Positions 1 to 64,000 of a stretch of DNA of 64,000 bases are shown piece after piece (the first letter of the stretch is position 1; the number at the start of each line of letters is the position of its first letter). The stretch is from positions 1-64,000 of the forward strand of contig JAURYL010000035.1 in NCBI GenBank assembly GCA_030653935.1, in the 5' to 3' direction. Source of the stretch: Pseudomonadota bacterium. GTDB taxonomy: Bacteria; Pseudomonadota; Gammaproteobacteria; Burkholderiales; Thiobacillaceae. Under the pieces are notes generated by a model. The model had not been told where the DNA came from and searched no databases. It worked only from the letters and a program-made list of their open reading frames with translations. Both the position numbers and the translations under genes were made by a program.

Positions 1-1
1 C

Positions 2-214
2 GCGGACGGCCTGGCGGAAATCGAGGTGAAGAACAAGTTCTCGGTCGGCGACCGCATCGAAGTCATCCACCCCGGCGGCAACAGCGAAATCGTCATCGGG
101 CACATGACCAACCCGGCGGGCAAGGACATGCCCGTAGCCCCGGGCAACGGCCACAAGATCAGGATGGCCCTGCCGCCGGGGCGAGAAGGCGCGTTTCTGG
201 CGCGGTACGTGTAG
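2..214 (+). CDS. C-terminal fragment of peptidase U32 family protein (YegQ/TrhP-like), 5' end outside window
   Basis: In-frame ADGLAEIEVKNKFSVGDRIEVIHPGGNSEIVIGHMTNPAGKDMPVAPGNGHKIRM resembles the C-terminal domain of U32/YegQ proteins; frame open to window edge. Confidence 0.75.
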   Translation, partial: ADGLAEIEVKNKFSVGDRIEVIHPGGNSEIVIGHMTNPAGKDMPVAPGNGHKIRMALPPGREGAFLARYV

Positions 215-357
215 TTCATTGCCCCGCATCGCAACGACTGATTCCCGCACGATTCAAGGCTGAAATCGCCACGAAGGCTATTCTGGTGGGAGAAGTCGCC
301 GGCCCTCCCCAACCGGGAACGCGGCCGGCCTCCACCCCAAAACCGGAGGGCAAGACG

Positions 358-834
358 ATGAGATTCAAGCACTTGCAACGCGCGGCCGCGCTTCTGGCAA
401 TGACGCCGCTACTGTTCATCGCCAGACCGGGCTGGGCCGAAGACATCGCCGCCATGCGGCTCTCGCCCGAGGAAATCGAACTGGCGGTGGACCCAAGCCG
501 GCCGGGAGGCATGGCGATGGCGATCCAGGCCGGCGCGATGGATCGGCCGGGCCTGTACAGCGCCCGCATCCGCATCCCCGCGCAACTGATGATCCAGCCG
601 CACACCCACCCGGAAAGCCGCCTGGTCGTCGTGCTCTCGGGAACGCTGCATCTCGGCTACGGCGAACGCTTCGAACCGGCGCGGATGAAAGCACTGCCGC
701 CCGGCAGCTTCTTCACCGAACCCGCCGGACAACCACATTTCGCCCAGGCAGGAAGCACCGACGTAGTGGTTCAGGTGAGCGGCATCGGCCCTTCCGGCAC
801 CGCCTATATCCAAACTGGCCAGCCCGGCGATTGA
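358..834 (+). CDS. Secreted cupin-domain protein
   Basis: Signal peptide MRFKHLQRAAALLAMTPLLFIARPGWA; cupin-type motif HTHPESRLVVVLSGTLHLGYG...LPPGSFFTEPAGQPHFA. Confidence 0.75.
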   Translation: MRFKHLQRAAALLAMTPLLFIARPGWAEDIAAMRLSPEEIELAVDPSRPGGMAMAIQAGAMDRPGLYSARIRIPAQLMIQPHTHPESRLVVVLSGTLHLGYGERFEPARMKALPPGSFFTEPAGQPHFAQAGSTDVVVQVSGIGPSGTAYIQTGQPGD

Positions 835-960
835 ACGCGCTCATGCCCTCAACCACGCTAGGCAATGCTTGAGGACTCCAATGGCTATCGAGCGCTCAAC
901 CACCGCTTTCACACACAGTTCAGGCGTCTGCTCTGACTGAATCACAGACCTGAAAAAGAA

Positions 961-1280
961 GACTCTTTTCTCGTTAGTGGGTGATATGCGCAAAAGCCGA
1001 TGGGAAGGTGACTTTCCCCTTTGCAAAGGGGGGAACCTTGCCGGTCCGCGTCACGCGCTAACGCGAAAAGAGCGAAGTAATCGGCCATCTGCCGCAAATC
1101 GCGCCTGAAGAAACACGGCCGCTACATCTCGCATGTAGCGCCGGCTTCCAGCCGGCGTCTTTACAGTAAAGGCGGCTGACAATTTCGAAAGACGCCGGCT
1201 GGATGCCGGCGCTATATGTGCACGAAAACTTCATTTCGAATCAGTTGCTTGCAATGTATTTCTTGAAAGCCAAAAAGGAG
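961..1280. repeat. Dispersed ~315-bp structured intergenic repeat, copy 1
   Basis: Extended similarity to 16202-16515: aaaagagcgaagtaatcgg, gtagcgccggcttccagccggcgtctttacagtaa, cttcatttcgaatca, ttgcaatgt.tttcttga. Confidence 0.8.
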
Positions 1281-1396
1281 GCTCCCTATGAAATCCGGTG
1301 TGATTTACAACGGGATTTCACAGGGATCTTTCAAACTCACGTGGCGCTCGGCCGTGGCGGTAGACTCTCGGGCTCTTCGCACACCACCGCCCCACC

Positions 1397-2125
1397 ATGA
1401 CCGACCCTATCCGACTTGCCAAACGTGTTGCCGAACTGCGCGCCTGCTCTCGCCGCGAGGCCGAACAGGTCATTGCCGGCGGCTGGGTTCGGGTGGATGG
1501 CGTTGTGGTTGAGGAACCGCAGTTTCGCGTCGCCGATCAGCAGATCGACATCGACGCTCAGGCCAACCCCGGCCAGACCGAGGCCGTTACCCTGCTGCTG
1601 CACAAACCGCCGGGCTATTTCACGCATCAGGACAGTAACGGCGAGCCGGCGTTACAACTGCTTGGCGCCGACAGTCTGTGGTCGGAAGACGCCTCCGGGA
1701 TTCGCCCCCTGAAAATGCATTTTTCCCGACTCACCGTCTGTGCGCCTCTGGAAACCAGCGCCAGCGGGTTGGTCGTGTTCACCCAGGATTGGCGCGTCGC
1801 GCGCAAGCTGACTGAATCTGCCGCCACCGTGGAGCATGAGATCGTGGTCGAGGTCGCGGGCGAGTTGGCCGGTGACGGGTTGAAACGCTTGAACCAGGGC
1901 ATCACTTTCAACGGCCGCGCCCCGACGGCCATCAAGGTCAGTTGGCAAAACGAGTCGCGCCTGCGGGTGGCGCTGAAAGGCGCCCAGCCGGGCCAGGTCG
2001 CGCACATGTGCGAGGCGGTCGGCTTGAAAGTGCTTGCGCTGAAACGCATCCGCCTCGGCAGCATGCCGCTCGGCAAGTTGCCGCCCGGGCAGTGGCGTTA
2101 TCTGCGTGGTGACGAACGGTTCTGA
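1397..2125 (+). CDS. S4-domain 23S rRNA pseudouridine synthase (RluB/E/F family)
   Basis: MTDPIRLAKRVAELRACSRREAEQVIAGGWVRVDG (S4 domain) and LLLHKPPGYFTH. Confidence 0.8.
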   Translation: MTDPIRLAKRVAELRACSRREAEQVIAGGWVRVDGVVVEEPQFRVADQQIDIDAQANPGQTEAVTLLLHKPPGYFTHQDSNGEPALQLLGADSLWSEDASGIRPLKMHFSRLTVCAPLETSASGLVVFTQDWRVARKLTESAATVEHEIVVEVAGELAGDGLKRLNQGITFNGRAPTAIKVSWQNESRLRVALKGAQPGQVAHMCEAVGLKVLALKRIRLGSMPLGKLPPGQWRYLRGDERF

Positions 2126-2155
2126 CGGCGGGTTCGCTAGCCCCACCCCGCTTCA

Positions 2156-2818
2156 CTATTTTCCTTCCAGGTAGCGCTTGTCGTCGAAAGTGGCGACCCA
2201 CTCGGGTTTGTAGACCACCAGCAGGGTGACGATCATGCCGGTGGTGAACGCTTCGGCCCAGGCCATGAGCAGGAAGTAGGGCAGGTATTCATCCAGCAGG
2301 TATTGCATGGGGTAAACGCCGGAAAAAGCGGCGAATCCGGTTGAGGCGAAGCCGACGGCGGAGATTGCGATGGCGGCGCCGAAAAAAGCATTGAGAAAGA
2401 CGTAGATGAACAGGTGATTGGGCAGGTGGCGGTCGACCAGGCGGTAGATCGCCCAGCTCACCGCTACCGGCACCACGGCCATGATCAGGAGGTTGGGCGC
2501 GAAGGCGGCGTATTCGCCCTGCCAGAAGGTGATGCCGGCGATGACGAGGCCCAGCCCGAAGAGGGCGAACATGGGCCGGAACATCAGCGTCAGGATGGTG
2601 GCGCCGAGCAGGTGGAAATTGAGGCCGGGCTTGATGCCGGCCTTGATCAGCCAGAGCGCCAGGATGGCGACGGTGGCACCAAGGAAGATGTTCAGGTTGC
2701 GTGGGTCGGTCAACATGCTCCAGCGCGCGCGCCAGGCGACCAGGGCGCCGATCAGCGCGCTGGAGAGCCAAAGGAGCCAGAACCAGTGACTGGGGATGCT
2801 GCTGGAGACGATGTTCAT
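2156..2818 (-). CDS. CbiM-like energy-coupling-factor transporter permease / integral membrane protein
   Basis: Multi-TM protein; LNFHLLGATILTLMFRPMFALFGL resembles the CbiM family; no adjacent ECF ATPase. Confidence 0.65.
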   Translation of the reverse strand: MNIVSSSIPSHWFWLLWLSSALIGALVAWRARWSMLTDPRNLNIFLGATVAILALWLIKAGIKPGLNFHLLGATILTLMFRPMFALFGLGLVIAGITFWQGEYAAFAPNLLIMAVVPVAVSWAIYRLVDRHLPNHLFIYVFLNAFFGAAIAISAVGFASTGFAAFSGVYPMQYLLDEYLPYFLLMAWAEAFTTGMIVTLLVVYKPEWVATFDDKRYLEGK

Positions 2819-2872
2819 GTGGGTTGCTCCGCTATACTTGCCCGCGATTCTATTAGAAAACGCTTATTAATC

Positions 2873-3556
2873 ATGCGACTTGCCCTGTTCGACCTCGACA
2901 ACACGTTGCTTGCTGGTGATTCCGATTTTGAATGGGCCCAGTTCCTGATGGACCAGGGTGTGCTCGACCGCGAGGTCTATGAGGCGCGCAACCAGCAGTT
3001 TTACGATCAATACAAGGCGGGGACGCTGGATATCCACGAGTTCCTCGATTTTCAGTTGAAACCGCTTTCGCGCCACTCGCGCGCGCAACTGGATGCCTGG
3101 CATCGTGAATACATGGCGACCAAGATCATTCCCATGATCGCGCCCGGTACCGCGGAATTGTTGCGCCGACATGCCGGGGATACCTGCATGATCGTTACCG
3201 CGACGAATAGTTTCGTCACCGCGCCCATCGCCCGGCATCTGGGCGTACCGCACCTGATCGCCACGGAACCGGAAATGCGCGACGACGAATTTACCGGCGG
3301 CGTTGCCGGAACACCGTCTTTCCGCGAAGGCAAGGTTGCGCGTCTGGAACAGTGGCTGGGGGAGCGGGGAAAGACCTGGGTGGATGTGACGGAAAGCTGG
3401 TTCTACAGCGATTCGCTCAATGACTTGCCGCTGCTGGAGCGGGTGCAACATCCGGTGGCGGTGGACCCGGACGCAACCTTGCTGCAACACGCGCAGGCGA
3501 ACGGCTGGCCGGTGCTCAGCCTGCGGGTTCGCGGCGAGCTGTCGGTCGGGCCTTGA
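2873..3556 (+). CDS. HAD-IB family phosphatase (SerB-like)
   Basis: DLDNTLLAGDSD motif I, VTATNSFVTAPIA, YSDSLNDLPLLE motif; ATG at 2873. Confidence 0.8.
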   Translation: MRLALFDLDNTLLAGDSDFEWAQFLMDQGVLDREVYEARNQQFYDQYKAGTLDIHEFLDFQLKPLSRHSRAQLDAWHREYMATKIIPMIAPGTAELLRRHAGDTCMIVTATNSFVTAPIARHLGVPHLIATEPEMRDDEFTGGVAGTPSFREGKVARLEQWLGERGKTWVDVTESWFYSDSLNDLPLLERVQHPVAVDPDATLLQHAQANGWPVLSLRVRGELSVGP

Positions 3557-3653
3557 GTTTGGCGAGCGTATCGCGACGCGCCATTTGTACGGTCACCCTT
3601 GTCCGTGGTGCCGTGTGGCCGTAAACAAGCCCCCATCAACCACCCCGTAACCC

Positions 3654-6131
3654 ATGCTGCCTCTCTCCCTCCGTTTCCTCGCGCGTGAATGGCGCGCCGG
3701 CGAAATCCGCGTGCTGCTGCTGTCGGTGGCGCTGGCGGTGGCCAGCCTGACCGCCGTGGCGTTCTTTGGCGACCGGGTCGGCCAGGCGCTCGGACGCGAA
3801 GCCAACACCCTGTTGGCGGCGGATCTGGCGATCGGCTCCGACCATGCCCTCGATGCCAGCTTCGCCGAGGAAGCGCGCCGGCGCGGCTTGCGGGTCAGCG
3901 CCAGCGCGGCTTTCCTGAGCATGGCGCTGGCCGGAGAAAAAAACCTGCTGGCCGGCGTCAAGGGCGTCGAGCCCGGCTATCCCTTGCGTGGCAGTCTGCG
4001 TATCGCCAACGCGCCGTTCGCCACGGGCACGCCGACGCGTGAACTTCCCGGCGTCGGCGAAGCCTGGCTGGATTCGCGCGCCGCCGGTGAGCTGGGTTTG
4101 CAAGTCGGTGACGAGGTGGAACTCGGCGCCGCGCGCTTCAAGGTCGCCGCGATCATCACTTTCGAGGGCGAGCGGGGCGGCAATTTCATGGCCCTGGCGC
4201 CGCGCGTGATGATCGCGGCGACCGAACTGGCCAGAACCGGCCTGATCCAGCAAGGCAGCCGCGTCAGCCATCGTCTGTTGATTGCCGGCGAGGATGCCGA
4301 ACTCGCCGCCTACCGCGCCTGGTGCGAGCCGCGTCTGGCGCGCGGCGAGAAGCTGGAGGACGTGCGCGACGCGCGGCCGGAACTACGCCAGATTCTCGAC
4401 AAGGCGCGGCGTTACCTCGGCCTCGCCGCCGTGCTCACCGTGGTACTCGCCGCCGCCGCCAGCCATCTCTCCCTGCGCCGCTATGTGCAGCGGCATTTAG
4501 ATCAGTACGCCTTGATGCGCTGCTTCGGCGCCAGCCAGCGCCGGCTGCTGACCTTGTATTTCCTGCAACTGAGCGGCCTCGGCCTGGCGGCGGGGCTGCT
4601 CGGCGCGGTGCTGGGCTGGATCACGCAACTGGCGCTGGCGAATCTGCTCGGCGAGGTGCTGCGACTAGGCCTGCCCGCGGCCTCGATGCAGCCATTCGGA
4701 CTTGGCCTGCTGGCGGGCGTCGCCCTGATTCTGGCCTTCGCCCTGCCCCCCCTGCTGCGCCTGACCCGGGTGCCAACGCTGCGGGTGTTGCGTCGCGACC
4801 TCGGCCCCCAGCCGGGTGGCGCCCTGGCCGCGCATCTCGCCGGCCTCGGCTTGGTGGCTGGGTTGATCTTCTGGCAGGCGGGCGAGGTGCGCCTCGCGCT
4901 CATCGTCAGCGGCGGCGTGCTCGCGGTCATGGCGCTGGCGGCGGGCCTGATCCAGGCGCTGCTCCGGCCCCTGGCGCGAATGGCGCGACACTTGCCGCCG
5001 GGTCCGCGTCTGGGCCTGCTCGGCCTCAGACAGCGCGGTTGGGAGACCACGCTCCAGGCGATGGCGCTGAGCCTGGGCTTGTTGGCCCTGTTGCTGCTCA
5101 CCCTGGTGCGTGGCGATCTGCTTGACGCCTGGCACAACCAGATTCCCGAGGGCGCGCCCAACCGCTTCATCATCAACATCCAGCCGGATCAGGTGGCGCC
5201 GGTGCGGACCTGGCTGGAAAACAATAGCATCACGGGGGTGGCCCTCTACCCGATGATTCGCGCCCGTCTCACCGCCATAGAGGGCCGCCCGGTGCGGCCG
5301 GAAGACTACCCGGAAGAGCGCGCGCGACGGCTGGCGGAACGCGAGTTCAATCTCTCCGAACTGGCCGAGCGGCCGGCCGACAACGAACTGGTGGCCGGGC
5401 ACTGGTGGTGGCCGGGACAGACCACGGGCTTCACCGTCGAGGAAGGCATCGCCAAGACCCTGAACATCCGGCTCGGTGACCGGCTCGACTTCGACGTCGG
5501 CGGCCTGCCGCTCTCGGCCCACGTCAGCAGCCTGCGCAAGGTGGAGTGGGATTCCTTCCGGGTGAATTTCTTTGTCGCCACACCACCCGGCGCGATGGCG
5601 GCCATGCCGAAAAGTTACATCACCAGCTTCCACCTGCCGGCGGAACGCGGCGCGACGCTCGCCGGCCTGGTTGCCGCCTTCCCCAACCTGACGGTGATCG
5701 ACGTGGCGCAGGTGATCGACGAGTTGCGCGGCCTGACCGACCGGATCAGCCAGGCGGTGCAACTGGTGTTCCTGTTCAGCCTCGGCGTCGGGGTGCTGGT
5801 CATGCTCGCCGCGCTCTATTCGCGGCGCGCCGAGCGGGCCAGGGAAATCGGCCTCTGGCGCACCCTGGGCGCCTCGCGGCGCACTTTGTACACCGCCCTG
5901 GCCAGCGAGTTCGCCATCCTCGGCCTGTTTGCCGGCCTCGTCGCCGCCGGCGCCGCCAGTGTCCTGGCCTGGGTGCTGGCCGAGCGGGTATTTGATTTAC
6001 CGCACACGCCCGACCCGTGGATCTGGTTGTTCGGCATCGGTGGCGGCATGCTGCTGGTGTTGCTTGCCGGCTGGCTGGCCACCCGCGACCTGCTGGACGC
6101 GCCGCCGCTGGAGGCGTTGCGGCTGGGCTGA
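3654..6131 (+). CDS. FtsX-like ABC transporter permease (YbbP-type)
   Basis: 825 aa, paired FtsX domains with multiple TM segments, LFSLGVGVLVMLAALYSRRAERAREIGLWRTLGASRRTL. Confidence 0.85.
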   Translation: MLPLSLRFLAREWRAGEIRVLLLSVALAVASLTAVAFFGDRVGQALGREANTLLAADLAIGSDHALDASFAEEARRRGLRVSASAAFLSMALAGEKNLLAGVKGVEPGYPLRGSLRIANAPFATGTPTRELPGVGEAWLDSRAAGELGLQVGDEVELGAARFKVAAIITFEGERGGNFMALAPRVMIAATELARTGLIQQGSRVSHRLLIAGEDAELAAYRAWCEPRLARGEKLEDVRDARPELRQILDKARRYLGLAAVLTVVLAAAASHLSLRRYVQRHLDQYALMRCFGASQRRLLTLYFLQLSGLGLAAGLLGAVLGWITQLALANLLGEVLRLGLPAASMQPFGLGLLAGVALILAFALPPLLRLTRVPTLRVLRRDLGPQPGGALAAHLAGLGLVAGLIFWQAGEVRLALIVSGGVLAVMALAAGLIQALLRPLARMARHLPPGPRLGLLGLRQRGWETTLQAMALSLGLLALLLLTLVRGDLLDAWHNQIPEGAPNRFIINIQPDQVAPVRTWLENNSITGVALYPMIRARLTAIEGRPVRPEDYPEERARRLAEREFNLSELAERPADNELVAGHWWWPGQTTGFTVEEGIAKTLNIRLGDRLDFDVGGLPLSAHVSSLRKVEWDSFRVNFFVATPPGAMAAMPKSYITSFHLPAERGATLAGLVAAFPNLTVIDVAQVIDELRGLTDRISQAVQLVFLFSLGVGVLVMLAALYSRRAERAREIGLWRTLGASRRTLYTALASEFAILGLFAGLVAAGAASVLAWVLAERVFDLPHTPDPWIWLFGIGGGMLLVLLAGWLATRDLLDAPPLEALRLG

Positions 6132-6144
6132 TGCGGTCGTCGTT

Positions 6145-6272
6145 GATGCGGTGCGCTGCGCTTACCACATCCTACGACGCTCGAAAAACCTCGATTCGTC
6201 GTTCCCGCGAAGGCGGGAACCCAGTGGAATCAACACACTGGATTCCCGCATTCGCGGGAATGACGGGTTTTT
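6145..6272. repeat. Composite palindromic repeat (GGTGCGCTGCGCTTACCACATCCTAC arm plus TCGTTCCCGCGAAGGCGGGAACCCAG palindrome)
   Basis: Same modules recur at 12963-13158 and 31546-31717. Confidence 0.85.
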
Positions 6273-6324
6273 AGAAGCACCCTCGCCTGGTCCCGGTGCG
6301 TCCGTCCCGCCGGTACGCTTGTCG

Positions 6325-8528
6325 CTACCTGTTTGCAGATGCCTGCCGCCAGCGCGAGATCCAGGTTTCCGCGGGTTCCGGGCGGCCGTAGAGGTAGCCC
6401 TGGTGGATCACGGTGCCGCGGGCGTTGAGGAAGTCCGCCTGTTCCTCGGTTTCCACGCCTTCGGCGACGACCTTCAGGTGCATGTGCCGGGCGACGGAGA
6501 GGATGGTTTCAACCAGGGCGGCGTCATCCGGGTCGCTGGGGGCATCCTGGACGAAGGTCTTGTCGATCTTGAGTTCATGGATGGGCAGGCGTTTCAGATA
6601 GGCGAGCGAGGAGTAGCCGGTGCCGAAATCGTCGACCGAGAAGTGGATGCCCAACCTGGCCAGTTCCTCCATCTTGGCGACCACCTCGCCCAGGTTGTCG
6701 ATCATCAGGCCTTCGGTGACTTCCAGGGTCAGGTGGCCGGGATCGGCGCCGCTGGCGGCGAGCAGGTCACGGACCCAGACGACGAAGCCGTTGCGGCGGA
6801 AATGGCGCGGGCTCATGTTCACGGACAGGTGCAGGGGATGGCCCGCCATGTCCTCCCGCGCCATCAGGGTGCAGGTTTCCGTCAGTACCCAGGCGCCCAG
6901 ATCGACGATCAGATCAGATTCCTCGGCCACCGGGATGAACACACCGGGCGGCAGCAGGCCGCGCGTCGGGTGTTGCCAGCGTACCAGCACTTCCGCGCCC
7001 ACCAGTTTGCCCTCGGCGTCCACCTGGGGTTGCAGGTAGAGGCGCAGTTCGCCGGCGGGGATGGCGTTGCGCAATTCGCGCTCGATGCGGAAGCGTTGTT
7101 CGGCGGATTCACCCATGCCGCGCTCGAAAAAGGCGCTCTGGTTGCCGCCGGCGGCCTTGGCCCGATGCAGCGCGGTATCGGCGCGGCGGAGGATGTCTTC
7201 CGGGGTTTCGTCCGGCTCCTCCGAGAACATGGCGATGCCCAGGCTGGCGGTGATAATGACGCCCTCGTCTTCGATCTGCAGCGCATCGTGCAACGCCGCA
7301 TGGATTTTCTCCGCCACCACCAGGGCGCGACGGCTGACCTGATGCATGTGCTGGCCGAGGTCGGGCAGCATCAGGGCGAATTCATCGGCAGTCAGGCGGG
7401 CCAGGGTGTCGCCGTCGCGCAGCAGGCCACTCAGGCGAGCGGCCAGTTCCCGCAACAGCGCATCGCCGAAATTATGGCCGCGCGCGTCGTTGATGGTCTT
7501 GAAGCGATCGATGTTGATCAGGATCAGCGCCTCCTGTAGCCCGGAACGGCGCCCGGAGGCCAGTTGTTGTTTCAGACGATCCACCAGCAGCACCCGATTG
7601 GGCAGGCCGGTCACGCCGTCGAAAAAGGCGAGTCGATGGATTTCCGCCGCGCCTCGCTCCTTCTCCGAGATTTCCTGTTGCAGCGCATGCTCGCGCGTTT
7701 CCACCGCGTCCGCCATCTGGTTGAAGGCATCCGAGAGGCGACAGATCTCATCCTCGCCGGTCTTGTCCATGCGCACGCCGTAATCGCCCGCCGCAAAATG
7801 TTCCGCGCTCGCTTGCAGCCGCGCCAGCCGCCGCGTGACCAGACGATCCAGCAACAGCCCGAGGGCGAGGAACAGGATGGCGTAGCTGAGCAGACTCTTG
7901 ACCAGTTGGCCGGCCCAGACGTCATTCCGCCGCGTATCCAGACGTTTCGTGGGCATCTTGATGCTGACCACGCCGCGCAGGTCGCCCACCTGGTAGTCGT
8001 AGGCCTTGTTGTAGTGGGAGCGAATGCTGTCCGGCGCGGCTTCGCGCTCACCGTGGCATATCAGGCAGGAAGGCTCGATCCAGATCGGCGCGGTATAGAG
8101 CAGGTAGCCGACGCCCTTGTCATCGACGATGTCGCGAACCCGTTCCGTGGCCTTGGCGTTACCGCGAAACCAGGTGATGTCCTCCAGCTCGAAACGATCC
8201 GCCCGGTTGCTTGGGTTGCGTGGGTGATCGGAAACGTTGTTGAACAGGATGCCGCTGTCGTTCCAGTTGGCGAAGTCTGTCGAGATGCGCGAAAACGAAT
8301 GCGCCGGCAGCAAACCGACCGTGTGGTCGTTCACCGGCAGACCACTATCTACGAACACCTGCTGATAGACGCGGCGGGTCGCCATCATGTAGCCGTAGAT
8401 GGCGCGGGCGTCGATCTCGGTTTCCTTACGCAGTTCGGCCGCGAGCTTGCGGAAGCTGATGCTCAGGTCGATCACCAGCACCATGCTCATCAACGCGCCC
8501 AGCAATATCCAGATTTTCGTTTTCAGTC

Positions 8529-8532
<4 letters not shown>
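6325..8532 (-). CDS. Tll0287-like (DUF3365) sensor, HAMP, GGDEF-EAL signalling protein
   Basis: N-terminal TM; CLICHG within DUF3365-like domain; HAMP; degenerate GGDEF; EAL domain (EVLVRW...NMSPRHFRR...[17 protein letters not shown]). ATGA overlap with the preceding gene. Confidence 0.85.
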
Positions 8533-11243
<2,711 letters not shown>

Positions 11244-11333
11244 TTATTGGGAATCTCGGAGTGGGCGGGTTCGGTTTGACCTACATCGGCAAGCAAACGC
11301 AAAACTTGAGCACACGCTCAGCCCCTTATTTTC

Positions 11334-11444
11334 ATGCAGAGGTTCGGTCGGCACCCCTGATGATGAAACAAGGCGGTAGGAGCGTCCGCTTGCGGCGCGA
11401 AATTCCACGCACACTCGTTTAGCGCCGCAAGCGGACGCTCCTAC
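11334..11444. repeat. GTAGGAGCGTCCGCTTGCGGCGCGA inverted repeat with ~42-bp head
   Basis: Arms 11376-11400 and 11420-11444; the head plus first arm recurs inverted at 23766-23841. Confidence 0.85.
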
Positions 11445-11515
11445 GGGACGTGGTTCACGTTAACCATAGGGTGTGGTGAGCGCCGCGAACCGCACCACGA
11501 AATGCTTGATGCGGT

Positions 11516-12925
11516 TCAGTCCAGATCGACGCTCTGCCCGGCCAGTGGCGCTTGCGTTTTCCAGCCGAGTTGTTCGTGAATCAGGGCGGCGAAGCCGAGC
11601 GCGGTTTCCGCCTCGCCGTGCATCACGAAAGTCTGTTTCGGTGGCGCGCGGAAATGGCCGAGCCAGTTCAGCAATGCATCGCGGTCGGCGTGGGCGGAGA
11701 GACCGCCGAGGGTGACCAGGTGGGCCTTGACCGCGACATCGGCGCCCAACATGCGGATTCGTGTGGCGCCGTCCACCAGCCGGCGGCCCAGGGTGCCGGC
11801 GGCCTGGAAGCCAGTGATGAGGAGGGTGGCGTTGTTACGCGGCAGGTTGGCGCGCAAGTGGTACTTGATGCGCCCGGCGTCGCACATACCGCTGGCGGAA
11901 ATGATGACCGCGCCACCGACAATGCGGTCGAGCGCTTTCGATTCCTCCGCGTCCTCGACGAAATCCAGCTTCTCAAACAGATCCCTGCCGCCGTGTTTTC
12001 CCATCAATTCATGGGTTTCCTCGTCCAGCAGCGCCATGTGCTGGTAGGTAACTTCAGTGGCGGCGGTTGCCATCGGTGAATCGACGAACACGGTGAGCTT
12101 GGGGATGCGTCCCTGCCGGGTGAGGTCGGCCAGCAGGTAAAGCATGTCCTGGGTGCGGCCGACGGCGAAGGCGGGGACGATGAGATTGCCGCCCCGCTTG
12201 AACAGGGTGTCGTTGACCACCTGCACCAGTTCGTCCTCGGTCTCTGCCATGCTTTTGTGCAGACGGTTGCCGTAGGTCGATTCGACAAACAGGTAATCGG
12301 CGTCGCTGATCGGCGTCGGGTCACGCACCAGTGGCCGCGCCGGCTGTCCCAGGTCGCCGGAGAACACCAGCTTGCGCCGCCGCGCGCCCTCACCCACCCA
12401 GACTTCGACGATGGCCGAACCGAGAATATGGCCGGCGTCACGGAAGACGCAGTGCACCACCGGGTGTGGGTTGATTTCCTGGTCGTAGCCCACCGCTTTC
12501 AGGCTTTTCAGGCTGGTGCGCGCCTGCTCCACGGTATAGAGCGGCGCGATGTCGTGGCGCGGCGCTTTCTTCCGGGATTTGAAACGCCGGTAGTTCGCGC
12601 TTTCCGCTTCCCTTTCCTGGATATGCCCGGCGTCCGGCAACATCACCGCCAGCAGGTCGCAGGTGGCGCGGGTGGTGTAAATACTGCCTTTGAAACCCAG
12701 CGCCACCAGTCGCGGCAGCAGGCCGGAATGGTCGATGTGGGCATGGGTGAGCAACACGAAATCAATCGTGCCGGGGTCGAAACCGAAGGCCTGGCGGTTC
12801 TTCTCGCGCGCCTCGCGGCCGCCCTGGAACATGCCGCAATCCACGAGAAAGCGCGCACCCTCGGCTTCCACCAGGTAGCAGGAGCCAGTGACTTCGCGCG
12901 CGGCGCCGAAAAAAGTGAGTTTCAT
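11516..12925 (-). CDS. MBL-fold RNA-processing exonuclease (beta-CASP family)
   Basis: MKLTFFGAAREVTGSCYLVE, HAHIDHSGLLPRL, SASGMCDAGRIKYHL; ATG at 12925 (the ORF-track start lies in a repeat). Confidence 0.88.
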   Translation of the reverse strand: MKLTFFGAAREVTGSCYLVEAEGARFLVDCGMFQGGREAREKNRQAFGFDPGTIDFVLLTHAHIDHSGLLPRLVALGFKGSIYTTRATCDLLAVMLPDAGHIQEREAESANYRRFKSRKKAPRHDIAPLYTVEQARTSLKSLKAVGYDQEINPHPVVHCVFRDAGHILGSAIVEVWVGEGARRRKLVFSGDLGQPARPLVRDPTPISDADYLFVESTYGNRLHKSMAETEDELVQVVNDTLFKRGGNLIVPAFAVGRTQDMLYLLADLTRQGRIPKLTVFVDSPMATAATEVTYQHMALLDEETHELMGKHGGRDLFEKLDFVEDAEESKALDRIVGGAVIISASGMCDAGRIKYHLRANLPRNNATLLITGFQAAGTLGRRLVDGATRIRMLGADVAVKAHLVTLGGLSAHADRDALLNWLGHFRAPPKQTFVMHGEAETALGFAALIHEQLGWKTQAPLAGQSVDLD

Positions 12926-12962
12926 CGCGTCAGCCCTCCATTTAATACGGTACGAAGCCGGA

Positions 12963-13158
12963 CGTAGGATGTGGTGAGCGCAGCGAACCGCATCAACTAC
13001 GGGGCGGATCGAAAAACCCGTCATTCCCGCGAAGGCGGGAATCCAGTGTGTTGATTTCACTGGGTTCCCGCCTTCGCGGGAACGACGAATCAGGGGTTTT
13101 TCGAGGTGCCCTACGGTCGTGTTGCATGGTGCGGTTCGCTGTGCTCACCACACCCTAC
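12963..13158. repeat. Nested palindrome: outer GTAGGATGTGGTGAGCGCAGCGAACCGCATC arms enclosing inner TTCCCGCGAAGGCGGGAA arms
   Basis: Outer arms at 12963 and ~13125-13158; inner arms at ~13019-13085. Confidence 0.9.
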
Positions 13159-13178
13159 GAACTACGGCACGATACGAA

Positions 13179-13787
13179 TTATCGGGCCCCCGCCACCGCG
13201 CCGCTCAGCACGGAGGCCGCCGTGACCCCGGCTGCGAGCACCTTGGGGTCGCCGAGGGTGATCAGCGCTTCCGCGAATTTGGGTTGGGTCATCGCGGCCA
13301 GCATGCGCGACAGGATATCCACGCTCTTGGGGTCGGCCAGCGTCGCCGCCAGCTTGATGAAGGCATCCACCGTACGTGGGTCGGCCGCGACCGAGGCCAG
13401 CTTGACCATGCCCTCGATCACCGGGGGATTGGCCAGCAGCGGCGCCAACCGCATGATGCCGTCCAGTGCTTGCGGGTTCGCCAGCCCCGACAACAGCGCC
13501 ATACGCGGATCGACCGCCGCCGGCTGCTGCGCTGGCTGGGACAGGAGTTGCGGCAACAGTTGCTGCAACTGTTGTGGTAGTTGCAGCGGCAGTTGCTGTG
13601 GCATCTGCTGTGGTGCCTGTTGCGGCATCTGCTGTGGCAATTGTTGCTGCATCTGTTGCTGCATCTGCTGCTGTAGGAACCAGCCGAGGGGCATCTGCGC
13701 CTGCTGGGCCGCCCAGTAGGGCGTATCGGCCAGCACCGGCGTGCTTGCCAGGGCCAGGGACAACAACAGGGTCTTGATCGAACGCAT
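13179..13787 (-). CDS. Secreted Gln/Met/Pro-rich low-complexity protein
   Basis: Signal peptide MRSIKTLLLSLALASTPVLA then QQQMQQQMQQQLPQQMPQQAPQQMPQQLPLQLPQQ; SD-like caggagtg upstream of ATG. Confidence 0.75.
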   Translation of the reverse strand: MRSIKTLLLSLALASTPVLADTPYWAAQQAQMPLGWFLQQQMQQQMQQQLPQQMPQQAPQQMPQQLPLQLPQQLQQLLPQLLSQPAQQPAAVDPRMALLSGLANPQALDGIMRLAPLLANPPVIEGMVKLASVAADPRTVDAFIKLAATLADPKSVDILSRMLAAMTQPKFAEALITLGDPKVLAAGVTAASVLSGAVAGAR

Positions 13788-13821
13788 CACGGCACTCCTG
13801 AAAAATGGCTGACTACTGCGT

Positions 13822-13879
13822 GTAGCGCCAGCGTCTCGCCGGCGTCTGTTAATAACGCCAGCGAGACGCCGACGCTACA
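13822..13879. repeat. REP-like palindrome GTAGCGCCAGCGTCTCGCCGGCGTC...GACGCCGACGCTAC
   Basis: Inverted arms around gttaataac; same family as copies at 1135 and 16374. Confidence 0.8.
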
Positions 13880-13910
13880 TGGGGCGAAGCCTATCCCTTC
13901 CCCGGCCGAA

Positions 13911-14675
13911 TCAGTTCGCCGCGCCGGTTTTTTTCTCTCGCGTCAGCAGTTCCATGAAGTTGCCCGGCATCGGGAAGACGATGGTGTTGGTCTTGTCGCC
14001 GGCGATACCAGCGAGGGTCTGCAAATAGCGCAACTGCATGGCCTCGGGCTGCTTCGCGAGGATTTCCGCCGCCGCCAACAGCTTCTCGGATGCCTGCAAT
14101 TCACCTTCGGCGTGGATGATCTTGGCGCGCCGCTCACGTTCCGCCTCGGCCTGCTTGGCGATGGCGCGCACCATGGATTCGTCGATATCCACATGCTTGA
14201 TCTCGACGTTGGAGACCTTGATGCCCCAGGCGTCGGTCTGTGCGTCCAGCGCCAGCTGAATGTCCTGGTTGAGCGTTTCCCGCTCGGCCAGCATCTGGTC
14301 CAGCTCGTGCTTGCCCAGCACCGCGCGCAGCGTGGTTTGCGCGAGCTGGCTGGTGGCGTTCATGAAATCCTCCACCTGCAATATGGACTTGGCCGGATCG
14401 ACGACGCGGAAATACACCACGGCGTTGACTTTCACCGAGACGTTGTCGCGCGAGATCACGTCCTGGCTGGGCACATCGAACACCACGGTACGCAGATCCA
14501 CCCGCACCATCTGCTGGATGCCGGGGATAACCAGCACCAGACCCGGCCCCTTCACTTTCCAGAAGCGGCCGAGCATGAACACCACGCCGCGTTCGTATTC
14601 GCGCAGGATGCGGAAACTGGACGCCAGCAGCGCCAACAACAACAAGGGGGCGGTCAGCCAGCCGAGGTCAAACAT
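13911..14675 (-). CDS. Slipin (SPFH/stomatin-like) family protein
   Basis: [71 protein letters not shown]. Confidence 0.9.
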
Positions 14676-16077
14676 GGTCGTTCTCCTTGGTAGTGTGAAC
14701 GTCGCGTAGCGACGCTTGCCGCTCCCCTCTCCCGCGAGCGGGAGAGGGGTTGGGGGTGAGGGGTGTAATCGGTTCCACTTCCAGGGTCAGGCCCCGCCGC
14801 CCGGTGACCCGCAGGCGGGCGCCGCGCATCAGAGGTTGACGGGCGTGAACCCGCCACAGTTCCCCATGCACCCGCGCCCAGCCTTCGCCGTCAATGGCTT
14901 CCTCGGCCACCCCTTCCATGCCCGGCAATTCCTCGCCGCCGGTGAGCACCGGGCGTTGCCGCGCGCGCAGCGCCATGCCGGCGACGGCGAAGCTGAACAG
15001 GGCGGAGGTGACGGCCAGCGGCACGATCAGCGCCCAGGAAATGCCGTAGCCGGGCAGATCGGTGTCGATCAACATCACCGAACCGAGGACGAAGGCGATG
15101 ATGCCGCCCAGACCCAGTGCGCCGAAGCTGGGCAGGAAGGCCTCGGACAGCATGAAACCGATGCCGAGCGCGATGAGCGCCAGCCCGACGTAGTTGACCG
15201 GCATCAGTTGCAACGCGAACAGCGCGAGCAACAGGCAGATGCCGCCGACCACGCCGGGAAACACCATGCCGGGATTGGAAAATTCGTAGATCAGCCCGTA
15301 GATGCCCAGGAGCATCAGGATGTAGGCGATGCTCGGGTCACCGATCACCGACAGCAGCCGGCTGCGCCAGTCCGGCTCGGCGCGGGTAAGGGCCAGTCCG
15401 GTGGTATCGAGGGTGATTTCACCCGCCGCCAGTTTCACCTTGCGGCCATGCAGTTGCTTCAGCAGATCGGCCAGGTCGGTGGCCACCACATCCACCACCT
15501 TCGCCTTCAACGCCGCCTCGGCGGAAAGGCTGGCCGCCTCGCGTACCGCCCGCTCCGCCCAGTCGGCGTTGCGCCCGCGCAGCTCGGCCAGACCGCGGAT
15601 ATAGGCGGCGGCGTCGTTGACCGCTTTCCGCGTCTTCGCGTCTCCGGATGGCGCGGCCTTTTCCGCCTTATCTTTTTTTTCGGCGGGTTGTTCAGCCCCC
15701 GGAGTGGGCGCCAGTTCCACCGGCGTTGCCGCGCCCAGATTGGTGGCCGGGGCCATGGCGGCGATATGGCTGGCGTAGAGGATGTAGGTACCGGCACTGG
15801 CCGCGCGCGCGCCCTGGGGCGAGACATAGGTGGCCACCGGCACCGGGGAAGCGAGGATGGCCTGGATGATGTCGCGCATCGAGGTATCGAGGCCGCCCGG
15901 CGTGTCCATCTCGATCACCACCAGACTGGCGGACGCTTCCGCCGCCTTGGCGAGGCCGCGCACCAGATAGTCGGCGCTGGCCGGCGCGATGGCGCCTTTC
16001 ACGCTGAGCACATGCACGCCCTCCCCCCATGCCGGCGCGGCAAAAAGCAGGAGCAGAAACAAGGCCAATCGCATCAT
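14668..16077 (-). CDS. NfeD family membrane-anchored ClpP-class serine protease
   Basis: [45 protein letters not shown]-terminal NfeD domain; paired with slipin. Confidence 0.9.
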
Positions 16078-16201
16078 GCTGAAATGCCCTCAAGACAGAG
16101 ACGCCGTCATGGGAATCGCGCGTGAACGGCACGACTTCTGTATAGCCCGGAGCGGCAGTGAGTGTGGGAGAGTCGGAGAGCGCCCCGAGTTCCGGCGAAA
16201 A

Positions 16202-16515
16202 AGGCTGTTTTCGCATTAGCTGGTGGTATGCGAGAAAGCTGATAGGAAGGCGGCCCCCCTTTCCAAAAGGGGGGGAACCTCTCATGCCGTCGTCATCAGC
16301 ATTAGCGAAAAGAGCGGAGTAATCGGCCCGCCGGCGCAAATCGTCCCGAAGAAACATGGCCGATGCGCCGCGTGTAGCGCCGGCTTCCAGCCGGCGTCTT
16401 TACAGTAACGGCAGCCGACAGTATTAAAAAGACGCCGGCTGGAAGCCGGCGCTACATGTGCGCGAAACCTTCATTTCGAATCAATAGGTTGCAATGTGTT
16501 TCTTGAGCGCCAAAA
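16202..16515. repeat. Dispersed ~315-bp structured intergenic repeat, copy 2
   Basis: Colinear similarity to 961-1280 including the internal palindrome at 16374-16455. Confidence 0.8.
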
Positions 16516-16589
16516 AAAACGCCGGCAGGGATGCCGGCGTTACAACGCTGTGCCTATGGCGGGCCAGGCCGCCATCGGGAAAAGCACGC

Positions 16590-17870
16590 TTAGTGGCGGA
16601 TGCCGGGCGCGCTGATCTTGCTGCCTTTGTTGATGTTCATCAGCGTCAGCTCGATGTCGCCATACTCGGCGGCTTCGGGCGGCAGCTCATTGGCGCGCAC
16701 GGCAACGTTGCACCACTGGAAGCGCTTGCGCAGATCCCAGATTTCGCTACGGCTGGTGCGCCACAGCGGGAAGTGGGCAACCTGGCCCTTGTGCTCGCCC
16801 AACCACTGACCACGAATCCACTTGTTGGCGCCGCGATCAGGTGAATGGCAATCCAGGCAGGCGAAGTTGAGCTGGCCGGACTTGCGTTCGAGCAGTTCGG
16901 TGCCGCGAGCAATGGCCGCTTTGGCTTCTTTCGACTTAACGTTGACATTGATCGGCGTGCCGTTGGCCAGGTAACGCAGGTAGATGCCCATGTCGATGTT
17001 TTCCTTGCTCTGCATCAGCCATTCGTCACCGGTGGTGGCGCGGGCGTGGCGAGTCACGAATTCCTCGATGCCCATGATCTTCTTCAGGCGGGGCTCATAT
17101 TTGGGCATGGACGCGGCCCAGGTCTTGTATTCCTTCTTCGCGTCCTTGTGGCAGGAAGCGCAGGACTTGCCGCTCGGGCCGGCTTTATCCCAGGCCGCCT
17201 GGGCGCTTTCCACCGAGGCCATCGCGTTGTTGACGAAGGGATCGAGGTTATCGCGATCTTCCACCGGCATCGGCCGCGAAGCGGGGTTTTCCAGGGCATC
17301 CTTCATGCGCGGGGATTCGCCGTTCAAGGTCTTCAGGAAAGCCACCATGTCCTTGATTTCCTGGACGGTGAAGACTTTATGAGTGCCCCAGGGCGGCATC
17401 ACGGAGGCCGGATTCACGCTACGCGCGTCGTAGATGTAATTGAAGATCCACTGGTCGTCGCGTCCCCACTGCGAGTAGGTGGACAGATCGGGGCCGACGG
17501 CGCCGGGCATGGACGGCGTGGTCGGACCCATGATGTGACAGGCCACGCAACTGCCGCCGCGGCCGCGATCATAGGCCAGCTTCTCACCGTTCTTCACGTC
17601 GCCGACGATGGGGCCGTCGAGCTTGGGCGGCGGCGCATAGGCGGGCGAGGCGACATTGTTCAAGGTATTGAATTCCTTCCAGTCGACCTGGGTCCAGTCG
17701 CCGTAGCGCACCCAGGGGGTGGCCGACACGGGCTGGGTCAGATCCAGCGGCACGGGCTTGGCCTTGTGGGATTTCGCCTCGGCGAACAAGGGAACGACGA
17801 GCAGCGAGGCAAAGCTCGCCAGGGCTACGGCGCGCACAAAAGCGGGACGCCTGGACTGAATTATTTCCAT
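16590..17870 (-). CDS. SoxX-SoxA-like fused c-type cytochrome
   Basis: Signal peptide; N-terminal GGSCVACH...GPDLSTY...MPPWG (SoxX-like); GKSCASCH and FACLDCH with KRFQWCNVAVRA (SoxA-like Cys motif); SD before ATG at 17870. Confidence 0.75.
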   Translation of the reverse strand: MEIIQSRRPAFVRAVALASFASLLVVPLFAEAKSHKAKPVPLDLTQPVSATPWVRYGDWTQVDWKEFNTLNNVASPAYAPPPKLDGPIVGDVKNGEKLAYDRGRGGSCVACHIMGPTTPSMPGAVGPDLSTYSQWGRDDQWIFNYIYDARSVNPASVMPPWGTHKVFTVQEIKDMVAFLKTLNGESPRMKDALENPASRPMPVEDRDNLDPFVNNAMASVESAQAAWDKAGPSGKSCASCHKDAKKEYKTWAASMPKYEPRLKKIMGIEEFVTRHARATTGDEWLMQSKENIDMGIYLRYLANGTPINVNVKSKEAKAAIARGTELLERKSGQLNFACLDCHSPDRGANKWIRGQWLGEHKGQVAHFPLWRTSRSEIWDLRKRFQWCNVAVRANELPPEAAEYGDIELTLMNINKGSKISAPGIRH

Positions 17871-18139
17871 CTTTGATCTCCTCAATATCGCGAACATGAA
17901 TTCGTGCCTCATCCCGAAAAGATCGGGATATAGGTCGAGCCTCCATTCAAACAATAATCGTTAAATTTCAGAAGGTAGGTTTTAACTATTGCCGACATGC
18001 ATTCGACCCAGTCCGGACATTTATCGAGCCTTCGCCGGCCCCTTTTCCGCACCCGTGGCGTCTCCAAAACCTGCCTCATCCACCTACTACAGTAATTTCA
18101 CAGGGGCAGGTGTCTCACAGGATATTGGCACGGGGGGGA

Positions 18140-18730
18140 TCAAGCCAGGCGATTCCATTCATAGAGTCCGAGGCCCACGATGAGCAAAGCGACGGTCGCC
18201 CAGCCGATGCGGTCTATGGTGCGATGCAGCGCCTGCTCCATGCGCTCGCCCCCCCAGGCCATGAGGCCCGCGACCATGAAGAAGCGCATGCCGCGACCGA
18301 TGATCGAGGCCACGGTAAAGGGCAGCAGCGCCATCGATAACGCCCCGGCGGCGATGGTGAACACCTTGTAGGGGATCGGCGAGAAACCAGCGATAAAGAT
18401 CGCCCAGAAACCCCATTCACCGAACCAGGCGACCGCCTTCTGATAGGTCGGCCAGTAGTGTGATTCGCGCAACCAGGGCTCGATGGCGTCGAAGGCGAAG
18501 TAGCCGATGGCGTAGCCGAGCAAACCGCCGGCGACCGAGGCCAGCGTCGTGATCAGGGCGAAGCGCAAGGCCAGCCGTGGATTGGCCAGGCTCATCGGCG
18601 CCAGCATCACATCCGGCGGAATCGGAAAAAAGGATGACTCGGCGAAACTCAGGCCGCCCAGGTACCAGGGGGCGTGACGGTGGCGCGACCAGTGCATGGC
18701 GCGACTGTAGAGGGACGAAAATAGCTTCAT
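18140..18730 (-). CDS. YqaA/DedA-family (SNARE-associated) membrane protein
   Basis: GGLSFAESSFFPIPPDVMLAPMSL, GYAIGYFAFD, GFSPIPYKVFTIAAG. Confidence 0.85.
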   Translation of the reverse strand: MKLFSSLYSRAMHWSRHRHAPWYLGGLSFAESSFFPIPPDVMLAPMSLANPRLALRFALITTLASVAGGLLGYAIGYFAFDAIEPWLRESHYWPTYQKAVAWFGEWGFWAIFIAGFSPIPYKVFTIAAGALSMALLPFTVASIIGRGMRFFMVAGLMAWGGERMEQALHRTIDRIGWATVALLIVGLGLYEWNRLA

Positions 18731-18733
18731 GGA

Positions 18734-19711
18734 TCAGCCTCCGCGCACCATGGACATGATGCTGCCCATATCGAGGGTCGAAGCCCGTTGCTGGATCTGC
18801 GGTAAATATTGCGACTGCATTTGTTTGGCCGGCCCCAGGAGGTTCTGGAAGGTGTCGCGCAGCAGCGCCGTGCTCATCACCCGTCCGCCCGCGTAATAGC
18901 GTTTGGCCACCTGCCCGAGCGCGTAGGTGGTGGCGAAGGAGAAAGCCATGCCGGTAGCGGCGCCGCCAATATTGCCGAAGGTCTTGCCGGCGGCCTTGCC
19001 AAGCAGGCCGCCGAGCAGCTTGCGGCCGAATTGTTCGAGGTACTGCGAGGTGAGGCCGACCCCGGCGGCGGCGATGAATTCCTTGATGTGACCCTGGTCG
19101 AGGCTGACGCCGTGAGCGCGGCCGATGCTGTGGACCATCTTGATCTGGAGCGGAATGATGGCCATCGACGCCCAGGATTGCGGCAGCAGTTCCAGGGCGC
19201 CATTGAGCAGGGCGTAATTGAGGATGGATTGGTCCAGCGCCGCGTCTGAGACATTCGCCTGCGCCGCCACCACCGGGCCGGGCGCGGGGGTGGGCGGGGC
19301 GGTGGGCACTGCGGCGGGCGCGGCCACCTCGGCCAGCTCGACGATGGCGTCGGCTTCCGCCTCGAAGGCGGCGGTCTGGCCGGCTTCGAGCTTGAGCAGG
19401 GCCTTCAGATTCGTCAGGAAGCGTTGTTCCGCTTCGCTCTGGCGGCCATCGGCGTCGCACACGCAAACCGCCATTTCATAAGCCAACTGCCGTTCACCGG
19501 AGTCGTCCAGGGTCGCCGCCACGCTTTCCAGACTCACCCGCTTGAGCAGCACATCCTGATAGAGACGGGCGAGGTCGGGGGCGCCAGCGTCACCGGCAAG
19601 CGATTCGGCGATGCGGCGAATTTCCTCGCGCTCGCGGTCGTGCTTGGCGCCATCGGCAAACGCCGCGTAGAGGGCGATGGCGAGGATGGCGCGTTGCTGC
19701 TCGGGATTCAT
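18734..19711 (-). CDS. TerB-like N-terminal domain plus DUF697-like C-terminal domain protein
   Basis: MNPEQQRAILAIALYAAFADGAKHDREREEIRRIAESL (TerB-like); Ala/Gly-rich hydrophobic C-terminal region. Confidence 0.6.
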   Translation of the reverse strand: MNPEQQRAILAIALYAAFADGAKHDREREEIRRIAESLAGDAGAPDLARLYQDVLLKRVSLESVAATLDDSGERQLAYEMAVCVCDADGRQSEAEQRFLTNLKALLKLEAGQTAAFEAEADAIVELAEVAAPAAVPTAPPTPAPGPVVAAQANVSDAALDQSILNYALLNGALELLPQSWASMAIIPLQIKMVHSIGRAHGVSLDQGHIKEFIAAAGVGLTSQYLEQFGRKLLGGLLGKAAGKTFGNIGGAATGMAFSFATTYALGQVAKRYYAGGRVMSTALLRDTFQNLLGPAKQMQSQYLPQIQQRASTLDMGSIMSMVRGG

Positions 19712-19824
19712 GTCGGAAATTCCTTACGGTTGTTGGGATCAGGGGTTGCAATCATCGCAGCGACCGGGATCGGCCACGGCATTAACTATTTCGCGTGTCT
19801 CGCGGCAAGCGCATCCGAGGCAGC

Positions 19825-19995
19825 CCTAGCAGCCTGTCGGACTTTGGAATCGCCGGCCGCGAAACCACCGCGACGGCCCATTTTTCACCGGATTCTTGCC
19901 CCATAGTTCGACTATGCGGCGGCAAATCCGGCAAAAACTGCGCTCGTCGGGGCGGCTTCTCGCTATCGACGACCAAAGTCCGACAGCCTGCTAGG
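19825..19995. mobile_element. MITE-like long-hairpin element, copy 1 (TIR CCTAGCAGCCTGTCGGACTTTGG)
   Basis: 23-bp terminal inverted repeats with one mismatch; whole element is an imperfect palindrome with apex CATAGTTCGACTATG; second copy at 21474-21638. Confidence 0.8.
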
Positions 19996-20262
19996 CTTCG
20001 GCGCGCGTCTCGCGGGTGGGCGCGCCACGCAGGATAGACCGGGCAGGCGTTCCACACACCAAAAGACTGGCGTCCCACAATCCGGGCACAGCGAGCGCAA
20101 CTTATCGCGAAGATCTTCAGCCGCCAGAACGATCCACCAGGCCGCTTCGCTCGGCGCGGCGGCGGGCTTGAACACCGGGCTCGTGACATGAGGATCGGCG
20201 GCATGATCGAGCGTTCGAGGAGGGGCTTGTTCCAGGTAGTCCGCCGCATGGCGCGCGTTCAC
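19963..20262 (-). CDS. Small CxxC protein, translationally coupled to the CaCA antiporter, C-terminus in MITE-like element
   Basis: GTG at 20262 overlaps antiporter stop (GTGA); VNARHAADYLEQ...LRSLCPDCGTPVFWCVERLPGLSC...; stop TAG lies inside the repeat. Confidence 0.5.
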   Translation of the reverse strand: MNARHAADYLEQAPPRTLDHAADPHVTSPVFKPAAAPSEAAWWIVLAAEDLRDKLRSLCPDCGTPVFWCVERLPGLSCVARPPARRAPKPSRLSDFGRR

Positions 20263-21347
20263 GCTTTGTCCACGTCCGTCCGTTGACGCGCCCAGAGCAC
20301 CAACAGCGTCACCACCGTGAGCGGTAGCACGAAGCCCAGCATGATGCCGCCGAACGCCGGCAGTGCCGCGTGCGCCGTTGCCGCGAGGATGAGATACGAC
20401 ACGTAGGCCAGGTAGTAGCCGAAGAACAGCGCCCCCTCCCAGCGCGCGATGCGGTGGCCGTTGGCGAAGATCGGCAGGCAGGCGATGGCCACCGCGATCA
20501 TCACCGGCAGGTCGAAGCGGATCAGCGCGGCGGCCACCTCGAGCCCGCCGGGCGTGACCAGGGCGGCGATGCCGGCGATCGCGAGGAGATTGAACAAGCT
20601 GCTGCCGATCACGTTGCCCACGGCGATATCGCGCTCGCCGCGCAGCGCGGCCACCACGGAAGTGGCGAGTTCGGGCAGGCTGGTGCCGGCGGCGATGATG
20701 GTCAGGCCGATCACGACCTCGCTCACCCCGAGGGCGCGCGCGATCACCACCGCGCTGTCGACCAGCCAGGTGGCGCCGAGCACCAGCAGCGCGAGGCCGG
20801 CGACGATGAGGGCGATCTGCGCCGGCAGGCGGTCCAGCCATGCGCCCTGGCCGCCGCCGAACTCCCGCGCGTAGTCGTTCTGTACCGCCGGGTATTCCCG
20901 GCGGCCTTGCCGGATGGCGAATACCGTGTAGGCGACGATGCCGGCGCTCAGCAACAGACCGTCGAATAGGCCGATGCGGCCATCGAGCGCCATGATCCAG
21001 AACAGCAGCGAGACGCCGATCACCAGCGGCACGTCGAAGCGGACGAGCTGTTGCTGGACCACCAGCGGCGTGATGAGGGCGGACAGCCCCAGCACCACCA
21101 GCACGTTGAAGATGTTGCTGCCGATGATGTTGCCGACGGCGATGTCCGACTGTCCCGCCAGGCCGGCCTGCACGCTCACCGCCAGTTCCGGCGCGCTGGT
21201 GCCGAAGGCGACCACGGTGAGGCCGACCACCAACGGCGAGATGCCGAAGCGCAGGGCCAGTCGTGAGGCGCCGCGCACCAGCAGATCGGCGCCGGCGACC
21301 AGCAGCGCCAACCCCGATACCAGAAAAACCAGAACGGTCATGCTCAT
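20259..21347 (-). CDS. CaCA-family calcium/sodium antiporter
   Basis: Two alpha repeats: VGLTVVAFGTSAPELAVSVQAGLAGQSDIAVGNIIGSNIFN and IGLTIIAAGTSLPELATSVVAALRGERDIAVGNVIGSSLFN. Confidence 0.95.
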   Translation of the reverse strand: MSMTVLVFLVSGLALLVAGADLLVRGASRLALRFGISPLVVGLTVVAFGTSAPELAVSVQAGLAGQSDIAVGNIIGSNIFNVLVVLGLSALITPLVVQQQLVRFDVPLVIGVSLLFWIMALDGRIGLFDGLLLSAGIVAYTVFAIRQGRREYPAVQNDYAREFGGGQGAWLDRLPAQIALIVAGLALLVLGATWLVDSAVVIARALGVSEVVIGLTIIAAGTSLPELATSVVAALRGERDIAVGNVIGSSLFNLLAIAGIAALVTPGGLEVAAALIRFDLPVMIAVAIACLPIFANGHRIARWEGALFFGYYLAYVSYLILAATAHAALPAFGGIMLGFVLPLTVVTLLVLWARQRTDVDKA

Positions 21348-21473
21348 AATCCGTGAACTCCAAAAAAATGCGCCTCGCGATCCGGGGGGGCCAGGCAGCC
21401 GCCTCCCCACCGCCGCGCCCGGCATAGCCTCATCGATCAGCCGTCTCACATCCTTGAGATGACGCCCATACCA

Positions 21474-21638
21474 AGCAGCCTGTCGGACTTTGTAATCGTC
21501 GGCTGCAAATTGACCGCGACGGCCCATTTTTCACCGACTTTTTGCCCCATAGCTGGCTATGCGGCGGCAAATTCGGCAAAAACTGAGCTCGTCGGGGTCA
21601 ATTTTCGCTATCGACGAACAAAGTCCGACAGGCTGCAA
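21474..21638. mobile_element. MITE-like long-hairpin element, copy 2
   Basis: agcagcctgtcggactttg...caaagtccgacaggctgc; apex CATAGCTGGCTATG. Confidence 0.8.
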
Positions 21639-21706
21639 GGGTAGAAGCCCGCCGCCGGAGTCGCCGCAAATATTGTGCCCGCCTTTGTTTGGCCGGCCCG
21701 GGGGAT

Positions 21707-22411
21707 TCACGAAGGTGTCCGCATTGCTTCGCCGAGTTTCAACCCGGCCAGTTCCTTGATCGTGCGTGCCAGGTAGTAGAGCGCCGCCATCATGATCAGC
21801 ATCGACGGCAGCGCGATCACGGGATAACTCAACAGGGTCAGGCGCCCCAGTTCCTCGTTGAAGGCAGCCGTGCCGGCCGGGCTGGTGACGATCCAGGTGG
21901 CGAGAAAGTAGTTCATGACTGAGGAGAAGAAGAAGGATGCGCCCAGCATCCAGGTCGCCGTTCTCAGGCGCGCCTCGAATGCGGCCTGGTTGCCACGCGC
22001 TTCCAGCTCACCCCCGATCCGCTCGACATCCATCAGCGCCGGCGTATACAGCAGCACCCGCACCAGCGGGTAGCGGGTGTACGCGGAAATGGTCACGGCC
22101 AGGCCGATCAATCCGGGAATGGCGGCTTCCTTGACCGCCAGCCACTGGTTATCCAGTTGCAGCAGACCGATGCCGCCGGTGAGCAGGACGCTGACCAGGC
22201 CCAGCGTGGCGAACAGGTTGAGCTTGCGCCGGCGCAGCAGATCGCGCCCCCCCCAGAACAGCGGGAACGCCAGCGCCAGCAGCAGCGCGTTGACGACGCC
22301 CAGATCCTCCGGGCCAGAGAGTTTCATCAGAATGAGCGAGGGGATGATCAGGGTGATCAGCACCTCGATCAGCGGATTGGGTTTGCTGGTGTCGTTCATG
22401 GTCGGATTCAT
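21707..22411 (-). CDS. Multi-TM protein, VC0807-like family
   Basis: ~6 hydrophobic segments; PNPLIEVLITLIIPSLILMKLSGPEDLG. Confidence 0.6.
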   Translation of the reverse strand: MNPTMNDTSKPNPLIEVLITLIIPSLILMKLSGPEDLGVVNALLLALAFPLFWGGRDLLRRRKLNLFATLGLVSVLLTGGIGLLQLDNQWLAVKEAAIPGLIGLAVTISAYTRYPLVRVLLYTPALMDVERIGGELEARGNQAAFEARLRTATWMLGASFFFSSVMNYFLATWIVTSPAGTAAFNEELGRLTLLSYPVIALPSMLIMMAALYYLARTIKELAGLKLGEAMRTPS

Positions 22412-22432
22412 CGTGGTTCGTGGCGAGGGGGC

Positions 22433-23284
22433 TCAGTGGCGGGGTGCCAGCGTCAGCAGCGTCTTCAATTCCCGGATTTCTTCGCGCAGTGCCCGCACCT
22501 CCGCGTGCAAGTCGGCTTCGATGTGCTCGCGGGCATGCTCGACCACTCCGACCGTCTCCTGGTGCTCCTTATCACTGTAGTTTTGCATGGCGTTGACGAT
22601 GATGGCGATGAACAAGTTCAACATGGTAAAGGTCGCCACCAGGATGAAGGGCACGAAAAAGGCCCAGGCATAGGGAAAGTTTTCCATCACCGGACGGGCG
22701 ATACCCATCGACCAGCTTTCCAGGGTCATGATCTGGAACAGGGTATAGAGCGAGCGGCCCAGGTGGCCGAACCATTCCGGATACCCCGCGGCGAACAAAT
22801 TGGTGGCGATTACCGCAAACACGTAATAGAGGATCAGCAACACCATGCCAATGGACGCCAGCCCGGGAATGGCCCCGAGCAAGGCCCCCACCACCCGCCG
22901 CATGGACGGCACCATGGTCAACAGCCGCAGTACCCGCAAGACCCGCAGCGACCGCAATACCGCGAGTTCGCCGGTGGCGGGCAGCAAGGCGATGGCGACG
23001 ACGGCAAAGTCAAATACGCTCCAGGGGTCGCGCCAAAAGGCGCGCCGATGGACGTAGAGACGCAGGCTGATCTCCAGCACGAAGACGCCGAGAATCGCCT
23101 GATCCAGCGCCAGGATCAGCCCGCCCCACGCCGCCATCGCGGCCGGCCAGGTTTCCAGCCCGAGCAGCACCGCGTTGATCAGGATCAGGGTGATGATGAC
23201 GCCCTGTACCCGGCGGTGTTCGACGAAGGCGCGCAGGCGCTCGCGGACAGTCGCGGGTGGGGCGGATACCAGGTTTTCCGTCAT
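22433..23284 (-). CDS. Bacterial voltage-gated sodium channel (NaChBac/NavAb-type ion transporter)
   Basis: S4 LRSLRVLRVLRLLTMVPSMRR; selectivity filter FQIMTLESWSMG; cytoplasmic coiled-coil-like C-terminus. Confidence 0.9.
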   Translation of the reverse strand: MTENLVSAPPATVRERLRAFVEHRRVQGVIITLILINAVLLGLETWPAAMAAWGGLILALDQAILGVFVLEISLRLYVHRRAFWRDPWSVFDFAVVAIALLPATGELAVLRSLRVLRVLRLLTMVPSMRRVVGALLGAIPGLASIGMVLLILYYVFAVIATNLFAAGYPEWFGHLGRSLYTLFQIMTLESWSMGIARPVMENFPYAWAFFVPFILVATFTMLNLFIAIIVNAMQNYSDKEHQETVGVVEHAREHIEADLHAEVRALREEIRELKTLLTLAPRH

Positions 23285-23288
23285 CCGC

Positions 23289-23699
23289 TCAGTTCCTGAC
23301 CACCGGATTACCCTCACCGATCCAGCGCGTGATGCCGTTGCGCACGTTGTAGACCTTCGTGTAACCCATCTTCTCCATCAACTCGCGTGCCAGGGAGTCG
23401 GTGCGGTTGCCGGTGCGGCAGATGACGATGACCGGCTGCTCCGGGCTCACCTCGCGGGTGAAGGTCGGGATGAAGTCGGGATGCAGACGGCCGTTGGCCT
23501 CGACGAAGGTCAGCTTGCGACTGCCCGCCACGACGCCGGTCTGCCGCCATTCCTCCGGGCGGCGGACGTCGTAGATCGGCACCCCCTGCTCCAGCAGCGC
23601 CTTCAACTGGGTGTTGTCGATATTGCTGTAGGGCGGCTCGGCGCAGCCGGCGAGCGCCAGCAGGGAGAGGGCGATAGTGAATAGACGAAGCAACATCAT
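23289..23699 (-). CDS. Rhodanese-like domain lipoprotein
   Basis: Lipobox LALAGC; VICRTGNRTDSLARELMEKMGYTKVYNVRNGITRW. Confidence 0.88.
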   Translation of the reverse strand: MMLLRLFTIALSLLALAGCAEPPYSNIDNTQLKALLEQGVPIYDVRRPEEWRQTGVVAGSRKLTFVEANGRLHPDFIPTFTREVSPEQPVIVICRTGNRTDSLARELMEKMGYTKVYNVRNGITRWIGEGNPVVRN

Positions 23700-23765
23700 G
23701 TAATTTCCTTACGAGTGGCAATCTGGTGGCCGCCGGCATGAGCCGCGCGCAGCCAATATAAGTGG

Positions 23766-23841
23766 AATTTCGCGCCGCAAGCGGACGCTCCTACCGCCTT
23801 GTTTCATCATCAGGGGTGCTGGCCGCACCTCTGCATGAAAG
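23766..23841. repeat. Inverted copy of the 11334 repeat (head plus single arm)
   Basis: Reverse complement nearly identical to 11331-11405. Confidence 0.88.
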
Positions 23842-23989
23842 TTGGGGTCTGATTGCAAAAGTTAGTTGAGCGTTCAACGGGAATTTCAAGGTTCAATGAT
23901 TTTTCCGTTTGATGTCGATCATTCATGGCGCGGGTCTGAGACAGCCTTTCTCCCACGCGATGGAATAGCCCCTCCCACGAACGCGGTGG

Positions 23990-25480
23990 TTATCTGACCA
24001 GAATCGGCATCCCCAGCAGCGGCCACAGCAAAGTCACCGCCAGGCCGAGCACAACCAGCAGCACCAGGCTCATGGGAATGCCGTGTTTGAAGAACTCGCC
24101 GGTGCTGAACTGCTTCGAGTCATAGGCGATGGCGTTGGGCGCGGCGCCGATCAGCAGCAGGAAGGGCATACCGGCGGTGACCAGGGAGGCGTACATCACC
24201 ACCTCCGGCGCCACGCCCATGTATTTGGCGATGACCAGCGCCACCGGCAGGACGATGGCGATGGCCGCCACGTTCATGATGAAGTTGGTCATGATCAGCA
24301 CGAACGCGGCGATGCCCATGACGAAGGTGAACCAGTGCGCCTCCTGGAGCAGGCCCAGCCATTGCACCGCCATCCATTCCGCCGCCCCGGTCTGCCAGAG
24401 ACAGAAGCCGATCGACATGGCGCCGGAGAACAGCAGGATGATGTTCCAGGGAATCTCCTCCAGATCCTTCACCGTCAGGATGCCGATGATGAAGAACAAC
24501 AGGGTGGACAGCAGCATCAGCGCGGCGCGGTCGATCTGCTGCAGGAACGGCGAGAAGCCGCGCAGGGTCATCAACACCACGACGCCGAAGACCACGGCCA
24601 GCACGATCTTCTCGTGCAGAGTCATCGGCCCGAGTCCGGCGGACAGGCGTTTGACCGTATCGCGCAGGCCGGGAATGGTCTTTTTCTCCGCCTTCATGAA
24701 GACGATCAGATAGAGCCAGATCGCGAACACCATGATCCAGCCGATCACGAACATGTAAGAGGTGAGTTCGAAGAAACCGATCTCGTTGCCGGTGAACTCC
24801 TTGTACATGCCCGCCGCCGCCGGGCCGCGCGCGGCGCCAAGGAAGGTGATGATGCTGCCGGCGCCGGCCGCGTAGGCCATGCCGATGAACAGGCTCTTGC
24901 CGAAGCGGGTCTGCTTGTCGCCCTCGCCATAGAGGGCATAGATCGCCAGCAGGATCGGGAACATGGTCGCCGCCACCGCCGTATGCGCCATCAAATGCGC
25001 CAGCGCCGCCGTCACCACCAGGCAGCCGAGCAAAATCATGTTGGTGTTCTCGCCCGCCACCGCCAGCATCTTGTAGGCGATGCGCCGGGTGAGGCCGGAC
25101 TTGGTGAAGGCCAGGCCGATGACGATGGAACCGAAGATGAACATCACCGACGGGTCCATGAAATCGCGGAACGCGTCCTTCGCCGGGCGAATCAGGAACA
25201 GCGACTGGAACATGCCGATGGCGATGGCGGTGACGCCGATAGGGATGACCTCGAACACCCACCAGATGCCGGCCATCAGAAACAGGGCGATGGCCGCCTT
25301 GCCCTGCGGCGAAAGATGGAAAGTCTTGCCGGCGGGGTCGATTGCATCCGGCCAGGCCGGCATGAAATAGATCGCCAGGAAGAGGCCAAAGCCGGCGAGC
25401 AGGATGAGCAGCTTCTTCCAGTCATATTGACGTTTCGCCGCCTGGAGATGCGGCAGGCCGACGGCGGCGTGCTCAGTCAT
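23990..25480 (-). CDS. SLC13/DASS-family anion transporter
   Basis: ~12 TM; GIWWVFEVIPIGVTAIAIGMF, TNFIMNVAAIAIVLPVAL. Confidence 0.85.
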   Translation of the reverse strand: MTEHAAVGLPHLQAAKRQYDWKKLLILLAGFGLFLAIYFMPAWPDAIDPAGKTFHLSPQGKAAIALFLMAGIWWVFEVIPIGVTAIAIGMFQSLFLIRPAKDAFRDFMDPSVMFIFGSIVIGLAFTKSGLTRRIAYKMLAVAGENTNMILLGCLVVTAALAHLMAHTAVAATMFPILLAIYALYGEGDKQTRFGKSLFIGMAYAAGAGSIITFLGAARGPAAAGMYKEFTGNEIGFFELTSYMFVIGWIMVFAIWLYLIVFMKAEKKTIPGLRDTVKRLSAGLGPMTLHEKIVLAVVFGVVVLMTLRGFSPFLQQIDRAALMLLSTLLFFIIGILTVKDLEEIPWNIILLFSGAMSIGFCLWQTGAAEWMAVQWLGLLQEAHWFTFVMGIAAFVLIMTNFIMNVAAIAIVLPVALVIAKYMGVAPEVVMYASLVTAGMPFLLLIGAAPNAIAYDSKQFSTGEFFKHGIPMSLVLLVVLGLAVTLLWPLLGMPILVR

Positions 25481-25988
25481 GCAGCACCTCGGCGGCGGCC
25501 TGGTTGAACACATCGACGATGCGCACCACGCCGATCACCCGATCCCCCTCCAGTACCGGCAGCATGTCGATGCCGTGCATGACCATCAGATAGGCGGCGC
25601 GGGTCAGCGGGTCGTCGGCTTTCACCGTGTTCAGCACCGGCGACATGTAGTTTTCCACGCGCGTCTCGCCCGCGAGACGGCACTGCGCCGCGAACGTGTC
25701 CTGCCAGAGGATGCTGAGCGAGGCATCGTCGGGCAAGGGTTCGGCGACATGGCGCGCCGAGGTCGCCCGCAGATATTCCGGCATCAGGGAACGCAGCAGA
25801 TCGCGGATGCTGAGCAGCCCCACCAGGGTTCTGCGCGCGTCGAACACCAGCAGATGGCGGATGCGCCAACCGGCGGTTCGATGCTTCTCATGGAGCACCG
25901 CGAAGGCGTCTCGAATGGAGGCATCCACGGCAACATGAGGAAAATTCGCGATGGGAACCAATATGTCCCTGACAGATTCGGCACTCAT
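25473..25988 (-). CDS. CBS-domain pair protein
   Basis: VRDILVPIANFPHVAVDASIRDAF...; second CBS VLNTVKADDPLTRAAYLMVMHGIDMLPVLEGDRVIGVV; overlaps transporter start. Confidence 0.88.
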   Translation of the reverse strand: MSAESVRDILVPIANFPHVAVDASIRDAFAVLHEKHRTAGWRIRHLLVFDARRTLVGLLSIRDLLRSLMPEYLRATSARHVAEPLPDDASLSILWQDTFAAQCRLAGETRVENYMSPVLNTVKADDPLTRAAYLMVMHGIDMLPVLEGDRVIGVVRIVDVFNQAAAEVLHD

Positions 25989-26221
25989 CCCTTTACTCCT
26001 TTGTTCCCGAAACCGGTGTTTGAATACATTCGCGATGCCGCCGTAAAGCCGCCGAAACGGAGCGGCGGCGCGGCGCCGGCGCCCCCCGGATCATGAGCCA
26101 TCCGGAAGGTGAATGAGCGGGAAAGCCCTCTACGGGATCATTTTTTCCATTCAGCCATGCGCATGATAACCGGCCGCGCTTCAGCCCCTTCCGCGCCCTC
26201 TCGCGAGTCGTCCGCCCGAAG

Positions 26222-27268
26222 TCATGACCGTTCCAGATGCCTGGCGCTCGCCGCCGCGCGCGACAGACGATCATTGACCGCCCACCAGATTTCCTCGTCC
26301 GGCGGCGCTTCCACCAGCAGACGGTCGAAAGCGAAGCGGTCGAGCTCTCGCAGGCGGGCATACAGCCCGCGCGCGTAGGCCGCGGGCGGCGCCGGCAGCA
26401 GGAACTCCGGCAGCGGCGGCAACGCCGGCTTGCCACGCATGCTGCGATTGCGGCGCAATACCGCCACCCTCAGGCCCCGGGCCAGCAGCGTCTCGGCGCG
26501 ATGGCCAAGATCGGCGGCGGCATGGATTTCCAGCGGCGTCACGGGCGCGTAATGGGCGGCCAGCGTACCCGGCACACGCGGCGCCAGCGAGGCGCCGGCG
26601 GACAGTTCGATGCCGTCCTCGCCGAGGACCTCGCGCAGGGCGCTCATCGGCAGCGCGCCGGGACGCAACACCCGCGGCCGCTCACCGAGCAGGGAGACGA
26701 TGGTGGACTCCATACCGTAGCGGCAACGGCCGCCGTCCAGCACCTGGTCGACTTGACCGCCGAAGGAAGCGCGCACATGCCACGCCTCGGTGGGACTCAC
26801 CTGACCGAAGCGATTCGCCGACGGCGCCGCCAGGCCCACAGGATGCCCACTCACGCCGGCGAGGGCGCGCAGCAGCGACAGCGCCAGGGGATGGCTGGGC
26901 GCGCGCAGCGCCACGCTGTCCTGGCCGCCGGTCACCTCGCGCGGCACTTCGTCGCGCGCCGGCAGCACCAGGGTGAGCGGACCGGGCCAGAAACGCGCCA
27001 TCAGGAGACGCGCGGTCTCGGGCACTTCGGCGGCCCAGGCATCGGCGTGCGCGGCCTCGGCCAGATGCACGATCAAGGGATGATCAGCGGGACGACCCTT
27101 GATCTCGAACACCCGGCGTACCGCCTCAGGGTTGCCCGCGTCGGCGCCCAGCCCGTAGACCGTCTCGGTGGGAAAGGCCACCACGCCGCCGTCACGCAGC
27201 CGCGCCGCCGCCTGAGTGATGAGTTTCGACAAGGGAAGGTGGCGGGGCCCGGCCGTCATGCCGGTCAT
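26222..27268 (-). CDS. tsaC: L-threonylcarbamoyladenylate synthase (Sua5-type)
   Basis: LRDGGVVAFPTETVYGLGADAGNPEAVRRVFEIKGRPADHPLIVHL; C-terminal Sua5 domain. Confidence 0.9.
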   Translation of the reverse strand: MTGMTAGPRHLPLSKLITQAAARLRDGGVVAFPTETVYGLGADAGNPEAVRRVFEIKGRPADHPLIVHLAEAAHADAWAAEVPETARLLMARFWPGPLTLVLPARDEVPREVTGGQDSVALRAPSHPLALSLLRALAGVSGHPVGLAAPSANRFGQVSPTEAWHVRASFGGQVDQVLDGGRCRYGMESTIVSLLGERPRVLRPGALPMSALREVLGEDGIELSAGASLAPRVPGTLAAHYAPVTPLEIHAAADLGHRAETLLARGLRVAVLRRNRSMRGKPALPPLPEFLLPAPPAAYARGLYARLRELDRFAFDRLLVEAPPDEEIWWAVNDRLSRAAASARHLERS

Positions 27269-27651
27269 GGCTGCGATGCCTCCGCTTGCATGTCGATGCG
27301 CCTGCCCCGATGCACATCGAGCGGCGCTTCCGCCACACCGCGCGCCAGCTCCCGCCGCCGCGCCAGACGACGAATCAGGGTACGGCCGGCGCGCTCGCTG
27401 GCGCGGTCGATCGCCAGGTAGAGATCGGCCTCGATGTCCTCGATCACCACCGCCGGGGCGTTTTTCAGTTGCACCTCGATGTAACAGCGTTTGTCCGGCG
27501 CGCCCCGGGTGCCGTTGATGTCGGACAGCCGCACGCTGACGCGCAGGATGGCGTCGTCGCCACGCGCCAAACCGTAGGCCAGACGCTTGGTCACATACTC
27601 GCTCAAACGAGCGGTGAGCTCGAATCCCTGGCTCTGAATCTCCAAGCGCAT
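27265..27651 (-). CDS. HPF/RaiA family ribosome-associated protein
   Basis: MRLEIQSQGFELTARLSEYVTKRLAYGLAR...; ATGA overlap with tsaC. Confidence 0.75.
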   Translation of the reverse strand: MRLEIQSQGFELTARLSEYVTKRLAYGLARGDDAILRVSVRLSDINGTRGAPDKRCYIEVQLKNAPAVVIEDIEADLYLAIDRASERAGRTLIRRLARRRELARGVAEAPLDVHRGRRIDMQAEASQP

Positions 27652-27766
27652 GGCCGGTATCTCATAGATGGTGAAAACGGCGCGATGCTAAGGCCCACCA
27701 TCGATAAGAAAAACTCGAATTACCAAGATGTTAAATTCGCATTTAACGATCTATTGGCGGAACCTC

Positions 27767-28672
27767 ATGCTCAACTTCAAACACCTGCATTATTTCTTCA
27801 CCGTGGCCAAAACCGGGGCGGTGAACCGCGCGGCGGAAAAACTGCATCTGGCGCCGCAGACGCTTTCCGGCCAACTGACCCAATTCGAGCAACGGCTCGG
27901 CGTCGCGCTGTTCCGCCGCGTCGGCCGTCGCCTGGAGCTGACCGACACCGGCCGCCGGGCACTTTCCTACGCGGAGGAGTTGTTCCAAGTCAGCGCCGAG
28001 CTGGAAGAGGTCCTGCGCGGCGGTCAGGAACAAAAATCGGTGCCCTTCCGGGTAGGCATCGCCGAGGCCGTGCCCAAGTTCATCGCCCATCAGTTGCTGG
28101 AACCGGCGCTCGCCTTGCCGGAGCCGGTGCAACTGATCTGCCGCGAGGATCGACTCGACCGTCTGCTGGCGGAACTGGCCATACACCGTCTGGATATGGT
28201 GCTGGCCGACCGGCCACTGCCGCCCGGCATGGACGTCAAGGGCTACAGCCACCCCCTGGGTGAATGCGGCGTCGCCTTCTTTGCCGCGCCCGCCCTCGCC
28301 GCCCGTCTGGTCGGCGATTTCCCCGAATGCCTCGATGGCGCCCCCCTGCTCATCCCCAGCGAGGACAGTGCCCTGCGCGGGCCGCTGATGCGCTGGCTGG
28401 AGCGCAAGGGCACGCGCCCGCGCATCGCCGGAGAATTTGACGACAGCGCCTTGATGAAAGCCTTCGGCAAGGCGGGCGCCGGCATTTTCCCCGCACCCAT
28501 CGCCACCGGCAGGGAAGTGGAAAAGCAATATGGCGTCATCCGCCTGGGGGAAACCCGCGAACTGCGAGAACGCTTCTTCGCCATCTCGGTGGAACGCCGG
28601 CTCAGCCACCCCGCCGTGCGCGCGGTGAGCGAGGGCGCGCGTGGCGGCATGTTCGCCGACAACGCGACGTAA
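27767..28672 (+). CDS. nhaR: LysR-family regulator, NhaR-like
   Basis: MLNFKHLHYFFTVAKTGAVNRAAEKLHLAPQTLSGQLTQFEQRLGVALFRRVGR. Confidence 0.75.
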   Translation: MLNFKHLHYFFTVAKTGAVNRAAEKLHLAPQTLSGQLTQFEQRLGVALFRRVGRRLELTDTGRRALSYAEELFQVSAELEEVLRGGQEQKSVPFRVGIAEAVPKFIAHQLLEPALALPEPVQLICREDRLDRLLAELAIHRLDMVLADRPLPPGMDVKGYSHPLGECGVAFFAAPALAARLVGDFPECLDGAPLLIPSEDSALRGPLMRWLERKGTRPRIAGEFDDSALMKAFGKAGAGIFPAPIATGREVEKQYGVIRLGETRELRERFFAISVERRLSHPAVRAVSEGARGGMFADNAT

Positions 28673-28700
28673 CGGGTCATGGCTGGCTCAACCGCCCCGC

Positions 28701-28785
28701 AAGATGAAACAGGGGGTGTAGGAGCGACCGCTTGCGGCGCGAATTCGCCGATGCCGTGGTTCGCGCCGCAAGCGGACGCTCCTAC
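28701..28785. repeat. GTAGGAGCG(T/A)CCGCTTGCGGCGCGAA inverted repeat
   Basis: gtaggagcgaccgcttgcggcgcgaa...ttcgcgccgcaagcggacgctcctac, preceded by aagatgaaac like the other copies. Confidence 0.85.
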
Positions 28786-28894
28786 CCGCGCGGATGGGTT
28801 GGTTGTTTCACAGTAACGGTGACGCGGCTTGGCGAACGGTGGGAGAAAAAACCATGCTGGAGAAACGCCGGCACTGCGTAGCACGCTCGGCTGA

Positions 28895-29686
<792 letters not shown>

Positions 29687-29698
29687 TCGCCCGCGCGC

Positions 29699-30376
29699 AT
29701 GCCCCTCACCGACGCCGACCTCGCCGCCATCTGGCTGACCCTCAAGCTGGCCAGCGTCACCACGCTGCTGCTGCTATTGCTCGGCACCCCCATCGCCTGG
29801 TGGCTGGCGCGTACGCGGTCGTGGTGGAAGGGTCCGGTCGGCGCGGTGGTGGCGCTGCCACTGGTGCTGCCGCCGACGGTAATCGGCTTTTATCTGCTGG
29901 TGACGATGGGGCCGAACGGCCCGGTCGGTCAGTTCACCCAGTCGCTGGGCCTCGGGGTGCTGCCGTTCACCTTCGCCGGCCTGGTGGTGGCCTCGGTGTT
30001 CTATTCCCTGCCTTTCGTGGTGCAGCCCTTGCAGAACGCCTTCGAGGCCATCGGTGAACGACCGTTGGAAGCCGCCGCCACCTTGCGCGCCTCGCCGCTG
30101 GACGCCTTCTTCTCCGTGGTGCTGCCGCTGGCGCGGCCCGGTTATCTCACCGCCGGCGTGCTCGGCTTCGCGCATACGGTGGGCGAATTCGGCGTGGTGC
30201 TGATGATCGGCGGCAACATCCCGGAACAGACGCGGGTGATTTCAGTACAGATCTACGACCACGTCGAGGCGATGGACTACGCGCAGGCGCACTGGCTTTC
30301 CGGCGGCATGCTGTTGTTCGCCTTCCTGGTGCTGCTGGCGCTGTACACGCTGAATCCGACCGGGAGGCGGAAGTGA
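29699..30376 (+). CDS. modB: Molybdate ABC transporter permease
   Basis: [46 protein letters not shown]. Confidence 0.95.
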
Positions 30377-31452
30377 GCATCCGCGCTCGTTTCCGACTCG
30401 ACCGCTCCGGCTTTTCCCTGGATGTCGACCTTGACCTGCCGGCACGCGGCGTCACCGCCCTGTTCGGCCATTCCGGCTCCGGCAAGACCACCTTGCTGCG
30501 CTGCATCGCCGGCCTCGAACGCGCGGCCGGCGGCTACCTCGACCTATCCGGCGAAGTCTGGCAGGACGCCGCCCGCTTCCTGCCCACCCATGACAGACCA
30601 CTCGGCTATGTCTTCCAGGAAGCGAGCCTGTTCCCGCACCTTTCCGCGCGCGGCAACCTCGAGTACGGGCGCAAGCGAGCCAAGGGCGGCATCGACGCCG
30701 CCGCGCTCGCTCACATCGTCGCGCTGCTCGGCATCGGCCCCCTACTGGAGCGCCGCCCCGATCAGCTCTCCGGCGGCGAGCGCCAGCGCGTCGCCATCGC
30801 CCGCGCCCTGGCGGTGAAACCCAGGCTACTGCTGATGGACGAACCGCTGGCCGCGCTCGATCTGGCGCGGAAACAGGAAATCCTGCCCTACCTGGAACGC
30901 CTGCACGAGGAACTGGATATTCCCGTGCTTTACGTCAGCCACGCCCCCGATGAAGTCGCCCGTCTGGCCGATCACATCGTGGTCATGGAGGCCGGTCGTG
31001 TCGTCGCCAGCGGGCCGCTGACCGACACCCTCGCCCGTCTCGATCTGCCCATTCACCTCGGCGAGGATGCCGGCGTGGTGCTGGACGCGGTGGTGACGGA
31101 GCGGGACGCGCGCTGGCATCTGGCGCGCGTGGTCTTCGCCGACGCCAGCAACATCGGCGTCTGGGTGCGTGATGGCGGCCATGCCATCGGCCACCATGTC
31201 CGCGTCCGCATTCTCGCGCGCGACGTCAGCCTGGCCCTGACCCGCCACAGCGGCACCAGCATCCAGAACATTCTGCCCGGCGTCGTGGAAGAACTCGCCG
31301 ACGACGTCCACCCCGCGCAAGCCCTGGTGCGCCTGAACATGGGTGGAGCGCCGCTGGTGGCACGGCTGACCCGGCGTTCCGCGCACGACCTCGGGCTATC
31401 CCCGGGTCAGATCGTCTATACCCAGATCAAGGCGGTGGCGCTGATCGGCTGA
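30373..31452 (+). CDS. modC: Molybdenum ABC transporter ATP-binding protein
   Basis: Walker [26 protein letters not shown]-terminal TOBE domain. Confidence 0.95.
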
Positions 31453-31545
31453 ACCAGACGGCATCCAACGGACAGTCCACCCCCGCAACCGTGTTTTCGC
31501 GAAGAGATCGAAAAAGCGCGTCTGAGTGACCAGTTCCACGCCTTT

Positions 31546-31717
31546 GTAGCGCCGGCATCCTTGCCGGCGTCTTTTAGGCACATCGCCCCCCCTGATTCGT
31601 CGTTCCCGCGAAGGCGGGAACCCAGTGAAATCAACACACTGGATTCCCGCATTCGCGGGAATGACGGGTTTTTTCGAGGCACCCTTTTCTCCCCACCGGC
31701 GAGGATGCCGGCGTTAC
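31546..31717. repeat. Nested palindrome: outer GTAGCGCCGGCATCCTTGCCGGCGTC arms enclosing the TTCCCGCGAAGGCGGGAA palindrome
   Basis: Outer arm returns as caccggcgaggatgccggcgttac; inner module matches 6196-6272 and 13019-13085. Confidence 0.88.
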
Positions 31718-31850
31718 ACGCACACAAAACACCGCAAAGGGCAGAACGGCCATGAATAGCCGTGGCTTGCTCGGGGAAAGCAAAGCCGACGTCGGAGCGT
31801 GGGGCTTGGCCCTGTAGAATCGCGCGTTCCTTAGATTGCCGGTGTTACCC

Positions 31851-32867
31851 ATGTCTGATTCCCTTGCCGGCCTTTTGGCCGCCGCCCTCGACGCGCGCGC
31901 CGACCTGATGGCTCGCCTGCACGGCGAGCAAACCGATGCCTACCGCCTGTTCCACGGCAGTGTCGAGGGTGCGCCGGGCCTGACCGTGGACCGCTATGGC
32001 GAGCTGCTGTTGGTGCAGAGCTTTCACCAAAGCCTGACCACGGAGGAGATTGCCTCCCTGGAGGCTGTTTATGCCGCCGCCCTGCCGAGGCTGATTCCGA
32101 TCTACAACGACCGCAGCCAGCCCAATTCGCGCATCCGCAACCCACTGACAGCGGACCAGAAAATCGCGGCGCATTTGCCGCGTCAAATCAGCGAACTGGG
32201 CGTGAATTATCGCTTCCAGGCCCGCCACGAAGGCCAGGACCCCTGGCTGTTCCTTGATATGCGCGCCGGTCGCCGCTGGCTGATGTCGGCGGCCGCCGAC
32301 AAGTCGCTGCTCAACCTGTTCGCCTATACCTGTGGCGCCGGCATCGCCGCCGCCAAGGCGGGCGCGCGCCATGTGGTGAACATCGATTTCGCCGAGTCCG
32401 GCCTGCGCGTGGCCAAGGAAAGCATCGCCCTGAACGACCTGCCGACACGGCCGCGCCTGCTGCAAAGCGATGTCTTCCCCGCCCTGCGCCAGTACGCCGG
32501 CATCGGCCAGCCGCAAATGGTGCGCGGCAAACGCCTGCCGCCCTTCCCGAAACTGGAGCCGCAACAGTTCGACCTGGTGTTCCTGGACCCGCCCCGCTAC
32601 GCCAAAGGCCCGTTCGGCGTGGTCGACCTGGTCAACGACTACCCCGCCCTGTTCAAGCCGGCGCTACTATCCACGGCGCCGGGCGGCACCCTGTTTTGCT
32701 GCAACAACGTCGCGGAAGTCGAGCGCGAGGCCTGGCTGGATCAGTTGCAACGCAGCGCCGTCAAGGCCGGACGCCCCATCCGCGAGTTCGAGTGGATCGC
32801 CCCGGAAGCGGACTTCCCCAGCCCGGACGGCAAGCCGCCGCTGAAGATGCTGGCGCTGGGGGTTTGA
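31851..32867 (+). CDS. Class I SAM-dependent rRNA methyltransferase (RlmI/RlmK-like)
   Basis: DPWLFLDMRAGRRWLM, NLFAYTCGAGIAAAKAGA, FDLVFLDPPRYAKG. Confidence 0.82.
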   Translation: MSDSLAGLLAAALDARADLMARLHGEQTDAYRLFHGSVEGAPGLTVDRYGELLLVQSFHQSLTTEEIASLEAVYAAALPRLIPIYNDRSQPNSRIRNPLTADQKIAAHLPRQISELGVNYRFQARHEGQDPWLFLDMRAGRRWLMSAAADKSLLNLFAYTCGAGIAAAKAGARHVVNIDFAESGLRVAKESIALNDLPTRPRLLQSDVFPALRQYAGIGQPQMVRGKRLPPFPKLEPQQFDLVFLDPPRYAKGPFGVVDLVNDYPALFKPALLSTAPGGTLFCCNNVAEVEREAWLDQLQRSAVKAGRPIREFEWIAPEADFPSPDGKPPLKMLALGV

Positions 32868-32927
32868 TCGGATCATCGGCCTCATGCTAGATTCCGCCCA
32901 GACTAGCCAGAATTCAGGAGACCCGCC

Positions 32928-33182
32928 GTGCAAACCGAATGGCAACTACAGGAAGCGAAAAACAACCTGAGCCAGCTCGTCAAGCTGGCGGCGGGAGGAG
33001 ACGCGCAAGTGGTCACCGTGCACGGCCGCCCCACAGCGGTTGTGATTTCCTCCGAGGAATACGCCCGACTCACTCTTCGCCACGATGGCAATCTTTCCGC
33101 GGCACTACTGAGCCCGGACATCGCGGCGGAAGACCTCGACTTCTCCCGTGACCGCGACCCAGGCAGGAACGTGGAGCTATGA
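32928..33182 (+). CDS. Type II antitoxin, Phd/YefM family
   Basis: MQTEWQLQEAKNNLSQLVKLAAGGDAQVVTVHGRPTAVVISSEEYARL. Confidence 0.9.
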   Translation: MQTEWQLQEAKNNLSQLVKLAAGGDAQVVTVHGRPTAVVISSEEYARLTLRHDGNLSAALLSPDIAAEDLDFSRDRDPGRNVEL

Positions 33183-33601
33183 GCTGGCTGCTCGACACCT
33201 GCGTACTTTCCGAATATGTCAAGAAAGCCCCCGACCTCAAGGTCATCCAATGGCTCGACGAACAAGATGAAAGCAGCCTGTACATCAGTGTGATCAGCCT
33301 GGGTGAAATCGAAAAAGGCATCATCAGACTCAAGCCAAGCGACCCGCGCCGAGCCCAGAAACTCACCATCTGGCTGGGCAGACTCGAACAACGCTTCGCT
33401 GGCCGCATTCTGTCCATTGACGCCGCCACACTCAGTGCCTGGGCATCTTTTTCCGCCCAGGCCGAACTCACCGGCAGGCCGCTGCCGGTCATGGACGGCT
33501 TGCTTGCGGCCACCGCGCAATGCCACGGACTCACCGTGGTCACGCGAAACATTCAAGACTTTGAACTATTCCCTCGCCTCTTCAATCCATGGCGGCTGTA
33601 A
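33179..33601 (+). CDS. Type II toxin, PIN domain (VapC/FitB-like)
   Basis: MSWLLDTCVLSEYVKK; PVMDGLLAATAQCHGLTVVTRNIQDF; ATGA overlap with antitoxin. Confidence 0.9.
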   Translation: MSWLLDTCVLSEYVKKAPDLKVIQWLDEQDESSLYISVISLGEIEKGIIRLKPSDPRRAQKLTIWLGRLEQRFAGRILSIDAATLSAWASFSAQAELTGRPLPVMDGLLAATAQCHGLTVVTRNIQDFELFPRLFNPWRL

Positions 33602-33760
33602 CCAATGCCAACCTCCATCGTGACCATCACGCCCCCCGAACAGCATCGATGGCGGAAATGACGGCCGCTTACGCCACTGCTCTGGAAAAAACTCACCGGC
33701 CCCATGCAAGTCATTCCTGTTCAGCCCAGCCACGCTGACTAATCAATATCGCGCGCCCCC

Positions 33761-34609
33761 ATGAAAATCCCGAAAAGACTCGAACCGTTGCTTGAAGACG
33801 GCCTCATCGACGACGTCATCCGCCAGCTCATGAGCGGCAAGGAGGCGATGGTCTTCGTCGTCAGTTGCGGCGACGAGGTGCGCTGCGCCAAGGTCTACAA
33901 GGAAGCCAACAAGCGCGGCTTTCGCCAGAGCGTCGATTACACGGAAAACCGCAAGGTGAAGAACAGCCGCCAGGCGCGCGCCATGGCGAAAGGCACTCGC
34001 TTCGGGCGGGAAGCCCAGGAAGAAGCCTGGCAAAGCGCCGAGGTCGACGCCCTCTACCGTCTCGCCCGCGCCGGCGTGCGCGTGCCCAAGCCGTACAACT
34101 TCCACGCCGGCGTCCTGCTGATGGAACTGGTCTGCGACGCCTACGGCAACGCTGCGCCTCGCCTGAACGACCTGGAATTCACGCCAGAACAGGCGCGGGC
34201 GCATTTTCAGACCCTGCTACGGCAAGTGGTGTTGATGCTGTGCGCTGGCGTGATCCACGGCGACTTGTCGGAATACAACATCCTGGTCGGCGCCGATGGC
34301 CCGGTGATCATCGACCTGCCGCAAGCGGTGGACGCCGCCGGCAACAACCACGCCCGCGACATGCTGGAACGTGACGTCGGCAACCTGGCGGTCTACTTCG
34401 GGCGCTTCGCGCCGGAACTGCTGGCGACGCGCTACGGCAAGGAAATCTGGGCCTTGTACGAACACGGCGACCTGCATCCCGACACACCGCTCACGGGCCG
34501 TTTCGCGGAGAGTTCCAAACCCGTGGACCTGCACGGCGTAATGCGGGAGATCGACGACGCCCGCGACGAAGAAGCGGCGCGGCAGATGCGTCTGCGCGAG
34601 GCGGAATAA
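33761..34609 (+). CDS. PA4780-type RIO1-like protein kinase
   Basis: GKEAMVFVVSCGDEVRCAKVYKEANKRGF; VIHGDLSEYNILVGADGPVIIDLPQAVD. Confidence 0.88.
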   Translation: MKIPKRLEPLLEDGLIDDVIRQLMSGKEAMVFVVSCGDEVRCAKVYKEANKRGFRQSVDYTENRKVKNSRQARAMAKGTRFGREAQEEAWQSAEVDALYRLARAGVRVPKPYNFHAGVLLMELVCDAYGNAAPRLNDLEFTPEQARAHFQTLLRQVVLMLCAGVIHGDLSEYNILVGADGPVIIDLPQAVDAAGNNHARDMLERDVGNLAVYFGRFAPELLATRYGKEIWALYEHGDLHPDTPLTGRFAESSKPVDLHGVMREIDDARDEEAARQMRLREAE

Positions 34610-34924
34610 CAGCGGATCGACGCGCGCTCAGGCGCGTTCGTCCAGCCATTTGCCGATACGGGCTTCGGCCGGATGGCCGCAGGCTTCCAGTCTGCTAACG
34701 CATCTTTAACACCCAACCCAACAACCCTTTATTAAACATAAGGTTACATCAAACCATTTACCTCGAGTGTCACTGCACGTGACCTTTTCCCGGGGAGGCG
34801 AGATCAGGCGACCATTCTTTTCGTCCCGCCCGGCATAAGCGGCAACCCCAGTGCCATCCCCAGAGTCAGCAGCGGGCAGTCGCTGCGCTTACCACACCCT
34901 ACGTCCGGCTTGGGTACGCTCCTA

Positions 34925-36265
34925 TCAGCTCGACCAGGCCAGCGTCGCGCGCAGGCCACCCGCCTCCCGGTTTTCAAAAATCAGGCGGGCGCCGTGCAAT
35001 CGGGCGATGCGGGCAACGATGGCCAGGCCCAGGCCACTGCCTTCACGAACGACCTCTCCGCCACGATAGAACCGCTCGGTCAGACGTGGCAGTTCCGCCG
35101 CCGTCACCCCCGGGCCGCTGTCCTCCACCCACAAGCTCGGTACGTCGTTGTCCAGGCTTACGCCCAGGGTCACGCGGCTTGCCGCCGGGCTGTAACGCAA
35201 GGCGTTGTCGAGCAGATTACGCAGGGCCACGCTCAGAAGCTCGGGATCGCCCGCGATCACGGCCGTTTCCACGCATTCCAGATGGATACGCGCCGAATCG
35301 AGATGCGGGTCAGCCACCACCTCGCGGGCAAGTTGAGCCAGTTCGAGATTCCTGGACCGCGGCGGCCCCGCCAGCGGATCGAGCCGCGCCAGACGCAGGA
35401 GTTGTTCCACCAAACGGGCGGCGCGGCGGGTGCCGGCGAGCACCTGTTCCAGTGCGTGCGCGCGGCCGTCCTCCTTATGACTGGCCAGCGCGACCTGTGC
35501 CTGAATCTCGATCGCGGCCAGTGGCGTGCGCAGCTCGTGCGCGGCGTCGGCGGTAAAGCGACGCTCGCTGTCGAGGGCGTGGTCGAGGCGTTTCAGCAGA
35601 CTGTTCAGCGCGCTCGCCAAAGGTAGAACCTCACGCGGCAGGGTATCGGTTTCCAAAGGCGCCAGGTTCGCCGCCGTGCGGCTGGCCACCTTGCCGGCGA
35701 GGCTGTCGAGCGGGCGCAGCGCCCGACCCACCACGAGAAAAATCAGGCCGCCCAGCAAAGGCAGAGCCAGCAATACCGGCAACGCCAGGCGCAGCGCCAC
35801 ATGTCGCGCCAGTTCATCGCGGATGGAGAGCGATTGCGCCACTTCGACGCGCAAGATGCCGTCGCTGGTCGCCAGCATCCGCCAGCCCTCGTCGCCAACC
35901 CACACCTCGGCGTAGCCTGTGGAACCCGCTGCCATCGCCGGAGGGGGATTGGCGGACGCCAGCAGGGTGTTGCCGCGCGCATCGAGGATGCGGAACTGGA
36001 GCTTCTGTTCATACGGATGAAGTTCATGGTCATCCAGCGCCTCGTAGGCGGCCAGATGGTTCTCCCCCTCTTCCACCAGTTCGTGCCGGGTCTGCGCCAG
36101 CAGCAGATGAGCAGACTGGGCGAGTTGGGCGTCAAGCAATTCCTCCGCCTCGTGGCGCGCGTCGTAAAAGCTCCACCAGGCCGCGCCCAGCCAGATCAGG
36201 CCGGTAACCGCCAACAGCATGACGAGCAGCCGAACACGCAGGGAATTCATGTCGAGCAATCTCAT
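34925..36265 (-). CDS. Sensor histidine kinase (QseC/PmrB-like)
   Basis: Two TM; HAMP-like; FTADAAHELRTPLAAIEIQAQVAL; GLGLAIVARIARLHGA. Confidence 0.9.
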   Translation of the reverse strand: MRLLDMNSLRVRLLVMLLAVTGLIWLGAAWWSFYDARHEAEELLDAQLAQSAHLLLAQTRHELVEEGENHLAAYEALDDHELHPYEQKLQFRILDARGNTLLASANPPPAMAAGSTGYAEVWVGDEGWRMLATSDGILRVEVAQSLSIRDELARHVALRLALPVLLALPLLGGLIFLVVGRALRPLDSLAGKVASRTAANLAPLETDTLPREVLPLASALNSLLKRLDHALDSERRFTADAAHELRTPLAAIEIQAQVALASHKEDGRAHALEQVLAGTRRAARLVEQLLRLARLDPLAGPPRSRNLELAQLAREVVADPHLDSARIHLECVETAVIAGDPELLSVALRNLLDNALRYSPAASRVTLGVSLDNDVPSLWVEDSGPGVTAAELPRLTERFYRGGEVVREGSGLGLAIVARIARLHGARLIFENREAGGLRATLAWSS

Positions 36266-36924
36266 GCCCCATCTCCCAGCACATAGCCCAGACCGCGCAC
36301 GGTGCGGATCATGTCCGCGCCGATTTTCTTGCGCAGGTGGTGGATGTAGACCTCCACCGTGTTGCTTTCCACTTCCTCGCCCCAGGCATAGAGACTGGTC
36401 TCCAATTCCTGGCGCGAGCGGATATGCCCTTTGTGGGTGATGAAGTCGTGCAACAACGCATATTCCCGCGCCGACAGGTTGAGCAGCACGTCACTCAGGG
36501 TGACGCGCCGCGCCGCTGGATCCAGGGCCAGGTCACCATGGCGCAGCAGGGGGGCCGACGCGCCCGAGGCACGACGCAACAGGGCGCGCAGACGGGCTTG
36601 CAGTTCTTCCAGTTCAAACGGTTTCAGCAGGTAATCGTCGGCGCCGGCATCGAGCCCGGCCACCTTGTCAGCGGTGGTGTCGCGCGCGGTGAGAATGAGC
36701 ACCGGGGTGCGCTTGCCGCGCGCACGCGCCTCCTTGAGCACGGACAAGCCATCGCGGCGCGGCAGGCCGAGGTCCAGCACACAGGCGTCATAGTCTTCCG
36801 CCAGCCACGCTAGACGCGCCGCCTCGCCATCGCGCACCCAGTCCACGCCATAGCCATCCAGCGTCAACCCGGCGCGCAGGCCATCGCCGAGCAGCGCGTC
36901 GTCTTCCACCAGCAGGATACGCAT
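36262..36924 (-). CDS. OmpR/QseB-type response regulator
   Basis: MRILLVEDDALLGDGLRAGLTLDGYGVDWVRDG; C-terminal winged helix; ATGA overlap with the kinase. Confidence 0.93.
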   Translation of the reverse strand: MRILLVEDDALLGDGLRAGLTLDGYGVDWVRDGEAARLAWLAEDYDACVLDLGLPRRDGLSVLKEARARGKRTPVLILTARDTTADKVAGLDAGADDYLLKPFELEELQARLRALLRRASGASAPLLRHGDLALDPAARRVTLSDVLLNLSAREYALLHDFITHKGHIRSRQELETSLYAWGEEVESNTVEVYIHHLRKKIGADMIRTVRGLGYVLGDGA

Positions 36925-37096
36925 CAGTTCTCCATTTCTTGTCGAGCCTTGGTGATCAAGGCTGGGGCGGGCACCTTGTGCGCAGTTTCCAGGAATTTCA
37001 GTATCTCGCCGTGGCGTTCGCGCTCGAACGGATATTCGTCATGGAAGCAGTTGGGGTCAATGATGTCGGTTGGAAACCAACGCTACAGGTTCAGCC

Positions 37097-38191
37097 TCAC
37101 CCAGGTACCCGCATCGCCGCGTCCTCGTAGGTGCCGGCTTCGGCATCCAGGTGGCAGGCCGGGCAGTTGGCCTTGCTCTTCACGGTAGTTTTGTTCCAGT
37201 CGGCGGCGGCAATCTCGTGGTGCTTCTTGATCCAGTACGGCGTTTCCGTGATGCGTAGCGGCGTGGCGTTCGCCGGCACGGAACGATTGATCTTCCAGGC
37301 GGCTTCGGTCGCGCCCTGTTCGGCGGCATTGGGCTCGGCGAAGGCGAGTAGCTGGGCAATGGCGCCGGCCTCCAGCCCGAGGTCGTCGCCGAAATGGTGC
37401 TCCTGTTGCGCCAGCAGGCTTTTCCAGGAGCGCGCCGGCAGCAGGCTGGGGTGAAAAGCCTGGTGGCAACTACCGCACTCTTCCTGCCAGAGGGCGCTTT
37501 CCGGGAGTTTCTTGCCGATAAAGGCGAGGCCGGTTTCACTGCCGCGATACTGGAACCACCAGGCGGTGAATACCGCCACGGCTAGCAACAACAGCGCGGC
37601 GACCAGGGTATTGGAGCGCACGGCCGGTGCATCAGGTTCGGCCTGTTTCCTGCCGTTTACCATGGCACGCGGCAGATTCTCGCGGTGCAGCCAACTTTCC
37701 AGCGCCACACCGGCGAGGTGGACGAACACCAGCAGCAGCATCAGTTCAGCGAGGAACTCATGGCCCTCCTTGATTGCCTTGCCGAGCGCGTAGCCGAGCA
37801 CCCCCGCCGCCGCGCCCTGCTGCTCCTCGCCGCCCTGCACGAACAAGCCGCTCAAGCCCACCAGCAAGCCCAGGCCGAGCAGCAGAAACACCGCCTGGCT
37901 GCCCGCCGGGTTGTGGCCGAGGTGGCGTTTGGCCGTGCCGCTCAAAGTCTGGCTCAGGTACGCCAGTCCCGCGCGCGGACCGTAAAGGAAGGAAGAAAAC
38001 CGCGCGTAGTGGGTGCCGATCAGCCCCCAGACCAGACGAAAAACGATCAGACCCAGCATGAGATAACCGAGGAAGGTATGCAGCGACAGCCATTCGTCGG
38101 ATTCCGCAGTCAGCCAGGCGCCGGCAAAGCTGGCCGCGAACAGCCAGTGGAACAGGCGAAGAGGTAAGTCCCAGATCAAAATGGATTTCAT
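37097..38191 (-). CDS. Cytochrome b561-type membrane domain fused to diheme cytochrome c (DHC)
   Basis: IWDLPLRLFHWLFAASFAGAW...; ECGSCHQAFHPSLLPARSWKSLLAQQEHHFGDD and ANCPACHLDAEAGTYEDAAMRVP. Confidence 0.85.
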   Translation of the reverse strand: MKSILIWDLPLRLFHWLFAASFAGAWLTAESDEWLSLHTFLGYLMLGLIVFRLVWGLIGTHYARFSSFLYGPRAGLAYLSQTLSGTAKRHLGHNPAGSQAVFLLLGLGLLVGLSGLFVQGGEEQQGAAAGVLGYALGKAIKEGHEFLAELMLLLVFVHLAGVALESWLHRENLPRAMVNGRKQAEPDAPAVRSNTLVAALLLLAVAVFTAWWFQYRGSETGLAFIGKKLPESALWQEECGSCHQAFHPSLLPARSWKSLLAQQEHHFGDDLGLEAGAIAQLLAFAEPNAAEQGATEAAWKINRSVPANATPLRITETPYWIKKHHEIAAADWNKTTVKSKANCPACHLDAEAGTYEDAAMRVPG

Positions 38192-38248
38192 GAGGTTTCT
38201 CTCTGATCAGCGAGTTGGGGTTGTAAGCCGGAACCGCCGAAATTTCCG

Positions 38249-41200
38249 TCACCCAAGATCAAGCCCCGCCACGAGCGCGTCCAGGTCGATCATCTTGCCA
38301 TCGCTCTGGAAGGTGTAGTGCCCGTTCAGCAGGATGTGCCGCCAGGCCGCAGGCGATATCTGAGTGATGAGCGCGAGTGCCTTGGTGTTGCCGCTCGCCT
38401 CGTACTTCGTCAGCAGCCGTGACAGGATGGCCGAGTTGTAGAAGATGACCGCGTTCGCGATCAACCTGGCGCACTGGTTGCTGATTTCGATCTCGATGTC
38501 GGTGCGCCCGGTCAGCTCCTTCTTGCCGCCAACTTGGGCAATGGCCCCGCGTAGCTGGTGGTAGGACTCAATCCGGTTCTGCGAGCGGTGCACGTTGCGC
38601 TCCAGTTGGGGATCGCGCAGGTAACGCAGCGTGTAGATGCTGCGGATGAGTTTGTCGAACTCGAACACCGCGCGCCGCGTCGGATTCGATGTGGTGTAGG
38701 TGCACAGCTTGCGGATCAGCGTGCCCTGCGTCATCTCCTTCAGCCCGAGTGTGGCCACGATCTGGTCGAGGTTCGGCTTCTCGCTGATGATGGGTTGCCT
38801 ATCGACTTGGCCGACCGGCCGGATCAGGCACTTCTCGTACAGAGCCGGATCGTCGGCGCAATACAGTTCCTGCAACTGTCCTTCCATGCCGGTAAAGCGC
38901 GGCTCGAAGCGCAGGCCGAACCAGTGCAGGATGGCGAAGTTGGCTTTGTTGACACTGTGCATATCGCCGGTGATCGCAGTCGGCACGATGTCCGACGTAT
39001 TGCGATACCAGATGTCGAACACGTGATGGGCCTCGTAGTCGTGCGCACCAATCAAGTAGCCGTTGAGCGGCACATGGTTGCACAACAGCGTGTAGGCGAC
39101 CACGCCCTTGCCGCGCCCGAAATACTTCCGTGAGTAGCGAGCCTTCACGGTCGGCCGCTCGACGCCGAATTTCTGACCATCGACGGCACCGTACAGCACA
39201 TCGAGGTCAAACGAGTAATGCGGGAAGATTGGCAGCGCCGCAATGGCGTTGCTGATGCAGTCGTTGGCCGCGTGCAGCGTTGCGTGGCGCAGGTACTGCT
39301 GGTAGGCGCTTTCCAGCACGTGATACGGGATGTCGCTGGTGCGCGCCATGACCTGGTTGCCGTGGTTCATCGCCTGCGCGATGATGACCGCCATCAAGCT
39401 GTCGGCGTCGGCGACCTTCTTCGCATAGCGCGGCTGCAAGGGTATCAGCGCCGACAGGAACTGGCACTGGGCGTTGACGAAGCGGAACACGTCGGCCACG
39501 TCGCAGAACGGCAATTGCTCGTAGAACACCTTCTCGCGCGCCTTCGGATTGTCGCCCTTGGGCTTGCGCCAGGTCAGCTTCTGCGTGTCCTTGTCGTATT
39601 CCAAGTGCGTCAGCTTGCCCTGCTTTAGCTCGCGATTGAAGGTCAGCCATTGCGTGTGCAGTTCAGCCGCGAGCGCATCGAGCTGGGCATTGATCGGCTG
39701 CCGCAGGAACGGGATGTCCATCTGAGCGAGCACGTCTGCCTTCTCGTCCAGTGAAACCAACTCGTCGGAGAAGTGCCGGTGCTGCAAGCTATCATCGAGA
39801 TACAGCTCGCCCGATTGGAAGCGCTTCCTGACTTGACGGTACAGCCAGAACTCGTAGCGGTCGGCGTGCAGACCGGTCGGCTTGCCATCGGCATCGAAGG
39901 TCAGCAGGTATGGCCGCAAGCGTTTCGGTAACGTGGCCGCTGGACATTCGGCAAGCGGTCGTTGCGACAGGCGCTGCTGCTTGGCGTACACGCCCTTCGT
40001 CCAAGCCAGCGCTGCGAGCCACGGGCTGTCCAGATCTGTGCCGGCGAAATCGAGTGCGACGTACAGCGGCCGTAGATGGCGGCGGATACGCTCGGCCAAG
40101 CCGTCCACCGCCTGCCAGTGCAGCGCCAGCTTGCTCACCGGCTTCACGCTCATACGCTGTGCCGTGGTTTGTAGCGTATCGCGGGGCATGATCCTGTAGG
40201 CGCGCTGGCGCACATCGCCGAACGGCGTGGGATCGGGCACGCTGTCATCGATGTAAAGCGACAGCAGGCGGCCAACCTGCGGCGTATCTTGCTGACGGCG
40301 CACCTGCTCGGCGACGAAGTTCTGCTTCGCGCCCGCGCTGCTTTCGTCCTCCAACTGCTTCATGTGGTAGGCCATCGCGTCGACCAGGTTGTCGGAGAAC
40401 TGCCGGTAGCGCACCCAGGCATAGCACAGCAGATAGAGGTTGGTCTGATCGGCTTTCAGATTGCGCAGGTCGTGGACGGTGTAGAAGTTCGCCAGGCTCG
40501 CGTAGTACAGCAGGTTCTGCTGCGAGACGCCGAGCTTGGGCAGCAGCGCCTTGGCGATGCGATGCAGCGGTTCCAACGTGGCGCGCTTTTCCCGTTCGCG
40601 GGCCATCTGCCGCCAGCCGAAATCTTTGGCGTCTTGCTTGAGCGCCGCCAGTTGCGACAGGGTTTCATCGCGCACCAGGAGTTGACCCAGGGCGGCCTTG
40701 GCCGATTCGTCCAACACGTCCGCTAGCAGGCCACCCAAGCGCCGACGCTCGGCGGACAGCGTTTCGCTGACCACCTCTTGCAGGGTGGTATAGCCGGGCC
40801 GGATGATCTTGTGCTCATTGAGCCAGACGATCAGCTCGGCGGCGATGAACCCCGGCATCACGTCGCGCCGCACGGTCTGCGCGGCATGCTGCGCAAGCTG
40901 CGGCAGGAAATCGGCTGCCCAAGGCTGGTAGTCGAACAACGCGGCAATCCGCTCGCGTTGGGTGTAGTGCTCGTGCTTGGAGATCGCCTTGCGCTTGAAC
41001 GCTTCGCCTTGGAAATACCGGCTCAGTACGAAGGCGCAATCGTCTTCGACCTCGTTCCAGTCGAAGCGGAAGAAGGCGTGCTTGGCCTTGAAGTAACCGA
41101 TCTGCAAGATGCAATAGACCTGGGCATGCAGGCCGGGCCGACTGCTGGCGAGCGCCAGTTCGGTTTCGGTTAAGGCTAGGTAGTCCAGCTGCTGGGCATC

Positions 41201-41278
41201 GTCGAAATCCGGCAGGCCGTACAGGGCTTCCTGCTCGGCGTCCGAAAGAACGGTCAGCCGCTCGCTCTTGGCAATCAT
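38249..41278 (-). CDS. tnpA: Tn3-family transposase
   Basis: 1009 aa; MIAKSERLTVLSDAEQEALYGLPDFDDAQQLDYLALTETE; C-terminal DDE region GDMHSVNKANFAILHWFGLRFEPRF...RNVHRSQNRIESYHQLRGAIAQVGG. Confidence 0.97.
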   Translation of the reverse strand: MIAKSERLTVLSDAEQEALYGLPDFDDAQQLDYLALTETELALASSRPGLHAQVYCILQIGYFKAKHAFFRFDWNEVEDDCAFVLSRYFQGEAFKRKAISKHEHYTQRERIAALFDYQPWAADFLPQLAQHAAQTVRRDVMPGFIAAELIVWLNEHKIIRPGYTTLQEVVSETLSAERRRLGGLLADVLDESAKAALGQLLVRDETLSQLAALKQDAKDFGWRQMAREREKRATLEPLHRIAKALLPKLGVSQQNLLYYASLANFYTVHDLRNLKADQTNLYLLCYAWVRYRQFSDNLVDAMAYHMKQLEDESSAGAKQNFVAEQVRRQQDTPQVGRLLSLYIDDSVPDPTPFGDVRQRAYRIMPRDTLQTTAQRMSVKPVSKLALHWQAVDGLAERIRRHLRPLYVALDFAGTDLDSPWLAALAWTKGVYAKQQRLSQRPLAECPAATLPKRLRPYLLTFDADGKPTGLHADRYEFWLYRQVRKRFQSGELYLDDSLQHRHFSDELVSLDEKADVLAQMDIPFLRQPINAQLDALAAELHTQWLTFNRELKQGKLTHLEYDKDTQKLTWRKPKGDNPKAREKVFYEQLPFCDVADVFRFVNAQCQFLSALIPLQPRYAKKVADADSLMAVIIAQAMNHGNQVMARTSDIPYHVLESAYQQYLRHATLHAANDCISNAIAALPIFPHYSFDLDVLYGAVDGQKFGVERPTVKARYSRKYFGRGKGVVAYTLLCNHVPLNGYLIGAHDYEAHHVFDIWYRNTSDIVPTAITGDMHSVNKANFAILHWFGLRFEPRFTGMEGQLQELYCADDPALYEKCLIRPVGQVDRQPIISEKPNLDQIVATLGLKEMTQGTLIRKLCTYTTSNPTRRAVFEFDKLIRSIYTLRYLRDPQLERNVHRSQNRIESYHQLRGAIAQVGGKKELTGRTDIEIEISNQCARLIANAVIFYNSAILSRLLTKYEASGNTKALALITQISPAAWRHILLNGHYTFQSDGKMIDLDALVAGLDLG

Positions 41279-41868
41279 TGTGACGACACTCCGCTGGAGC
41301 TAGTCCAGCCGACCCGCGCCAGGGTTTCGATCAGCGTAGTTCGTTTGACGTTGAAGTTGCGGCATACCGCTGCCTTGGACATTCCGCCATCGAGCGCGGC
41401 AACGATGGCGTCCAGTTTCTCGCCAACGATGGCAGGTGGTCGGCCGCCGATCCGACCGCGTTTGCGCGCGGCGGTCAGCCCCGCGACGACGCGCTCCTGG
41501 ATCAAGGCGCGCTCATATTGCGCGAGTGCGCCGAACACCTGAAATAGGAACTCGCCCGATGGCGTTGTGGTGTCCAGGTTCTCCGTCAGCGAGCGGAACG
41601 CCACCCGCTTATCCTTGAGCGAGGTCACGATGCCGAGCAGATGCGACAGCGAGCGGCCGAGCCGGTCGAGCTTCCAAACTACCAGCACATCGCCGGGGCG
41701 GACGAATTCGAGGGCCCGAGCCAAGCCTGCGCGGTCATCCTTCGCGCCAGAGGCTCGATCCTCGAACAGGTGCCGAGCATCGACGCCAGCGGCGAGCAGC
41801 GCATCACGTTGCAAGTCCGTGCTTTGGCGATCGGAATCCGACGACACACGCATGTAACCAACCAACAT
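41275..41868 (-). CDS. tnpR: Serine resolvase of the Tn3 element
   Basis: MLVGYMRVSSDSDRQSTDLQRDALLAAGVDARHLFEDRASGAKDDRAGL...VWKLDRLGRSL; ATGA overlap with tnpA. Confidence 0.95.
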   Translation of the reverse strand: MLVGYMRVSSDSDRQSTDLQRDALLAAGVDARHLFEDRASGAKDDRAGLARALEFVRPGDVLVVWKLDRLGRSLSHLLGIVTSLKDKRVAFRSLTENLDTTTPSGEFLFQVFGALAQYERALIQERVVAGLTAARKRGRIGGRPPAIVGEKLDAIVAALDGGMSKAAVCRNFNVKRTTLIETLARVGWTSSSGVSSQ

Positions 41869-41976
41869 AGGCGGATAACCATCAAAAACAGGTTTCCGTA
41901 TGGTAGTGCATGGCGACATGGTTTTCCGCACAATTTTGAGGCCATCTAGCGGGTGGTGCACACGACTGTTGCAGAT

Positions 41977-42004
41977 GTGTCGTAAAACAAGTGTTTTACG
42001 ACAC
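41977..42004. promoter_or_regulatory. Perfect 12-bp-arm palindrome GTGTCGTAAAAC-AAGT-GTTTTACGACAC, probable res subsite or operator
   Basis: Lies between divergent tnpR and the toxin gene; 28 bp. Confidence 0.65.
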
Positions 42005-42059
42005 GTATCTTGAGTCTGTTGCGCTTGCGATGTTACCTGAACAGGTATAAACTGCCATC

Positions 42060-42437
42060 ATGGTCGATAAAGAAAAACCGCTCGAATGGATCGCGAGCAG
42101 CTACAAGGATCTGATGGCGTTGCCGCCCGACGTGCGTCGGCGTTTCGGTTACGCGCTGTCGCTGGCCCAGATGGGCGACCAGGACGACGCGGCGAAGGTG
42201 CTCAAGGGATTCGGCGGGGCCGGCGTGCTGGAGGCCGTCGAAGATGATGTCGGCGGCACGTACCGGGCGGTCTACACGGTGAAGTTTGCGGAAGCGGTGT
42301 TCGTACTGCACTGCTTCCAGAAAAAGAGCAAGAGCGGGATTGCCACGCCAAAGGTGGACATGGACATCATTCGCGCTCGGCTAAAGGTGGCCGAGGCAAT
42401 GGCACAGGAGTTACGAAATGCAAAAACGAATCATTGA
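42060..42437 (+). CDS. RelE/HigB-like (phage Gp49-like) toxin
   Basis: MALPPDVRRRFGYALSLAQMGDQ...YRAVYTVKFAEAVFVLHCFQKKSKSGIATPKVDMDIIRARL. Confidence 0.88.
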   Translation: MVDKEKPLEWIASSYKDLMALPPDVRRRFGYALSLAQMGDQDDAAKVLKGFGGAGVLEAVEDDVGGTYRAVYTVKFAEAVFVLHCFQKKSKSGIATPKVDMDIIRARLKVAEAMAQELRNAKTNH

Positions 42438-42753
42438 AGGCATCGAGGTTCAACGCAGCTCGGGCAATGTCTTTGCCGACCTTGGACTGCCCGATGCTGA
42501 GAAGCTGAAGATCAAGACCGGTCTGGTTGTCGAGATTAGGAAGGCAATACGTGCCTTGGGGATCAACCAACAAGCGGCTGCGAAACGCATGGGCATTCCG
42601 CAGCCGAAGGTGTCGGGCATGATGCGTGGTGACTTCACCAACCTGTCCGAACGCAAACTGATGGACTGCCTGAATCGCCTTGGCTACGACATCGAAATCA
42701 AGGTGCGACCGGCCGCCGAGCCGGTCGGGCACCTGACTCTTGCAACCGCTTGA
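42418..42753 (+). CDS. XRE-family HigA-like antitoxin
   Basis: HTH: NQQAAAKRMGIPQPKVSGMMRGDFTNLSERKLMDCLNRLGYDIEIKV; overlaps the toxin gene. Confidence 0.9.
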   Translation: MQKRIIEGIEVQRSSGNVFADLGLPDAEKLKIKTGLVVEIRKAIRALGINQQAAAKRMGIPQPKVSGMMRGDFTNLSERKLMDCLNRLGYDIEIKVRPAAEPVGHLTLATA

Positions 42754-42798
42754 CCAGAGATAACCTGAATGCTTTGGGAGACAGCTACGTCATGAGCC

Positions 42799-42945
42799 GT
42801 GCTGACCAACGACACGGGACGGCCTGCCTTCGATGCTTTGCTAGTCTTCTCGACCTGGTATCCGATTGGCGTGATGCTGCTGGTCTTTGCGTCGTGGCCC
42901 CTTGGTCGGATGCTTCGCTCCAGAGCACAGGAGCGGCGGAAATGA
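42799..42945 (+). CDS. Predicted 48-aa single-TM peptide in Tn3 passenger region
   Basis: GTG start; VLTNDTGRPAFDALLVFSTWYPIGVMLLVFASWPLGRMLRSRAQERRK; ATGA overlap with next ORF; not in the supplied ORF track. Confidence 0.4.
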   Translation: MLTNDTGRPAFDALLVFSTWYPIGVMLLVFASWPLGRMLRSRAQERRK

Positions 42946-43298
42946 GCACATCCAGTATCGAGGCGCTGGCCAGCGCGTGGGCGCGGGTAGTTGAGGAAGC
43001 GGAATTCCCAGCCGACTACGAAGGTACAGCTTCACCAGACGCACATTCGGCCAGTGAGGCAATCCAGGAGCAGATTCGGGGGCATATCGTTACCACCAAC
43101 GATATGCGGCTGTTCGGCCTGTTGCACCTGCTGGGGCAGGCTTCGCTGCGCATGGAGCAGGCGCTGTGGCCGGAGGATTATGAGCGGATGACCCGCGAGG
43201 TCGAGGAAGCCCTGCGGGAAGCCGATGCCCCCAATGCCGGCTCGTATAGTCACGAGGAAGTCATGCAGGCGACGCAGGTACGCATCGACCAAGCGTGA
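42942..43298 (+). CDS. Hypothetical Tn3 passenger protein
   Basis: MSTSSIEALASAWARVVEEAEFPADYEG...; ends about 20 bp before the terminal inverted repeat. Confidence 0.5.
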   Translation: MSTSSIEALASAWARVVEEAEFPADYEGTASPDAHSASEAIQEQIRGHIVTTNDMRLFGLLHLLGQASLRMEQALWPEDYERMTREVEEALREADAPNAGSYSHEEVMQATQVRIDQA

Positions 43299-43353
43299 GA
43301 TAAGCCACGTTGATTGGCTGACGGAAATTTCGGCGGTTCCGGCTTACACCCCC

Positions 43354-43632
43354 CGTTACGGCGGTGAGGAGTTTGCCGTCATCCTGCCAGGCACCGACCT
43401 GGATGGCGCCCGCCTGATGGGGGAGCAGCTGCGAGAGGCCATCGCGGAGTTGAACATTCCCCACTTTCGCGAGGATGGCGCCGGGCGAGTCACCATCAGT
43501 GTCGGCTGTGCCAGTGATCGTCCCACTCAAGCTCAGACCTGCCACCAACTCATACTGACAGCCGACAACCAACTCTACGCCGCAAAGAAAGCGGGCCGCG
43601 ACTGCGTAAGCGCTGAGAGAAAGACTGTTTGA
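43354..43632 (+). pseudogene. C-terminal fragment of a GGDEF diguanylate cyclase cut at the Tn3 right end
   Basis: RYGGEEFAVILPGTDLDGARLMGEQLREAIAELNIPHFREDGAGRVTISVGCA...ADNQLYAAKKAGRD begins at the end of the IR. Confidence 0.9.
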
Positions 43633-43861
43633 TTCGGGGGCGAGCGAACAAACCCGCGCAACGCTTGCGTACTCTCATTTCAGCGAGCCGGGTTCGCGTA
43701 GTAATCGCGCCCCAGCTGAAAATCACGCCGAAGAAACCCCATGGGGTGCGCCGTTCGCACTGAATTGCTCTCGGCGCAGGGTGAGTACGGAGAGCCCTAC
43801 ATTGCCTGGATACCAGCCTTTGACCCTGAGAGGCTGTAAAGCAATACCGCCCCCCATCATG

Positions 43862-44240
43862 ACCGATAGGGGTAGAGAAGAGCGTGAGCCCTCCCCTCCC
43901 TCCGAACCGTGCGTGCAGTTTTCCCGCACATGGCTCTCCAGTGGGTGGTTTCAACATCGTGATTGGCTCGCCGTGGCATGGGCTCCATACAAGGTAAAGC
44001 GCTCCTGCTCAGCGAAGAAAGCATTCGGCCAGCGAACATGATCAGTGTGACAGAGCTCGCAGGCGACGGCGGATGAAGCCGTCCAGTCGGTGGGTGTGCT
44101 TGAAGTAGCCAAACCAGCCTTTCAGCATCGGATTGATCTCCCCAAGTAATGCTGCTGAGGCTCGTCCCGCACGTGCGGCCGATCTTGCTCCGCAGTTTGC
44201 CCTTCAGGGCTTTCAGGCTCTTCTTGCGCACCCAGCGCTT
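43862..44240 (-). pseudogene. Decayed group II intron 3' portion: frameshifted maturase C-terminus plus domains V/VI
   Basis: KRWVRKKSLKALKGKLRSKIGRTCGTSLSSI / EINPMLKGWFGYFKHTHRLDGFIRRRLRAL / HTDHVRWPNAFFAEQERFTLYGAHATASQSRC* in shifted frames, followed by the domain V-like hairpin. Confidence 0.8.
43904..43936 (-). ncRNA. Group II intron domain V
   Basis: GAGCCATGTGCGGGAAAACTGCACGCACGGTTC folds as the conserved DV hairpin, just after the maturase stop. Confidence 0.8.
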
Positions 44241-44594
44241 CCCAACCTGCGTCGGTTTCAGCGCATCGGCCGGCGCTACCTGGATGCACCACCACAATCA
44301 GCGGAAGCGCTGACCCAGCTCGCCGCGCTACCGGCCGGCGCCACGGTGTACCTGTTGTCAATCCGGCATCACCGCCAGCTATCCTTTGACTTCGCCCGCC
44401 TGTGGCACGAGGAACGCGATCTCGGTGGCTGAATCCGCAAGCGGCCGGCAGCGTGCCAGTCGTGCCGCCCCTCTTCAAGGCTTCCCGGTGCCGCACTTGA
44501 TTGCGTAGCATACGAGCAGGCCGTCGCACGAACCGGGGACTTAGCCGACTAAGGTCACAAAGCCCCGGAATCTCCCATCCACGCTGGAGTCGCC

Positions 44595-45368
44595 TTGTTC
44601 AAGATCATCATTTGTATTGCTGGTTATTATTTTTTCGGATTCACCGGGGCACTCTTCGGCCTGGTGATTGGGTCGGTGATTGATCGCCTGCGGGCCTATG
44701 GGGCCGGCGGCATCAATCCGCTGCAGAACGCGCTGCGTCAAACCGTTTTCCTCGAGACGATGTTCATTTCGATGGGCAAGCTCGCCAAAGCGGATGGGCG
44801 CGTTTCACCGGAAGAAATTGCCCATACCGAGGATTTGATGCAGAAGTTGGGTATGACCGCTCAGCATCGCGCCCAGGCGATCGAGCTGTTCAAGCGCGGC
44901 GCTACCCCTGCGTTTGATATCAAACCGACCTACACGCGCTTCATGTCGGTGTGCGGTCAGACGAAGCAACTGAAGCAGGTATTGCTGGTTTATCTGATCA
45001 CGATGGCGCTGGCGGACGGCCAAGTGCATCCGGTGGAAGAGGCGCTGCTCGCCGATATCGCGGACCAGCTCGGCTATACCCCGGCCGGCTTCAGGCAGTT
45101 GATGGACATGGTGTTGAATCAGTCCCACTTTGTGGGGGGGCAACCCAGCACGGCGACCTCACTGGAAGATGCCTACAAAGCGCTGGGGGTCACAAAAGAT
45201 CATACCGACCAGGAAATCAAGCGCGCCTACCGCAAGCTGATCAGCCAGTACCACCCGGACAAGTTGATCGGTCAGGGCTTGCCGGCGGACATGATCGCCA
45301 TGGCAACGGAAAAGGCCAAGGAGATTCAAAACGCCCACGACGTGATCAAGCAGGCCCGGAATATTTAG
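44595..45368 (+). CDS. djlA: DjlA-like co-chaperone (TM, TerB, J-domain)
   Basis: N-terminal TM; FISMGKLAKADGRVSPEEIAHTEDLM; J-domain DAYKALGVTKDHTDQEIKRAYRKLISQYHPDKL; TTG start. Confidence 0.88.
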   Translation: MFKIIICIAGYYFFGFTGALFGLVIGSVIDRLRAYGAGGINPLQNALRQTVFLETMFISMGKLAKADGRVSPEEIAHTEDLMQKLGMTAQHRAQAIELFKRGATPAFDIKPTYTRFMSVCGQTKQLKQVLLVYLITMALADGQVHPVEEALLADIADQLGYTPAGFRQLMDMVLNQSHFVGGQPSTATSLEDAYKALGVTKDHTDQEIKRAYRKLISQYHPDKLIGQGLPADMIAMATEKAKEIQNAHDVIKQARNI

Positions 45369-45614
45369 CCTGGTTGCGCCATGCTCATCCGTCAATGCAA
45401 CTTGCATCGTGGGAAAGACGAAAAAGGACTTGCGCGGGTGACGGTGGAAACAGGAGTCGTCCATATCTATTTGATTGTATTGATATAAATTATTACAAAT
45501 AAGCTGCGACGAGCCAAAGTTCGGGCTATACGATGGTTTCTGTCCCAACGACGTGCTGCTTGAGCACCGTCTTGTTGGCAAAGGCAGAACACCGCATTCA
45601 CGAAAGGTCGCACG

Positions 45615-48600
45615 ATGCAAAGAACCGGAGGCAAACTCACCGCGTCAGCTTCAGACTTGGTTGGGTTTCTCGCATGTCCGCACAAGACAACCCTCGATCT
45701 GGTCAACCTGGACACGCCTCTCGAACGTGCCGCTCCCGACGAGCAGGTGGAGTTGATTCAGGACAAGGGGTTCGCCCACGAGTCGGCTTACCTTGAAACG
45801 CTACGCGAGGGGGGTGGGCGGCTGGTCGAACTTTCAAGCGCCGGCAGCTTCGCCGAAAACGTTGCCGCGACGCGCGCTGCCATGGCCGCTGGGGTCGACA
45901 TCATTTTCCAGGCGGCGCTCTCTCATGGTGCCTTCATGGGCTATGCGGATTTCCTGCGCCGGGTCGAGAGGCCGTCGGCTTTGGGCGCCTGGAGCTACGA
46001 AGTGGCCGACACCAAGCTCGCCCACCAAGCCAAGCCGAAGTTCATGATCCAACTGGCCCATTACTCCGAACTTCTGGCCTCGGATCAAGGCATCTACCCG
46101 GAAAGAATGCACCTTGTATTCGGCAATCACACCGAGCGCAGTTTCCGCGTGGGCGACTACCGGCACTATTACCGGCGCCTACGGCAACGCTTTGACGCAT
46201 TCCTCGACAAACTGCCAGCGACCGCGCCCGAGAAGTGCGATGCCTGCGACTATTGCGACTGGCGCGAACGTTGTGCCGCCGAGTGGGAAGCGCAGGATCA
46301 CCTGAATCGTGTCGCCAATATCAGCAAGATGCAGATCAAGCGCCTGCGCCAACAAGGCGTCCATACGCTCGCCCAATTGGGGAGCTTGGCGTCGAATGCG
46401 ACGGTGACGGGTATGCGGCCCGAGACCCTGGCGAAGCTCAGGGCTCAGGCCGGCTTGCAGTACAAGAAGCGTGAAACCGGCGAGAACCAGCTCGAACTTC
46501 TGCCGCGCGATGCATCTGCCAGAACTGGCTTTGATCGCCTGCCGCCACCGGACGATGGCGATCTCTTTTTCGACATGGAGGGCGACCCGCTGCATGAGGG
46601 CGGCCTCGAATATCTTTTCGGCGTCCATGTTCGCGAGAAAGGCGCCTGGGTATTCCACGACTTCTGGGCTCATGACCGCCGACAGGAAAAGGCGGCGTTC
46701 GCGCAATTCGTCGACTTCGCCACCCAGCGGCTGCGGGAGCATCCCCACGCTCACATCCATCACTACGCCCATTACGAGCCAACCGCGCTCAAGCGATTGA
46801 TGTCGCTGCACGGCATCCGTGAGGCCGAGATCGACCAGCTACTCCGGGACGGAAAATTCGTCGACTTGTACCAGATCGTGCGCGAAGCCATCCGCATTTC
46901 GGAGCCGCGCTACTCGATCAAAAACCTTGAAACCTTCTATATGGCCAAGCGTGATGGCGAGGTCACCAATGCCGGTTCCAGCATCGTTTATTACGAAAAG
47001 TGGCGTCAGACGAGGGACGACGATCTCCTGCGCAAGATTCGCGACTACAACGAGGACGACTGCCGGTCGACTTACTTGTTGCACGACTGGCTGCTCGGCC
47101 TCAAGCCCCAGGCGACCACCTGGGCGGATCGCGTCGCGGCGCCGGACAACAAGAGCGTGAAGAGCGACAAGATTCGGGAGCACGAGGCTCGTCTCGCGGC
47201 CTACGAGGAGCGCCTTCTCCTGGGCGTCCCGGAAGACTCCGCGACGCGTGACGGCGAACAGAAACTACGGGCGTTGATGGCGCATCTACTCGATTTCCAC
47301 CGCCGTGCCGCCAAACCTGCCTGGTGGGCGCTGTTTGCCCGCCACGACATGGACGAGGAGGAACTTGCGGACGACGCCGAATGTATCGCCGGCCTGCGGC
47401 TCGTTTCCGTTACCCAGGTGGGACAGGGCAAAAGCGCGGGTGTGGCGACCTATTCCTACCCGGAGCAGGAATTCAAACTCCGGCAAGGGGATGCCTGCTT
47501 GCGTACCGACACGACGCAGAACTTCGGCAAGCTGGGCGCCATCGATGAAGACCAACGCTTATTGGAGATTCGCCTCAGCAAGAAGAAGGGGGAAGACCTG
47601 GAGATTCCCACGGCGATTTCCATTTCGGCCGGTGGCCCGATAGACACGACGCCAATCAAGGAAGCCCTGTTCCGTCTGGCTGACGGCCTGCTGGAGGATA
47701 AGGGCCGCTTTGCCGCCGCCCTCGATTTCCTGCGCAAGGCTCCTCCGCGCATACGCGGCCATGAACCGGGCCAGCCCATCATTGACGAGTCGCGGGAGGC
47801 CCTGCCTCAGATTGTTGAGGCGGTAGTCAATCTTGATCACAGCACCCTGTTTATCCAGGGGCCGCCGGGCGCCGGGAAAACCTACACCGGCTCCCACCTC
47901 ATCGCCGAATTGATCGCTCGCGGCTACCGCGTCGGCATCACGTCGAATAGCCACAAGGCGATACACAATCTTCTGGCGGGAGTCGAGAAACGTGCGGACG
48001 AACGCGGACAGAACTTTGCAGGCATATACAAAGCATCCTCCGTGGCTCCAGATTCGGAGTTTAAGAGCAGACGGATAGCTTCAGTGCGCAGCAACGACCT
48101 GGTGTTTCTGAACATGGGTAATCCCCACGTTCAACTCTTCGCCGGGACTGCCTGGCTGTTTAGTGCCGCAGCGTTTGCCGACCAACTCGATTACCTCTTC
48201 GTGGACGAGGCCGGCCAGGTTGCCACCGCCAATCTGGTGGCCATGGCCACCAGCGCCAGGAATATCGTCCTCCTCGGCGACCAGATGCAGTTGGGGCAGC
48301 CGATCCAGGGCATCCATCCCGGCGAGTCGGGCCTCTCGGCACTGGACTTCCTGCTGGAAGGCCGCGCCACGATTCCACCCGACCAGGGCGTGTTTCTCGC
48401 CACCACCTGGCGCATGCATCCGGACGTGTGCCGCTTCATCTCCGATGCCGTGTACGAAGGCCGCCTCTACCCGGAACCCAAGAACGCGGAACAGCGCCTG
48501 ATCCTGAAACCGGACGCCCACCCGTTGCTGCGCCCCACCGGCCTGGTCTTCGTACCGGCGATTCACGACGCCTGCGCCCAACGTAGCGAGGAAGAAGCCA

Positions 48601-49013
48601 GGATCGTCCTGGCTCTCTATCAAAGCTTGCTGGCACAAAGCTACCGCGACCGGGATGGACGGGAGCATCCCATGACACCAGAGAACATTCTGGTCGTCGC
48701 GCCCTACAACATGCAGGTCAACCTGCTGCGTCGAACCCTGCCAGAAGACGCGCGCGTCGGCACGGTGGACAAATTCCAGGGCCAAGAAGCCGAAGCGGTG
48801 ATCGTCTCCATGACCACGTCCAACGGCGACACCCTGCCGCGTTATATCGAGTTTCTCTACAGCAAGAATCGACTCAACGTCGCCCTTTCCCGTGCGCGCT
48901 GTCTGGCGCTATTGGTAGCGAGTCCGGCGCTGGCGGATATTCCGTGCGCGACGGTGGAGCAGATGGGGTTGGTGAATTTGATGTGCAGAGTGATGAAAGT
49001 TGAAGCTACATAA
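45615..49013 (+). CDS. TM0106-type RecB-like nuclease fused to SF1 (Dna2/Upf1-like) helicase
   Basis: GYADFLRR...YEVADTKLA nuclease-like motifs; CDACDYCDWRERC; FIQGPPGAGKTYTGSHL Walker A; LFVDEAGQ; GTVDKFQGQEAEAVIVSM; NVALSRAR. Confidence 0.88.
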   Translation: MQRTGGKLTASASDLVGFLACPHKTTLDLVNLDTPLERAAPDEQVELIQDKGFAHESAYLETLREGGGRLVELSSAGSFAENVAATRAAMAAGVDIIFQAALSHGAFMGYADFLRRVERPSALGAWSYEVADTKLAHQAKPKFMIQLAHYSELLASDQGIYPERMHLVFGNHTERSFRVGDYRHYYRRLRQRFDAFLDKLPATAPEKCDACDYCDWRERCAAEWEAQDHLNRVANISKMQIKRLRQQGVHTLAQLGSLASNATVTGMRPETLAKLRAQAGLQYKKRETGENQLELLPRDASARTGFDRLPPPDDGDLFFDMEGDPLHEGGLEYLFGVHVREKGAWVFHDFWAHDRRQEKAAFAQFVDFATQRLREHPHAHIHHYAHYEPTALKRLMSLHGIREAEIDQLLRDGKFVDLYQIVREAIRISEPRYSIKNLETFYMAKRDGEVTNAGSSIVYYEKWRQTRDDDLLRKIRDYNEDDCRSTYLLHDWLLGLKPQATTWADRVAAPDNKSVKSDKIREHEARLAAYEERLLLGVPEDSATRDGEQKLRALMAHLLDFHRRAAKPAWWALFARHDMDEEELADDAECIAGLRLVSVTQVGQGKSAGVATYSYPEQEFKLRQGDACLRTDTTQNFGKLGAIDEDQRLLEIRLSKKKGEDLEIPTAISISAGGPIDTTPIKEALFRLADGLLEDKGRFAAALDFLRKAPPRIRGHEPGQPIIDESREALPQIVEAVVNLDHSTLFIQGPPGAGKTYTGSHLIAELIARGYRVGITSNSHKAIHNLLAGVEKRADERGQNFAGIYKASSVAPDSEFKSRRIASVRSNDLVFLNMGNPHVQLFAGTAWLFSAAAFADQLDYLFVDEAGQVATANLVAMATSARNIVLLGDQMQLGQPIQGIHPGESGLSALDFLLEGRATIPPDQGVFLATTWRMHPDVCRFISDAVYEGRLYPEPKNAEQRLILKPDAHPLLRPTGLVFVPAIHDACAQRSEEEARIVLALYQSLLAQSYRDRDGREHPMTPENILVVAPYNMQVNLLRRTLPEDARVGTVDKFQGQEAEAVIVSMTTSNGDTLPRYIEFLYSKNRLNVALSRARCLALLVASPALADIPCATVEQMGLVNLMCRVMKVEAT

Positions 49014-49015
49014 CC

Positions 49016-49936
49016 ATGGGAAAGGAAGAAAATATGACTGTAAAAATGGATACGGACTTCTTGTACGAGATTGAGATTGATGATGGAAACGGCATGAATC
49101 TTTTTCCCTGCCGTGACAAGCATGGAAAATTCTCAGTCAACCTCGATGGCCGCAGCAAGGGGAAAGGTCGATATATATCTGCTTCTTTCGAGGAGTTGCT
49201 GCAGTATTTCGCTGATGGCAACTTCCAAGAAAAGGGGTCAATAAGAATGAAAGCACCGGGAGAAAAAGGAAATGGCAATGGTCGTTCACCTATCAATCCT
49301 CGCACCCCTGCCAAAGCATTCATTAGTGATAATTTTAAAAGACTGGTTTCGGAAAGAGCAAATAGGAAGGTCCTTTCTTCTGTATTGCGTGCAGAGTCTG
49401 AGAAATCCGTCAGTGGGTTGGATATTACGAAAAACTTTTCATCGGCAGTTCTTGATGACAAGGCAGGACATCCTGCGATGACTATTGATGCTCAGGGTTC
49501 GCTTGAGTCGGACACCCGAAACCTGAAGACGGACGAGCGAGAGGCGGTGGTGAAAATCCGTTTCGGACAAGGGAATTTCCGGGATGCTTTGTTCAACGAG
49601 AAGGGTCACGGAGCTAAATGTTGGATGTCCGGCATCGAGGGCCGGCAACTGCTCATCGCCTCGCATATCAAACCGTGGTCGCACTGCAAGGATGAATCGG
49701 AGTCTCGTGGCAGACGTGACAACGGGCTTCTGTTATCAGCGCTGTGGGATGCCGCCTTTGACGCGGGGCTCGTCAGTTTCGAATCGAACTGGAAAGTAAT
49801 TGCATCCTCAAAGCTCGCCGAATCCGCTCGAACCGCCATGAACCTGAAAGAACACTCGGAGCTTCCAGAAAAATTCCGAACGGAGGGGCGAAAGTCATAT
49901 TTAGCGTACCACCTCGTCAATGTGTTTCAGGACTGA
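49016..49936 (+). CDS. HNH endonuclease (HNH_2-like) with uncharacterised N-terminal domain
   Basis: FRDALFNEKGHGAKCWMSGIEGRQLLIASHIKPWSHCKDESESRGRRDNGLLLSALWDAAFDAGLVSF. Confidence 0.78.
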   Translation: MGKEENMTVKMDTDFLYEIEIDDGNGMNLFPCRDKHGKFSVNLDGRSKGKGRYISASFEELLQYFADGNFQEKGSIRMKAPGEKGNGNGRSPINPRTPAKAFISDNFKRLVSERANRKVLSSVLRAESEKSVSGLDITKNFSSAVLDDKAGHPAMTIDAQGSLESDTRNLKTDEREAVVKIRFGQGNFRDALFNEKGHGAKCWMSGIEGRQLLIASHIKPWSHCKDESESRGRRDNGLLLSALWDAAFDAGLVSFESNWKVIASSKLAESARTAMNLKEHSELPEKFRTEGRKSYLAYHLVNVFQD

Positions 49937-49981
49937 TGTTTGAAGGAATGCCATGCATCAACTAGAAATTATTGGGCGGAT

Positions 49982-50626
49982 ATGGAAATGATCATCTGGG
50001 GCAACAAAAAACTGTTCAGCCAAAACGAGAAGGCGGTGCGCCAGATCATGGGACACCCGCTACTGGCGGGGACAAAGCTAATTGGTCGTGGTGCCTATTC
50101 GCTGATTTTTCGGGGCGCGGATACTGTGTTCAAACTCACCGCCGACCGGGTCGCTTATGAGTTGGCGGAGTGCCAGTTGCAATGGCAATGTGCCAGCCTA
50201 CCGGTGGTCAAAGGCCTACACGGCCAAGTTGGGGCTACGGATGGCGGAATCCCGCTCTTTCTCATGGAGATTGAGCACCTGGAAAAGTTGACGGTGGGCA
50301 CCGAGGAGCGAAGTCTATGCCTGTCCATTGGGCGGCGGATTCAGCAAAACAGTGGCCGATGCGAAACAGCTACGCGGCAATTACGGGAAGCAGCCTCATT
50401 CCTTCCCAATGGAGACGTTCGGGAGGCACTGGAGCTTCTTGCGGATTTCGCTGAGGCTCGGCCTGATCGTGCCCTGCTCGATATGCACGGATCGAACTTC
50501 ATGCAACGGCCCTCTACTGGTGAGATCGTCTTGTCCGACCCCTTCCTGGATGCGGAGGTGCGTTGGATGGCGCAGAAGAAATTCCTTTTGGAGAGAGGGC
50601 TCCCCGAGACAACCGGATTTTGGTGA
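49982..50626 (+). CDS. Protein kinase-fold-like protein
   Basis: LIGRGAYSLIFRGADTVFKLTADR (glycine-loop/Lys-like) and LLDMHGSNFMQRPSTGEIVLSDPFLD (catalytic-loop/DFG-like). Confidence 0.5.
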   Translation: MEMIIWGNKKLFSQNEKAVRQIMGHPLLAGTKLIGRGAYSLIFRGADTVFKLTADRVAYELAECQLQWQCASLPVVKGLHGQVGATDGGIPLFLMEIEHLEKLTVGTEERSLCLSIGRRIQQNSGRCETATRQLREAASFLPNGDVREALELLADFAEARPDRALLDMHGSNFMQRPSTGEIVLSDPFLDAEVRWMAQKKFLLERGLPETTGFW

Positions 50627-50847
50627 TTGAATTGGCACGCCTTCGACCGACGGCCCGGGCCAACGAATTGCCACTGACGCCCATCGCTGAGCGATAGCTG
50701 CCGGCAATGGAGCCGACGCTTGTCGGTGTGGGTTTTACATTCTTCCGATGACGGCTCCTGGCCGACATCCACCAGATGAGATCCCCCGATAACCGGCCTT
50801 GGCGGCAACGTCAGTGGGCAGTCGTCAGGCTGCCCACGACCGGCGGC

Positions 50848-51264
50848 TCAGTACTGGTTCGCCGCCCAACCATCCAGCATCGTGCAGGCTTCCGTGGTGG
50901 GTTTGTTGGTGGACTTGCCCAGCATGGGGGTGTAGCAGAGGTACTCGTTGCCGTGGCCGTCTGAGAGATTGCGCAGGGGGATTTCGCCCAGAGTCTCGTA
51001 GCCGCGCGCATCCATCATGATGAATTGGTAGTCGTCGCCGATGCAGACTTCCAACTTGCCGCCGTTGCCGGCGCCGTACTTGGCCCACCAGGAATCCGGA
51101 TCGGCGCCGTCGTAGATGGGTGGCATGGCTTCGTCGCTGTTCTGATGCCAGGCCATGATGGTGGGGTCCTGCATCTGGTTTTCTCTGGCTACGCCTTTGG
51201 CGAGGACGCTGGCACTCTGGAAATTGAGGGCGGCGCCATGATGGTCAATGTGTAGATTGCGCAT
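50848..51264 (-). CDS. Conserved hypothetical protein, possibly AF1514 family
   Basis: MRNLHIDHHGAALNFQSASVLAKGVARENQMQDPTIMAWHQNSDEAMPPIYDGADPDSWWAKYG...; start codon and composition convincing, family from memory. Confidence 0.6.
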   Translation of the reverse strand: MRNLHIDHHGAALNFQSASVLAKGVARENQMQDPTIMAWHQNSDEAMPPIYDGADPDSWWAKYGAGNGGKLEVCIGDDYQFIMMDARGYETLGEIPLRNLSDGHGNEYLCYTPMLGKSTNKPTTEACTMLDGWAANQY

Positions 51265-51620
51265 TGGGTTGCCTTTCAAAAAGAGTTGATTCGTGACAGA
51301 TGACGGCAAGATTGCCGCATCACACCTGTACCTTATAGCCCTATTCCGACTATTCCTGTCAAGTATTACCGTTATTGGGCACCTTTGGCTTCGCGGCTGG
51401 AAAATGCCACCGCGCGCCACCGTGCCCATGGCGCGAGCGCGTGTATGATGAAATTCGATGTCTGGGCTGAACTGCCGTCCCGATCATCTCAGCGCTGTCC
51501 CGGGAATGGCTCCCGGGCGTCCGGGCACAACCGCCCAGAGCACTCCGATCTTAGTCATCCTCACCCTGGCGTCCCGCCACGTGTCGCAACCACCGCTGGC
51601 AAAGCGGCCGGGAGAACATA

Positions 51621-54600
51621 TTGGGATCGGCGTGGAAAGCGGGCAAAACGAAGCTCATCCGCCATTGGCGGCGGATCAAGTACCAGGGCGGCTGCGGCGC
51701 GCCGGGTAAGGACTGCAACGAGGCGCCGCCCCTGCGGGCGGAGTTGTTCAGCAGCGACCAGATGGCCCAGCACGGCATTCGTCTCGCGTCCGCCCACAGC
51801 CTGGCGGTGCGTCGGACGTCAGACCAGTTGCTGGCGCGGCTTGCGGCCAATGAAGCGGTACTGATCGAGACCTGCGACCAGTTGACGGCCGCGGTGACGG
51901 CGAAGCGCCGCATCACGCCGGCCGGGGAATGGCTGCTCGACAACTTCTATCTAGTCGAAGAGCAGATTCGCACCGCCCGGCGCCATTTGCCCAAAGACTA
52001 CAGCCAGGAATTGCCCAGCCTCGCCGGGGGCGGATCGAGCGGGCTGCCACGGGTCTACGACATCGCCCTCGAAACCATCGCCCATGGCGACGGCCGGGTG
52101 GACCCGGACAGCCTCAGCCGCTTCGTCGCGGCCTACCAGACGGTCAGCCCGCTACGCCTGGGCGAGTTGTGGGCCATTCCGATCATGCTGCGCCTGGCCC
52201 TGATCGAGAACCTGCGCCGGGTCGCGGTTCGCATCGCCGGTGGCTGGGTGGAACGGGGTCTGGCGCAGGACTGGGCGGAAAAGCTGAGTGAAGTCGCCCG
52301 CCAGGACCCGAAGAACCTGATCCTGGTCATCGCCGATCTGGCCCGCTCGCAGCCGCCCATGACCCCGCCGTTCGTCTCGGAACTGGCACGCCGCCTGCAG
52401 GGGCAAGGCCCCACCCTGGCCCTGCCGCTGACCTGGATCGAACAGCAACTGGCCGCATCGGCCTCCAGCATTGAACAGTCGGTGCGGGTTGGCAACCAGC
52501 ACCAGGCCGCCGACCAGGTTTCCATCAGCAACAGCATCGGCAGCCTGCGCTTCCTCGGCACCATGGACTGGCGCGAGTTCGTCGAATCCATGAGTCTGGT
52601 GGAACAGACCCTGCGCGGCGATCCGGTCAGCGCCTACGCCGGCATGGATTTCGCTAGCCGCGACCGCTATCGCCATGTTGTGGAACAAGTGGCAAAGGCG
52701 AGCGTTTTCACCGAGGAGGTAGTGGCCGCCCGCGCCATTGAACTGGCGCAGGCAGGGTCTGCCCTCAACGGCAGCGGTGACCGGACCGCCCATGTCGGCT
52801 ACTACCTGATCGACCGTGGCCGTACCGAACTGGAACAAACCCTGCACGCCCACCCTCCCCTGTCCGCGCGGCTGCGGCGTGGCGCCGGGCACTCGCCGCT
52901 GCCGTTGTATCTCGGCGCGATCACCTTGTTCACCGTGCTGCTGGCGGCCGGTTTCCTCGCCGAAGCGCGCGACGCGGGCATCGCGGATTGGGTGTGGTTG
53001 CCCCTGGGCCTGCTCGCCCTGGTTGCCAGCGGCCAACTCGCGTCTGCCCTGGTGAACTGGTTGACCACCCTGTTGGCGTCGCCGCATTCCCTGCCGCGCA
53101 TGGATTTCTCCAGCGGCATTCCGGCCGAGTTCAGCACCCTGGTGGTGGTACCCACCCTGCTCACCAGTCCACGCAACATCGACAGCCTGGCCGAGGCGCT
53201 GGAAGTCCGTTTCCTCGCCAATCGCGACGCCAATCTGTTTTTCGCCCTGTTGACCGATCTGCGCGATGCCGACGCGGAAACCTTGCCCGAGGATGCAGCG
53301 CTGCTGGATATGGCGCGGGCGCGCATCGAAGCCCTGAACGCGCGCTATGGCAAGGACGGGCACGACGTTTTCTTCCTGCTGCATCGTCCGCGCCTGTGGA
53401 ACCCCCATGACCGGCTGTGGATGGGTTACGAGCGCAAGCGCGGCAAGCTGGCGGATCTCAACGCCCTGCTCCACCAGGGCACACGCGACGGCTTCTCGCT
53501 GCTGGTGGGCGATACAGCGCTGTTGGCCGGGGTGAAGTACGTCATCACCCTGGACACCGACACCCAGTTGCCACGCGATGCCGCGCGCGAATTTGTCGGC
53601 GCCATGGCGCACCCGCTCAACCGCCCGCTCTATGACGCCGTCCTGGGCCGGGTAGTCGCCGGCTACGGCATCCTGCAACCGCGGGTGAGCGTGAGCCTGC
53701 CCGGCGCCAGCCTGTCGCGCTATGCCCGTCTGAACGGCGGCGAACCGGGCATCGACCCGTACACCCGTGCCGTCTCCGACGTCTACCAGGACGCCTTCGG
53801 GGAAGGTTCCTTCATCGGCAAGGGTATCTACGAAGTGGCCGTGTTCGAGCAGGCGCTGCAGGGGCGCTTCCGCGAGAACCGCATCCTCAGCCACGACTTG
53901 CTGGAAGGCTGCTACGTGCGCGCCGGGTTGTTGAGCGATGTGCAGTTGTACGAGGAATACCCGGCCCGCTATGGCGCCGACGTGAACCGCCGCTATCGCT
54001 GGATTCGCGGCGACTGGCAACTGATCGGCTGGCTGCTGCCCTGGCTGCGCGGCCCCGACGGGCGCCGGCGCGGAAACCCCTTGTCCTGGCTGGCGCGCTA
54101 TAAGTTGTTCGACAACCTGCGCCGCAGCCTGGTGCCGGCGGCCCTGACCCTGCTTCTGCTGCTGGGCTGGGCTGTGTTTTCCGCTCCATTGCTGTGGACC
54201 CTGGCGGTGCTCGGCGTGCTGCTGATTCCGCCGTTGCTGGCCAGCCTGCACGATCTGTTGCGCAAACCCGACGAGATGCGTATCAGCCAGCATCTCGCCG
54301 CCTGTGCCCACGCCACCGGCCAGCGCGGCATCCAGGCGACCCTCGCTCTGGTGACCCTGCCGCATGAGGCGAGTTACAGCCTGGATGCGATCCTGCGCAC
54401 GCTCTGGCGCCTGGCGATTTCGCGCCAGCGACTGCTGGAATGGAACCCTTCCGGCGACCAGGAACTGGCCAGTCGCGGCGATCTGGCCGCCGCCTTCCGC
54501 ACCATGGGATTCGCCCCGCTGCTGGCCGCCGTCACCACGCTCTACCTGGTGGCGACCAGCCCAGCCGTCTTGCCGATAGCCGCCCCCATTCTGCTGCTGT

Positions 54601-57600
54601 GGCTGGCTTCGCCCGCCATCGCCTGGTGGATCAGCCGGCCCCTGGCCCGACGCGAGGCCAGCCTCAGCGCCGAGCAGACCCGTTACCTCGGCCGCATCGC
54701 GCGCAAGACCTGGGCCTTCTTCGAGACCTTCGTCGGCCCGGATGACCACTGGTTGCCCCCGGACAACTATCAGGAATACCGCATCGGCGCCGTGGCGCAC
54801 CGCACCTCCCCCACCAACATGGGGCTGGCGTTGCTGGCCAACCTGTCCGCCCACGATTTCGGCTACCTGACCGCCGCGCAACTGATCGAGCGCAGCGGCC
54901 ACACCCTGGACACCATGGCGGGCCTGGTTCGCCACCGCGGCCACTTCTACAACTGGTACGACACCCAGACGCTGGCGCCGCTGCACCCGGCCTACGTTTC
55001 GACGGTGGACAGCGGCAATCTGGCGGGCCACCTCCTGACCTTGCGCCCTGGCCTGAACGCGCTGTGCGACCAGCCTATCCTGGCGCCACGCTGGCTGGAT
55101 GGCCTGGGCGATACCCTGGGAATTCTGGAGGAAAGCGCGGGCGCCCCCGTGCCCGCCCCGCTGACGCAATTCCGCCAGCAATTCGATGCGGCGAACGCGC
55201 TCAGGCCCACCACCCTCTCAGCGACCTGGCGTCTGCTCGAACAGTTGAGCCACGCCGCCGAGGCCATGCGCGAGCATCTGGAGCAGGAACCCGAGAGTCA
55301 GGCGTGCTGGTGGCTACGGGCGCTGGCGCAGCAATGCCGGGTGACCAGGGACGAACTGGTCGTTCTCACGCCCTGGCTCGAATTGCCGCCGCCCCCGGAT
55401 GGCTTGGTTCCGCCGCTCGAACTCGACGCCATCCCGACCCTGCGCGCCCTGGCCGGGCTGGCGTCAGTGCCGCTGACCGGGAGCCCCGGCGACACGCCGG
55501 CTCAGGTGGCATGGCTGGCCGAACTCGGTCGCCATATCGAACTGGGCAGCGAGCACGCCCGAGCGCGCATCGCCGCCCTCCAGCAGCTCGCCCTGCGCGC
55601 CGGTGAACTGGCGGTGATGGAATACGGCTTCCTCTACGACAAGGCCGCCCGCCTGCTGGCCATCGGCTACAACGTGGACGAGCGGCGGCGCGACGCCAGC
55701 AACTACGACCTCCTCGCCTCGGATGCGCGCCTGACCGTGTTCGTCGCCATCGCCCAGGGCCAGTTGCCGCAGGAGAGCTGGTTCGCCCTCGGGCGCCTGC
55801 TCACCAGCAGTGGCGGCGAGCCAATCCTGTTGTCCTGGAGCGGCTCCATGTTCGAGTATCTGATGCCGCAACTGGTGATGCCCAACTACGACCACACCCT
55901 GCTCGATCAGACCATGCGGGCGGCGGTGGCACGGCAGATCGAATACGGCCAGCAGTGCGGCCTGCCCTGGGGTATGTCGGAATCCGGCTACAACGCGGTG
56001 GACGTGCAACTCAACTACCAGTACCGCGCCTTCGGCGTGCCCGGCCTGGGACTGAAGCGTGGTCTCGCCGAGGATCTGGTCGTCGCCCCGTATGCCACGG
56101 TGATGGCCTTGATGGTGGCGCCGGAGGCGGCCTGCGCCAACCTGCAGCGGCTCTCGACTGCCGGTGCTGAAGGCTGGTTCGGTTTTTACGAGGCCATCGA
56201 CTACACCCCGGCGCGGCAGCGGCGCGGTGAAAACCATGCCCTGGTGCGCTCTCACATGGCCCATCACCAGGGCATGAGCCTGCTGGCCCTGGCCTGGCTG
56301 TTGCTGGACCGGCCGATGCAGAAACGCTTCGCCGCCGATCCGCTGTTGCAGGCCACCCTGTTATTGCTGCAGGAACGCATCCCCCGCGCCGCGGCGTTCT
56401 ATAACCATGGCGTCGAATTGAGCGGCGGCATGGCCGCTGTCGGCGGCCCGGAAATGCCGATCAGGGTGCTGACCCATCCCGATTCCGCGACGCCGGAAGT
56501 GCAGTTGCTCTCCAACGGCCGCTATCACGTCATGATCAGCCACGCCGGCGGCGGCTACAGCCGCTGGAGCGATCTGGCCGTGACCCGCTGGCGCGAGGAC
56601 GGCACCCGCGATGCCTGGGGCACCTTCGCCTACCTGCGCGACGTGGAAAGCGGCACCACCTGGTCCACCGCGCACCAGCCCACCCGGCACCCGGCGGCAC
56701 ACTACGAGGCGATCTTCTCGGAAGGTCGGGCGGAGTTCCGCCGCCGCGACCACGGTGAACAGTTCGATTTCGACACCCACACCGACATCGTCGTGTCCCC
56801 GGAAGATGACATCGAATTACGCCGGGTGAGCATTACCAACCGTTCCGCCACGCGCCGCACTATCGAGCTCACCAGCTACACGGAAGTGGTGCTGGCTCCG
56901 GCCGCCGCCGATACCCTGCATCCCGCGTTCAGCAACCTGTTCGTGCAGACCGAGATCGTCGCCCCGCGCCAGGCTCTGCTCTGCTCCCGCCGCCCCCGCT
57001 CCCATGACGAGGCGACACCCTGGATGTTCCATCTGCTGGCGGTGCACGACACGGACCCGGGCGAGATTTCCTACGAGACCGACCGCGCCCGCTTCCTCGG
57101 CCGCGGTCGCGATGTTTCCGCGCCCCAGGCGCTGGACCCGGACGGCGAACTGTCCGGCAGTGCCGGCTCGGTGCTGGACCCCGTGTTCGCCATCCGCTGC
57201 CGCATCACCCTGGAACCGGAGCAATCCGCCAGCATCGACCTGGTCTACGGCATCGGCGACAGCCGTTCCACAGCCCTGGCCCTGGTGGAGAAATATCAGG
57301 ACCGGCGCCTGGCCGACCGGGTCTTCGAACTGGCCTGGACCCATGCCCAGGTGGTGCTGCGCCAGATCAACGCCAGCGAGGCGGATGCCCAGCTTTATGG
57401 CCGCCTCGCCAACTCGATCATTTATGCCCATGCAAGCCTGCGTGCCGACAGCAGCACGCTGTTGCGCAACCGGCGCGGTCAGTCCGGGCTGTGGGGCTAT
57501 GCCATCTCGGGCGACCTGCCCATCGTGCTGCTGCGCATCACCGATCTGGTCAATATCGAACTGGTGCGCCAGCTCATCCAGGCCCATGCCTACTGGCGTC

Positions 57601-60344
57601 TGAAGGGGCTGGCGGTGGATCTGGTGATCTGGAACGAGGACCGCGCCGGCTACCGGCAGACGCTACAGGATCAGATTCTGGGCTTGGTGGCGGTGGGCCT
57701 GGAGACCCAGGTCATCGACCGGCCCGGCGGTATTTTCATCCGCTCGGCGGAACAGATTTCCGAGGAAGACCGCATCCTGTTCCTGACCGTCGCCCGCATC
57801 ATCTTGAGCGACGGCCGGGGAACGCTCGCGGAACAGCTCGATCGTCCAGTCACTCCGGAGCTACGGACGCCGCGCCTGGCGCCGGTCAACTCGCCACAAC
57901 CCGAACCCGCCAGCGCCTTCGCATTGCCCGAACACGAACTGATCCTCGGCAATGGCCTGGGCGGTTTCACTCCGGATGGACGCGAGTACGTCATCACCAC
58001 CACACCGGACCGACTCACCCCGGCGCCCTGGGTCAACGTGCTGGCCAACGCCCACTTCGGCAGCGTCATTTCCGAGAGCGGCCAGGCCTACACCTGGGGC
58101 GAGAACGCCCACGAATTCCGCCTCACCCCCTGGCACAACGACCCGGTTTCGGACCCGAGCGGCGAAGCCTTCTACCTGCGCGACGAGGAAACCGGCCAGT
58201 TCTGGTCGCCGACGCCGCTGCCCCGGCGCGGCGCCACGCCCTACGTCAGCCGCCACGGCTTCGGCTACAGCGTGTTCGAACATGGCGAATCCGGCATCCA
58301 GTCCGAGCTTTGGGTCTATGTGGCCGTGGATGCGGCGGTCAAGTTCTCGGTGCTGAAAGTGCGCAACACTTCCGGCCAGTCGCGGCGCCTCTCCGCCACC
58401 GGCTATGTCGAATGGGTGCTGGGCGACCTGGCGCCGAAATCCGCCATGTACCTGGTCACCGAAATCGACCCGTACAGCGGCGCCCTCTACGCGCGCAACC
58501 CTTACAACAGCGAGTTTCCCGAGCGGGTCGCCTTCTTCGACGTGGACGCCGCGCAACGCGGCAGCACCTGCGACCGCGGCGAATTCATCGGCCGCAACGG
58601 CAGTCTGGCCAACCCGGCCGCGCTGCGCCGCAGCCACCTGTCGGGCAAGTCGGGTAGTGGCCTGGACCCCTGCGCCGCACTGCAAGTGGGCTTCGACCTG
58701 GCGGATGGCGAGGAGCGCGAAATCGTCTTCCGCCTCGGCGTGGGTGGCATACCAGGAGGCGAGGATGCCAACACACTGGCGCAGCGCATGCGCGGGAGCG
58801 AAACAGCGCGCCAGGCCCTGGAAGCGGTCTGGCACTACTGGAACCACACCCTGGGCGCGGTGCAGGTGGAAACGCCGGACGTATCCCTCAACGTGCTGAG
58901 CAATGGCTGGCTCCTGTACCAGACCCTGGCCTGCCGCATGTGGGCGCGCAGTGGCTATTACCAGTCCGGCGGCGCCTTCGGCTTTCGCGACCAGTTGCAG
59001 GACGCCATGGCGCTGCTACACAGCGAACCGGCACTGCTGCGGGCGCAACTCCTGCTCAGCGCGGGGCGGCAATTCCACGAGGGCGATGTCCAGCACTGGT
59101 GGCATCCGCCCTCGGGTCGCGGCGTGCGCACCCATTGCTCCGACGACTACCTGTGGCTGGCCCTGGCCACCTGCCGCTACGTGGTGGGCAGTGGTGACAC
59201 CGGTGTTCTGGAGGAGCCGGTCCCGTTCCTGGAAGGCCGTCCCCTCGACCCCGACGACGACTCCTATTTCGACCTGCCCGGCCGCTCCGTGACGATGGAG
59301 AGCCTTTACCAGCATTGCGTAAAAGCCATCCGCCACGGCTTGCGCTACGGCGCGCACGGCCTGCCCCTGATCGGCTCCGGCGACTGGAACGACGGCATGA
59401 ACCGGGTGGGCATGGGCGGCAAGGGCGAAAGCGTGTGGCTGGGCTTCTTCCTGCATGAAGTGCTGCGCCAGTTCGCCACGTTGGCGCGGCGCCACGACGA
59501 CGCCGAGTTCGCCGACTTCTGCGGCGCGGAAGCCACGCGCCTGGGCGAGAACCTGGAACAACACGCCTGGGACGGCGCCTGGTACCGCCGCGCCTGGTTC
59601 GACGATGGCACTCCCCTGGGTTCCGCCGACAACGTCGAATGCCGAATCGACGCCATCGCGCAAAGCTGGGCGGTGCTGTCCGGGGTCGGTAGCGCCGAGC
59701 GTTGCCGCAGCGCCATGCAGTCGCTGGACGAACACCTGGTGCGACGCGACGCGGGCCTGGTCCAGTTGCTCGACCCGCCCTTCGACCAGACCGATCTGGA
59801 CCCCGGCTACATCAAGGGCTACGTCCCCGGCGTGCGGGAAAACGGCGGCCAATACACCCACGCCGCCATCTGGGCCGCCATGGCCTTCGCCGCCCAGGGC
59901 GACAGCCGCCGCGCCTGGGAACTGACCACCCTGATCAACCCCGCCAACCACGCGAAATCGCGGGAGGCCATCGCGGTTTACAAAGTGGAGCCCTATGTCA
60001 TGGCCGCCGACGTCTACGCCGTCGCCCCCCACATCGGCCGCGGCGGCTGGACCTGGTATACCGGCTCGGCGGGCTGGATGTACCGGCTGATCCTGGAATC
60101 GCTGCTGGGTTTGCGTCTGGAAATAGACCGGCTGCACATCGCGCCTTGTCTGCCCGCCGATTGGCCGGGGTTCACAGTGCACTACCGCTTCCGCGAGACC
60201 GTCTACCACATCACCGTCACCCAGCTTGGCGCGGACGCGGAAGGCGGTTTGACCGTCGATGGCATCGCGCTAGATGACAGGGTGATTCCAATGCGGGACG
60301 ACCATCTGGAACATACGGTGGCGTTGCGTATTCCGGTGGCCTGA
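51621..60344 (+). CDS. ndvB: Cyclic beta-1,2-glucan synthase (NdvB/ChvB-like: GT84 plus GH94-type domains)
   Basis: 2907 aa; glycosyltransferase YVITLDTDTQLPRDAAREFVGAMAHPLNRP; TM cluster; glucoamylase-like region; C-terminal phosphorylase-like RVGMGGKGESVWLGFFLHEVL. Start uncertain (TTG 51621 or ATG ~51762). Confidence 0.9.
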   Translation: MGSAWKAGKTKLIRHWRRIKYQGGCGAPGKDCNEAPPLRAELFSSDQMAQHGIRLASAHSLAVRRTSDQLLARLAANEAVLIETCDQLTAAVTAKRRITPAGEWLLDNFYLVEEQIRTARRHLPKDYSQELPSLAGGGSSGLPRVYDIALETIAHGDGRVDPDSLSRFVAAYQTVSPLRLGELWAIPIMLRLALIENLRRVAVRIAGGWVERGLAQDWAEKLSEVARQDPKNLILVIADLARSQPPMTPPFVSELARRLQGQGPTLALPLTWIEQQLAASASSIEQSVRVGNQHQAADQVSISNSIGSLRFLGTMDWREFVESMSLVEQTLRGDPVSAYAGMDFASRDRYRHVVEQVAKASVFTEEVVAARAIELAQAGSALNGSGDRTAHVGYYLIDRGRTELEQTLHAHPPLSARLRRGAGHSPLPLYLGAITLFTVLLAAGFLAEARDAGIADWVWLPLGLLALVASGQLASALVNWLTTLLASPHSLPRMDFSSGIPAEFSTLVVVPTLLTSPRNIDSLAEALEVRFLANRDANLFFALLTDLRDADAETLPEDAALLDMARARIEALNARYGKDGHDVFFLLHRPRLWNPHDRLWMGYERKRGKLADLNALLHQGTRDGFSLLVGDTALLAGVKYVITLDTDTQLPRDAAREFVGAMAHPLNRPLYDAVLGRVVAGYGILQPRVSVSLPGASLSRYARLNGGEPGIDPYTRAVSDVYQDAFGEGSFIGKGIYEVAVFEQALQGRFRENRILSHDLLEGCYVRAGLLSDVQLYEEYPARYGADVNRRYRWIRGDWQLIGWLLPWLRGPDGRRRGNPLSWLARYKLFDNLRRSLVPAALTLLLLLGWAVFSAPLLWTLAVLGVLLIPPLLASLHDLLRKPDEMRISQHLAACAHATGQRGIQATLALVTLPHEASYSLDAILRTLWRLAISRQRLLEWNPSGDQELASRGDLAAAFRTMGFAPLLAAVTTLYLVATSPAVLPIAAPILLLWLASPAIAWWISRPLARREASLSAEQTRYLGRIARKTWAFFETFVGPDDHWLPPDNYQEYRIGAVAHRTSPTNMGLALLANLSAHDFGYLTAAQLIERSGHTLDTMAGLVRHRGHFYNWYDTQTLAPLHPAYVSTVDSGNLAGHLLTLRPGLNALCDQPILAPRWLDGLGDTLGILEESAGAPVPAPLTQFRQQFDAANALRPTTLSATWRLLEQLSHAAEAMREHLEQEPESQACWWLRALAQQCRVTRDELVVLTPWLELPPPPDGLVPPLELDAIPTLRALAGLASVPLTGSPGDTPAQVAWLAELGRHIELGSEHARARIAALQQLALRAGELAVMEYGFLYDKAARLLAIGYNVDERRRDASNYDLLASDARLTVFVAIAQGQLPQESWFALGRLLTSSGGEPILLSWSGSMFEYLMPQLVMPNYDHTLLDQTMRAAVARQIEYGQQCGLPWGMSESGYNAVDVQLNYQYRAFGVPGLGLKRGLAEDLVVAPYATVMALMVAPEAACANLQRLSTAGAEGWFGFYEAIDYTPARQRRGENHALVRSHMAHHQGMSLLALAWLLLDRPMQKRFAADPLLQATLLLLQERIPRAAAFYNHGVELSGGMAAVGGPEMPIRVLTHPDSATPEVQLLSNGRYHVMISHAGGGYSRWSDLAVTRWREDGTRDAWGTFAYLRDVESGTTWSTAHQPTRHPAAHYEAIFSEGRAEFRRRDHGEQFDFDTHTDIVVSPEDDIELRRVSITNRSATRRTIELTSYTEVVLAPAAADTLHPAFSNLFVQTEIVAPRQALLCSRRPRSHDEATPWMFHLLAVHDTDPGEISYETDRARFLGRGRDVSAPQALDPDGELSGSAGSVLDPVFAIRCRITLEPEQSASIDLVYGIGDSRSTALALVEKYQDRRLADRVFELAWTHAQVVLRQINASEADAQLYGRLANSIIYAHASLRADSSTLLRNRRGQSGLWGYAISGDLPIVLLRITDLVNIELVRQLIQAHAYWRLKGLAVDLVIWNEDRAGYRQTLQDQILGLVAVGLETQVIDRPGGIFIRSAEQISEEDRILFLTVARIILSDGRGTLAEQLDRPVTPELRTPRLAPVNSPQPEPASAFALPEHELILGNGLGGFTPDGREYVITTTPDRLTPAPWVNVLANAHFGSVISESGQAYTWGENAHEFRLTPWHNDPVSDPSGEAFYLRDEETGQFWSPTPLPRRGATPYVSRHGFGYSVFEHGESGIQSELWVYVAVDAAVKFSVLKVRNTSGQSRRLSATGYVEWVLGDLAPKSAMYLVTEIDPYSGALYARNPYNSEFPERVAFFDVDAAQRGSTCDRGEFIGRNGSLANPAALRRSHLSGKSGSGLDPCAALQVGFDLADGEEREIVFRLGVGGIPGGEDANTLAQRMRGSETARQALEAVWHYWNHTLGAVQVETPDVSLNVLSNGWLLYQTLACRMWARSGYYQSGGAFGFRDQLQDAMALLHSEPALLRAQLLLSAGRQFHEGDVQHWWHPPSGRGVRTHCSDDYLWLALATCRYVVGSGDTGVLEEPVPFLEGRPLDPDDDSYFDLPGRSVTMESLYQHCVKAIRHGLRYGAHGLPLIGSGDWNDGMNRVGMGGKGESVWLGFFLHEVLRQFATLARRHDDAEFADFCGAEATRLGENLEQHAWDGAWYRRAWFDDGTPLGSADNVECRIDAIAQSWAVLSGVGSAERCRSAMQSLDEHLVRRDAGLVQLLDPPFDQTDLDPGYIKGYVPGVRENGGQYTHAAIWAAMAFAAQGDSRRAWELTTLINPANHAKSREAIAVYKVEPYVMAADVYAVAPHIGRGGWTWYTGSAGWMYRLILESLLGLRLEIDRLHIAPCLPADWPGFTVHYRFRETVYHITVTQLGADAEGGLTVDGIALDDRVIPMRDDHLEHTVALRIPVA

Positions 60345-60566
60345 GAGGCTGTAAAGAAATGCCGACACCCATATATGCATCAATTAGGCTGGCTTATTGT
60401 TGTTCGTCCGTGTAGGGTTCGCTTGCAGTTATTTCAAGCGTGTAGTTTCAGTTCCGTAGTCACAGCCCTAACAGGCACCGTCACTTCAGTACCCCCTACA
60501 GTCCTTGATGTCGCCGCACCCCACCGGGCGCGAGTTCGGATTTTTTTGTTTCAAAAAGGAATGTAG

Positions 60567-60770
60567 ATGCCTACCGGTACAGTTAAATGGTTCAACGACG
60601 CCAAAGGTTTTGGCTTTATCACCCCTGACGATGGCGGCGACGATCTTTTCGCCCACTTCTCCGAAATTCAGGACAGCGGTTTCAAATCGCTCAAAGAAGC
60701 ACAACATGTTTCTTATGAAGTCAAGGCCGGTCCCAAGGGCAAGCAGGCCGCTTCCATCAAACCTGCGTAA
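60567..60770 (+). CDS. Cold-shock protein (CspA family)
   Basis: [35 protein letters not shown]. Confidence 0.97.
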
Positions 60771-60826
60771 CAGCCTCACCCGTGGCGGAGCCCAGTAATA
60801 ATGGGCTCATCCCGGGCAAGGCATAA

Positions 60827-60860
60827 AAGGGCTGAATCTGCGTGATTCGGCCCTTTTTTC
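60827..60860 (+). terminator. Rho-independent terminator downstream of the csp gene
   Basis: AAGGGCTGAATC-TGCGT-GATTCGGCCCTTTTTT stem followed by T-run. Confidence 0.9.
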
Positions 60861-60974
60861 GTGTGGGGCACTCATCGCCCCTAACCACCCCGATTGCGGT
60901 ACCTTGTAACCCGTCCAGTCAGAATCCAGGGGACGATCAATTCGAAACAAATAGGAACGGGAGGGCGGATCGTC

Positions 60975-61922
60975 ATGCACCCATCGTGGAAAGACAGCAT
61001 CTATCTGCAACGAGAGCAACTTGCGCATCTGCTGCGAGAACCCCTCGCGCGCCTTGCCGATCAATGCGCTCCGGCGTGGGGCGGACGTGACCAGTTGAAC
61101 AAGGTGCTCATGGAAGGCTTCGCCGGCATCCCGCACTGCGCTTCCTTGTACCTCCTCGGGCCTGATGGCACGCAGATATCAGACAGCATGGAGCCGGCGG
61201 GACTGACGTCGGAACACTTCGGATTCGACCGCTCGCAGCGACCCTATATGAAGGAACCGGTGCCGAGCTGGGGCTTCCTGTTGTCGGATGCCTACATCAG
61301 TCTCAACCAACTGCGCCCGTCGCTGACTGCCTTGCAGAGAGTCCAAGGGGATTCTGGCGTACTGGGTTATCTCGGCGCCGATTTCGATCTGCGCAATTTG
61401 CCGGTGACCGCGGAGCTTTACGAAGAACCCCATGACTGGCGCCAGGTGAAGGGTGACCCAGCCATTCGTGGCGGCGTCATGTATCAATGCCGCGTCGAAA
61501 GCTGGATGGACCAGAACCTGGAGCAGGCGTTATCCATCCTTGAGGAACTGCTGACCAACAGGGGGGTGTTCCAGTGCCTGATCCACTTCTCCAGCAGCCA
61601 GTTCACGATATGGACCGGCAGTGATCCATTCCGCTACCGCATTCTTGACCAGGATGCCTTGGGTGACACCGATATCTGCCTGGTGTATCCAATGCAACCT
61701 TACCCGCCCGCCGCCGCGATGCCATTGCAAGATGTCTCCCGCATTCTCGACACCCTGAGAGCGCTGCGGATGGCCGACGAAAACATCTACCTGCGCATGG
61801 CCTCGATCAATATCTACAACGGGATGATCAGCCTGACCTTCTCCTGCGACGGTACGCACTACATGCGTTACGACGAATTCCTCGGCAAGAACATTTCATT
61901 CTGGTTCGGCACTGCGGCGTGA
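60975..61922 (+). CDS. PDC/Cache-like sensor-domain protein without obvious TM
   Basis: CASLYLLGPDGTQISDSMEPAGLTSEHFGFDRSQRPYMKE...LGYLGADFDLRNLP resembles PDC sensor domains. Confidence 0.6.
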   Translation: MHPSWKDSIYLQREQLAHLLREPLARLADQCAPAWGGRDQLNKVLMEGFAGIPHCASLYLLGPDGTQISDSMEPAGLTSEHFGFDRSQRPYMKEPVPSWGFLLSDAYISLNQLRPSLTALQRVQGDSGVLGYLGADFDLRNLPVTAELYEEPHDWRQVKGDPAIRGGVMYQCRVESWMDQNLEQALSILEELLTNRGVFQCLIHFSSSQFTIWTGSDPFRYRILDQDALGDTDICLVYPMQPYPPAAAMPLQDVSRILDTLRALRMADENIYLRMASINIYNGMISLTFSCDGTHYMRYDEFLGKNISFWFGTAA

Positions 61923-62064
61923 GCTAACCCGCTTTTTTCCAGGTAGGTAGCTGTGTGGCATGCCGGCTTGCCGTGGTTACGCCGCCTGTGTGCCCACCGA
62001 GGCGCGGAATTCGACCGACCTCCTTATCTCGCGGCTGAATTCCCCGACGTCAGAGGCGTTGTCG

Positions 62065-64000
62065 TCACTTCTCCTCGGAGGTGGCCCAGAGCACCAGGTG
62101 CCACAGGCTCTGCAGGAGGGCCGGGTCCGAGTCGCGGATGATCCCGCCGATGTCATGGGGCATGTCGACGTACATGCCCGGGTACGCCTCCTGCAGCCTG
62201 CGCAGGCCTTCGCGCCCCAAGCCCATGCGACGCAGGTGGTCCTGGATGCGGTAATAGACCAGGCCGGGGGCGCCGCCGTCGTGTTGGTCCAGGAGGGCGA
62301 AGCCCACGGGGAAGACGAAGTCCTGCTCCTTGCCGAATGGGTCGCGCACGTGCATCTCCAGGGCACGCAACACGAAGCGATCCCGGTCCCCGGAAGCGAT
62401 CCACCCGTCCGAAATCTCGATGAGCTTTTGCTTGTCCGGGCTTTCCAACGCCGCCGTCGCTTCCGCCCTACTCTCTTCTATCGCCTTCCGCGCCGTGACG
62501 ACGTAGTGGCCAACGATGATGCGGCGCACGTGTTCCTGTTCCAGGAAGTTGATACGGTCTTCCCAATGGGGGGCGCCTACATCGATGGATTTGGCCAGTA
62601 CCAGAGCGCCGCTTTCCAGGCCCAAGTTGCGGCGGCAGAACTGCTGGAAGCGGGCGCCGAAGGTGGCTACACAAATGGACCAGGTGACACGGAACATCCC
62701 AGACCAGGACCAGTGGCGGAACAGGTTCATCCAGCCCCGATTGTCCGGGTGGGCGTGTTCCTCTTCCAGACGCAAATCCACATAGACATTTTCCATGAGC
62801 TGGATGAGGGTATTGCACAGATAGAAGCCCGCCCGCAGTTCGTCCTGGCTGGGGGGGAACATGGTGCAGGGGCCCAGTTTCGGTTTTTCTTCCACACGAT
62901 TGGAGAGCTTCACCCATTCGGGATAGATCTGGCTGTCCAGGAAGCCCAGGTTGTCGTCCAGGCGCATGCGGTCGTGGATCTTCTCCAGTTCCGTGCCGTG
63001 TTTGGCAAACGTGTCCTGTCCTACCCGGCTGGGCGGGTACCACTGCTCGGACAAGGCGTGGAAAAGCAGTTCCTGGTCGCAGGGCAGATCCCCGCCGGCG
63101 GCAGCCTGCCCCGCGCCCGCGTGGCTGCGTTGAGCGGCGTCTTCGCGGGCCTGAGCCAGGGCCTGCATGGCCACGTGCTGGCCCAGCTTGCGGTAGCTCT
63201 CGAACTGGGATTCGCTGTACCACTGGTCGCCGGTGCGCTCGTGGGGAAAGGCGGCATGCCCGGCCTTGTACTGCTTGACGTCGGTGTGCTCGTTGCCGGT
63301 GAGAGAGGCCTTGATGTAGAGCAGGAAGCCGGGCGAGGCCACCGGGTCGCGGCGCTCATAGTGGATGGTGCCCACGGCGCAGTGGAACAGGCTGTGGCCG
63401 GTTTCGGGATCGGGCACGATGGCGGCGGGGTCGATCTCGATCTCAATGCCCAGGTCGATGCGGCATTTGCGGATGGCGTTGCCCAGGTCCTCGAAGGTGT
63501 AGTTGGGGTCGCAGCCCGCGTCGCTGGCGATGATGTAGCGGCAGCGCCGGCGCACCAGTTCGTAGATGCCCAGGTTCTCGAAGTGGCCGCCGTCGCTCAC
63601 ATACACGAAATTGTCGGTGTCAGTGGTGGAGGCCAGCAGTTCGTTCAGCAGGTAACGAATGGATAGCTTGGGCCCCGCGCTGGCCCAGCGTTCCTGCTCG
63701 CTGGTGTTCTGGATCCACCAGCCCAGGCGCACGTTGAACACCGTCATCAATAAGGCGGTGGCCGGGTTGGTGTGATAACCGGCGTTGGGGCTGGCCGCCG
63801 CGCCGGAGATGGTGACGGGCGTGCCCAGAGCCAGCCAGCCCTTTTGCTTGCCGGTCTTGTCGACCAGGTAAGCGTCGGTCTTCTGATACGCCACCACGCC
63901 GGAGTCGTCGTTTCCGGGCAACTGGTAACCGCAGAATTCCGGGGTAAACAGGAAGGAGGCCGCCTTGCGTTCCTGCCAGGCCAGGTTGTTGGAACGGGCA
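62065..64000 (-). CDS. Patatin-like phospholipase family protein, 5' end outside window
   Basis: VYVSDGGHFENLGIYELVRRRCRYIIASDAGCDPNYTFEDLGNAIRKCRIDLG; frame open to window edge. Confidence 0.6.
   Translation of the reverse strand, partial: ARSNNLAWQERKAASFLFTPEFCGYQLPGNDDSGVVAYQKTDAYLVDKTGKQKGWLALGTPVTISGAAASPNAGYHTNPATALLMTVFNVRLGWWIQNTSEQERWASAGPKLSIRYLLNELLASTTDTDNFVYVSDGGHFENLGIYELVRRRCRYIIASDAGCDPNYTFEDLGNAIRKCRIDLGIEIEIDPAAIVPDPETGHSLFHCAVGTIHYERRDPVASPGFLLYIKASLTGNEHTDVKQYKAGHAAFPHERTGDQWYSESQFESYRKLGQHVAMQALAQAREDAAQRSHAGAGQAAAGGDLPCDQELLFHALSEQWYPPSRVGQDTFAKHGTELEKIHDRMRLDDNLGFLDSQIYPEWVKLSNRVEEKPKLGPCTMFPPSQDELRAGFYLCNTLIQLMENVYVDLRLEEEHAHPDNRGWMNLFRHWSWSGMFRVTWSICVATFGARFQQFCRRNLGLESGALVLAKSIDVGAPHWEDRINFLEQEHVRRIIVGHYVVTARKAIEESRAEATAALESPDKQKLIEISDGWIASGDRDRFVLRALEMHVRDPFGKEQDFVFPVGFALLDQHDGGAPGLVYYRIQDHLRRMGLGREGLRRLQEAYPGMYVDMPHDIGGIIRDSDPALLQSLWHLVLWATSEEK

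What the first reader, a model, noticed from the sequence alone, without database searches (positions are those of the whole stretch)
45615..50626. Three-gene cassette: TM0106 RecB-nuclease/SF1 helicase, HNH endonuclease, kinase-fold protein
Seen: three same-strand ORFs with gaps of a few bp (49013/49016) to about 45 bp (49936/49982), immediately past a transposon/intron graveyard; the HNH and kinase genes look AT-richer than their surroundings. Established: TM0106-type RecB nucleases fused to UvrD/Dna2-like helicases, HNH_2 nucleases and kinase-like proteins all occur in bacterial defence systems. Inference: the cassette is a mobile, possibly undescribed nucleic-acid-targeting defence module.
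Basis: partly seen in the sequence, partly recalled or inferred. Interest (0 to 1): 0.72.

Follow-up and report, generated by a model that had tools for sequence, protein, structure and literature searches.

The report
Helicase-nuclease with swappable restriction partner
A betaproteobacterium carries, in a row, a large DNA-unwinding and DNA-chewing enzyme, a DNA-cutting enzyme related to ones that attack modified phage DNA, and a phage-type kinase; relatives of the first enzyme sit on mobile DNA beside other defence enzymes, so this is probably a mix-and-match anti-phage locus, although this exact trio was seen nowhere else.

Summary
Observation confirmed: three same-strand genes lie at 45615-49013, 49016-49936 and 49982-50626. 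Gene 1 (HelNuc) is a TM0106-family protein: PD-(D/E)XK nuclease with a 4-Cys cluster, DEDD exonuclease and Dna2/UPF1-type SF1 helicase, all catalytic residues intact. It is not housekeeping: about 2% of sampled genomes carry it, often on plasmids, next to WYL regulators, ubiquitin-like modules and HEPN/SIR2 genes. In six loci from alpha- and betaproteobacteria or mobile contigs its neighbour is the type IV restriction pair McrB-McrC. Gene 2 carries the HNH nuclease domain of the modification-dependent enzyme VcaM4I, behind an N-terminal domain without detectable relatives. Gene 3 is a T7 gp0.7-like kinase with K-D-N-D intact; its family is rare and mainly phage-borne. The exact trio was found nowhere else. 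In Sulfuricella sp. T08, however, HelNuc and this kinase (49%) flank McrBC, so the middle 'restriction' slot is swapped. Best reading: a modular type-IV-like restriction locus in which HNH (or McrBC) cuts and HelNuc degrades the cut DNA. The kinase's role is a guess. The genes differ in GC3 (0.74/0.52/0.64), so the trio was assembled piecemeal; mobility as one unit is not shown. New variant of a known kind; nothing tested experimentally.

The parts
45615..49013 (+). HelNuc: TM0106-family protein, 1132 aa; PD-(D/E)XK nuclease (E56, D112, D132, K134, Q146, Y150), Cys cluster C21/C211/C214/C220, DEDD exonuclease domain (D320, E322, H383, D482), SF1 helicase (GPPGAGKT 749-756, DEAG 864-867, R933, Q1055, R1093)
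   Evidence: Dna2, UPF1 and SMUBP-2 are the nearest solved helicases
49016..49936 (+). HNH endonuclease, 306 aa; nuclease domain aa 159-305 with H217, N236, D245, D249 matching VcaM4I H224, N241, D250, D254; aa 1-155 of unknown family (candidate target-sensing domain)
   Evidence: N-terminal part without match
49982..50626 (+). kinase-fold protein, 214 aa, T7 gp0.7-like; IGRGAYS 34-40, K51, D167-x-H-x-x-N172, D186-P
   Evidence: start set by homologues L027, L061
45369..45614 (.). intergenic region upstream of HelNuc, presumed promoter; no forward sigma-70-like site found

Best explanation
The locus is a modular, type-IV-like restriction/defence unit built around HelNuc. The HNH enzyme recognises foreign (probably modified) DNA through its N-terminal domain and cuts it. 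HelNuc loads on the exposed end or single strand, unwinds it with the SF1 motor and degrades it with its RecB-like and DEDD nucleases, much as AddAB or Dna2 process ends, so that the cut cannot be repaired. In relatives McrBC takes the cutter's place. The T7-kinase-like protein is a captured phage-type kinase that most likely switches the enzymes, or a host target, by phosphorylation. Shown here: domains, intact catalytic residues, sporadic and plasmid-borne distribution, defence-rich neighbourhoods, repeated HelNuc-McrBC operons, one swap of HNH for McrBC with the kinase kept. Inferred: defence activity, DNA as target, modification dependence, cooperation of the three proteins, any role for the kinase.
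For: Sporadic HelNuc with a second, 54% identical copy in the same genome. HelNuc-McrB-McrC in the same orientation in Sulfuricella T08 (L027), G027 (L028), Croceicoccus plasmid (L083, 4-bp overlap), R. leguminosarum Ta6 (L133, 0-bp gap; WYL divergent), a mobile contig (L145), and McrC in register in NZ_CP022666. WYL regulator divergent and adjacent in L048, L084, L085, L086, L133, L134. ThiF/DUF6527/multiubiquitin genes adjacent in L028, L049, L085, L134 and R. etli 8C-3. HNH domain homologous to VcaM4I, E=4.6e-16, all four active-site residues kept. 2-bp gap HelNuc-HNH. Kinase beside HelNuc in 2 of 4 close kinase loci, the window included.
Against: The exact trio is unique in all collections searched. 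HNH adjacency is seen elsewhere only at a distance and on the opposite strand (Roseomonas plasmid). The HNH N-terminal domain has no recognisable EVE, SRA or other sensor. GC3 differs between the three genes. The kinase family is mainly phage-borne, near another phage gene family, in L061, L135 and L136, and could be a passenger. No function for HelNuc was found in PADLOC or in the papers searched. No forward sigma-70-like promoter before the operon.
Confidence: 0.45

Rival explanations
1. Accretion: HelNuc is a self-sufficient mobile defence or DNA-processing gene, and HNH and the kinase are unrelated genes that landed behind it in an accessory region.
For: HelNuc neighbours vary widely and some loci have no obvious partner; the three genes have different GC3; the exact trio is unique; the tree does not place the window HelNuc with the kinase-linked Sulfuricella copy; HNH-family genes occur alone in many restriction contexts.
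Against: 2-bp and 45-bp gaps on one strand; kinase-HelNuc link repeated in Sulfuricella T08; the slot behind HelNuc holds a type IV restriction enzyme in several lineages.
Confidence: 0.35
2. HelNuc and HNH form the functional pair, and the kinase is a phage-derived relic without a role in it.
For: Nearest wider relatives of the kinase are in viral contigs and Acinetobacter phage-like plasmids near one conserved phage gene family; most HelNuc-McrBC loci have no such kinase.
Against: Kinase is the last gene of the cluster in both window and Sulfuricella T08, with HNH or McrBC in the middle; catalytic residues are intact.
Confidence: 0.35
3. RNA-directed system analogous to type II/III CoCoNuTs or Mokosh, which combine a UPF1-like SF1 helicase, a nuclease and (CoCoNuT) a kinase.
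For: Same activities; UPF1-like helicase; CoCoNuT types II/III pair such a helicase with McrBC and a TerY-P kinase (PMC11090510).
Against: HelNuc lacks the reported OB/RTL/coiled-coil parts as far as profiles show and has DNA-type RecB and DEDD nucleases; HNH is a DNA endonuclease family; MkoA matches cover the helicase part only.
Confidence: 0.1
4. Conserved housekeeping repair gene beside djlA.
For: DNA2/AddB-like architecture fits repair; djlA is the upstream neighbour.
Against: About 2% of sampled genomes; djlA in 3/23 genus genomes and not linked to HelNuc elsewhere.
Confidence: 0.02

Closest known systems
HelNuc-McrB-McrC operons (Sulfuricella sp. T08, Rhizobium leguminosarum Ta6, Croceicoccus marinus; found here)
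   Same: Same HelNuc family at the head of the cluster; in T08 also the same kinase family at its end
   Different: McrBC (GTPase plus McrC nuclease) in place of the HNH enzyme
VcaM4I (EVE-HNH modification-dependent restriction enzyme, PDB 6yex, PMC7897488)
   Same: Homologous C-terminal HNH domain with H, N, D, D kept; domain order sensor-HNH plausible
   Different: The window protein has no detectable EVE domain; its N-terminal domain has no known relative; no helicase-nuclease partner is reported for VcaM4I in the passages read
CoCoNuT type II/III systems (PMC11090510)
   Same: UPF1-like SF1 helicase, restriction nuclease and kinase in one locus
   Different: No McrBC in the window; HelNuc has RecB and DEDD nucleases; the kinase is T7 gp0.7-like, not a TerY-P serine/threonine kinase
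Mokosh type I (MkoA/MkoB)
   Same: SF1 helicase of the same broad clade, combined with a nuclease
   Different: Only the helicase part of the MkoA profile matches; no PLD nuclease
T7 gp0.7 protein kinase
   Same: Catalytic loop DMH-x-x-N-x-M and DP motif align, E=9.3e-5
   Different: Bacterial locus; about 214 aa against 359 aa in T7; alignment limited to 51 columns

Membership tests
TM0106 RecB-like family (TIGR03491) | Profile score above curated cut-off over the whole domain | tested here: met
   345.8 against 97.45 bits, positions 3-462 of 462
TM0106 RecB-like family (TIGR03491) | Intact PD-(D/E)XK and DEDD residues conserved with homologues | tested here: met
   E56, D112, D132, K134, Q146, Y150 in 30/31 rows (one row lacks the region); D320, E322, D482 in 31/31
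Modification-dependent HNH restriction enzymes (VcaM4I type) | HNH domain homologous, with catalytic H, N, D, D | tested here: met
   E=4.6e-16, residues aligned
Modification-dependent HNH restriction enzymes (VcaM4I type) | N-terminal EVE (PUA-superfamily) modification sensor | tested here: not met
   No EVE or other sensor in Pfam for aa 1-155
Modification-dependent HNH restriction enzymes (VcaM4I type) | Cleavage depends on 5mC/5hmC | not testable with these tools
   needs an assay
McrBC type IV restriction | McrB GTPase and McrC nuclease present | tested here: not met
   absent from the window cluster; present in relatives (PF10117 5.5e-76 and 3.6e-78)
CoCoNuT type II/III | CnuB/CnuC (McrBC) with UPF1-like CnuH | tested here: not met
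   helicase of the right clade, but no McrBC in the window
Mokosh | MkoA full-length architecture and PLD nuclease | tested here: not met
   MkoA match on helicase part 928-1108 only; no PLD found
T7 gp0.7-like kinases | Kinase catalytic K, D, N and D residues and profile match | tested here: met
   phrog_15752 8.5e-5, hhalign E 9.3e-5, K51/D167/N172/D186; AF2 model too poor to confirm the fold
Conserved three-gene cassette | Same three genes adjacent in unrelated genomes | tested here: not met
   and plasmid/viral searches

The most novel reading that the evidence does not exclude
HelNuc is the constant core of an undescribed family of modular immune operons whose second component is interchangeable (HNH, McrBC, ubiquitin-like conjugation module and others), with HelNuc as the shared degradation motor, and in one branch a phage T7-type kinase has been domesticated as its switch.
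Probability: 0.25. Interest if true: 0.75.

Novelty: new variant of a known kind. Interest (0 to 1): 0.5.

Why it matters
TM0106-family helicase-nucleases are annotated on many plasmids and chromosomes without a function. The repeated HelNuc-McrBC and HelNuc-ubiquitin-module operons, and the swap of McrBC for an HNH enzyme with the kinase kept, give a concrete hypothesis: a general helicase-nuclease that finishes off DNA cut by type IV restriction enzymes. It also suggests that a phage-type kinase family has been captured by a bacterial defence locus. Both are directly testable in laboratory E. coli.

Tried and rejected
Housekeeping reading: rejected by distribution. Passenger of the Tn3 transposon: rejected, its 40-bp inverted repeats (38217-38256, 43314-43353) end before the cluster. 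Homology between the HNH N-terminal domain and the 116-aa ORF of Sulfuricella: suspected by eye, not significant. AF2 models of the kinase and HNH: pLDDT 39 and 37, discarded and not searched for folds. Wider kinase hits in other genomes of the order (about 30% identity, non-defence contexts) are distant relatives and say nothing about this locus. Viral-contig searches with single window proteins found nothing. An insertion site by comparison with close relatives was not obtained: the flanking djlA and DUF5619 genes are both patchy in the genus. Literature: the term TM0106 gave no biological paper in the library, weak evidence since many journals are missing.

Full report
Observation. The three ORFs exist at the stated places. 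HelNuc is 45615-49013, HNH 49016-49936 (2-bp gap), the kinase 49982-50626 (45-bp gap; the ATG at 49982 is the start shared with the homologues). HelNuc belongs to the TM0106 family well above the curated cut-off and carries a RecB-type nuclease, an RNase_H_2 (DEDD) domain and an AAA_11/AAA_12 SF1 helicase. Its helicase is nearest to SMUBP-2, DNA2 and UPF1 among solved structures. In 31 HelNuc homologues every catalytic position is kept: the RecB residues in 30/31, the DEDD residues in 31/31, Walker and arginine-finger residues in 28-30/31. C211, C214 and C220 are cysteine in 24/31 each and C21 in 23/31, fitting a Cas4/AddB-like Fe-S cluster (the cluster itself is inferred).

Gene 2. HNH_2 is at the C-terminus. 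The only solved relative is 6yex, E=4.6e-16 over aa 159-305, which from my own knowledge is VcaM4I. VcaM4I is a modification-dependent EVE-HNH enzyme whose active site is H224, N241, D250, D254 (PMC7897488); H217, N236, D245 and D249 occupy these places here. The N-terminal 155 aa match nothing in plasmids at E<=1 and no Pfam family. I therefore call the nuclease domain VcaM4I-like, not the protein a member of the EVE-HNH family.

Gene 3. Pfam gives nothing convincing, but phrog_3809 (6.1e-20) and the T7 kinase family phrog_15752 (8.5e-5) match, and hhalign places T7 gp0.7 on its catalytic segment (E=9.3e-5, DMHGSNFM / SDP). K51, D167, N172 and D186 are present. Close relatives are very rare: a pattern scan of 84,980 species genomes gave three others. 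These are Sulfuricella sp. T08 (beside HelNuc and McrBC), a Nitrosomonadales MAG contig (beside an ASCH-domain gene, no HelNuc on its 4.7 kb) and a truncated orphan in Sulfuricella nzgw577. Wider relatives are in viral contigs and Acinetobacter phage-like plasmids; in two of these viral loci, L135 and L136, a homologue of the MAG's ASCH-neighbour gene lies close by. The family is thus phage-type, and the MAG copy is probably prophage (inference).

Distribution. HelNuc at E<=1e-100 is in 7 of 399 genomes of the order and 9 of 369 of the class, the own genome included in both, and 59 plasmid records hold it over at least 80% of its length. The own genome has a second copy on contig C122, 54% identical. 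djlA next door is in 3 of 23 genus genomes and in G002 sits beside ureG. So neither is a housekeeping pair.

Neighbourhoods. HelNuc is followed on the same strand by McrB and McrC in Sulfuricella T08, G027, Croceicoccus marinus plasmid (4-bp overlap with McrB; HelNuc there is broken by an IS5), R. leguminosarum Ta6 (0-bp gap) and a mobile contig L145; McrC lies in register downstream in NZ_CP022666. A looser case is a DUF2357 protein upstream in Caballeronia. On a HelNuc tree the McrBC-linked rows L027/L028 and L083 fall in distant clades (L133, L145 and NZ_CP022666 are not in the tree), so the association is either old or repeatedly gained. ThiF/multiubiquitin/DUF6527 modules are adjacent in Phenylobacterium, three Rhizobium plasmids and (without multiubiquitin) G027. 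A WYL regulator is divergent and adjacent in six plasmid loci; WYL/BrxR-type regulators are known to sit at defence islands (PMC9122601). HEPN, SIR2, Abi, zeta-toxin and restriction genes recur. The plasmid sample was taken from the best matches and is not a controlled enrichment test.

The swap. In Sulfuricella T08 the order is HelNuc - 116 aa - McrB - McrC - kinase; in the window it is HelNuc - HNH - kinase. Kinase identity is 49%, HelNuc 54%. With HelNuc in about 2% of genomes and a 10-kb neighbourhood in about 4 Mb, chance adjacency in one of three other kinase loci is of the order of 1e-4 (rough estimate, ignoring island clustering, which raises it). The link is therefore suggestive, from one independent case.

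Mobility. A complete Tn3 unit (tnpA, resolvase, a toxin-antitoxin-like gene pair, 40-bp inverted repeats 38217-38256 / 43314-43353) ends 2.2 kb before HelNuc. No repeat or recombinase was found to enclose the three genes. GC3 of HelNuc, HNH and kinase is 0.74, 0.52 and 0.64, so HNH is the newest-looking arrival (inference). The region is accessory; the trio as a mobile unit is not shown.

Mechanism. Cutting by HNH and resection by HelNuc is the simplest account that uses all intact active sites and the repeated type IV partners; Hachiman-like damage sensing by the helicase (PMC12278908, abstract) is an alternative order of events. The kinase may regulate; it may also be a passenger. Which of these holds needs the bench tests listed.

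Noticed in passing
38217-43353: Complete Tn3-family transposon: TnpA (38249-41278, minus), resolvase (41275-41961, minus), RelE/HigA-like toxin-antitoxin pair by eye (42060-42753), 40-bp terminal inverted repeats 95% complementary; a GGDEF gene fragment follows its right end.
   Followed up: partly
43866-43938: Group II intron domain match (Rfam Intron_gpII) on the minus strand, a remnant next to the Tn3 unit.
   Followed up: no
44595-45368: Intact DjlA with TTG start (TerB + DnaJ domains), present in only 3 of 23 genomes of the genus.
   Followed up: partly
L029 9484-12909 (G000 contig C122): Second HelNuc in the same genome, 54% identical, followed by genes that by eye look like RelE/GNAT/VapC toxin-antitoxin modules.
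   Followed up: partly
L061 2859-4549, L135 5887-8354, L136 5992-9035: In phage-type loci the T7-like kinase lies close to another gene family (fused to an ASCH domain in L061); a candidate phage host-takeover pair.
   Followed up: partly
L028 1525-10708 (G027): ThiF - DUF6527 - HelNuc - McrB - McrC on one strand: ubiquitin-like and type IV restriction parts around one HelNuc.
   Followed up: partly
33761-34609: RIO1-type kinase gene, unrelated to the kinase of the cluster.
   Followed up: no
51621-60344: 2907-aa ORF; by eye it resembles a cyclic beta-glucan synthase (NdvB type), not tested.
   Followed up: no
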